From a virus: 39,001 nucleotides of DNA. The stretch lies in IMG/VR virus record IMGVR_UViG_3300000225_000120, positions 1 through 39,001 of that record. The stretch is one strand, 5' to 3'. The position numbers and the translations under genes were made by a program. The notes beneath the pieces were generated by a model. The model was not told where the DNA came from, did no database searches, and saw nothing but the letters and a program-made list of their open reading frames with translations. Within the stretch, counting starts at the first letter, position 1, and every line of letters starts with the position of its first letter. Positions 1 through 39,001 of this stretch are shown here, piece after piece.

Positions 1-1126
1 CTAAGGGTTTTTGCTTCCAGGTGTAAGGTTGGCAATACTCCAACAGTTCATCTATAAAACTATTTAGTATTCCCCTGGGTAGTGACATAGGAGACATGAT
101 TATGTCAGGGGTAAATGCAAATGTCACCTTGGCCAACAGTGGAGTATCCAATTCTTTACTCAAGTCAAACATATTTTTTACTTCGTAAAGGCCTGGAAGG
201 GTTAAAGTAAAGTCCAAACGCATTTGTCCTGGATGTTTTTCGTATGTCATACCCAACTTGTAGTATTCCAACCACTTGTCATACTCAAGACCATCCCGAA
301 TGTACTCACCAATGACACCTGTGCCATCAATTGACGCACAAATTTGCCAATCACGAATGTTTTCTAGTATGTCATTAAACAAATGACATCCCTTGTACTC
401 TATTCTTGATAGGTTTGTGTTATACCTTGCATAAACATTGGGGCCATCACCCTGTTCGATGATCTTCTTCATGTAATACCAGTGTTGTTCGAACATTAGT
501 GGCTCTCCACCTACCCAATATATCTCTTCCACCCGGTGATCACTCACTGCATCGGCAAATTCTTTCTCTACTACACTACTTTGGAACTCACTTATCTCTT
601 TTCTTACATCAGGTCGCATCCAATTGTTGGACATGTCACTGTAATTAACCATGTCATTAACTTTTTCTTCCGATTCCCACGCACTACTTAACATGTCACC
701 ACACATCCGGCACTTAAAGTTACACAAATTACTAAATCGGTAGTCCCAAGAGACTGGTTCCATGGTAGTATACCCAGTATCATCTGTTTTTTCCCATATG
801 TCATCATACTTTTCTTTGAATAGGTGCCAAAAGTAGTCCCGGTACACATCGGTATTGAGTAGTTTCTCATTGCACACCTGGCATTCGGGTATGATCTCCC
901 CGTTCATATGGGCCAACCGTACTCTTTTCATGTGGTCACTGTTCCAATGTTGGGCCAATGTCACTGGTTTATACGTTCCTGTACCCGAATCGGTGTCGAT
1001 ATACTGTGTAAAAGCACTGGCCGGCTCTCTACTAGCACAACATAAGCGTCTTTCTGATTGTGGTGAAATGTAGGTATGCATCCAAGGGGCAAGACAGAGC
1101 GATTGTGGTTTTACTTTTGGTTTCAT
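1..1126 (-). CDS. Twitch-type radical SAM protein, type I (C-terminus beyond window edge)
   Basis: An open frame starts at ATG 1126 and runs without a stop to base 1, so about 375 residues are visible and the C-terminus is missing. The radical SAM [4Fe-4S] motif CNFKCRMC is at C135/C139/C142. A GGEP motif near residue 203 (IYWVGGEPLMF) is the usual SAM amino-group contact. On the N-terminal side lie C11 (CLAPW), the pair C29-C30 and ECQVC at C82/C85, the ligand pattern of an N-terminal twitch/SPASM-like auxiliary cluster domain. Later blocks (RYNTN, ASIDGTG, GEYIRDGL) match the genes at 4419-5663 and 6565-7878, so this is a third type I paralogue; those are 414 and 437 aa, implying some 40-60 residues are lost. 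Upstream is a 113-nt gap and only a weak ribosome site. The family usually modifies peptides or proteins; the substrate here is unknown. Confidence 0.95.
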   Translation of the reverse strand, partial: MKPKVKPQSLCLAPWMHTYISPQSERRLCCASREPASAFTQYIDTDSGTGTYKPVTLAQHWNSDHMKRVRLAHMNGEIIPECQVCNEKLLNTDVYRDYFWHLFKEKYDDIWEKTDDTGYTTMEPVSWDYRFSNLCNFKCRMCGDMLSSAWESEEKVNDMVNYSDMSNNWMRPDVRKEISEFQSSVVEKEFADAVSDHRVEEIYWVGGEPLMFEQHWYYMKKIIEQGDGPNVYARYNTNLSRIEYKGCHLFNDILENIRDWQICASIDGTGVIGEYIRDGLEYDKWLEYYKLGMTYEKHPGQMRLDFTLTLPGLYEVKNMFDLSKELDTPLLAKVTFAFTPDIIMSPMSLPRGILNSFIDELLEYCQPYTWKQKPL

Positions 1127-1239
1127 TGTTTTAAATTATCTTTCTGCCCTTGGTGCCTGAACCCCACTTTTTAATGGTTTTTACAACCAGAAGACCACTG
1201 ATTCATGTCATTCCCAAAGTTTTCCCGGAGCAGATCTAC
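1127..1239. other. Intergenic gap between two radical SAM genes
   Basis: This 113-nt spacer separates the stop of the gene at 1240-2493 from the start of the next radical SAM gene. No consensus sigma70 or late (TATAAATA) promoter is visible on the minus strand. It holds short weak hairpins only (for example GGTT-GTAAA-AACC). Nothing else can be supported. Confidence 0.5.
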
Positions 1240-2493
1240 TTACAATTGACTAAGAAGCTCGTTCTCAAGCCTAATATAGCTGTAATAAGGGTGCGCCATG
1301 ACTTTGTGAGCAATCTCTTGCCACTCGGAGTAATGCTCAGAGCCTTTGACATGAACTCGTTGTTTAAGAAACTCTGGCGGCGATGGATGTGATCCGTACG
1401 TGCCCCAGTTTTGAATGGCTTGAACAGTTCCTGTCGAATTGTACTTCTGACACAGGTCTACAAAATTTGGTAAATCGTTCATGTTTTCATAATGAAGCAC
1501 AAAGTTAAAAGAATAAACAGACAATGTTCCTGGACGTGCTGATAAGTTGAACAGCACGTCTAACGAGTCCATAAGCGCCTTCCATTTCCCTGGACGTCGA
1601 ACTCTTTCATACACTTCCTTAGAGCCCGCGTCAATACTAATAGAAAACTTCTCCAATTGATTCATGATTTGAGAGTCTTTAATCCTAGACGACACGAGAG
1701 TACCATTTGTTTTTAAAATAAACCTGTGCAGAGGGTTTGGTTTGTAATTATAAATCATGTCGGAGTAGACTTTTGAAGAGAATATCTCCCCGTCGCCCCC
1801 AATCATAATCACAGCAGGATGATCAAACGAATCTAACAACTTACAAATGTGCTCAATCATACGCTTTTTATATTCAAACATCGGACCTTTATTGTTGTGG
1901 TGAATCATAGCAGGTCTACAAGTAGCACACTGTAAGTTACAACTGTCGTCAATAGCGATATTAATTTGGTAGCAATTTATATAATCAACATTCTCCGGAG
2001 TAATAAACCCAAAATATCCTCCAGGACCAGCAGCTTTAATATTCCGCACTGGAGAGTCATCAGGAAAACGTTTGTCAAACGTAAATTCATAAGTTGAGGT
2101 ATCTTCTATCCCACACGTGAGCGTGTTACAAAACTTAAATGAACCTCCAGGACGAGTAGACTCCTGTATTTTTTTAGCGACTGGATCAGCCCAAATCTCT
2201 TCAAATGATTTAAAGTTTAATATGTTTTCTACCGGGTAAGGAACCCAAGCAGGACACGAACATACAAAACATCGACCACTGTAATCAATTGTAACCGTAC
2301 GACTCGGCTCACGACACCCTACTTCAATTGGAGGAATTAAATGACGGGAAGTACGGTTTCGACGAGCGTGTTTGTGAACTTGTGCTCTGCCACTCCCACG
2401 GTAATCTTTATAATTTTTGTACTTACCAGCATGCCGTTTAATAAAGTCGTCGACAAGTGACCCCTCCTCTGCCGAGGAATCAAATTCCTTCAT
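1240..2493 (-). CDS. Divergent twitch-type radical SAM protein (GGDGE variant)
   Basis: The 417-aa protein has the radical SAM motif CNLQCATC at C185/C189/C192. Instead of GGEP it has IGGDGE at 231-236. Its N-terminal cysteines differ from the other copies: C60, C75, C78, C80, then C122 and C127, which could still bind an auxiliary Fe-S cluster. Residues 18-50 are very basic (KHARRNRTSRH). An SFEEIWADP segment near residue 96 matches the EEIW segment that sits between the cysteine pairs of twitch/SPASM domains. The C-terminus ends in IRLENELLSQL, apparently a shortened form of the R-x-E-N-L-L tail of its relatives. The start ATG overlaps the end of the 595-aa radical SAM gene by 14 nt and has GGGG just upstream, suggesting translational coupling. 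This is the most diverged of the seven; its substrate is unknown. Confidence 0.93.
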   Translation of the reverse strand: MKEFDSSAEEGSLVDDFIKRHAGKYKNYKDYRGSGRAQVHKHARRNRTSRHLIPPIEVGCREPSRTVTIDYSGRCFVCSCPAWVPYPVENILNFKSFEEIWADPVAKKIQESTRPGGSFKFCNTLTCGIEDTSTYEFTFDKRFPDDSPVRNIKAAGPGGYFGFITPENVDYINCYQINIAIDDSCNLQCATCRPAMIHHNNKGPMFEYKKRMIEHICKLLDSFDHPAVIMIGGDGEIFSSKVYSDMIYNYKPNPLHRFILKTNGTLVSSRIKDSQIMNQLEKFSISIDAGSKEVYERVRRPGKWKALMDSLDVLFNLSARPGTLSVYSFNFVLHYENMNDLPNFVDLCQKYNSTGTVQAIQNWGTYGSHPSPPEFLKQRVHVKGSEHYSEWQEIAHKVMAHPYYSYIRLENELLSQL

Positions 2494-4267
2494 TTGAACC
2501 CCGTAACTTTAATGCACTGTCCCAACCATGTTCTTTAAAGAATTTAATCCTGTCATGATCGTGATCAGCGTCTGAAGGTAATGATGCTTTAACTGACCCT
2601 GGGTCACCACGCGTCGGCCATGCGATTCGCATAGTGTCTTCATTATAGCCAATGGCTTCTGCTAATTCTGGATCAACGTCATGAAGTTTTTGTTTCCTAA
2701 TGTAATCTATTTTGTATATTAAATCATGCAATTGAGACCTTGCTTTTTCGACACTGTCAGTAACTACAACTGAATCGTTATTCATATAGTCGACTATACT
2801 CATGATGTCCGAAACATAGTCTTTACCGTCCTTTAACGTTTTAACTCGCTTGAAGTTACCCATATGACCACCTCGACTCTCAATACCACTACTGTCAACA
2901 ATAGGTTCACGTCCAAAATTCATCTCAGTAAGTAAATCATCATGATCCCAGTTATAATTCGTTAGTAAATCTGTTACAATCTTCTTATAGTCGTCCGGCA
3001 ATATGGTTATATTAAAATGATTTGGCATATGCATTAGGTTCAAGTACCATAGATCAACGTTAATCGAGCGTATCCATTCGAAGATATCGGGTATACTCTT
3101 TATGTTCAATAGGCTTATTGTACTGCATATCTCTGTAGTCATGTTAAGAAACTTATTGTCGCATAGGTAATTTATATTATAGTTAACTTCTTCCCACTTA
3201 GCACCGTACCGTTGATACTCGAATTTGTCTCCAATATCGTCTATACTGAAGGACATTTTAACCCACTTAAAGTGTGGCCAAATTTCTTCTAATGCGTGTT
3301 TAGGCAGCTGTGTACCATTGGTATTATAGTGTAGGTCAATATTTTTAGCATAGCCTTTGTCTATAGCTACCTGCAGGAAGTCAAAATGTTCTTGTATAAG
3401 CCATGATTCACCCCCGGTAAACTCTAAATGTACTATATTCGGCAGTAATTCATCTGCTAAGTTGCGCCAAAAAGCATCATTCTCACGTGGCCAATTACCC
3501 AATTTTAATCTCTTATACGACATAGTTCGTTTTAAATGTTCTTTTGGCACGTTCTCAAACTCGTATGCTATATCCATCTCATCCTGAGACCATTTAGAAC
3601 TACTAGCACTACCGCATATTCGGCACTTCAAATTGCATATAGAGCCTAATTTTAAATCAAGATACTTCATTGAAGAATCAGTTACCTCGTCAATGAATAT
3701 AGTATTACTAACGTCGGAATGTTGACAAAAAGTTTCTGCCCAATGTATACGTTTACTCTTTATACCGGCATCTTCTTCATCCCAACATTTTTTACATGAA
3801 CGTGGCTTTTTACCTGCCTTAAAGTCCGATCTCAACTGTTTCATATAGTTGGATTGGAATACTTCAGACAATGTTGAATTATTTAAATGCCATACAGTTG
3901 GAATTGTTGCATGCATACCATGGTGCCAATAATAATTATTAGGGTGAACTTGAAGTTTCTCTATAGTCAAATCTTCTTGTGTTAATGGCCAGTGTTTTGG
4001 GTCGGCAAGCTCGGCTGGTAATTCATTTGCTGATATTACATTGTCTGGCATTGCCGCAATCTCTTGATCTTCAGGGGATAATTCACTTAGATCCTTAAAG
4101 ATTGGATTCTCTGCCATACAGCATTGCTTACATTCTCCTGTTGCACTCGCTTCTAAATGCATGAATGGTAGATAGCATAGTGTAGGTACTGCTTTAAACG
4201 CTGGACTCTTTCTCGTGATAAACTCTATAGAGTCTTTTAAATTATTTTTTGCTGATGATTCGGTCAT
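2480..4267 (-). CDS. Large twitch-type radical SAM protein (595 aa)
   Basis: The radical SAM motif CNLKCRIC is at C211/C215/C218, and GGES (LEFTGGESW, 285-288) replaces GGEP. The N-terminal auxiliary-cluster region is expanded: C31 (CYLPF), C46, C49, C50, then about 107 residues before CKKC at C158/C161, with C181 after it. The block between is only about 40 residues in the type I copies, so there is an insertion of roughly 65 residues. YNTNG and SFSIDDIG correspond to the YNTN and ASLDG blocks of the relatives. Near the C-terminus, D-x-x-R-x4-L-x-x-V-x-PEL matches the tail motif of 6565-7878 and is followed by about 65 extra residues. It is the first gene after the exact consensus promoter at 4399-4427 and is preceded by GGGGA about 12 nt before the ATG. 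The substrate is unknown. Confidence 0.95.
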   Translation of the reverse strand: MTESSAKNNLKDSIEFITRKSPAFKAVPTLCYLPFMHLEASATGECKQCCMAENPIFKDLSELSPEDQEIAAMPDNVISANELPAELADPKHWPLTQEDLTIEKLQVHPNNYYWHHGMHATIPTVWHLNNSTLSEVFQSNYMKQLRSDFKAGKKPRSCKKCWDEEDAGIKSKRIHWAETFCQHSDVSNTIFIDEVTDSSMKYLDLKLGSICNLKCRICGSASSSKWSQDEMDIAYEFENVPKEHLKRTMSYKRLKLGNWPRENDAFWRNLADELLPNIVHLEFTGGESWLIQEHFDFLQVAIDKGYAKNIDLHYNTNGTQLPKHALEEIWPHFKWVKMSFSIDDIGDKFEYQRYGAKWEEVNYNINYLCDNKFLNMTTEICSTISLLNIKSIPDIFEWIRSINVDLWYLNLMHMPNHFNITILPDDYKKIVTDLLTNYNWDHDDLLTEMNFGREPIVDSSGIESRGGHMGNFKRVKTLKDGKDYVSDIMSIVDYMNNDSVVVTDSVEKARSQLHDLIYKIDYIRKQKLHDVDPELAEAIGYNEDTMRIAWPTRGDPGSVKASLPSDADHDHDRIKFFKEHGWDSALKLRGSNEGI

Positions 4268-4398
4268 ATTAAAGATTTCCCCAGTAAGATCTACTATAGT
4301 AAACCACTGTGTTTATTACTCTGTCGTATACGGTTCGGCATAGTCAACCATTCACTGGAAGCCATCCTATAGAGCGGGCTCTGTCGCAACGTTCTTAT
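4268..4398 (-). promoter_or_regulatory. Predicted 5' leader downstream of the 4399-4427 promoter
   Basis: The predicted transcript from the promoter at 4399-4427 would have a leader of about 125 nt before the ATG at 4267, long for this compact genome. On the minus strand it holds a direct repeat CGACAGAG (4319-4326 and 4379-4386), a hairpin AGAG-CCCG-CUCU, and 8- and 10-nt palindromes CGTATACG and TACTATAGTA. No known riboswitch or tRNA could be recognised. Its function is not established. Confidence 0.4.
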
Positions 4399-4427
4399 AT
4401 TATAACATTGTATAGTCATTATGTCAA
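4399..4427 (-). promoter_or_regulatory. Exact consensus sigma70 promoter (TTGACA-17-TATAAT)
   Basis: On the minus strand TTGACA occupies 4427-4422 and TATAAT 4404-4399, with a 17-nt spacer. All twelve hexamer bases match the bacterial housekeeping consensus at ideal spacing. The -35 box forms the last two codons (Leu-Thr) of the gene at 4419-5663. The first 12 nt, TTGACATAATGA, are identical to the promoter at 15186-15214. It should drive the genes at 2480-4267, 1240-2493 and beyond the left edge. Confidence 0.85.
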
Positions 4428-5663
4428 CCCTTTAAACTCTGGAAAGGTATTACTGAATGATTCGTTACGGATGGAATCCATCTTGGCCGTTAATTTGATA
4501 AAGTCTTCTAACAATGTAGGTATACTCGGTTGTTGAATAAAGTTTATAGCACTCTTATAACCATTGGTTGCTCTTTGCATTGAGTCGATAGGACTGATAT
4601 AGTCGATATGTTTATAATACTTAGCTATAATCGCTTCCTTGTCTATATCTTTAAGATTGTCTATACGGTAGTAGGGTGGATTCATCAGTATGTTAATGTT
4701 GAAATCTTGTGCTTTAATTAAACCCTTATCGATCCACTCACGGTGAAAGTCTGGCATATGATACGAATTCAGTATACTCAACGTGCAACTAATGTAGAAG
4801 TCAACGTCTGGGCATACCCGTAACATCTTCTCACGATTGGACTCTATATCTCCCCATACTGTTTCCTTCCTTATATACTCTCCTCGTATACCCGAACCGT
4901 CTAATGAAGCACCTATACTAACGGAGTCAAACTCTTTCCACATATCCAGTATACTCAATTGCTTATATTTGAGTTGCGAAAAATTGGTATTGTATATTAA
5001 CTTAACGTCTGTTCGACCTTGCTTAATCAACTCCGCAATAATCTCCCAATGTGCGGCCATCATTAGGGGTTCTCCACCAGCGAAATATATCTGTTCTACG
5101 TATGGTATATGCCTTAAACATTCTTCTATATCCAGGTTACACTCAATTACTTTAGTATGATCAGGCTTACTACCGTGTAATGCCTCATAGTCTTGATACC
5201 AATTAGAGCTAAAGAGTGGACCACACGATCGGCAACGGAAGTTACATAGGTTACTAAACCGAACATCCCAGTATACTATCTCGAACGGTGGCTCTATAGA
5301 ACGCGCCTTACTAACGTGATGACCGAAATGTTTATTAGCTGATACCCGGCCGCTCATAAAGCCATTCTTATCTTGTTCATAACACTTAGTACACTCTGGT
5401 AATGCTATACCGTTTATCATTTTACGTCTTACGTTTACCATATGGTCACTATGCCAAATCTCCTCTAGGGTATTGTCGTTAAGATTACCTATAGGCATAT
5501 CCATATCAGACATACAGCATAGGTGAACGGTAGAGTCTGGGTATGCGTGAGTATGAATCCACGGTAAGATACAGAACGTAGGGTTCTCCGTTAATACTAA
5601 TTGTTCGTATCGTGGAAGGTCTTCTAGGTTAACCTTTACTGGTCGTTTATCGTTATAGTCCAT
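4419..5663 (-). CDS. Twitch-type radical SAM protein, type I
   Basis: The 414-aa protein has CNFRCRSC at C140/C144/C147 and IYFAGGEPLMM with GGEP at 196-199. The N-terminal auxiliary-cluster region has C31 (FCILPW), C49-C50, a GNLNDNTLEEIW block and ECTKC at C91/C94. Further conserved blocks are LIYNTNFS, ASLDGSG and GEYIRKETVW. It is plainly paralogous to 6565-7878 along its whole length, including QRATNGYKSAINF and the tail R-N-E-S-x5-FPEF. The start ATG follows an AAAGGA ribosome site that overlaps the end of the upstream small ORF. Its final codons contain the -35 box of the next promoter. By family it would reductively cleave SAM and act on a peptide or protein; the actual target is unknown. 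A role in phage surface or host modification would be speculation. Confidence 0.96.
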   Translation of the reverse strand: MDYNDKRPVKVNLEDLPRYEQLVLTENPTFCILPWIHTHAYPDSTVHLCCMSDMDMPIGNLNDNTLEEIWHSDHMVNVRRKMINGIALPECTKCYEQDKNGFMSGRVSANKHFGHHVSKARSIEPPFEIVYWDVRFSNLCNFRCRSCGPLFSSNWYQDYEALHGSKPDHTKVIECNLDIEECLRHIPYVEQIYFAGGEPLMMAAHWEIIAELIKQGRTDVKLIYNTNFSQLKYKQLSILDMWKEFDSVSIGASLDGSGIRGEYIRKETVWGDIESNREKMLRVCPDVDFYISCTLSILNSYHMPDFHREWIDKGLIKAQDFNINILMNPPYYRIDNLKDIDKEAIIAKYYKHIDYISPIDSMQRATNGYKSAINFIQQPSIPTLLEDFIKLTAKMDSIRNESFSNTFPEFKGLT

Positions 5664-5669
5664 AATTGA

Positions 5670-5906
5670 TTATATTCCTTTCGTTGAATAAAAGTTTATA
5701 CGTTTAAACAAAATAAAAAAGTTTTCAAAAACGTTGGGGCAATGTGACACAGAATAATATTTGGGCATGTTATGGCCTATGCATTTTTTTAGTCGCTCGA
5801 AATATTCTGCCCTATAGGAAAAATTTTTCTCTCGTTCGTGTAACGTAGAATCATCCGTCTCTGCGATCAATTGATATTTGCCAAATTCCTTCCCAACCTC
5901 TGCCAT
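5670..5906 (-). CDS. Small unknown protein between radical SAM genes (78 aa)
   Basis: This frame starts at ATG 5906, overlaps the end of the upstream small ORF by 56 nt and stops 6 nt before the radical SAM gene at 4419-5663. The product is charged in its first half and aromatic-rich in its second, with two cysteines (KKCIGH and SHCPN). There is no good ribosome site before the ATG, and a stop codon lies two codons upstream of it. It could be a separate protein translated by coupling, or the C-terminal half of the 5851-6117 frame joined by a frameshift or sequence error. Its position next to peptide-modifying enzymes makes it a possible substrate, but no precursor-peptide family is recognised. 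Confidence 0.5.
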   Translation of the reverse strand: MAEVGKEFGKYQLIAETDDSTLHEREKNFSYRAEYFERLKKCIGHNMPKYYSVSHCPNVFENFFILFKRINFYSTKGI

Positions 5907-6117
5907 AACTTACTTCATGCCCGGCCGGGTTCCAATCTACAGGATAAAACAGTACCTGTGGAAATGATGGTGCTACTATAAAGGATCCTTCTAACCATTT
6001 ACCATTTATTCTAACTAAAAATTTCTCACCCGGGTAATCTACATTCAACGTCATACGCTTTTGACCACTGTTGGATTTCAATAATACATCCAAGTTGATT
6101 GGGTACAGTGATATCAT
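5851..6117 (-). CDS. Small unknown protein (88 aa)
   Basis: The product starts MISLYPINLD and looks like a small beta-rich domain with many aromatic residues (EKFLVRING, VLFYPVDWNP, GWEGIWQISI). It has no cysteine, signal peptide or membrane segment. It follows a 42-nt gap after the small exported-protein gene, and no ribosome site is seen before the ATG. The last 56 nt are shared with the next small ORF in another frame. I do not recognise the family. Confidence 0.55.
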   Translation of the reverse strand: MISLYPINLDVLLKSNSGQKRMTLNVDYPGEKFLVRINGKWLEGSFIVAPSFPQVLFYPVDWNPAGHEVSYGRGWEGIWQISIDRRDG

Positions 6118-6159
6118 GTTTAATTAAAGAATAGCAACATAATAAGTGGCTGAGAATTC

Positions 6160-6486
6160 TCAAAGAAGGGCACCATAAAACAAGGTACGTATAGAATATT
6201 GTCTATGATCATACGAGTATTTAGTGTGCTTACTGTTATGTTCATTCATAAATTCACGATACTCGTCAATCTTATTTTCATGCACACATGCAAGTCTAAC
6301 CATTGCAACTTTATTTTCAAATATAGTATTGAAACTTTCCAATACTTGTTGTTGAAATGCTGTATCCACTATTTGTGTTTCACATAAATCATTAGTTTCA
6401 AACGTAGTTACTTCATTAATAGTATACCAGTATTGAGGAAGTCCACTATTAAGGAGTACTACTATCATAGCAATAATATAAGTCAT
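6160..6486 (-). CDS. Small probable exported or membrane-anchored protein (108 aa)
   Basis: The N-terminus MTYIIAMIVVLLNSG is a short uninterrupted hydrophobic stretch, suggesting a signal or anchor sequence. The rest is polar with two cysteines, C35 (DLCETQ) and C68 (RLACVHE), spaced as if to form one disulphide outside the cytoplasm. The layout resembles the 116-aa protein at 12089-12439, which also has a hydrophobic start, an aromatic segment WYxI and two central cysteines. It lies between a radical SAM gene and the small ORFs, with GGATCGGA as a possible ribosome site. The function is unknown. Confidence 0.7.
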   Translation of the reverse strand: MTYIIAMIVVLLNSGLPQYWYTINEVTTFETNDLCETQIVDTAFQQQVLESFNTIFENKVAMVRLACVHENKIDEYREFMNEHNSKHTKYSYDHRQYSIRTLFYGALL

Positions 6487-6564
6487 GTTGTTCCGATCCT
6501 ATATCTGTAGTGTATAAAATTTTCGCCAGACCAGGTATTCGGCTGGGTGTGACTCGGCGCCGCC

Positions 6565-7878
6565 CTACTCATTGTATAATTGCCCTAGTTCTGGGAATAC
6601 TTCTAATAAGTTTTCGTTGCGATGCGTGTCGTATTTGTTTATTTCTTCTTTAAACTTCGGTAGTAAGTCTGTTCTGTCTTCGCTCATCATAAAGTTTATT
6701 GCGGCGTCAAAGCCGTTTGATGCTCGTTGAATATCATCTGTATCCTTAATATTATTTAAATGTTCTGTGTATAGTACTTTTATTTCTTCCTTCATCGTTG
6801 TTGGTAGTATAGTAGTTCTGTAGTAGTCGGGTCCTTGTAATATGTTTACGTGGAAGTCGAACACTTGTATTAATCCTTTATTGACCCAATCATTGTGAAA
6901 GTCTGGTAAGTGATAAGCGTTTAATACTTGTAGCGTGGCACTTGGGAAGAAGTCTACATCAGGACATACTTGTAGCATTTCGGTTCTGTTGCGTTCTATT
7001 GTGTCCCAGTGTGTTCCTTTCCTGATGTATTCTGCTCGCTTTCCCATTCCGTCTAGAGATGCGCCTATGGAAACGTCTTCGAACTCTTTCCATACATCAA
7101 ATACTAAGCGACCTTTATACTTAACTTCACTAAAATTAGTGTTGTATATTAACTGTGTATCGAACTTCTTTCGTTTAACTAGTTCATCTATTAGTTTCCA
7201 ATGCTCTTCCATCATAAGAGGTTCGCCGCCAGCAAAGTATATCTTGTCCAAGTTATCTATGTATGGTTCTATCATTTCCCAGTTGGTGTGTTTGTTGCCT
7301 GTAGTGTATTCTATTTTAAACGAAGTACCGCCATACATCTCATTAAGCTCTTTACCCCATACAGAACTAAATTGTGGTCCACACATGCGGCATTTAAAGT
7401 TACATTGATTGGTAAAACGTGTGTCCCAGTATATAATATTAGGCAACGAAGCACCATCATGTAGTGTGCCGTTTATTGTTTCTATAGCGTATGCGAAGTT
7501 TCTATTGCTTTCGTTACGTAATGAGTAGAAGCCATTACGTTCTTTCTCATAACAGTTAACACATTCTTTACACGGGATACCATTGAGCATGTTGTGTCGC
7601 ATGGTACGATATGGCGCATCATTCCATATATCTTCTACTGTGTCGTTACGTAAGTTGCCTACTGGTTCTTCGGAGACAGATATACAACATGGATAAGCTT
7701 CTCCAGTAGACGAACCATGTATGTGTATCCACGGCAGTATACAAAAGTGTTTGCTTTCCGTTAATAAATTATATTGTTTGGGTGTAAAAAATTCTACAGG
7801 TAATTGTTGTTTGTTCTTATCTAACAGTACTGTTTTGGAATCGTAAGGGTTGTCCTTACTTAAAAATCCCTTATCCAT
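6565..7878 (-). CDS. Twitch-type radical SAM protein, type I
   Basis: The 437-aa protein has CNFKCRMC at C159/C163/C166 and IYFAGGEPLMM with GGEP at 217-220. The N-terminal auxiliary-cluster ligands are C46 (FCILPW), C64-C65, a GNLRNDTVEDIW block and CKECVNC at C103/C106/C109. LIYNTNFS, GASLDGMG, AEYIRKGTHW and the tail D-x-x-R-N-E-N-L-L-x-x-FPEL match the copy at 4419-5663, so the two are recent paralogues by eye. Compared with that copy it has about 15 extra residues at the N-terminus and one extra cysteine (C103). Its start overlaps the end of the type II gene at 7871-9241 by 8 nt, indicating coupled translation. It is followed by a 78-nt spacer with a short GC-rich stretch. The substrate is unknown. 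Confidence 0.96.
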   Translation of the reverse strand: MDKGFLSKDNPYDSKTVLLDKNKQQLPVEFFTPKQYNLLTESKHFCILPWIHIHGSSTGEAYPCCISVSEEPVGNLRNDTVEDIWNDAPYRTMRHNMLNGIPCKECVNCYEKERNGFYSLRNESNRNFAYAIETINGTLHDGASLPNIIYWDTRFTNQCNFKCRMCGPQFSSVWGKELNEMYGGTSFKIEYTTGNKHTNWEMIEPYIDNLDKIYFAGGEPLMMEEHWKLIDELVKRKKFDTQLIYNTNFSEVKYKGRLVFDVWKEFEDVSIGASLDGMGKRAEYIRKGTHWDTIERNRTEMLQVCPDVDFFPSATLQVLNAYHLPDFHNDWVNKGLIQVFDFHVNILQGPDYYRTTILPTTMKEEIKVLYTEHLNNIKDTDDIQRASNGFDAAINFMMSEDRTDLLPKFKEEINKYDTHRNENLLEVFPELGQLYNE

Positions 7879-9241
7879 TAGATAGTGTTCCGTACCATCG
7901 TTCTAAGTTAGGAAACGTCTGTATGAGGTTTTTGCCTCTACGTTCATCATATTGTCTATAAAAGTGATAGAAGTCATTCTCTAAAGCAGGTTGTTCAAAC
8001 GTATCGCTGTGTGGTTTGTCTACTACATCTAAGTAGTCTATTAAACGGTTTATATGATTCTTTTCCATCTCATGCAAAAGCGGGTTATCAAAATTAAGTA
8101 TTCGCCACAAACTTAGGGTATAACGATAACTCGAGCGCAAGTATTTTGGTAGCACTAACGGTGATTGGAATGATGGAAAGCGTAATATGTTTAGAGTAAA
8201 CGTTGGAAAATCCTCTCCGTACTCGCTCTTTAACAGCAGTACAAAGTCCAGGAACTTAGGTAACGAGTCTAAACATAAACTGTTTACAGTACACATCATA
8301 TGAAAGCCTTCTAAGTTGCCTTCTTTGCACACACGATGGACGTTATTAACCCAAGTATCCCACTCTAACCCGTCTCTAATATACTCTGCTTGTGCGCCAA
8401 ATGCTTCACAAGATGTGTATAGATGTAAGTGGGGTACGTGTTGTGCGTTTTCTATAAAGCGATCTATTAGATCGTCTTTAGCACCTAAGTTAGAGTTAAT
8501 AGCGAGCCGCATATCGGACTTCTTATTGGTAGTTCTAAACCAATCAAACAACTTCCATATCTCACCAGCCATCATAGGTTCACCACCAGTAATGCGTAGT
8601 TCGTCTAGTGTGTCGTGTAACTCTAACTCCCACCATTTCCAAAAGGCTTCTACGTATGGGTTAACTTCGTCGTGCTTGTATAACTGTGCTTCGTTGTGTT
8701 CGTGTGTAAAATGGTTGCGTCCGTCTGACTTTAACTGTGTATACGCACCGTTGTTCTTTACATCTTTAACCCAAGAACTACTAAAGGCGGGATTGCAATA
8801 AGAGCAACTAAAATTACAAGTCCTATCAAAGGCAATTTCCAATGTACGTAGAGCAAAATTCTCTGTAGGTTCTTCTTGTTTAACATGATATACGTCTTCC
8901 TCGTCGTATATAACAGACTTATGGACACGATCAGAGATAGCGTCGGGTCCAATGTCTTCTATCTTCCAGCAATACTCACAGCCTGGTGGACGTTCGCCCG
9001 CAAGCATTTGTGTTCTATCCTGCTTCTTTTGCTGTGTGTTGTGTATAGCGGCAGGGTTTGTTGCTAGTTCTTTAATGTCTATCTTATGTGCTGGAGGGTG
9101 ATGGCAACTAGTAGTCATACCACTCCCAAGCCATATGGTAGCATTGCGCCATTTAGCCATACAAAAGGATGGACTTACTGTGGTGTTAAGCCATCGCTTA
9201 ATGTCTAAATCTGTTTCCCTACCCGGCGTTCTTAGCGTCAT
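7871..9241 (-). CDS. Twitch-type radical SAM protein, type II
   Basis: The 456-aa protein has CNFSCSYC at C142/C146/C149 and TGGEPMM with GGEP at 219-222. Its N-terminal cysteine region is of a second kind: C27 (SFCMAKW), C46 in CHHPPAHK, then HNTQQKK and CEYCWKIED at C88/C91. The double cysteine of type I is replaced by one Cys followed by His/Pro residues. A conserved NPYVEAFWKWW block follows the radical SAM motif. The C-terminal motif RRGKN-x-x-QTFPN is shared with 9570-11000. The ATG overlaps the MIP18-like gene stop by 4 nt (ATGA), so synthesis of enzyme and Fe-S carrier is probably coupled. By analogy it carries a catalytic cluster and at least one auxiliary cluster; the substrate is unknown. 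Confidence 0.95.
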   Translation of the reverse strand: MTLRTPGRETDLDIKRWLNTTVSPSFCMAKWRNATIWLGSGMTTSCHHPPAHKIDIKELATNPAAIHNTQQKKQDRTQMLAGERPPGCEYCWKIEDIGPDAISDRVHKSVIYDEEDVYHVKQEEPTENFALRTLEIAFDRTCNFSCSYCNPAFSSSWVKDVKNNGAYTQLKSDGRNHFTHEHNEAQLYKHDEVNPYVEAFWKWWELELHDTLDELRITGGEPMMAGEIWKLFDWFRTTNKKSDMRLAINSNLGAKDDLIDRFIENAQHVPHLHLYTSCEAFGAQAEYIRDGLEWDTWVNNVHRVCKEGNLEGFHMMCTVNSLCLDSLPKFLDFVLLLKSEYGEDFPTFTLNILRFPSFQSPLVLPKYLRSSYRYTLSLWRILNFDNPLLHEMEKNHINRLIDYLDVVDKPHSDTFEQPALENDFYHFYRQYDERRGKNLIQTFPNLERWYGTLSNG

Positions 9242-9573
9242 AACATTCCCATTTCTAGTTTAGCATGTTCTGGTATCATCTCTGGCCCCCAAGTTGGGTC
9301 AAACGTCATATCTACTTTAATGTCATTGAGACCACCAACGTCACATGCCTCATTTACTTGTTGATATAACATGTCGCCAACAGGGCAAAACGGTGATGTT
9401 AACGTCATTGTTACTGTTAAGTTTAAATCCTCAGTAATATCTATGTCATATATTAAACCTAAGTCGTATATATTGATATGTATTTCAGGATCATATATCT
9501 GTCGTAAGTTGTTTACTATTTGATCTACTATAGGATCAATGCCTTCTTCATATGTTGTTGCGTGTGTGTTCAT
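9238..9573 (-). CDS. MIP18/SufT-like (DUF59) Fe-S cluster assembly protein
   Basis: The 111-aa product has the MIP18/PaaD/SufT layout: IYDPEI and NIYDLGLIYDI near residues 26-43, TLTSPFCPVGD with the family's single conserved cysteine (C63), and the C-terminal FDPTWGPEMIPEHAK. Family members help mature or deliver Fe-S clusters. It overlaps the preceding and following radical SAM genes by 4 nt each (ATGA), so the three form one translational unit. That arrangement strongly suggests it serves these enzymes, which need several clusters each; this link is inference. Full family length is present, with no fusion or truncation. Confidence 0.9.
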   Translation of the reverse strand: MNTHATTYEEGIDPIVDQIVNNLRQIYDPEIHINIYDLGLIYDIDITEDLNLTVTMTLTSPFCPVGDMLYQQVNEACDVGGLNDIKVDMTFDPTWGPEMIPEHAKLEMGML

Positions 9574-11000
9574 AATTGTGCTAACCTCTTACATTCTTCC
9601 CACCAGTCTATCATCTCTGGGAATGTTTCTATAAAGTTAGTGCCACGACGGGTGTCGTGCTCGTTAAAAAAGCGATAAAAGTCTGCTTTACAATTGTTTA
9701 CATATACTGGATCTAACTTACTACCTTCCTGCCACCATGCTAAGTCTCTATGCATACGTTGAATTTCATAATCTTTAAAGCCTTTAAAGCGAGATTTCTC
9801 GTCTTCCATGTTATCTAACATCCAACATGTGTTCTCTTCGTGTATATCTTGGTATGGTTCAGGCAATAACTGTATGCTTTGCCAAGCAGGCTGTCGTAAT
9901 AGCGGTGTATCAAACCATATACGTTGATAAGTTTCACTATATGCTTGTCGCAAACCGTGTATATAGCCTAATAACTTATCCATTCCTGTAATACTTAAAT
10001 TGTTATATGTTATAATAAACGTTAAAGAGTTTCTATACGGAACTTCCGTTAAGTATGTGTTGATATTATCGCACATCTTATTAAAGTCTAACCCATTACG
10101 TATATACTCGGCTTGTTCCAGCCAACTGTCTACACTAACGTATTGCATAAAGTGTTCTACTTTCTCTTCCAAGCATATGCGTTTAACTTTTTCTAAGTAT
10201 TTGTCAAACAATTTGTTGTCTACTGGACTAAAGTTACTTGTAACGTTTAAATGTAAGTCGCTTTTGGGATTGTCTATAATGTAATCAAATACTTTATGTG
10301 TATTTTTATCCATCATAGGCTCACCACCAGTCATACGGAAATGCTTTAAGTCTTTATATAAGTCAGGCCACCACTCCCAAAACGCTTCTACATAAGGATT
10401 ATACTTGCTGTGTGGTATGCAAGGGTTAATCTCAAAGTGTTCAGGTGCGTTATGTGGTTTAGATGTAGGCCAGGCACCGTGTTGTTTCATTTCTTTATCC
10501 CACGCAGTACTAAATTGCGGACTGCAATAACTACATTTTAAGTTACAGTTGTGGTTAAAGTTTACTTCTACATAACGCGGGTTCTTATCAGCATCCCAAG
10601 GAGCATTAACTACTTCGTCAAAGTCCATTGCGGCCCACGGCTCACCACTTCTGTAATGCCTATCACTCATATGCCCAGTATCTTCTATGTTCCAACAGTA
10701 CTGACACTCGCTAGGACGTACACCTTCTAGCATAAGTTTACGCATTTCTTTCTTATGTTGGGTGTTGTGTAGAGCAGACGGTGTGCCTAACTCCATTTTA
10801 TGTAGTGGTGGGTGGTAACAACTGTTGTTTAATCCAGTTGGTAAATGTAAACTAACTTGGTTCCACTTTGCAAGACAAAAGGATGGTGATACAGAGTCTA
10901 ACTGTACTTTAATATCCTCGGCACTTCTATAGAAATCTGACTTAAACTTACCATCCTTAACTTCTATTTTGTCGCCCTTATTGTCTTTAAAAAGTTCCAT
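9570..11000 (-). CDS. Twitch-type radical SAM protein, type II
   Basis: The 476-aa protein has CNLKCSYC at C152/C156/C159 and MTGGEPMM with GGEP at 225-228. The N-terminal region has C42 (SFCLAKW), C61 in CYHPPLHK, HNTQHKKEMR and CQYCWNIED at C99/C102. It is a full-length paralogue of 7871-9241, sharing NPYVEAFWEWW, AEYIRNGL and the tail DTRRGTN-x-x-ETFPEM. The first 20 residues are charged and not conserved in its partner. The start lies 4 nt after the stop of the basic small protein when that is read in its shifted frame. It is followed by the MIP18-like gene with a 4-nt overlap. The substrate is unknown. Confidence 0.95.
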   Translation of the reverse strand: MELFKDNKGDKIEVKDGKFKSDFYRSAEDIKVQLDSVSPSFCLAKWNQVSLHLPTGLNNSCYHPPLHKMELGTPSALHNTQHKKEMRKLMLEGVRPSECQYCWNIEDTGHMSDRHYRSGEPWAAMDFDEVVNAPWDADKNPRYVEVNFNHNCNLKCSYCSPQFSTAWDKEMKQHGAWPTSKPHNAPEHFEINPCIPHSKYNPYVEAFWEWWPDLYKDLKHFRMTGGEPMMDKNTHKVFDYIIDNPKSDLHLNVTSNFSPVDNKLFDKYLEKVKRICLEEKVEHFMQYVSVDSWLEQAEYIRNGLDFNKMCDNINTYLTEVPYRNSLTFIITYNNLSITGMDKLLGYIHGLRQAYSETYQRIWFDTPLLRQPAWQSIQLLPEPYQDIHEENTCWMLDNMEDEKSRFKGFKDYEIQRMHRDLAWWQEGSKLDPVYVNNCKADFYRFFNEHDTRRGTNFIETFPEMIDWWEECKRLAQL

Positions 11001-11170
11001 AGTTTACTTAGGCTTTTTCTTTTTCTTTGTTTTATCTTTACCTGGTTTGTCTCTACTTTTACTTTCCATCCTTGCCTCCCTTTTTTTCTAGTTGTATCAG
11101 TAGGTCCAAACTCTCCCATGCTTTTACCATGTAGTTTAGTTCTACTAAAGTTATAAAGGTCATGATTCAT
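10964..11170 (-). CDS. Small basic protein, possible -1 frameshift gene
   Basis: The ATG at 11170 shares a base with the stop of the upstream gene (TAATG). The unshifted frame gives 68 residues, lysine- and arginine-rich after residue 28, and overlaps the next gene by 37 nt. At 11081-11087 a run of seven A on the minus strand gives A AAA AAA in frame. Shifting -1 there yields a 55-aa product ending KTKKKKKPK with TAA at 11006-11004, four bases before the next ATG, a much cleaner junction. A third reading is a separate 21-codon ORF (ATG 11069) with GGGAGG five bases upstream. The family is unrecognised; the basic tail suggests nucleic-acid or phosphate binding. A homopolymer sequencing error is also possible. 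Confidence 0.6.
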   Translation of the reverse strand: MNHDLYNFSRTKLHGKSMGEFGPTDTTRKKGRQGWKVKVETNQVKIKQRKRKSLSKLWNFLKTIRATK

Positions 11171-12096
11171 TACCAGCCTTCAATGCCGCGTATTACATCT
11201 AATTCTTGTATCATTATATCATAGTTTGTGTGCTTGCTGTAATGTGTTTTAAAGAACTTACTTGCTTCAGCATCCATTTCGCATATAGGCATACCTAATT
11301 TGTTCTGTAATATTTCTCCTATACGCTCTGCTTCATCCCATGGGTTTTGCATTTCGTATTCTCCATGATATATCTCATTGAGGTATGTAAAGTCTCTTAC
11401 ATTAATGTAATCCCAATCGGTAAGCATAGTTAAATATGTGCCTAACCGTGCGCCGTATATACTCCATATGCCGTGCTCAACATCGCGTCCTACAGTTTGC
11501 CATATACATAAGTTATCTAAGTTACGAGCGTGTATTTGTTGTTCAAATGTTTTTAAATCAGGTTTAGTTCCTTTGTTTAAAACCATCTTAACACCTTCTC
11601 TAAACCCAGCACGCCATGCGTGTAATGCTGAACCATTTGGGTATGTTGTGCTATAGCAGTTATGCATTGGTCTGTAGTTGTCGTCAAAACAAAACTCTAC
11701 TAATGTTTCATCAGAACCATCAGTGTTCTCATGTGTAGTCATGTTTAAAACAAAGTCCACAGGCCAACAACTTAACCCACCATTACCATACATTAGTCCG
11801 TTTATAATATTACGACCCTTCCATCTAAACACACAATGTTTAGTAACATCATCCAATGTTAATTGTAAGTTAAAAAACTCTGGGTCGGGTAAGTTATCAC
11901 CGTCTATTAAAACAAATCGTCCTGAGGGAGAAGCTCTAGCCGCGGCCTTGTGTGCGGCATCTGATCCTTCTATACCATCAATGTGTATTGCCCATGGCAC
12001 CATGTTTAGTATCTTGGCCCAAAACTCATCCTTTTGTGGCTCATCGTATGTTAAGTATATGCAATCTAAGTCAGCAATGTCAACTATTTCAGTCAT
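11170..12096 (-). CDS. Glycosyltransferase-like protein with DGDN motif
   Basis: I chose the ATG at 12096 over the upstream one at 12117 because AGGAAGGA lies just before it; this gives 308 residues. The N-terminal segment (IYLTYDEP, then VPWAIHIDGIEGSDAAHKAAA) followed by FVLIDGDNLPD at about residues 61-71 has the pattern of a nucleotide-sugar-binding GT-A fold, where the acidic DGDN would bind metal. Downstream blocks NGGLSCWP and HAWRAGFREG are consistent with an enzyme active site, but I cannot assign a GT family or a sugar. It overlaps the upstream small gene by 8 nt and the downstream basic ORF by 1 nt. Its place between two other glycosyltransferase-like genes and the radical SAM block suggests one pathway. 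Confidence 0.75.
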   Translation of the reverse strand: MTEIVDIADLDCIYLTYDEPQKDEFWAKILNMVPWAIHIDGIEGSDAAHKAAARASPSGRFVLIDGDNLPDPEFFNLQLTLDDVTKHCVFRWKGRNIINGLMYGNGGLSCWPVDFVLNMTTHENTDGSDETLVEFCFDDNYRPMHNCYSTTYPNGSALHAWRAGFREGVKMVLNKGTKPDLKTFEQQIHARNLDNLCIWQTVGRDVEHGIWSIYGARLGTYLTMLTDWDYINVRDFTYLNEIYHGEYEMQNPWDEAERIGEILQNKLGMPICEMDAEASKFFKTHYSKHTNYDIMIQELDVIRGIEGW

Positions 12097-12439
12097 ATTC
12101 CTTCCTAAACATATCAAGACATATTCGATAGTTAATACATTTTACTAAGTGGTGGTGTCCGTTTGGATAAAATGAATTTGGCCGTGCCGCCAGGCCTGGC
12201 CATGACCGTCTTTGTTCGGATGTTCTCGCAAGTAATTCTTTTCTACATATAGCATCCATACGTAAATTAGGATTAAAGTTCTGGAATATACGATGTGTAG
12301 TCATTATATCTTGCGCCGCACCCCGACACTCTCCTTCCGAATGCATTCGTATTTGATACCAAACATCATTCTCACCTTGGTAATGTCCACTAAATGGACC
12401 TACACTCAACATTATCATTAATAACCATGGTTCCCACAT
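12089..12439 (-). CDS. Small probable exported protein (116 aa)
   Basis: The ATG at 12439 has a good ribosome site (AAGGAAA). The N-terminus MWEPWLLMIMLSVGPFSG is hydrophobic and aromatic, a plausible signal or anchor. The remainder has three cysteines (C35 in GECRG, C64 in AICRKE, and two more near the C-terminus in KCINYRICLD, giving four in all) and many arginines. The first half resembles the 108-aa protein at 6160-6486 in layout. It shares 8 nt with the following glycosyltransferase-like gene. The function is unknown. Confidence 0.65.
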   Translation of the reverse strand: MWEPWLLMIMLSVGPFSGHYQGENDVWYQIRMHSEGECRGAAQDIMTTHRIFQNFNPNLRMDAICRKELLARTSEQRRSWPGLAARPNSFYPNGHHHLVKCINYRICLDMFRKEYD

Positions 12440-12449
12440 TGTTATTTCC

Positions 12450-12710
12450 TTAAGGGTAAATTACTCCAAACTTATCAGAGTCTTTAGTATTAAACTCCTT
12501 TTCAAATTTGTTTGCTTCTGCCCTTCGTTTGAACATTACTTTCACACCAGCGGCGTAGACAGTGTTATCTACTATATATTCATTTTCACAGTTTTTTTCA
12601 CACCAAGTTTTTACACTTCTGTAAATGCCAACTGCTTTTTTAAACTCGTTGTTTTCTATAATTTCCCCTGTGTCAGCTTCCCATGGGAATGTTGCATGTT
12701 TTGTTATCAT
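12450..12710 (-). CDS. Small unknown protein (86 aa)
   Basis: The ATG at 12710 follows a strong ribosome site (AGGAGAAAAA) and overlaps the stop of the upstream gene by 4 nt. The product has a conserved-looking aromatic/basic core (GIYRSVKTWCEKNC, VKVMFKRRAEANKFEKEF) with two close cysteines (C37, C41) and no signal or membrane segment. It resembles small cytoplasmic phage proteins, but I do not recognise a family. Confidence 0.75.
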   Translation of the reverse strand: MITKHATFPWEADTGEIIENNEFKKAVGIYRSVKTWCEKNCENEYIVDNTVYAAGVKVMFKRRAEANKFEKEFNTKDSDKFGVIYP

Positions 12711-13120
12711 TTTTTCTCCTGTTGTAATTGATAATAATTTTCATCTTTATTGAATTTTACTTTATCAGCAGTAATAATTTCTTTAATAATCCTATGATCC
12801 TTGTCTGTAACATATACGGGTAAATCTGGATCTAATTCTGTTGCGTGTGTTACTTTAGTATATTTTCTTAAACGGTTATATACGTCATGTTTAATTGGTT
12901 CTAACTTACCATTAATTATTACCCAATCAGTAATGTGATTAGTGTCTAACCATTTAGAAGGGACTTTAATATGAAGACGGAACTCATCTACATATATGGA
13001 TGCTTCATATATAATGCCGTTATCATGATAATATAAGCAGTAATCTACTTTAGCAACTTCTAATTCTTCCTGTGATTCAATTGCTTCTATTAAATCATCT
13101 ATTCCTTTAATCGTGCTCAT
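12707..13120 (-). CDS. Unknown protein (137 aa)
   Basis: The protein starts with an acidic helix-like segment (IDDLIEAIESQEEL), continues with alternating beta-like strands (YCLYYHDNGIIYEASIYVDEFRLHIKV) and ends in a charged Gln/Lys tail. It overlaps the upstream glycosyltransferase-like gene by 14 nt and the downstream gene by 4 nt, and has no clear ribosome site, so it is probably translated by coupling. No family is recognised. Confidence 0.72.
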   Translation of the reverse strand: MSTIKGIDDLIEAIESQEELEVAKVDYCLYYHDNGIIYEASIYVDEFRLHIKVPSKWLDTNHITDWVIINGKLEPIKHDVYNRLRKYTKVTHATELDPDLPVYVTDKDHRIIKEIITADKVKFNKDENYYQLQQEKK

Positions 13121-13970
13121 AGTATTCTATTGTTTTATCTGCTAGGTACTCTTTACACTCTGCACCATGTACTGGATATATTTGCGGCTCTACGCCTAAT
13201 ATTAAACCAACGTCATCACTATACTCTATATTAATAATATCTTCTATCTCATGTTGCTCTGGCCAACCCAGTATGTTGTTTTTCATATGCACAAATGTTG
13301 GGTAGTCTAACACATTATTTGTATGTGTATATTCTGCTTCTTGTAACACTAATGCTATTGCTAACGCAACATCAGTAGTAGGCTTTTCATCTCTACAATT
13401 TTTTAAACATTCAGATACTTCATCCCAATTTTTATAAACCCATTTAAGTGCTCTAAACAGTTTTAAACTTTCTTCTCCATAACGGAAGTACATAAACCCA
13501 CTATAAGTGTTAGGTAAGTTGTTGATATCAAAGAGTTTTCTGTACTTGCGTGAGTTAGATATAGAACCGTCTAGTTTACGAACATTGGTCGCAATCATTA
13601 CTTCCTGCTCACGCATAAACGTCCACCAATGATCTATATTGCGTGTAAACACAATATCACAATCTAACTTAACTGTCTCTTTAAATGGTGTTATTGACCA
13701 TGCTTTCCATTCATTGCCTAACTTCCATGAGTCATCCTCACTATCATCGCCCCACGGAATGTCTACTACATAGTCAAATACTTTGTAATGCTTTTCTGTT
13801 AATTGTTCTTTAGTTGGTTTATCTACAGCGATGGCAAACTTGTTTATAGTTTGTGTTGCTTTTAGACTTAATCCACAGGCGTATGCTAGTTTTAAATAGT
13901 CAGTATCGTTGTTATTTTGAACAAATGTGAAGTACCCAATTTGTTCATTATGTTCCTTGATTCTTTTCAT
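13107..13970 (-). CDS. Glycosyltransferase-like protein (GT-A fold, DCD motif)
   Basis: The 287-aa product has GYFTFVQNNN at its N-terminus, typical of the first strand and loop of GT-A enzymes. It then has a TPFKETVKLDCDIVF block in which DCD (103-105) is the likely metal/nucleotide-sugar DxD motif. SGFMYFRYG follows in the acceptor half. The DxD block and its surroundings match the neighbour at 13948-14826 (TPYEKTLLLDVDYLMF), so the two are paralogues. The first 23 nt overlap the end of that neighbour in another frame; no good ribosome site precedes the ATG. It is similar in style to GT8-like phage enzymes. The sugar and acceptor cannot be read from the sequence. Confidence 0.8.
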   Translation of the reverse strand: MKRIKEHNEQIGYFTFVQNNNDTDYLKLAYACGLSLKATQTINKFAIAVDKPTKEQLTEKHYKVFDYVVDIPWGDDSEDDSWKLGNEWKAWSITPFKETVKLDCDIVFTRNIDHWWTFMREQEVMIATNVRKLDGSISNSRKYRKLFDINNLPNTYSGFMYFRYGEESLKLFRALKWVYKNWDEVSECLKNCRDEKPTTDVALAIALVLQEAEYTHTNNVLDYPTFVHMKNNILGWPEQHEIEDIINIEYSDDVGLILGVEPQIYPVHGAECKEYLADKTIEYYEHD

Positions 13971-14826
13971 ATGTCACATGCGTTTTTTGATTTGATATAA
14001 CAGGTTGAAACACATAATCTAATATCTCTTTAGCACAATTTATTATACTATGCTTGTTCATAATATGAATATTAGTATTTGTTATATAAGATACTTCTAT
14101 TTTATTTTTATTTTCATATTCATATATTACACTAGTATCTGGTTTTACTCTAGTTAATGTGCTTTCTGAAGGGAGAGTAAACAAAGGACTCTGAAAATAA
14201 CTATTACAGTTTAATAAATTATATGCAATACTTATAGCATAGTCATTTCTGTATGGGCCACTTCTGAAATTATATAAATTGTAATAATATTGATAGTTAT
14301 CTCGTACTAACTTAACAAGATTAAAAAACTCCTTTGCTGTATTATTTTTAGTAAAATATAATACAGTTGCCCATAACATTGGAGTACTACTCCAGTGTAA
14401 TAGTTTGTCATCTATAAAACTGTTTTTACCTGTAATGTCATAAACATTATTATGGCATATTAATTCTTGATCAGATTCAAATAGCCATTGCAACGAGTTA
14501 TTAAACATAAGATAATCTACGTCTAATAGTAATGTTTTTTCGTATGGGGTTAAATCATATGCGTGTGGGCGAGTTTTATTGTGCCAAGTAACTTCTTCTG
14601 TCTTACCATTAGGAATTCTAAAAGTGCGGTGGCCACTATCACCTGCCTCAACTATGATAACATCATCAAAAGGATGTCCTTCATCTATATTTTTATCAGT
14701 GACTAGGGTTACACCACAATGTGGTAAATGTTTTTTAACTAATAATGTACAGAGCTTAGCTAGTTCTGTATATTTTATTGATTCATTATTGTATGCAAAC
14801 AATAATATGCCATTTTCTGTGGCCAT
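13948..14826 (-). CDS. Glycosyltransferase-like protein (GT-A fold, DVD motif)
   Basis: The 292-aa protein has a GT-A-like N-terminus (GILLFAYNN, CGVTLVTDK) and a TPYEKTLLLDVDYLMF block with DVD at 102-104 as the likely metal/nucleotide-sugar motif. WATVLYFTKNN follows in the second half. It is paralogous to the next gene at 13107-13970. It starts one base after the stop of the 116-aa gene, placing it second in the transcript from the consensus promoter at 15186-15214. It could glycosylate a virion protein, host surface sugar or the radical SAM product; none of these can be chosen from sequence. Confidence 0.8.
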   Translation of the reverse strand: MATENGILLFAYNNESIKYTELAKLCTLLVKKHLPHCGVTLVTDKNIDEGHPFDDVIIVEAGDSGHRTFRIPNGKTEEVTWHNKTRPHAYDLTPYEKTLLLDVDYLMFNNSLQWLFESDQELICHNNVYDITGKNSFIDDKLLHWSSTPMLWATVLYFTKNNTAKEFFNLVKLVRDNYQYYYNLYNFRSGPYRNDYAISIAYNLLNCNSYFQSPLFTLPSESTLTRVKPDTSVIYEYENKNKIEVSYITNTNIHIMNKHSIINCAKEILDYVFQPVISNQKTHVTYEKNQGT

Positions 14827-14827
14827 C

Positions 14828-15178
14828 TTATAGCTGCTCGGGCTTTCGTATTCCCCTAATCTTGTTCATTTGTACCATATATTCGTTATTAACTTCATAA
14901 TATCGTTGCCATAATTTTTCACAAAATTCTTGTGAGTTTTCTATTAATATAGGATTATCATATGAATCTAATATTATTGTGGGATTTGCTTTTAAATCTG
15001 CTGATTGTGCTATTTGTTGGCGTAACGAAAGCATTTCAGCAAATGTAATTAATTCTCTGGTTACTTTAAATAAACCGCTGTTATAGGGGAGGGATAATAA
15101 ACCTAGAGTGGCTTCACGCATTGTTGCGTGGGCCACTTTTTGGTTAAACTTCTTTTTAACTGTATCTTTTACACTCAT
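14828..15178 (-). CDS. Unknown protein (116 aa), first gene of the accessory operon
   Basis: The product has a basic, probably helical N-terminus (VKDTVKKKFNQKV) and continues with helix-rich segments (ELITFAEMLSLRQQIAQ, EFCEKLWQRYYEVNNEYMVQ). There is no signal or membrane segment. The ATG has no ribosome site and lies about where the consensus promoter just upstream should start transcription, so the message may be leaderless. An internal ATG at residue 20 is the only nearby alternative and also lacks a ribosome site. The helical layout recalls small tail-assembly or scaffold proteins, but no family is recognised. Confidence 0.75.
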   Translation of the reverse strand: MSVKDTVKKKFNQKVAHATMREATLGLLSLPYNSGLFKVTRELITFAEMLSLRQQIAQSADLKANPTIILDSYDNPILIENSQEFCEKLWQRYYEVNNEYMVQMNKIRGIRKPEQL

Positions 15179-15185
15179 ATATAAT

Positions 15186-15214
15186 ATTATACATGAATTC
15201 TTTCATTATGTCAA
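15186..15214 (-). promoter_or_regulatory. Exact consensus sigma70 promoter (TTGACA-17-TATAAT)
   Basis: On the minus strand TTGACA is at 15214-15209 and TATAAT at 15191-15186, separated by exactly 17 nt. The -35 box begins 3 nt after the TAA of the gene at 15218-16132. The block TTGACATAATGA is shared with the promoter at 4399-4427. The predicted start point (about 15178-15180) coincides with the next ATG. It sits exactly at the border between the virion genes and the glycosyltransferase/radical SAM genes. Confidence 0.88.
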
Positions 15215-15217
15215 CTA

Positions 15218-16132
15218 TTATGTTTGAGCAAAACTACCCACTAATGCATATGCAGGAGCTGCACTCCAACTAGCATTATTTAATTGAGTAGTATTGGGTG
15301 TTCTATGCGTAATAGTATTAGTTACTGTACCATCGACGGTATCATTAAAGTCATCAGCTGCGGCGTCTGCCCACGTAATTTTCATAGTTACAACTTCGCC
15401 AACGTCTGCGTTACTACCTTGTACGCCGTTAGATTTAGCTTCTACTAAAATATAACTTGCTGTATAAGGAGTAGTACCTTCAAACTGCTTAAATATTGTT
15501 TGATACGATGTTGTCATATCATAATAACCAATAGTTGTTGCTATGGTGCCTGGTGTTCCAGAACCACCTGACTTGGTTGTGCCCTGTGCGGCAAAAATAA
15601 TTGTGCCACAAGCAGTTGCTAAAGCAGTCCATTCTGTGTTTTTAGTGTTACTGGTGCTAGTACTTTTAGCGAATGATAGTCGTGTTGAACCACCCGCATT
15701 GTAATAATATCTTACTGCATCAGCACTTGCAAATGTTAGTGTATATTCATGAATTGTTGTTACTGTCCAACTGCCTGCACCGCTACCAGTACTAGTAGTA
15801 TCAGTGTAGTTGCCAGTATCAATATTCAATCTATTCGTGTTAATCAACGCCGTGTTTGCAGTTAATGCTGTAAATGCGCTAATTGTGTCGCCCGCACTGG
15901 GTGATGTGATCGATGTTAGAGATGTGCCTTGGTGGGCCGCGGCCGTTGTCTCTCTTGCTAATAACGTAGACCATTGCGTGGCAGTTACAGTATCACCAAT
16001 CGAAACATCAGCAATTGTGTTAGACTGGCCGTAGCCTTGGTCTCCACTGCCAGTGCCCCAGTTGGTGTTAAAATCTCCGCGAAAACTACTATAATGTGAA
16101 GCTAATATAGTATCGCCAGTTGAGTATGCCAT
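15218..16132 (-). CDS. Probable virion structural protein (304 aa)
   Basis: The product is rich in Thr, Ser, Gly and Ala with almost no cysteine, as usual for tail-fibre or capsid-surface proteins. The N-terminus MAYSTGDTILASHYSSF is followed by another GDT-containing segment (SIGDTVTATQW), suggesting short internal duplication. The C-terminal half contains alternating beta-type segments and ends NASWSAAPAYALVGSF. The start ATG has a good ribosome site (AGGAG). It is the last gene of the virion module before the sigma70 promoter. It is probably a tail or fibre component; exact role unknown. Confidence 0.75.
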   Translation of the reverse strand: MAYSTGDTILASHYSSFRGDFNTNWGTGSGDQGYGQSNTIADVSIGDTVTATQWSTLLARETTAAAHQGTSLTSITSPSAGDTISAFTALTANTALINTNRLNIDTGNYTDTTSTGSGAGSWTVTTIHEYTLTFASADAVRYYYNAGGSTRLSFAKSTSTSNTKNTEWTALATACGTIIFAAQGTTKSGGSGTPGTIATTIGYYDMTTSYQTIFKQFEGTTPYTASYILVEAKSNGVQGSNADVGEVVTMKITWADAAADDFNDTVDGTVTNTITHRTPNTTQLNNASWSAAPAYALVGSFAQT

Positions 16133-16181
16133 ATTCGATTTCTCCTAGGATTTATCTAAATTTAAATATCGTTTATATATA

Positions 16182-16211
16182 ATTTCTCGAGAAATGACTT
16201 TATAAAGTCAT
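16182..16211. repeat. Two overlapping perfect palindromes in the gap before the 304-aa gene
   Basis: ATTTCTCGAGAAAT (16182-16195) and ATGACTTTATAAAGTCAT (16194-16211) are perfect 14- and 18-nt palindromes overlapping by 2 nt. They lie in the 108-nt gap (16133-16240) after the tail-fibre-like gene. As RNA they form two AU-rich hairpins with tetraloops UCGA and UAUA. There is no following U-run, so a standard terminator is doubtful; an RNA-processing or protein-binding site is possible. Confidence 0.6.
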
Positions 16212-16218
16212 CTACACT

Positions 16219-16226
16219 TATTTAGT
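16219..16226 (-). promoter_or_regulatory. Weak late-promoter-like box ACTAAATA
   Basis: ACTAAATA on the minus strand matches the T4 late box TATAAATA at six of eight positions and lies upstream of the 304-aa structural gene, in the same gap as the palindromes. In an AT-rich gap this is weak evidence. Confidence 0.25.
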
Positions 16227-16240
16227 ATAAATCGTTATAT

Positions 16241-17785
16241 TTAAACAACCCGCACTATGCAATTTACTAGTGTAACATGTGATTCTTCTTTATCAGTATC
16301 ACTTTCTAAGGCGCGACCAATAACATTCCAGGAAGTACATTCTTCTTTAGTTGCCTTCCTTGCTGTACCATTACCTGCTGAAACTAATCTATCACCTTTT
16401 GTAATTGACCCTGTTACTTTAACTGGAACACGTCCTGATATTGCTACTGAAACACCATCTTGCTCACTATTCATTAAGTATGCTGGATACGAACTAACAA
16501 CACCTAACACATCTTCTGAAGCATCATTTTCACACATAGTAACTTCTTTTTTGCCACCAATTTGTAATACTGTTCCTGGATCATATGCATAATCTGCTGT
16601 AAAGTTTTCTGCCAAGTCAGCATATTTCGCTTGTGATGATATGCCTGTCATTGTAGCACAATGCATGTTAGCATATGAGTCAATTGTTACATTGCCTGCT
16701 GTAGAACCTGTTTCAGTTGTATTAACTGCGGCCCATTCGTCTGCTGTTTCATCCCAAAAGAAACCAGTATTAGTACTAGAGCCACGCTCTACTATTAGAC
16801 CAGCATCAAATGCTGGGGTGCCAGTTACATTTTTAGCAACAACAATTAAAGGATCTTCTACAAGCAAATTATTTGTATTAAGTGTTGTAGTTGTACCACT
16901 TACCGTTAAATCACCTGCGATAGTTACTGAGTTTGTTGAACCATCAATAGTAACAGAAGTTGCTGGTGAACCACCTTGGTTAATACCAAGTAGTATGTTA
17001 CCATTACTTGTAACATTTTTAATTGTTACATCATTACCAGATACACTCATTGACAAGTCTGAGTCAACACCAACGGTCATACCATTATCGTTGACAACAC
17101 CTAGTGTTCCACTTGTTGTGTCGTTAGCATTTGAACGCAAGTAATTTGCGGCCGCTACGCCACCCAATGCATCTGAGTCTGTTGCTGTGCCTTTGTACTT
17201 TGCACCTGAAACGTTTGTACTTAAATTGTAGCCTGGACTTACTGTTGTAAATCCTGTAATAGCAACGTTTGGTGTAAAAACAGTATCTTTAGAAACAATT
17301 GCTACTAATGAATCTGCTACATACATTTTTACTACTGTATGTGATACTGCTCCATTGTCTACTATTGAATCTACTATTGCACCACTAATTACACCACCCG
17401 AGTAACTAGGACCGATAACGATCCAGGCACTACCATTATATGCTTTAAGCTGATCAGCAGTGGTGTCATACCATAAATCACCTTCTACTGGACTAGCTGG
17501 TTGTGTTGCCGATGATGTAGTACCACCTGATTCTACCCAGGTTGTTCCATTGTATACTTTGAGTGCAGTATTAGTTGTGTCCCACCAGAGTGTTCCAGCT
17601 AGTGGTGTTGACGGAGCGGATGAATTTGCAAAATTTTCTAATAATTTTACAAAGTTTTCATTTTGAATTTCACCATAACCGGCATAGTTTTTGCCGATCA
17701 GAGTCAAGTTAGTTGTTGTATCTAACGTGCCATCCGCTACGACCGCCAGAACTGCCCCACTTGTTTTATTTACAGTATATGCCAC
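16241..17785 (-). CDS. Tail-fibre-like structural protein (514 aa, GTG start)
   Basis: The start codon is GTG at 17785 with a clear ribosome site (AGGAG, 7 nt upstream). The N-terminus (AYTVNKTSGAVLAVV, then YAGYGEIQNENF and LLENFA) is of a kind common in marine T4-like phage fibres. Two copies of a P-x-x-G-x-LW-[WY]-DTT-x3-LK-x-YNG-x-x-W segment follow at about residues 62-124. The middle is beta-rich with Thr/Ser/Asn. The C-terminal part (YADLAENFTADYAYDPGTVL, LGVVSSYPAY, ISGRVPVKVTG, KGDRLVSAG) resembles the C-terminal domains of fibres with a Peptidase_G2-like chaperone; I see no decisive catalytic motif. A TATAAATA late promoter lies 89 nt upstream of the start codon. Confidence 0.85.
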   Translation of the reverse strand: MAYTVNKTSGAVLAVVADGTLDTTTNLTLIGKNYAGYGEIQNENFVKLLENFANSSAPSTPLAGTLWWDTTNTALKVYNGTTWVESGGTTSSATQPASPVEGDLWYDTTADQLKAYNGSAWIVIGPSYSGGVISGAIVDSIVDNGAVSHTVVKMYVADSLVAIVSKDTVFTPNVAITGFTTVSPGYNLSTNVSGAKYKGTATDSDALGGVAAANYLRSNANDTTSGTLGVVNDNGMTVGVDSDLSMSVSGNDVTIKNVTSNGNILLGINQGGSPATSVTIDGSTNSVTIAGDLTVSGTTTTLNTNNLLVEDPLIVVAKNVTGTPAFDAGLIVERGSSTNTGFFWDETADEWAAVNTTETGSTAGNVTIDSYANMHCATMTGISSQAKYADLAENFTADYAYDPGTVLQIGGKKEVTMCENDASEDVLGVVSSYPAYLMNSEQDGVSVAISGRVPVKVTGSITKGDRLVSAGNGTARKATKEECTSWNVIGRALESDTDKEESHVTLVNCIVRVV

Positions 17786-17855
17786 GCTAATTCTCCTATT
17801 TAATCGATTAAAGTGTATACGGCCATCTCTTGGCCAATTATTGAATGCTTATAGC

Positions 17856-17873
17856 ATAATATACGTATATTAT
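17856..17873. repeat. Perfect 18-bp palindrome abutting the late promoter
   Basis: ATAATATACGTATATTAT is a perfect inverted repeat directly downstream of the TATAAATA box at 17874-17881 (minus strand). The expected late transcription start falls inside it. It could be a dimeric-protein binding site or a 5'-end hairpin. Confidence 0.7.
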
Positions 17874-17881
17874 TATTTATA
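17874..17881 (-). promoter_or_regulatory. T4-type late promoter box TATAAATA
   Basis: The minus strand reads TATAAATA exactly, the consensus recognised by the T4 gp55-type late sigma factor. It lies in a 164-nt gap upstream of the tail-fibre-like gene starting at 17785, which is the expected place for late expression of a virion gene. Confidence 0.75.
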
Positions 17882-17949
17882 CCTAGACTAAAATAAACGC
17901 TTTTAAATTACAGAAAACGCCTATTTTGTTCTAAATCTATTTATGAATA

Positions 17950-18624
17950 TTAAGTAGCACTACTTAAATTTGTGAGTGTTTGAATTCTAACTGTATAATC
18001 TATTTGAATTAAGCGATTAAGTGATTTTTGCACTGGGTGAAATACTACATGTGTTAATAGGTTGCCTGTGGCGATACCACCTACTTCCCAACTTTTTAAA
18101 CCCAATTCATCAAAAACATATGCTCCATCTAGTGCTGATGAGTTATCAAATGCTTCTTGCCCGGCTGGCTCTCCATAATCAAGCAAACAAGTTACTAAAA
18201 TATCTGTATAAATTGTGCCACTAGTATGGGTTATTGTCATTTTATTTCTTGTAGGATCTGTATTTGAGGAACTACTTCCATCAACTACTTTATAATAAGT
18301 TTTATTATACAAATCCGAAGAGGCGCCTGAGTTATTGGCAGGCAAGTAAGTTATGATGCCAGTTGTTGATACTGATGTACCACCATTGCCGAAGTGCATT
18401 TCATGTATAAATCCAGTAGTTTGGTTGGATATACTGTCTGCTAATGCTTTAGAAAAGTTTTCATAATGAATAGCGTTACGTTGTTCTACAAATACTTCGT
18501 CTGTGTCTGGGTCAAATATCTTAATAAACCCTTCAACATTTACGCCTGGAATTTCGTTAGGTTGCTTTTCTTCCATTTCTTCGTGCTCTTCGCTGGTGTC
18601 TTGCTTGATTTCGTTGTTGTCCAT
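17950..18624 (-). CDS. Probable virion structural protein (224 aa)
   Basis: The first 28 residues are very acidic (EEHEEMEEKQ). They are followed by GFIKIFDPDTDEVFVEQRNAIHYENFS and a FIHEMHFGNGG segment, a layout I associate with small tail proteins of marine T4-like phages that sit next to long fibre or adhesin genes. It has beta-rich Thr/Ser segments and no signal sequence. It lies 17 nt downstream of the giant structural gene. Upstream of its ATG is GATAAATA, seven of eight matches to the late box but only 6 nt from the start. It is probably a tail or baseplate component. Confidence 0.75.
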   Translation of the reverse strand: MDNNEIKQDTSEEHEEMEEKQPNEIPGVNVEGFIKIFDPDTDEVFVEQRNAIHYENFSKALADSISNQTTGFIHEMHFGNGGTSVSTTGIITYLPANNSGASSDLYNKTYYKVVDGSSSSNTDPTRNKMTITHTSGTIYTDILVTCLLDYGEPAGQEAFDNSSALDGAYVFDELGLKSWEVGGIATGNLLTHVVFHPVQKSLNRLIQIDYTVRIQTLTNLSSAT

Positions 18625-18630
18625 CTGAAG

Positions 18631-18638
18631 TATTTATC
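18631..18638 (-). promoter_or_regulatory. Late-promoter-like box GATAAATA six bases before an ATG
   Basis: GATAAATA on the minus strand matches the T4 late consensus at seven of eight positions and lies 6 nt before the ATG at 18624. A transcript from it would be nearly leaderless. It may equally be an AT-rich coincidence. Confidence 0.35.
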
Positions 18639-18641
18639 CTA

Positions 18642-21600
18642 TTATATTACCTTGGGAGTTGATAGCGGTGCCTCTTTAAGGAACGTTACTTGTTTGGATG
18701 TTGCCATACCTAGTCCTAAACTGTTTGTGGCAGTTGATCCGCCTTGATCATACCAAACTTTAGTATGAACATCTGTGCCTGGTATTAATTGTTGTTTACT
18801 GCCATCTACTACTTCACTTGCTGTAGCATGTGTAGCATGAGCACCTGTGCCCCATGTGCCACGACGTATTCTTTTTAGTTTGTTACCATCTATTTCCCAA
18901 TATTCTATACGCTCGCCATTAATGAATATTACACCTGGCGTTGCTGTTGTTGGAACAGGCGTCAATAATTTAGTTGCGTCTGTTACGTTAATTTCTATAT
19001 CTGTTAAAGCCAATGCTGTAGACAATGTTGTTGTGTTTGCTGTTGCAATTCTATAGTAAGATGTTTTGTCAAACATATCCTTCCAAATTCTAAAAGCAAT
19101 GCCATCTCGTTGTTCTGCTTTACGCATGCCGGTTACAGTAATCATATCTGTTGCTAATATACTACCAGCTGCTGGAGTCATTACTAAATTAGTACCAGTT
19201 ATATAATAATCATGGTTTGCAATTTGTGGTATGCCATTTAACCATACCCATACATAGTTTATATTTCTTTCTAATACCGATATATCATAAACTGGTGTTG
19301 AAATTGATACACTAACATCACCTGCATATCCACTAGTATCAAAAATTATTGTATCAAATCTTTCTAAATGTAATAATGTTGCAACTGATGTGCCTTTTAT
19401 TACAAGTGTTTTGCCTTTACTGTATCTTTGATTAGAGAATGATTGTACAAATAATTTGTCACCAGTAGTTATTGTTCCAGCAGTAACAGATACACCACTA
19501 CCATTTTCAAGTATAACTTGGTAATCATTTTGGATCCAATATTGACCATTTCTAATCGTAATTCCTATTTCTGCGCCTGTTGCAGGAATATTACCAACAG
19601 TAAATGTTATTTGGTCACGTGCAGGTGATCCACCAGTAAATGTATAATGTGTTGTAAGTGTTTGCAATACACCATCTACATGTACTTGAACATCAGCATC
19701 AGTTACTGATCCATATGCAATAGTTGGATTAGCTGGACCATCATATACCGCTAATACTCCGTTACCTGTATAGTATTCTGTATCTGGTGGATTTAATCGT
19801 GTGTTGTTCAAATATACAAATGCTTTTGCGGCATCAGGGCCAAATTCAAAGAAGTTATCCTGGCCATATGTATATGTGTAACTTGCAGGCCATGTTGGAC
19901 TACCAGGAACTGTAATTGTTTGTTCTTCACTTTCAACTTTAACAAATGGTCTAATTGCTTCTATTTTGCCATCTGTTACAATAGCAGTTGCGGTTGCTGT
20001 GCCTGTAATTGCAACAGTTGGTGCTGATGTATATCCAGTACCTGCGTTTGTTACAATTAATCCACTTACCTTGCCTTCAGCATTAATAACTGCTGTAGCC
20101 GCCGCGTTAGCGCCGCCACCCCCACTAAATGTTACTGTTGGCGCTGATGTGTAGCCACTACCTGCATTTGTAATTGTTAATCCTGACTTATTAAATGTAT
20201 GCACTCGTATACGATCGTTATTTCCTGGTGCTGAAGCAAATGTTATTTTTGTTTTCTTATAATAACTTGATGCTGTCCATGTCGGAGCGTTTTCTATACC
20301 ATTTACAGTTATGTACAAGTATTGTGCATATTCATATGGTACATTCACAATAAACTGTGTTGTTGAAGTATCACCAATAAAGTCTTGTTTGGTTGATGTA
20401 ACCGTATCACCACCTGTTTCAATTAATACAAAATGTATTAATTGTCCTGCTGGTACAGGAGATACCATTGTTATAATATTCGTCTCCATATCAATAGTAT
20501 AATTTGTTGTTAATTTTTGTAATATTCTATCAATATATATTCCAACACCGGTAACATTTGTGGGTAATTTACCTTTAGAACTAAAATCATAAATTACAGC
20601 AGATCCATTACCTTCAAATGTATACTTTTTAATAGTAACACCAGTGTCTCGTGGTGATGGCATTTCGTATACTTTGATATCTAATGTATCAAATACACGA
20701 CCAGGTACTTGTTCTTCTGGTGCGTGTGATGTATATTCTGTTACAAAACCATCACCATCTACAGCAACATTGGCAGGATCAATACCACCACTTGTACTAA
20801 AATCACCACCACTTAGGTCAGTATCTACGCTTGATATAATTTTTACACCTTCTGGACTTATTTCAAAATCATCAAATTTTGATGAGGCATATGTTGCCCT
20901 GTCATAGCCAGGCTCCATATCAAATGTGGCACCAACTACCTTATTTGCTTTATATTGTAATCCAGAATCTGCTATAACAGCATCATATGTTGGAATGTTT
21001 GCTGTTTTATTATCCCAGGTTTTTGTACTGCCGGTGCCTGTTTGTCCACCAGAGTAAAATAGTGTTAAGCGATCACTATGCTTTTTAGCGGCCGCTTCAT
21101 GTGCTGTTTCCAACTTATTGTAGGATGAGTATGAAACTGTTGCTGTTGCCGCGGCACTAGTACCACCGCCACCACTAAATGCTACGGTTGGTGCGGCAGT
21201 ATATCCTGTGCCTTCTTGTTCTACGACAACTGCTGTTACTGCTCCACCGGAAATAACTGCTTTGGCACTTGCTCCACCACCTGTTGTATCTCCTGCGGCA
21301 TTTGTTATTGTTATCGTAGGTGCTGAGGTGTATCCACTGCCTCCAGCAGTTACGGCAATAGTTGTAACGTGTGATGGTGAATCAACACGATCAAACTTAA
21401 TTGTTTCTTTAATATCTCTTACTTTATAATTTTCTAAATTAACATAACCAGTTGCTCCACTACCACTACCACCTGAGATAATTACCTTCGGGGTAGTTAC
21501 ATATCCGGTACCAGCTGATGTTACGGTAATAGAATCTACCGTATCTAATCCAGGTGTTTTCATTACAGGAATAGCTGTAGCACCACTACCATCTCTGTGT

Positions 21601-24600
21601 GTGCCATCTTCTAGTGCTGAAATTCTAAAGTAACCATAATTTAAGTTACTTGGATCATTTTGTCTAAAAGTATATGTTGAACCTCTATATAGTGTAATAT
21701 TGGGTCGTTCTATACCATCAATATAAAAATCAGGACTACCTGTACTATCTAATACTACAGTTATAGCAAATATTTTGTTTTCATTAGGAGTTACTTTATC
21801 CTTAATTGTAAATTTCCAACCCATATCTTTCCATTGAGTAGAATTTTGTTCAGTACCACTATAATACCATAATATATCTGGGGTATGCTCTGGTACAACA
21901 AGAACAGCATTAGCAGTGGCCGCACCAGGTATTGCTGACACAGAATATGAGTAACCTAATTCCCATTGCGCGCCACTTGAAATAGTAACTATTGGTAGTG
22001 ATGCTGAAATTGCACTAAAATCATAACCAGTTGTGTCATGTCCAATAGAATCATATGTAGTTGTAGATGTAGTAGCATAATTACTGCCAGCAGTTAATAC
22101 GTCAACACTGGTCACTTTCTTTGTATAATGATTATACCAATCAATCCAAGGTGTTGTAAGCATTCGAACATCGTCGTCCGCTTCATATACATTAGGTGAT
22201 CTAAATAGTTTGTCTGTTGTATCATAATAACCTGGTAAATCAAAATCACTATTACCTATTTGTGGAAGTTCAGTATAATTGTAACGGAATACATGTTCTC
22301 TAATATTAGTTCTATATGGTTTCGCTTCATTAATATAATCTTTAATGCTATCTTCTATGTCATAACTGTAATTTACAAGTTCAGATAGTTTACGTACTGT
22401 TTGATTAATTGTTATAAAACTTGTCTTAAATGCCCAATCAACTCGCTGAGTTTGGTCATATAAAACATATTGAATTAATTCAAACCATAATTTATTAAAT
22501 TCTATTGCTATTGAGCTTATAAACATTTCAGTATTCAAAGCATCTATAATATAATGAAGTTCTGTTAATGGTGTAGTTGTTGTATACAATGTTGTCTTAA
22601 ATTTAATTGTAGCATTTTGTAGACCAATAACATCATATGTATCAGATGCAGTATTTGTATTCTTATATAATACCCATTTATTTTGTCCATCATTTAATAC
22701 CTTAACTATATCGCCAAGTTTAGTGTCTAATTTTTTACGATCATTTTCTGTTGCAACCGTATAATCAACAATGGTATTAGCATTATAGCCAGTAGCATAC
22801 CAGTCTATATAATCCCAATATTTTGTTGTGTCATACTTTTGTTTCTTTTCAAAATTCCATCTATTTTCACTAGTATTCCACTGATATGTTGTCCAATAAT
22901 TGCCTTTTGTTTCATCTTTTGTTATGAGTACTTTATAACCATTTGCAATTGTGCTTGTATTAATATAAGTTAGTTCAGTATATGTTGCTACGGTTTCACC
23001 GTAACCATATGTTGGTGCTTTTTCTGCTGATGAAATTTTTACTAGACTATAGTCTAATGCTATTTTATTTTTAGCAAATACGGTATTACAAAAGTTAACT
23101 AATACTTTAATAGCACCTAATCTATCAATAAACATACTTTGTCGTGGATATTCCATTATACCATAACGTGATCCAACATGCACGTTTAGATCTGGTACTA
23201 GGTTCTCTTTAGCATCTTTACCTGCTAAACTTTCTCCAAGTTTAGTAATTAGATAATTGTTTGGTTTGGACAGTGGGTTATTTGACTGAACTAATTGCCA
23301 TTCTGTATGTAAAGGTATATCATTTTTAACAGTATCATATTCAATACTTAAAATAATATTATCAGCAGTTAAATTTGTCTGTAAGTTATGCCCAACAAAC
23401 GCATTCGGCGCGGCAATACCTATATATTTTAATCCGTATTCTGTAGGATTTTTTAGTATTGTTGCGACAGTCTTTGCTGGCAATTTTCGTGTAGCGGCTG
23501 GAATAAAACTTTTTAATTCAAGTTCATTACCATACGCCGCAAATTTAATCTGTCCATTAGCGTCCAAATACGTTGTAGATACTTCTGGAACAGAAGTTTT
23601 GTTTTTAACCCAATAATAATAGATTGGTTCTAAAGAATTTGTTGTAATATTATACTGCTGATATTCAACATATGCCGCATCGTTAGAGAATTTAGGCGTC
23701 CCGTCACCTCCATTTATTACATATGATGATGGCAATGTATCACTTTCAACCCATTCGTATATATTAATTTGTGCACCGGGGAATAATTTACCCCAATTAA
23801 GTTTGCGATATTCCATATCACCCTGTTCGTAATCAATATATTTTGTATTGGTTAAATCCCACCATAATGTACCAACTTCATTTGGACCCCAGTGGTTATT
23901 TAGATCGTTAACTACTGTTGTATCGGTTGTAATGTTATATACTGCTGGATCATATAACGTTTTAAAACTAATTTCCTCGTCAGCAATGCCTGGTATTTTA
24001 CCTTTAATTGGATCAATATAATCAATATAATCAATAAACGTATTAGATGATTTATCATATGTAATGACCTTATTAATAGTATTAATGTCTACCTTGTCAT
24101 TTTGTGTACGTTTACTGTTCCATGAAATTTTGTTTAATTTGTTAGTCGCCTCCATAACAGAGCCAGTATTCTGTGTAAATTTCTTGACTGCTATCACTGA
24201 TGTTGCAACTGGGATTACTGTAAATGTTACTGAGCTGTTTGGTGATGCATTATCACTACTATACTCTGATGTAAGCATTACCCTACCGTTCATTGTAATT
24301 TCTAAATCAGCAGTAGCAAATTGTCCTGTTAATGCATACGTCGATGCAATTCCATCCGCTGTTATTGTTTGTGTTGTATAATAATCGTCACCAGGAGCAC
24401 CAATTAATGCTGTATTGCCAACCATTACTAAACCTGTGCCAAACTTATCATTCTTTCTACGTCCTGCCCAATCTACTCGCTGTATTAATGAATATGACAA
24501 ATCAGTATTAATATCGTAAATTAATGCCGAACCAGAGTCTGCTTGTATATCAGAAATTATTGTATTCCCATTATCAAAAGTAGTAATGTTAGTGTCTAAA

Positions 24601-27600
24601 GACATAACAAATTCACTAGAACTTGTCGGACTTCCGATTGTGATCATTGTTGCTGTATTATTAAATGCAATATGTTCACCATAATAAGCATTTTGCGGAC
24701 CATCTGGGTGACGCAATCCTGATTTATATGTGTATAGTGTTAGGCCGAATGCTGTAAACACTACATCACCATTCGTCGTGCCTGGACGTATTGTAAGTTT
24801 GGCATTAGCATCGGTTTTTGTACTAACAATTTTTAATTTATTATCACTTGTAGCAGATGCAGTTATGTGTGGAATTGCTTTTGTTGTGATATCACCTACT
24901 ACATTAGATAATGCTGTGCCAGTAAAGGTTACTTCAACATCATTAATGACGAGTTTATCACCAATACTCACAGTTGGATTGGCAACAGTACCAGTTATTA
25001 TACCACTATGTTTGGCATCATCTATCCAGCATTCTACCTCACCAGAATTGGTTGCTGATACAGTTGAGTCTGTTACAACAATAAAGTCAGCGCCTGGTGA
25101 ACCAATAGCAATTATATGTCCGTCCACACCACACTCAACTTCCCTACCAAATTTCTCATTTAAATCTGTTACGTTGCTCTTAATATCTTGTATTTTAAAA
25201 TAAGTATCGGTAGGTGTTTTACCCCAAACTTCGATAGCACCTGCTGATAATATTGTATTATCTGCTTTGTTTGGTTGTCCAATATATGCAATGGCACCAT
25301 CATCACTTATAGCAACACTACGCCCAAAGTCTGTACCCGACACACCAGTAAATGTTTTAATGACACTATAGTAGTTTCCTTTCTTTATATGGATATTGTC
25401 AGTACCAGTTGGAGGAACAGTTATAAATGTAATTTGTGTAGCACTTAAAGTATAATCTAAAGCTTCAATCATAATTTGGCCATCTACAATTACAGTTAGT
25501 TCATTTGTGTTACTATGTGTTGTTGTAGAAAATACAAACACATTAGTAGAATTGTCTCCATTAAAATATTCATTATTAGCAGTAACACCAGTGCTTAATT
25601 TATACATATATGCTTTAAGTTCACCTGGTGCACCTACTAATACGTATGTACCATTTTTACTTACAGCAACATCATAACCAAATAATCCGTTTGTTGTAGG
25701 ACTTGATGAACGCATAATGTCAAATGGTTCGTATGTCTTGTCTGTTTTCTTTTTAAGTACGATAGCATAGCCTTCACCACTATTACTATTTGGAGCACTT
25801 GTTATAATATAGTCATCTGTGCTTGCCGTATCAAATTGCCAACCTGCCCAACCACTATTCTTCAATTTACTACCATCTATAACAGTATTGCTATATGTAA
25901 AATCTCCAGGTGTTAATGCAACTGTTAGTGCATTACTACCACCCGGATCTAATGGCACTGTGTCTGTTTCTAATGTTGGTATCTCTTTATATGTTGGTCC
26001 AATAATGTAAGGATACACTACTGTTCCATCACTTTTAATTGTTAAGAAGTAAGCATAAGTTCCATCAGGATAATCTGGCGTTACACAGTAACGACCATTA
26101 TGCTTATCTAATGTACCTGCACTGGTAACAATACGATAATCTTGTATAAATGTTCCTACAGGATATTCTGTATATGTATAACCACGACCAGAAACTGGCT
26201 CTGGATAGGCTTTATATGTTGATGTCATACGTGTTGGCGTGGTTGTTGAATTTGTGGCAGTTGAGTAGCCAAATGGGCCATAGATTGGATAACCATCATA
26301 TGCATAGCCTAGGATTTTGGAGTGCCCGTCAGTGTGCCTCCAGTGATCACCACTATAATTGGTGCCTTGATAATATGTATTTGCTTGATATACATGGTAA
26401 TCCCATTGACTTAAAAATTTGCCGCTGTGGTAATGGTACTGATCATCTTCTTGCGGATGTCCATGTGAAGCATCCATACCAACTGCCGTTGCGTTTACTA
26501 TACCGTTCCATTCAAATCCTGTTGGAGCAACACCCTTGGCTGGGCCATTATCGTTTGGTAGTGTTGCCGTTGCTGAAGGACTTGCAAATATAACGCCGTT
26601 TGCCGCAATACCAATACCACCTAGTGGTACAGTTACTTGTGGAGCTGCTGTAGTATTTGTTCCTACACGAGTTTTAAACGTATGTTTGTAATTGCGTGTT
26701 ACAACTCTATTTGGATTTTTTCCATCTGCTGTGGGAAATGTTCCAAATGGTGCTGGGTGTGGTAATCCATCACTTTCTACTGTTAGTAAGTAACCTGAAG
26801 TACTTAATGTACTTAATGTTTGTGATGTGATATCACTTACAAATATGCTTTTAACATCAAACACTGTAGCAACATCACGTGTCCATTGTTCAATATTACC
26901 TGCTGATGTTGTATCATATACCGCACTAACTAATATTGTCGACAGGTCTTTATTGCCTGCGACACCTTGTCCAAATCCTGTATTAATTGTTTTACTATTA
27001 GGAAATAATTGTTTTCCTAATGTGTAAGGATCTTTCTTTTCAAGCATAGCCCATTTATTAGTACTATTATGATTATCAATCCAAGCATAGTCACCATCTT
27101 GCCAACCATATGTCGGTGATGTTCTATTGAGTAATGCAGAAGTAGTTGCATATCTGGAACTTTCTAATTTTAAAAATTCTCCAAAAGCAGGAAACGCGTC
27201 AACAGTGCCAGTAAGTTGAACAAATGCTATATTTTGTACGGTATTAGCATGTAATACTAAAGAATTGACACCAGTACTTGATAAGTTAGTTTTAACTTTA
27301 TAAATTCCACTATAGTCAGTACCATCAACTGCGTCAATAAATCGACGTAATATAATATAATCATTGGCTAATATGGTACCAACTGGATTTTTAAAACTTA
27401 CTTTAATTTCATTAATTGCTGGTGAAGAAATACTAGTTATGCTACCAAATGTTGCACTAATTCTATATACGTTCCAGTCATTTGAATTCTCTAGGTATGT
27501 TGATGGGTATGTAGTAGAATTTGCTACCCAAATTTTGTCTCCTATTTTAAAGGAATTCAAATATGTACTTTTAGCAGTGAGTTTTATAGCGTCATCGACA

Positions 27601-30600
27601 CCAGTTACTACGTATTCTCCAGTTTGATATGAGCTTGGAGTCGTAAATACCGACTTAAACGAAACTACCATACCATTTGTTAAAGTTACAATAGATCCTG
27701 TTGTTGTAGTATAAGATGATTTTCCAATTAGTTGGGTGGTTACATTTAATTGTTCGATGATAACTACTGCTACTTCTGGCACCCAATCCTCTAAACTTAA
27801 TATTGTATGTTGTATGTCATCTAAGCGAGGATATCCGGCATCAGGCAAGTGGTCTCTTGTGCTAATATCTTCTGATAATTTTTTAAATATATTTTTATTA
27901 AACTGTCTTGGTTCTAATGGCTTTTGATATAAATCTTCAGGCCGATGAGTAATATTTGTATTCTTGTATTGTTCAGCAGTATTGATAACTTCAATTAATT
28001 CTGGATTATCAGTAAATTCATTTTCTTTTAATTTAAATTCAATTAATTGTGTACTTGCTACAGAACCATATTCACCAACTCTAAATGCCCATTCTTCGTA
28101 TAAGTTAAGTGTGCTATCTATTGCTGGCAGTTTTGCTCTTAACAATTTATTAATAACAGATGAAGTTCCTTTTTCTTTAATAAATCCTTGGTAGAATTTC
28201 TTTTGTGCTACATCATCAATTTGCAAATTTTCTAGGAACTTTCTCTTTTGGAAACCAATTAAGTTAGATGCTAAAGATGAGGTCTTAATAATACGCCCAT
28301 CTTCTTCTATATCATAATATCCCCTAAAATTATCTGCTTTAGAATCTAAATTGCTTAATAAACCATTGTTTACTTTTTCTAATTGTTTCCATTTACTATG
28401 ATCAAATTTTTCTAATTCAATTAAATCATTAGGATTATGTGTTATTTTACTTGTGTAAAATTTACTTTTATATTTAATTATATCACCAATTTTGTAACTT
28501 GTATTCGCATCCCATTCATTTACAGAATCATCTAATAATACATATCCTGGTAATTGTTGTGTTCCATCCCATAACTCAGTTCTATATCCGATAAGTTTAA
28601 TTCTATTTTGTCGACTGCCAGTCATTTGTGACCAAATAACATCTTTAAATACAGTCTCATTTTCAATAATTAACAGATGTTCTGTTTGTATTGGATTTAA
28701 TTGAGCCGAATATATACCATCAATTTCTGGACTAGCACTTAATTCAAAAACGTTATCTATACGACTATAAAATAAATCATTTACTATAATACGTTCCTTA
28801 TTTTGGTTCAATACATTAGTTGGCAACATATTATTTGCTAATTTATCGATTTGTGATGATGTTAAATTTAATTTAATTTTATTACTACCAGCACTTAATG
28901 ATATTAGCGATCCAACATTAAAATTACTCAAAGTCCAAAATAAAAACTCATTTGCTGTATTATTCCAATCTTCTATTAATCCAAAACTATTTGTTATGTT
29001 GTCAAACACAAACCCTATATTTTCTAAATATCGTCCATAACTAATTAGAAAATCAAATGTTTCTTGAATTGAATTATATTCTTTGCCATATGGAATTGAT
29101 ACTGGTTCTGTTTCCCATTCATCATAACGTACCGCACCAATACCACCAGTTTTGGGTAACGCGTCTAATTTATAATAGTTGCCTCTATCTGTTTCCAGAT
29201 CCGATGCTGTAAAATCAGCCGTTACCATGTAAAACTCATTACCAATTTTTATTACATCACCTGTTTTATATGATTGTCCTGTGAGATAATCAATAAATGC
29301 TGATTCTAAACCACCAATAGACACATTTATTTTTTTATTAGTAGTGACTATACTTGGCAATATTTTAAAATGTGGTTGACTAGTGTTATATCCATTAATT
29401 TTATATCCATTAATTGTTTTTTCAAGTATAACACCACTATAATTAACACTTTCGATAGGACTACTTTCCAGTAAATGTAAATTATAGTCTTCTTGTGGTA
29501 TAAAAATATCTGTTGTAGATTTAGATGGAGATATTTGTTCTAATACAATCTTTAATTTGTCTTTGTCAGTAAATCCTGCCATTTTAACTGCTAGATTAAG
29601 ATTTAAATGATTTAATTCCCAATTAAATTTTGTAGTACTAATACCTAACTGCTTTGCATAATCAATTATCCAGTTATTATAGCCTAATGTATAATCAACT
29701 GATAAGTCTGTATTAACATATGAATTGGTTTTAACGCTATTAGGTACAATTGGTAAATTTGTTATTTTATCAATTTTATGTCCTATTGCGCTGGTTGATA
29801 ACTTACTCGGATCAAACATTAATTCAAAATATTTTGCTGGCTTTGTTAGTGCTAATAATAATTGTACAGCATATGGATAATAACTGGATCGGCGCCAAGC
29901 AGTTTCTGCTGGGCCGTGATCACCAATTGTAAAATTAGCCGCTAAATCAGTATCTATAGGACCAAGTATGCCAATGGCTTGTGGTGTTTTTAACTTACCA
30001 GTAGCATCTGTTGGAATATAATTAGCAACCATGCCGGTGCGTTTGTATTCATCATACGTGCCTGCCCTGCTACCACTTACAATTTTTCCTGCTTCTAAGT
30101 CTGCCCACAGCACTAGGTTATCTCCAGTGTATGGAGCAGGACCGTATGTTGTTTCCCACCAACTTGGTTTAATAGTAAAGCCAAGCATTTCCCAAGGATG
30201 TGAATGTGGACGATCTGTGTCGTAAAAATATTTATAAACGCCGCGCCAATATCCTGGCAATGCTTCCGTTCCGCCAAATCTGTCTTTTACTTGACTAAAA
30301 TTCCAAGTAAAATCATTAGTACCGGCATATACTGTATTTTTGGTATAATCAACATTAAAGTGATTTGCCCATTTTGAAAAATGCATTGCTAAAATATTAT
30401 TATTTTGTGCTAATGTATATGTTGTTGGTCTATATTTTGTCGGGAAGGTGTCCGTTAATTTAATTAAATCTATATCGTAAACTGCTTTTATATTATTATA
30501 AATTCGGTTCTCTAATTCTAATAATAAATTATCTCTATAGTCATTATATGCTGGTGTAATAGAACCGTCATGTCCTTGTATTACGTTAATAGCAACAGTA

Positions 30601-33185
30601 TATGTATCATCAGAATATTTGCTTGGAACATATTTAGGATACAATCCTAATTTAGTTGGTGTTGGTGGTATAAAATTACCGCCAGTGTTTATATACTCAA
30701 CAATTTTAATAACGTCATTCTCTACTAATATAATATTGCTTGTTAAAGTTACAAACGGTGTTGTAGTAGAAAATATATAATCTTGGTCCTTTAATAACAT
30801 TACATTATTTTTATAAACTAATACTGCGGATTGTCCAGGAATTGTATCATTATATGTTGTGTTGAGCTCAAATTGTTTATTGTCAACATCAAATACAGTA
30901 TATGATAGTGTTGTTGTGTCGGTTGAAAACGCCACCATGTCACTATCATAATATGGCATTGAATTACTTTTACCTGAAAACATTGTATGTAAAATATTAT
31001 TAACATATTTTGAAGTATCTGTTAATTGTTCCATTTTAGCAGCTTGATTTAAGAATTGATTTTTAAATCTGTTGTACTCATTACTAGCATAATCTAGTGC
31101 TTGAAAAAAATTATACTGTTTATTAGACAACATATAACCTGCCTTAAGCATACTGCCTGTATTTTGAACGACTTTGGTACCGAGTAATGCAATGTTTTCA
31201 ATATCTCGTATATTATTGTTACCCAAAGCTGCGCCAGAAAATTCTAAACTATTCTCAATACAACTGCTAATATGATCCCTAACTTGTCCTAATGTAAAAT
31301 TAGTTGTGGTTAACATACTATTGAGAGGATTATTGCTCAAGTTATTTGGTATTGTATAAAATTCACCACTAGTTAATTTTTCAATACTAGTATCAGTATG
31401 TACTTTAATAACTAAAATATCACCAACTGTTAAATTATTTGTAAAGTTAACATATTGGAATCCAATGTCTGTTGTAATAAAATAATCTTTTGTTGTTGTA
31501 CTTCCAGTACCTTTTTCTTTTAATTTACCATTTACTGTAACAATTAAATTCTTCGCATTAGTTTCTGCTCTTGGAACAGTTGTTACCTTAAACACTTTGT
31601 ACTCGGAACCCACGACAATAGTTTGTTGTATTAATTGCCTACTTTCAAATGGAGCTTTTATCCAATTAGAAAGTGTGGAATAAGTGGTTACGGCCGTATT
31701 CTTATGTAAAAATCCTGTAGCAAGTCTTACAGATGTTGTAGTGCCTGCTATGGCATCAGATGTATATGAAAAACTATCTCTAACTAAATTATCATTAAAA
31801 ATAATGTCACCAATGTTGGTGAAGTTTTTATATGTTAGGGCAAACCCTAATTCTGTGTCAGCAATACCGGCACTGTTTACCGCATAACTAAAAATATTTG
31901 ATCCAGCAAACGTGCTACTTGCGTATGTTGAAAAACTATTTCCGTTTTTATCAAATACGTCAAATAATGGTGCTTGGTTCAATCCAGTTTTTACTTGTCC
32001 TTTATTCCATTTGCTATTTTTATAATACCATTGTGTGCCTTTGTTAACAACACCTTGATTAACAATAATAGTATTATCAGTAACAGGGTCTGCTACTATA
32101 GTGTTTTTTTCTAAATGTATTACCTCGTTGCCACCAATGGTTACCATTTGTACGTCATATATATGACCATTAACTAATGGGTCAGTGTCGGAGGTGAAGA
32201 TAACTTGTTGCCCAGCGGCTAATACAACACCGTCAATGTAACCACCAGGTTTGCCTTCTAATTCTGTAAAGGCATCAGTAAAAGTTGCATCAACTAAATC
32301 AACAGTTGTTAATAATTTTGTGCCATAATCATATAGTTTAAGATCATTATCGAATTCTATAATAGGGCGTTTTGCTCTTACTGCTGAATCATGTACAGCA
32401 ATACTTTTATTATAAGTTGCTGTTATTTCAATAATTTCTTCATGGAACCAACGGTTGTTATTACTCCATTGGTTTCCATCTATAGCACCACGTTTAATGG
32501 TTAGATAATCTTTACTTAATGTAAATACGGCTGATTCTGGTGTATATAATTCACTTAACGGAATTAATCTAATACTGGTGCCTACGTCCGCAACAATATA
32601 GTCAATGTTTGCTTGTGTTGACGGCGTAACTGTGCCAGTAAATCGTACTTTAAGACCTGTTGAAAATTTTAATGTTTTAAGTCCATCTAAAGATATATAT
32701 GTATAAGTTTTCTTCCCTACAATATCACTAATAGTAATCGGATCTGTAATGTCACATCTATCTGGACCTGATTGTAACCAATAGTATTTTGTGTAGTTAA
32801 TAGTTTTATCATAGTCAATTGGTGGTGACCACACTGTATATTCATTGCTGAATAATTTGTTATGATTATAATTATCACCACCTTCGGCTGCAATAGAGTT
32901 AACAATATCAACATATGTTGAGGCAAAATCATATTTTGTTTCAGATAATTCTTTTTTAATAGTAACTGCTGGTTCAAGTTGATAATTTAATCTATCGCTG
33001 TCTATTTCCACAACATAACTATCTGTAGTTTTAAAGTTATCTACATCCCGTCTCCCAACAAACCCATTAATTACATCAACTGTTCCTGGTGATACTAATT
33101 GGTCTAATGTAGCATTTAAGAATTTTTTATTAACATCAGTTTGGAACTGTTGTGGTAATAAATTTACAGTTTTACGTATGGCCAT
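18642..33185 (-). CDS. Giant tail/baseplate structural protein, adhesin-like (4847 aa)
   Basis: One uninterrupted frame of 14.5 kb encodes about a third of the window. The start ATG has AGGAAA upstream and lies 8 nt after gp6. The N-terminus (LLPQQFQTDVNKKFLNATLDQLV) resembles that of large baseplate-associated proteins of marine T4-like phages. About eight copies of a beta module V-x-V-x-G-x-x-Q...DY...P-x-x-G-D-x-I are spread along it. A YHYH domain lies near residues 2140-2400, FG-GAP-like propeller repeats near 2440-2930, a YIDGIERP...YRGSTYTF block near 3822, five GxGYTSAPT-type repeats near 3880-4410, and a C-terminal FINGERIEYW...RRGTWGTGA block near 4750. It holds the position after gp6 where T4 has its other wedge and fibre-base genes. 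Likely role: distal tail or baseplate-attached adhesion. No catalytic motif is certain. Confidence 0.93.
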   Translation of the reverse strand: MAIRKTVNLLPQQFQTDVNKKFLNATLDQLVSPGTVDVINGFVGRRDVDNFKTTDSYVVEIDSDRLNYQLEPAVTIKKELSETKYDFASTYVDIVNSIAAEGGDNYNHNKLFSNEYTVWSPPIDYDKTINYTKYYWLQSGPDRCDITDPITISDIVGKKTYTYISLDGLKTLKFSTGLKVRFTGTVTPSTQANIDYIVADVGTSIRLIPLSELYTPESAVFTLSKDYLTIKRGAIDGNQWSNNNRWFHEEIIEITATYNKSIAVHDSAVRAKRPIIEFDNDLKLYDYGTKLLTTVDLVDATFTDAFTELEGKPGGYIDGVVLAAGQQVIFTSDTDPLVNGHIYDVQMVTIGGNEVIHLEKNTIVADPVTDNTIIVNQGVVNKGTQWYYKNSKWNKGQVKTGLNQAPLFDVFDKNGNSFSTYASSTFAGSNIFSYAVNSAGIADTELGFALTYKNFTNIGDIIFNDNLVRDSFSYTSDAIAGTTTSVRLATGFLHKNTAVTTYSTLSNWIKAPFESRQLIQQTIVVGSEYKVFKVTTVPRAETNAKNLIVTVNGKLKEKGTGSTTTKDYFITTDIGFQYVNFTNNLTVGDILVIKVHTDTSIEKLTSGEFYTIPNNLSNNPLNSMLTTTNFTLGQVRDHISSCIENSLEFSGAALGNNNIRDIENIALLGTKVVQNTGSMLKAGYMLSNKQYNFFQALDYASNEYNRFKNQFLNQAAKMEQLTDTSKYVNNILHTMFSGKSNSMPYYDSDMVAFSTDTTTLSYTVFDVDNKQFELNTTYNDTIPGQSAVLVYKNNVMLLKDQDYIFSTTTPFVTLTSNIILVENDVIKIVEYINTGGNFIPPTPTKLGLYPKYVPSKYSDDTYTVAINVIQGHDGSITPAYNDYRDNLLLELENRIYNNIKAVYDIDLIKLTDTFPTKYRPTTYTLAQNNNILAMHFSKWANHFNVDYTKNTVYAGTNDFTWNFSQVKDRFGGTEALPGYWRGVYKYFYDTDRPHSHPWEMLGFTIKPSWWETTYGPAPYTGDNLVLWADLEAGKIVSGSRAGTYDEYKRTGMVANYIPTDATGKLKTPQAIGILGPIDTDLAANFTIGDHGPAETAWRRSSYYPYAVQLLLALTKPAKYFELMFDPSKLSTSAIGHKIDKITNLPIVPNSVKTNSYVNTDLSVDYTLGYNNWIIDYAKQLGISTTKFNWELNHLNLNLAVKMAGFTDKDKLKIVLEQISPSKSTTDIFIPQEDYNLHLLESSPIESVNYSGVILEKTINGYKINGYNTSQPHFKILPSIVTTNKKINVSIGGLESAFIDYLTGQSYKTGDVIKIGNEFYMVTADFTASDLETDRGNYYKLDALPKTGGIGAVRYDEWETEPVSIPYGKEYNSIQETFDFLISYGRYLENIGFVFDNITNSFGLIEDWNNTANEFLFWTLSNFNVGSLISLSAGSNKIKLNLTSSQIDKLANNMLPTNVLNQNKERIIVNDLFYSRIDNVFELSASPEIDGIYSAQLNPIQTEHLLIIENETVFKDVIWSQMTGSRQNRIKLIGYRTELWDGTQQLPGYVLLDDSVNEWDANTSYKIGDIIKYKSKFYTSKITHNPNDLIELEKFDHSKWKQLEKVNNGLLSNLDSKADNFRGYYDIEEDGRIIKTSSLASNLIGFQKRKFLENLQIDDVAQKKFYQGFIKEKGTSSVINKLLRAKLPAIDSTLNLYEEWAFRVGEYGSVASTQLIEFKLKENEFTDNPELIEVINTAEQYKNTNITHRPEDLYQKPLEPRQFNKNIFKKLSEDISTRDHLPDAGYPRLDDIQHTILSLEDWVPEVAVVIIEQLNVTTQLIGKSSYTTTTGSIVTLTNGMVVSFKSVFTTPSSYQTGEYVVTGVDDAIKLTAKSTYLNSFKIGDKIWVANSTTYPSTYLENSNDWNVYRISATFGSITSISSPAINEIKVSFKNPVGTILANDYIILRRFIDAVDGTDYSGIYKVKTNLSSTGVNSLVLHANTVQNIAFVQLTGTVDAFPAFGEFLKLESSRYATTSALLNRTSPTYGWQDGDYAWIDNHNSTNKWAMLEKKDPYTLGKQLFPNSKTINTGFGQGVAGNKDLSTILVSAVYDTTSAGNIEQWTRDVATVFDVKSIFVSDITSQTLSTLSTSGYLLTVESDGLPHPAPFGTFPTADGKNPNRVVTRNYKHTFKTRVGTNTTAAPQVTVPLGGIGIAANGVIFASPSATATLPNDNGPAKGVAPTGFEWNGIVNATAVGMDASHGHPQEDDQYHYHSGKFLSQWDYHVYQANTYYQGTNYSGDHWRHTDGHSKILGYAYDGYPIYGPFGYSTATNSTTTPTRMTSTYKAYPEPVSGRGYTYTEYPVGTFIQDYRIVTSAGTLDKHNGRYCVTPDYPDGTYAYFLTIKSDGTVVYPYIIGPTYKEIPTLETDTVPLDPGGSNALTVALTPGDFTYSNTVIDGSKLKNSGWAGWQFDTASTDDYIITSAPNSNSGEGYAIVLKKKTDKTYEPFDIMRSSSPTTNGLFGYDVAVSKNGTYVLVGAPGELKAYMYKLSTGVTANNEYFNGDNSTNVFVFSTTTHSNTNELTVIVDGQIMIEALDYTLSATQITFITVPPTGTDNIHIKKGNYYSVIKTFTGVSGTDFGRSVAISDDGAIAYIGQPNKADNTILSAGAIEVWGKTPTDTYFKIQDIKSNVTDLNEKFGREVECGVDGHIIAIGSPGADFIVVTDSTVSATNSGEVECWIDDAKHSGIITGTVANPTVSIGDKLVINDVEVTFTGTALSNVVGDITTKAIPHITASATSDNKLKIVSTKTDANAKLTIRPGTTNGDVVFTAFGLTLYTYKSGLRHPDGPQNAYYGEHIAFNNTATMITIGSPTSSSEFVMSLDTNITTFDNGNTIISDIQADSGSALIYDINTDLSYSLIQRVDWAGRRKNDKFGTGLVMVGNTALIGAPGDDYYTTQTITADGIASTYALTGQFATADLEITMNGRVMLTSEYSSDNASPNSSVTFTVIPVATSVIAVKKFTQNTGSVMEATNKLNKISWNSKRTQNDKVDINTINKVITYDKSSNTFIDYIDYIDPIKGKIPGIADEEISFKTLYDPAVYNITTDTTVVNDLNNHWGPNEVGTLWWDLTNTKYIDYEQGDMEYRKLNWGKLFPGAQINIYEWVESDTLPSSYVINGGDGTPKFSNDAAYVEYQQYNITTNSLEPIYYYWVKNKTSVPEVSTTYLDANGQIKFAAYGNELELKSFIPAATRKLPAKTVATILKNPTEYGLKYIGIAAPNAFVGHNLQTNLTADNIILSIEYDTVKNDIPLHTEWQLVQSNNPLSKPNNYLITKLGESLAGKDAKENLVPDLNVHVGSRYGIMEYPRQSMFIDRLGAIKVLVNFCNTVFAKNKIALDYSLVKISSAEKAPTYGYGETVATYTELTYINTSTIANGYKVLITKDETKGNYWTTYQWNTSENRWNFEKKQKYDTTKYWDYIDWYATGYNANTIVDYTVATENDRKKLDTKLGDIVKVLNDGQNKWVLYKNTNTASDTYDVIGLQNATIKFKTTLYTTTTPLTELHYIIDALNTEMFISSIAIEFNKLWFELIQYVLYDQTQRVDWAFKTSFITINQTVRKLSELVNYSYDIEDSIKDYINEAKPYRTNIREHVFRYNYTELPQIGNSDFDLPGYYDTTDKLFRSPNVYEADDDVRMLTTPWIDWYNHYTKKVTSVDVLTAGSNYATTSTTTYDSIGHDTTGYDFSAISASLPIVTISSGAQWELGYSYSVSAIPGAATANAVLVVPEHTPDILWYYSGTEQNSTQWKDMGWKFTIKDKVTPNENKIFAITVVLDSTGSPDFYIDGIERPNITLYRGSTYTFRQNDPSNLNYGYFRISALEDGTHRDGSGATAIPVMKTPGLDTVDSITVTSAGTGYVTTPKVIISGGSGSGATGYVNLENYKVRDIKETIKFDRVDSPSHVTTIAVTAGGSGYTSAPTITITNAAGDTTGGGASAKAVISGGAVTAVVVEQEGTGYTAAPTVAFSGGGGTSAAATATVSYSSYNKLETAHEAAAKKHSDRLTLFYSGGQTGTGSTKTWDNKTANIPTYDAVIADSGLQYKANKVVGATFDMEPGYDRATYASSKFDDFEISPEGVKIISSVDTDLSGGDFSTSGGIDPANVAVDGDGFVTEYTSHAPEEQVPGRVFDTLDIKVYEMPSPRDTGVTIKKYTFEGNGSAVIYDFSSKGKLPTNVTGVGIYIDRILQKLTTNYTIDMETNIITMVSPVPAGQLIHFVLIETGGDTVTSTKQDFIGDTSTTQFIVNVPYEYAQYLYITVNGIENAPTWTASSYYKKTKITFASAPGNNDRIRVHTFNKSGLTITNAGSGYTSAPTVTFSGGGGANAAATAVINAEGKVSGLIVTNAGTGYTSAPTVAITGTATATAIVTDGKIEAIRPFVKVESEEQTITVPGSPTWPASYTYTYGQDNFFEFGPDAAKAFVYLNNTRLNPPDTEYYTGNGVLAVYDGPANPTIAYGSVTDADVQVHVDGVLQTLTTHYTFTGGSPARDQITFTVGNIPATGAEIGITIRNGQYWIQNDYQVILENGSGVSVTAGTITTGDKLFVQSFSNQRYSKGKTLVIKGTSVATLLHLERFDTIIFDTSGYAGDVSVSISTPVYDISVLERNINYVWVWLNGIPQIANHDYYITGTNLVMTPAAGSILATDMITVTGMRKAEQRDGIAFRIWKDMFDKTSYYRIATANTTTLSTALALTDIEINVTDATKLLTPVPTTATPGVIFINGERIEYWEIDGNKLKRIRRGTWGTGAHATHATASEVVDGSKQQLIPGTDVHTKVWYDQGGSTATNSLGLGMATSKQVTFLKEAPLSTPKVI
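19950..20185 (-). repeat. GxGYTSAPT glycine repeats, distal pair
   Basis: Two adjacent copies of a roughly 38-residue unit (x-I-T-N-AGSGYTSAPTVTFSGGGG, then VTNAGTGYTSAPTVAITG) lie in the C-terminal part of the giant protein, at about residues 4335-4410. Each has a Gly-rich turn followed by an Ala/Thr strand. They are protein-level repeats and the DNA has diverged between copies. Confidence 0.85.
21120..21545 (-). repeat. GxGYTSAPT glycine repeats, proximal group of three
   Basis: Three copies of the same unit (SAGTGYVTTPKVIISGG, AGGSGYTSAPTITITN, QEGTGYTAAPTVAFSGGGG) occur at about residues 3880-4020 of the giant protein. They follow the YIDGIERP block and are separated from the distal pair by about 320 residues that contain two T7-gp17-like modules. 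Confidence 0.85.
24390..25880 (-). other. FG-GAP/integrin-alpha-like propeller region in the giant protein
   Basis: Residues about 2435-2930 contain repeated segments of the type G-x-D-V-A-x-S-x-x-G-x-Y-V-x-V-G-A-P-G, FGRSVAISDDG...YIGQP, FGREVECGVDG...IAIGSPG and FGTGLVMVGNTALIGAPG. This is the pattern of FG-GAP beta-propeller blades, known from integrins and bacterial adhesins. Two T7-gp17-like modules are inserted between blades. Confidence 0.75.
25990..26770 (-). other. YHYH domain within the giant protein
   Basis: Residues about 2140-2400 show the YHYH-domain signature: QYHYHSGKF, then GYAYDGYPIYGP and LDKHNGRYCVTPDYPDGTYAY. This domain occurs in bacterial extracellular proteins and in large tail proteins of marine phages; its biochemical role is not firmly known. 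The many His, Tyr and Asp residues suggest metal or ligand binding. Confidence 0.85.
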
Positions 33186-33193
33186 AATATTTC

Positions 33194-36100
33194 CTAACTA
33201 GTAACAATTGTGCCGCTTGCTCTAATCTTAGAAGCAGTTACAGCATCTATAATTTCTATATCTTCTACTTTAGCATCACTAATAAAAATTTCATTACTGT
33301 TGCTTTGTATTTCAAATAAACTACCAAAATTTTGGTTAGTGCCTTTAGGCACAATTAAAATAGTAGCAATATATGGAGTTAATTGATTATGGATATATGC
33401 TGATAATTCTGTAAAATAAAAAGTATCGCCAAAGTCCCAATTATTAATATTAAAATAGTCATTAATTGCTTTAATTGTTTGTGTTTTAATCTCAGTATCT
33501 GTTATAGTAGTAGCAGAATTTTTTACAATTTTAAATGATGCTTGCAATGTTGCATCTGACTTACTACCAAATAATGATTTATATTTTACTGGATGAAAAA
33601 TAATTTCATCACTTAACATTTTATAATCTAATAAATTATTAAACTGTGTACTTAATTCACTAGTAGTACTTGTGACAGGTGATATTATAACACCTGTATT
33701 GTCTTGAATGTATGTTGTATAGGCATTACTATATGCTCTTGTTAATACGTACATGTCAATAATATTACTTAGGCCTGGGTTAATCCGCCTATCTGATGGT
33801 GAATTATGTTTGTAATTAAATTTAAGTGTTTTACGTCCAGTATATTCTTTATAATCTGTACTGACTAAAAACGTGCTATCAGTTTTATTAAACACTCTAA
33901 ATGCTTTATCTGTAGTTAAGTAAATTACTTCCTTATCAGTAAACAATGTTGTAGAGGCCGCGGCTAATGCTGTTGCTGTGGCATATGTTACGTTAACTGT
34001 TTTGGCTGTTAACTGAAATTGATCTGCTCCACTTGAAGTTGTAAATTTTTCAAGAAATACTAATTTATTATTTGGATTTACTGATGGGGCGACAACTAGT
34101 GTAAACTGATCTGGGTTGTCAGGGATGCCATCAGCATCACTATCCAAAAATGTTACTAGTACTCTGCGTGAATTGGTTGCGCCTGAAAATTCTGTATCCA
34201 ATCCGTAAATTTGCCAAATGTGATCTCTATCCATTGCTGTAGAGGAATCAGGCCGGGCATTAATACCAAGTATATTAACTTGATCTGTGATTGTTTTTGC
34301 TGTGCGTGAATTATAAATTTTAACGGAATCATCAAAGTAAAAACGTGTTTCCATGTCGCTTTCAATACTATACTTTAATCCTCTATATGTTGTTGTATAC
34401 GTTGTTCCGTTGCTTTTAAGTTTAATTAACCAGCTTGAATCTTTTCGTAATCCAGTTGTATCACCAGCATACGCAAATGAGAAATCAGAAGTTATATCCA
34501 TATCCGCCGCCAGTATAAGTATCCACGCTCTTGTTGTAGCATCAAAACGTAAACCAAATTCTTCATGATTAAAGATTTTAGTTAGCATTGCTGTTTCCAT
34601 AGAGGATGGCAAATCTGTTACAAACTGCGGAATAATTTCAGCAACTTCAGCACCGTCACCAATTAGTTCACTAATTGTTACAGGGCCCAGTCCTGTTGCT
34701 AAATTGCCTGCGCCACTGTTGTGTCCATCACCGGTTATACTTTTAATCATTGCCCAAATATTAGCAAACGTGCCCGGATCACCAACACTACCAGTATGTA
34801 AACTACCGTCTGATTTAAAATACTTGCCACTTGGTGCGTTAAATTTTACTAGGGCATTTGCGGTCAAATACTTTCTGTTATCTGACGATGGCGCAGCTGC
34901 TCCTATAGGAACTGATGCTCCTAAACTATTTTTAAAATATCCCGTGCTTGAATTAGTACTTGTGGTACTTTGTTCCCATGTTGTTACACTAGTTGTAATT
35001 CTGTCATATTTGTCAAAGTAATAATGTTTACTAGCAACGTTACGTAATACTGGTTCTATTTTGTCACGAATTACTCGTAATATATCCATCTCATTGGCAA
35101 ATTCAAAGTCAAATACATTAGAGAAAAATTCCCTAAACAATATACCGTCTGTACCAAATACATTGGTTGAAGAATATTTTGCTGTTGGGTCTACTACATC
35201 CAAGTACCGAGAAATACCACTTGATGTTCTGTTTGTTGCTTTTGCTTTAATAATATCATTAGTTGTAGTAATTGGAAAAATATTATAATCTTCTCCAGTT
35301 ACCATGCGATTTTGAGTGTAGTAACTTTGCGGTGCTTTTATTCTAATATCATCTAGTGTTTCTCGTTGTGCAGAATTACTTATTAGTGTTTCTAAACTTA
35401 AAGTCATTGTTAAGGAATGTCTAATATTGTTTCTATTAATATATGCAATAATAAGTGTGACATTTTGTAAATCGTCTGTTTTAATAGTATAATTTAAGCC
35501 ATTTCCTTTTCTAAAATATCCTCTATAATTCCCTCGTGGAATATCAGAAAAGATACCATCCCCAAATACATAAGAGATTTGATCATTTTCACGTGAGTTA
35601 ACACTGTATAAAGTGCGGGTATCTCTTGCTAAACTATTATAGATAATATTATTACCACTAGATGCCGGAACTTGTGTCCACAATACAGATAGATCATTAT
35701 TGTCATCTAATTCATATAACCAAGTATCGTCATTAGTAATATTACTTGTATTAACTAATACTTGCCTGTTAGGTAATGCATCATCTATAGTAAAATCAGC
35801 ACTTTGTAATGATCCTTCTTTAAAATATACAAAAAATCCGGTATTACTACTACCGTTGCCCTTTCCGTCGTTTTTATAAAGCATACTAAAAGGAGACACA
35901 TTACTCGGCGCATCTTCATAAACATATGGTTTGCCTTTAAATGTGGCATTCACCACCTCAAAGTTCATTGTAATACTATCAACTGATGAGTCAAATGGAT
36001 ATATTGGGAGTGTGCCTGCTGGTATATTAAGTTGGTATTGTTCAGTTTTAATGTCATTAATAGTGCTTGACATATTCGGTGTGCCAATTTTTTGTGTTGA

Positions 36101-36595
36101 TACCATCGCCGCATTTAGTAACAAATTAAATTGCTCTGTATAGTCAATATTATTAATATCATTCCAGGAGATCACTTTATTTGCTAAATTTTCACCATTG
36201 GAATCGTATACATCTTCTGATGTAGTAATACTTTGTAGTTTTAAATATCCCGATGAATTTGTAGTACGTTTTGCATTGTAACTTACTAGCCTAGCTAATC
36301 GTAAAATACTTTCTCTACGTTCAGCAGTTGATAAAAAGTTTTCTCTAGAATTTAAATCTACTCGGTAACTAATATTTTGTCCCATGTATGCAATAAGGTC
36401 AATCAATGCTACAAATTCTGAACTCTCAATAAAATCATTAAAATCTTCAGGATAATATTGTTTTAGATAATCAATCATTGATTTACGCAATGTCTCAAAA
36501 TCATAACTCTCAAAGTCAGCATTGATAAAAGATTGATATAATACCTTCCAATCTTCTGCTTTGTATATTGTATTTTGTCTTGTTGTTAATGCCAT
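33194..36595 (-). CDS. gp6: Baseplate wedge protein gp6-like (baseplate J family)
   Basis: The 1133-aa product begins with DWKVLYQSFINADFESYDFETL and IDYLKQYYPEDFNDFIESSEF, then LIDLIAYMGQNISYRVDLNSREN and ESILRLARLVSYNAKR, the characteristic N-terminal region of T4-like gp6. The APQSYYTQNRMVTGEDYN segment in the middle is typical of the baseplate J fold. It is much longer than T4 gp6 (660 aa), as in other marine T4-like phages. In the virion gp6 dimers form the ring joining the baseplate wedges. Its start overlaps the stop of gp25 by one base (TAATG), and it is followed after 8 nt by the giant structural gene. Confidence 0.93.
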   Translation of the reverse strand: MALTTRQNTIYKAEDWKVLYQSFINADFESYDFETLRKSMIDYLKQYYPEDFNDFIESSEFVALIDLIAYMGQNISYRVDLNSRENFLSTAERRESILRLARLVSYNAKRTTNSSGYLKLQSITTSEDVYDSNGENLANKVISWNDINNIDYTEQFNLLLNAAMVSTQKIGTPNMSSTINDIKTEQYQLNIPAGTLPIYPFDSSVDSITMNFEVVNATFKGKPYVYEDAPSNVSPFSMLYKNDGKGNGSSNTGFFVYFKEGSLQSADFTIDDALPNRQVLVNTSNITNDDTWLYELDDNNDLSVLWTQVPASSGNNIIYNSLARDTRTLYSVNSRENDQISYVFGDGIFSDIPRGNYRGYFRKGNGLNYTIKTDDLQNVTLIIAYINRNNIRHSLTMTLSLETLISNSAQRETLDDIRIKAPQSYYTQNRMVTGEDYNIFPITTTNDIIKAKATNRTSSGISRYLDVVDPTAKYSSTNVFGTDGILFREFFSNVFDFEFANEMDILRVIRDKIEPVLRNVASKHYYFDKYDRITTSVTTWEQSTTSTNSSTGYFKNSLGASVPIGAAAPSSDNRKYLTANALVKFNAPSGKYFKSDGSLHTGSVGDPGTFANIWAMIKSITGDGHNSGAGNLATGLGPVTISELIGDGAEVAEIIPQFVTDLPSSMETAMLTKIFNHEEFGLRFDATTRAWILILAADMDITSDFSFAYAGDTTGLRKDSSWLIKLKSNGTTYTTTYRGLKYSIESDMETRFYFDDSVKIYNSRTAKTITDQVNILGINARPDSSTAMDRDHIWQIYGLDTEFSGATNSRRVLVTFLDSDADGIPDNPDQFTLVVAPSVNPNNKLVFLEKFTTSSGADQFQLTAKTVNVTYATATALAAASTTLFTDKEVIYLTTDKAFRVFNKTDSTFLVSTDYKEYTGRKTLKFNYKHNSPSDRRINPGLSNIIDMYVLTRAYSNAYTTYIQDNTGVIISPVTSTTSELSTQFNNLLDYKMLSDEIIFHPVKYKSLFGSKSDATLQASFKIVKNSATTITDTEIKTQTIKAINDYFNINNWDFGDTFYFTELSAYIHNQLTPYIATILIVPKGTNQNFGSLFEIQSNSNEIFISDAKVEDIEIIDAVTASKIRASGTIVTS

Positions 36596-36984
36596 TATGC
36601 TGTGCTCAGTGTTGCTTGTGTATTAGAAGTATTAAAGTCAAATAATAAATTTTGTACTATTTGATCAGGTATATATTTTAATTCTAATTGTATCATCATA
36701 CCATTTTCATATTGGTCAACCAATACACTTTCCGCTTCTATTCTTGGATCATATGATATAATTTCTTTTATATCATCTTCTATATTTTGTGCTTGTATGT
36801 CGGTTAATGGTTCATATAATGAATCCCAGATTATTGATCCAAATGTTGGATTAAATAATTTTTCTCCCTTGCGAATGTTAAAATGATTTAGTAAATCTTG
36901 TTTTGCAAGTTCAAATCCACTTAAAGTAAATGAATTAGAGAAATTTTTATTGTGAGTTGAAAACCCTTTATATCTTATCGCCAT
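36595..36984 (-). CDS. gp25: Baseplate wedge protein gp25-like
   Basis: The 129-aa protein matches gp25/GPW family length. It has an N-terminal ELAKQDLLNHFNIRKGEKLFNPTFGS block and the EPLTDIQAQNIEDDIKEII segment with the family's EPLT core, then a strand-rich C-terminus (GMMIQLELKYIPD). In T4-type and other contractile tails gp25 starts sheath assembly on the baseplate and contacts gp6. The gene order gp5-gp25-gp6 fits marine T4-like phages. ACTAAATA (6 of 8 to the late box) lies 6 nt before the ATG, and no ribosome site is obvious. Confidence 0.92.
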   Translation of the reverse strand: MAIRYKGFSTHNKNFSNSFTLSGFELAKQDLLNHFNIRKGEKLFNPTFGSIIWDSLYEPLTDIQAQNIEDDIKEIISYDPRIEAESVLVDQYENGMMIQLELKYIPDQIVQNLLFDFNTSNTQATLSTA

Positions 36985-37027
36985 AATTAATATTTAGTTA
37001 TTTTAATAATATGCTACTATATAGAAA

Positions 37028-38584
37028 CTATGTATATGTAGCAGCTGTGGGTTTTTCTGTAATATGTGGAGTAGTGCCAGCTTCGGGTGCCGTTGCTGTT
37101 TGGTGGCCACGTTCATCTGGTTCATGCATTGGAACACGTTGCATTGCTGATGTATACTCGTAAGTGCCATCTACCTTAAATGTTTTAGAAGTACTTTCTA
37201 AAGTAACCCACGGAGTTGCGTATAATGGTATATGAGATGCTTCTTCAGCAGGATTTCCTGCTTCTGTATTAAGTTTAATTGGATGTTCCTTCCCACCACC
37301 ACTCTTAAGAAATATACATGCTAATGATGTAACACTAATTGCCTCTTTACTAGTAACATTAAACCAATCTGTTGTTTTAATATTATATGTACCAGTAGTA
37401 GTTTGTTTCATATTGCCATTAATAAAGAAATGAGCATGTCCCTTACCACTTACTGAACTTGGATTTGTTTCAACTCTTAAATTGTGTCCAGCAAGCATAA
37501 CCAAATCCTCACCAGATTGTATATGAACATTTTTATCTGCAAGTAAATTCATATTGCCTTCAGTATGCACACTAACATCTTGCTTACTAAAAATATCAAT
37601 TTGTCCTGCGTTTGTCATCTCAACCCAGGCACTACCTGTAGCATTGCCTATATAGATAATACCATCTGTATCATTTAATAATATTTGATGACCAGTTCCA
37701 GTGCGTAAACGTATAAGTTGACTTTCACCACTATTGTCACCATCATCCATAATAAAAGTGTGCCCGGTTTTACGTGACGATGGCCATTTATATCCACTAT
37801 CGTCAACTTTACTAACCAACCCTTGGGTTTGTTCTGGGCCGCCGGTATTTAATGGGCCTGGTGTGGAGATTCCAAATACGTTTGAAGGAGATTCTCGTTG
37901 AGCACCGGATGTTGACAGTCCTCTTGCATAATCACCTTGTAACCCTTGTTCTAATAGAGTGTCAATTAATGGGTGTACTGGACGTGGTATGTTGCCCCAT
38001 GCTTGTGATGTCTTATGTCCAATTTTATTATACTCTGCTACTGGTACTTGTGCAGCTTTATCAGCAGATACTGCGCCTTTGCCAGCTGCTGAAAATAATT
38101 TTGCTTCAGTTGTTCTATCAGTTTTATGAAAAGTAGGACTTACAGGAATACCTGGAACCATATGTAACATGAAAGCATCTGGTATATAAGATATAATATA
38201 TCCTTTCTCTCTATCTCCCTCGACAAATATTACTAATACTTGGCTGTCAACATCAGGAGTTGGGAACCACATACCATATGATTTGGTAGTATTGTCATAA
38301 CTCTCTGGTGTTGCTCCTTGAGCATTTGTTCTGCCATAATATGGCAATGCTAGATTGCATAATACTATATTTTCTATCAATTCATGTTTTTTTGCAGGAT
38401 TAATTTCACTAGATAAACGTTGGCCAACTAAAGCAGGTATATATACAGCAATTCGACCCATGCCGGTATCATCGCCATATCCTTTAACAATTCCTATATA
38501 TGGACCAGCATTGGGATTAACTGATTTATTATGTTCGCCGGCCGGCTGGCGCGCCGGAAGGCCTGGACCTGTTGATGTTGCCAT
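37028..38584 (-). CDS. gp5: Baseplate hub / central spike protein gp5-like, without lysozyme domain
   Basis: The 518-aa protein has an N-terminal OB-fold-like region (GPYIGIVKGYGDDTGMGRIAVYIPAL, then YGMWFPTPDVDSQVLVIFVEGD and KGYIISYIPD) as in gp5 and VgrG spikes. From about residue 270 it continues into short repeated beta segments (IRLRTGTGHQILLND, IYIGNATGSAWVEM, GQIDIFSKQDVSV, MNLLADKNVHIQSG) typical of a spike beta-helix. No T4-type lysozyme motif is visible between them; that region is instead low-complexity (residues about 160-260). It would form the tail spike that crosses the outer membrane. The first 20 residues are encoded by unusually GC-rich DNA. Confidence 0.88.
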   Translation of the reverse strand: MATSTGPGLPARQPAGEHNKSVNPNAGPYIGIVKGYGDDTGMGRIAVYIPALVGQRLSSEINPAKKHELIENIVLCNLALPYYGRTNAQGATPESYDNTTKSYGMWFPTPDVDSQVLVIFVEGDREKGYIISYIPDAFMLHMVPGIPVSPTFHKTDRTTEAKLFSAAGKGAVSADKAAQVPVAEYNKIGHKTSQAWGNIPRPVHPLIDTLLEQGLQGDYARGLSTSGAQRESPSNVFGISTPGPLNTGGPEQTQGLVSKVDDSGYKWPSSRKTGHTFIMDDGDNSGESQLIRLRTGTGHQILLNDTDGIIYIGNATGSAWVEMTNAGQIDIFSKQDVSVHTEGNMNLLADKNVHIQSGEDLVMLAGHNLRVETNPSSVSGKGHAHFFINGNMKQTTTGTYNIKTTDWFNVTSKEAISVTSLACIFLKSGGGKEHPIKLNTEAGNPAEEASHIPLYATPWVTLESTSKTFKVDGTYEYTSAMQRVPMHEPDERGHQTATAPEAGTTPHITEKPTAATYT

Positions 38585-38593
38585 ATTATTTGC

Positions 38594-39001
38594 CTATCTG
38601 TCGATATCTGTAAAGTATCCGATTTGTTTCCAAGTGCGGGTAATATTACCATATTTACCATGCGTGTTTTGATTTTCTTTACTTGCTGAATTGCCGATAT
38701 CAAATGCCGCTTTGCGATCAGCCGCCGCCTGGGATGAAATAATTTCTAATCTTTTTTGTTGCATTAATGAATCATTGGCTCGTACTAATCCTTGATCAAC
38801 GGCATTATAATTACTAGTGTTGGGATGTATTTCGGACCCAACCAATCCCAGTCCTTTCTTGCTAGATAATAAAATACGGCCAGCACCGTCTTGTATTACA
38901 ACACCACTCGTAGTTACATTTGTTGCGACTGTTCTACCTTCCGCCGCCCTCCAAGCTGCTCCTTGTTGTGCTAATCTTTCTTGGCGAGAGGCAGCTACTG
39001 G
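38594..39001 (-). CDS. Unknown protein, C-terminal 135 residues (starts beyond window)
   Basis: The frame is open to the right edge (PVAASRQERLAQQGAAWRAAEG...) and stops at 38594. A TTG at 38845 could be mistaken for a start, but the same frame continues upstream, so the gene is partial. The visible part has a strand segment (TSGVVIQDGAGRILLSS), a helical Gln/Ala/Arg-rich stretch (LMQQKRLEIISSQAAADRKAAF) and ends TWKQIGYFTDIDR. It lies 9 nt before gp5, where T4-like phages carry other baseplate or tail-completion genes. I could not match it to T4 gp53 by memory. Confidence 0.75.
   Translation of the reverse strand, partial: PVAASRQERLAQQGAAWRAAEGRTVATNVTTSGVVIQDGAGRILLSSKKGLGLVGSEIHPNTSNYNAVDQGLVRANDSLMQQKRLEIISSQAAADRKAAFDIGNSASKENQNTHGKYGNITRTWKQIGYFTDIDR

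Follow-up and report, generated by a model that had tools for sequence, protein, structure and literature searches.

An ordered set of radical SAM genes with a predicted N-terminal Twitch domain in the tail region of large T4-like phages

Described relatives and the locus

Parts of the locus reported here have described counterparts. First, the T4-like marine phage TARA_ERS488813_N000010 (Nishimura et al. 2017) carries 12 radical SAM (rSAM) genes together with paaD and Fe-S auxiliary genes (PMC5332604). Secondly, a 2020 study of pelagimyophages noted cassettes of rSAM genes within the cluster responsible for host recognition (PMC7029224). Thirdly, the curated NCBIfam model NF033640 (N_Twi_rSAM) defines a family in which an N-terminal Twitch domain is followed by the rSAM core. 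Multi-rSAM T4-like marine phages with paaD, pelagimyophage island cassettes and the family itself are already known, and a preliminary description had overstated the novelty.

The window analysed here is a whole IMG/VR record of 39,001 bases, and is 100% identical to the reverse strand of part of the 322,647-base contig IMGVR_UViG_3300025676_000713. This parent contig is that of a T4-like phage, in agreement with the phage origin first proposed, and it completes the rSAM gene that is cut at the window end. On the minus strand of the window a T4-like tail module is followed by glycosyltransferase-like genes and then by seven rSAM genes (Table 1), with a PaaD-like gene placed between rSAM types 7 and 6. 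The tail module contains a baseplate hub, tail-fibre-like proteins, and what we take to be gp25-like and gp6-like genes and a 4847-aa protein, these three being assigned from position, size and knowledge of T4-like phages.

Table 1. Positions of the cassette and its neighbours (window coordinates unless stated otherwise)
Feature	Position	Strand	Length (aa)	Remarks
P0001, rSAM type 1, N_Twi_rSAM	2..1126	(-)		cut by contig end; 270 bits, E 3.6e-80
P0001, complete form	153463-154770 of the 322 kb contig		435	
P0002, rSAM type 2	1240..2493	(-)	417	GGD not GGE; N-terminal SPASM-like region; lineage-specific
P0003, rSAM type 3, N_Twi_rSAM	2480..4267	(-)	595	308 bits
P0004, rSAM type 4, N_Twi_rSAM	4419..5663	(-)	414	375 bits
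P0005, rSAM type 5, N_Twi_rSAM	6565..7878	(-)	437	386 bits; AF2 model
P0006, rSAM type 6, N_Twi_rSAM	7871..9241	(-)	456	315 bits
PaaD/SufT-like (MIP18 family) Fe-S assembly protein	9238..9573	(-)		overlaps both neighbour genes
P0007, rSAM type 7, N_Twi_rSAM	9570..11000	(-)	476	307 bits; first gene of the cassette
F1 (P0009), putative glycosyltransferase	11170..12096	(-)	308	invariant DGDN
F3b, GT8/glycogenin-like glycosyltransferase	13107..13970	(-)		DCD motif; glycogenin profile match, E 2.7e-5
F3a, GT8/glycogenin-like glycosyltransferase	13948..14826	(-)		DVD motif; profile match to glycogenin
s132, small conserved protein belonging to this module	14828..15178	(-)	116	present in 53 loci
T131, conserved protein of the tail region, encoded upstream of the cassette	15218..16132	(-)		46 loci
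Tail-fibre-like structural protein	16241..17785	(-)		
Baseplate hub	37028-38584	(-)		

The rSAM proteins and their N-terminal domain

The seven CX3CX2C proteins noted within 11 kb correspond to seven intact minus-strand rSAM ORFs at 2-11000. Each matches PF04055 and carries CX3CX2C with GGE or GGD, none has an internal stop, and the extra cysteines precede the core in every one, as originally described. The curated cut-off of NF033640 is 170 bits on the whole-protein score, and six of the seven pass it with 270-386 bits (E = 1e-80 to 1e-115), whereas P0002 scores 41 bits and, on its sequence, is a distant rSAM of another kind and not an N_Twi member. The claim of at least four sequence types holds: P0004 and P0005 share 45% identity and P0006 and P0007 35%, with P0001, P0003 and P0002 forming further groups.

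A Twitch domain is laid out as a cysteine, a hairpin, a second cysteine, two helices and a CXXC motif, and carries one auxiliary cluster (PMC6231123). The AF2 model of P0005 (pLDDT 92.5, pTM 0.90) has this layout, with C46, hairpin strands at residues 52-55 and 60-62, C65, a short helix at 81-85 and a long one at 88-98, and C106/C109. These positions are well conserved: seven cysteines are invariant in 65 N_Twi relatives, namely C46, C65, C106 and C109 (P0005 numbering) and the three of the rSAM motif, and the spacings C-x18-C and C-x2-C are constant. Pfam SPASM matches lie at the N-terminus of P0001, P0002, P0004 and P0005; a canonical SPASM or Twitch domain would be C-terminal, and in all seven proteins the extra domain is N-terminal. 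Because of the layout of the P0005 model, and because the Twitch of BtrN, the butirosin Twitch rSAM dehydrogenase, aligns by profile with the N-terminal region here, the domain is best described, from model and sequence, as a permuted Twitch moved ahead of the core. This bears out the twitch-domain identity suggested earlier. The auxiliary cluster of BtrN is held by four cysteines and fully ligated (PMC6231123), and by analogy the four cysteines suggest a fully ligated cluster here as well.

A five-type cassette in viruses and bacteria

We classified loci by their best match to the seven rSAMs of the window, whose parent contig is counted among the resulting 51. Types 7, 6, 4/5, 3 and 1 are all present on a single strand in all 51 viral loci, and 45 share the order 7-6-4/5-3-1 (one with an additional type 6 behind); the deviating orders are 7-6-4-1-3, seen in five loci, and 7-6-1-4-3, seen in one. 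Tail or GT8 genes lie upstream in 45 of the 51. The loci are diverse: their type-7 proteins remain 51 distinct sequences at 95% identity and collapse to 30 groups at 80% identity and to 10 at 70%. In a tree built by a quick method without bootstrap, types 7, 6, 3 and 1 each form a single clade (SH-aLRT 98, 100, 95 and 100, respectively) and types 4 and 5 group together with two cellular sequences; it follows that the paralogues predate the phages compared. Both types 4 and 5 are present in the subclade of the window, with usually one of the two elsewhere. What had been taken for one set of seven is a local variant, with five core types, one lineage-specific extra copy (4/5) and the non-N_Twi P0002; the preliminary description had also proposed a survey for recurrence of the set in other marine phages with conserved order, and such recurrence is found for the five core types.

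The dN/dS ratios against closest relatives are 0.03-0.18 for types 7, 6, 4 and 1 (where dS is unsaturated), and the motifs are retained in 369 of 371 genes; by these comparisons the cassette is under purifying selection. The low ratios and the absence of stops in the seven ORFs speak against the pseudogenes that had been considered as an alternative.

The N_Twi family is present in 36 of 37 related viral records, usually in 5-21 copies, although this frequency is biased since the records were picked by rSAM similarity (five by the PaaD-like protein). A fairer sample consists of 19 records of at least 34 kb chosen for their gp6-like baseplate protein. The family is present in 15 of these, five or more copies being found in 14 and 5-15 in most, and the four without it are fragments of less than 50 kb. 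Large marine and freshwater phages devote 5-20 genes each to oxygen-sensitive radical chemistry. Cultured phages are almost without the family, the exceptions being KVP40-like Vibrio phages, with single and distant members, and Vibrio phage K566, with three genes; none carrying the full cassette was found.

A bacterial counterpart is found on a Bacteriovoracaceae chromosome (L147), where eight clustered N_Twi genes cover all five types. They lie beside rplU/rpmA (ribosomal L21/L27) and obgE, which were identified from their sequences. The proteins of the cluster group within the phage type 7, 6, 1, 3 and 4/5 clades (SH-aLRT 98, 96, 99, 96 and 98, respectively), and no clear glycan operon is seen around the cluster. 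The family exceeds the cut-off in 31 of 57 genomes of the order to which this bacterium belongs, and in three of these Bdellovibrionota genomes F1-like genes adjoin rSAMs; the neighbours of Bdellovibrionota N_Twi genes are mainly further rSAMs (10 of 67), with four GT2. Loci in Flavobacteriales combine three rSAMs with an SGNH protein, a prenyltransferase/glycosyltransferase/SGNH fusion and PhyH oxygenases, one of them having a sugar epimerase and a carbamoyltransferase in addition. Most cellular N_Twi genes stand singly, and their neighbours show no common theme. Four loci labelled bacterial (L136, L137, L138 and L140) show the gene order of the phages and probably represent phage contigs that had been binned into MAGs.

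With its constant strand, almost constant order, purifying selection, and all five types in the Bacteriovoracaceae cluster, the five-type set behaves as one unit: it is a conserved, selected and ordered set that travels with phage tail genes and, as a set, occurs in at least one bacterium.

Partner genes and the possible substrate

In 50 of the 51 core loci the gene immediately preceding type 7 is F1, whose 33 members share 57-83% identity with an invariant DGDN motif, from which we assign it as a putative glycosyltransferase; it has no match in Pfam, in the PDB by profile search, or in cultured phages. F4 lies downstream of type 1 in 40 of the 51 loci, and its model (pLDDT 86.6) matched no known fold (best E 1.2), with nothing useful from a PDB profile search. 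A NodU/CmcH-type carbamoyltransferase follows the cassette in 36 of the 51, and SGNH-like proteins are encoded downstream in many core loci. The carbamoyltransferase is also found in cultured cyanophages and HTVC008M (in the latter near a glycosyltransferase and UDP-glucose dehydrogenase) that do not have this rSAM cassette, and for this reason it may be a unit separate from the rSAMs.

Two further candidates were set aside. The PaaD-like protein scores 55 bits against PF01883 (cut-off 23.5) and falls short of the TIGR02945 equivalog, with 113 of 143 bits. It occurs in two of 15 large records and is therefore lineage-specific and no part of the core cassette; it probably assists Fe-S cluster loading, and only in this phage subclade. 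As a possible RiPP precursor we considered a short peptide ending LKELRKRDPFIYK, which is conserved 3′ of the cassette in the majority of core loci. A pattern scan found it in 54 stretches of at least 9 kb, with a carbamoyltransferase within 2.6 kb in 47 and an rSAM in 20, and because it accompanies the carbamoyltransferase, including in phages without nearby rSAMs, we reject it as an rSAM substrate.

Our preferred explanation, offered tentatively and with a little less than even confidence, is that the cassette encodes several radical steps by which a sugar or glycan on the virion or the host surface is tailored. The cassette would be a co-transferred multi-step rSAM tailoring unit in the tail and host-recognition region of large T4-like phages, in which each core type combines a predicted 5′-deoxyadenosyl-radical core with a permuted N-terminal Twitch whose four cysteines would hold a BtrN-type fully ligated cluster. 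The five enzymes would work in sequence on a single substrate, a sugar or glycan built by F1 and the two glycogenin-like GT8 enzymes; radical chemistry would oxidise or otherwise rearrange it, O-carbamoylation would follow, and the modified glycan would be displayed on the virion tail or host surface. We infer that the five types constitute one pathway and, more weakly, that a sugar or glycan is the substrate, the likeliest one because glycosyltransferases are constant upstream, an SGNH protein and O-carbamoyltransferase are usual downstream, and similar cellular loci hold sugar genes. The multi-step pathway suggested in the preliminary description gains strong though indirect support from the ordered cassette in 51 loci, the ancient paralogues, the purifying selection and the bacterial set. 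Counting against the glycan reading are the resemblance of the folds to RiPP maturases, the occurrence of the carbamoyltransferase apart from rSAMs, the mostly solitary cellular N_Twi genes, the surroundings of the Bacteriovoracaceae cluster, where no clear glycan operon is seen, and the negative database and fold searches for F1 and F4. A broader proposal, possible if doubtful, is that a five-step rSAM pathway common to large T4-like phages and Bdellovibrionota yields a glycan of new chemistry, on the surface or the virion, for recognition of the host (or prey).

The main rival is peptide modification, because peptide maturases are among the nearest folds. Foldseek matched the P0005 model to rSAM structures, the best matches including the peptide maturases SkfB, anSME, CteB and SuiB, with viperins also present; RiPP maturases and sugar enzymes are about equally represented among the closest folds (TM at most 0.37). 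Residues of an upstream-encoded tail or receptor-binding protein would be crosslinked, epimerised or dehydrogenated, and the glycogenin-like enzymes, which in known cases use a protein as acceptor, might glycosylate them in addition; the fixed position of the cassette behind the tail genes fits this. However, the N-terminal RiPP recognition domain of SkfB, CteB and SuiB (PMC6231123) is not seen in the P0005 model, where residues 1-20 are of low confidence and the Twitch starts from about residue 45. Furthermore, no co-encoded precursor peptide linked to the rSAMs was found near the cassette, the sole widely conserved short peptide following the carbamoyltransferase instead, and in the bacterium the five types are distant from any tail genes. 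We consider modification of a protein conceivable though unlikely.

Tailoring of a glycan by one pathway must also be weighed against a gathering of independent auxiliary enzymes, acting on different substrates, in a variable host-recognition island. The island is hypervariable, with rSAM cassettes gained and lost (PMC7029224). Further rSAMs are scattered through the same genomes (16 family matches in the 322 kb parent contig), and type 2 and the extra 4/5 copy are lineage-specific. Such a collection would hardly be expected to keep strand and order near-constant over 51 loci or to co-occur, all five types together, in one bacterial chromosome, and we regard this account as decidedly unlikely.

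DNA modification and viperin-type chemistry are both unlikely. Genes for rSAMs and carbamoyltransferases have known or predicted roles in DNA modification by phages, but the cassette lies in the tail module and not among the replication genes, and PF00303 (thymidylate-synthase-type hydroxymethylase), present in four of 15 cassette-bearing records, is missing from 11, including the whole 322 kb parent contig, making hypermodification of phage DNA or nucleotides very improbable. Viperin-like enzymes making modified nucleotides against competing phages or host transcription are barely credible: all seven proteins have weak viperin matches, but NCBIfam scores are at most 32.5 bits against a cut-off of 180 and restricted to the common rSAM core, PADLOC matches (viperin/pVip) are weak only, and a Twitch/SPASM-like extra domain is present in all seven.

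With a fixed five-gene module that has tail, glycosyltransferase and bacterial links, what was a list of auxiliary genes becomes a pathway open to testing. Should its product be a glycan of the virion or surface, phage host recognition would involve radical chemistry of a new kind.

Comparison with known systems

In the open-licence literature (articles without supplements) we found no paper on the five-type order, its partners or its bacterial counterpart. TARA_ERS488813_N000010 resembles this phage in being T4-like with multiple rSAMs and paaD, and differs in also having cas4, grx and an A-type carrier, the last of which was not found here; the available portion of its account is silent on gene order, types of paralogue, linkage to tail genes and partners (PMC5332604). 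The pelagimyophage cassettes occupy the same place, a tail-fibre island with glycosyltransferases, but are noted in the accessible part of that study merely as a two-genome contrast, with no family or order stated (PMC7029224). The KVP40-like Vibrio phages nt-1, KVP40 and K566 encode distant N-Twitch relatives, three of them close together in K566, but these are 22-30% identical to P0004/P0005, the nt-1 gene is away from the tail genes, and there are no matches to F1, F3 or F4 in the K566 rSAM region. The Twitch of BtrN is located behind its core, whereas here it is ahead, and the likeness implies no identity of substrate. Finally, NF033640 matches six of the seven proteins over nearly their full length and shares their arrangement of N-terminal Twitch and rSAM core; the model excludes P0002 and describes a subfamily without function, and the five-type cassette with its partners lies outside its definition.

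Conserved genes downstream of the radical SAM cassette

Directly downstream of radical SAM type 1, the last gene type of the cassette, the parent contig carries a glutamine synthetase gene, purC, purE and a YqeY-like gene (see table), and a relative, L008, has the same genes at the same place, again named from reading of the sequence. The F4 family, also downstream of type 1, has members in 46 loci with numerous invariant residues, and the fold predicted for F4 (pLDDT 86.6) gives no match in the PDB. A short gene with a near-invariant C-terminus, LKELRKRDPFIYK, and a variable N-terminus usually lies a short way upstream of the carbamoyltransferase gene, and is also present among loci L009–L084 and L215–L334. 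It has no match in cultured phages; its third codon positions are the most variable (entropy 1.2 versus 0.26–0.51), which indicates that it is a real gene.

Features of the window and its parent contig
Feature	Locus or window	Parent contig	Remark
Glutamine synthetase, purC, purE, YqeY-like gene	L107	154752–157698	named by sequence reading, not profile search
F4	L107:17652–18791	157652–158791	
Short conserved gene	L108:451–627	about 160451–160627	~33–58 aa
Repeat protein	L108:4551–8165	164551–168165	1204 aa
Single ORF, tail module	window 18642–33185		4847 aa

Iron-sulfur carriers and bacterial relatives

Among the 15 large cassette-bearing phage records, six (G015, G022, G027, G028, G032 and G037) encode A-type Fe-S carriers (PF01521), with one or two genes apiece; no such gene is found in the window's phage, which has a PaaD-like gene. 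Large expansions of N_Twi radical SAM genes, partly clustered and partly scattered, occur among genomes related to the Bacteriovoracaceae one (G057 and 30 others of its order). The phage order of tail, glycosyltransferase and radical SAM genes is found in contigs L136, L137, L138 and L140, whose labels place them in MAGs of Betaproteobacteria, Pelagibacter, Verrucomicrobia and Rickettsiales, and because of this order these MAGs probably hold phage contigs.

Repeat protein and tail ORF

The repeat protein contains about a dozen repeats of the type DFSWHPD...FPSQWQRDGGT, together with a region resembling F1, the glycosyltransferase-like protein. The large tail-module ORF is possibly a VrlC-type baseplate protein, as in pelagimyophages.
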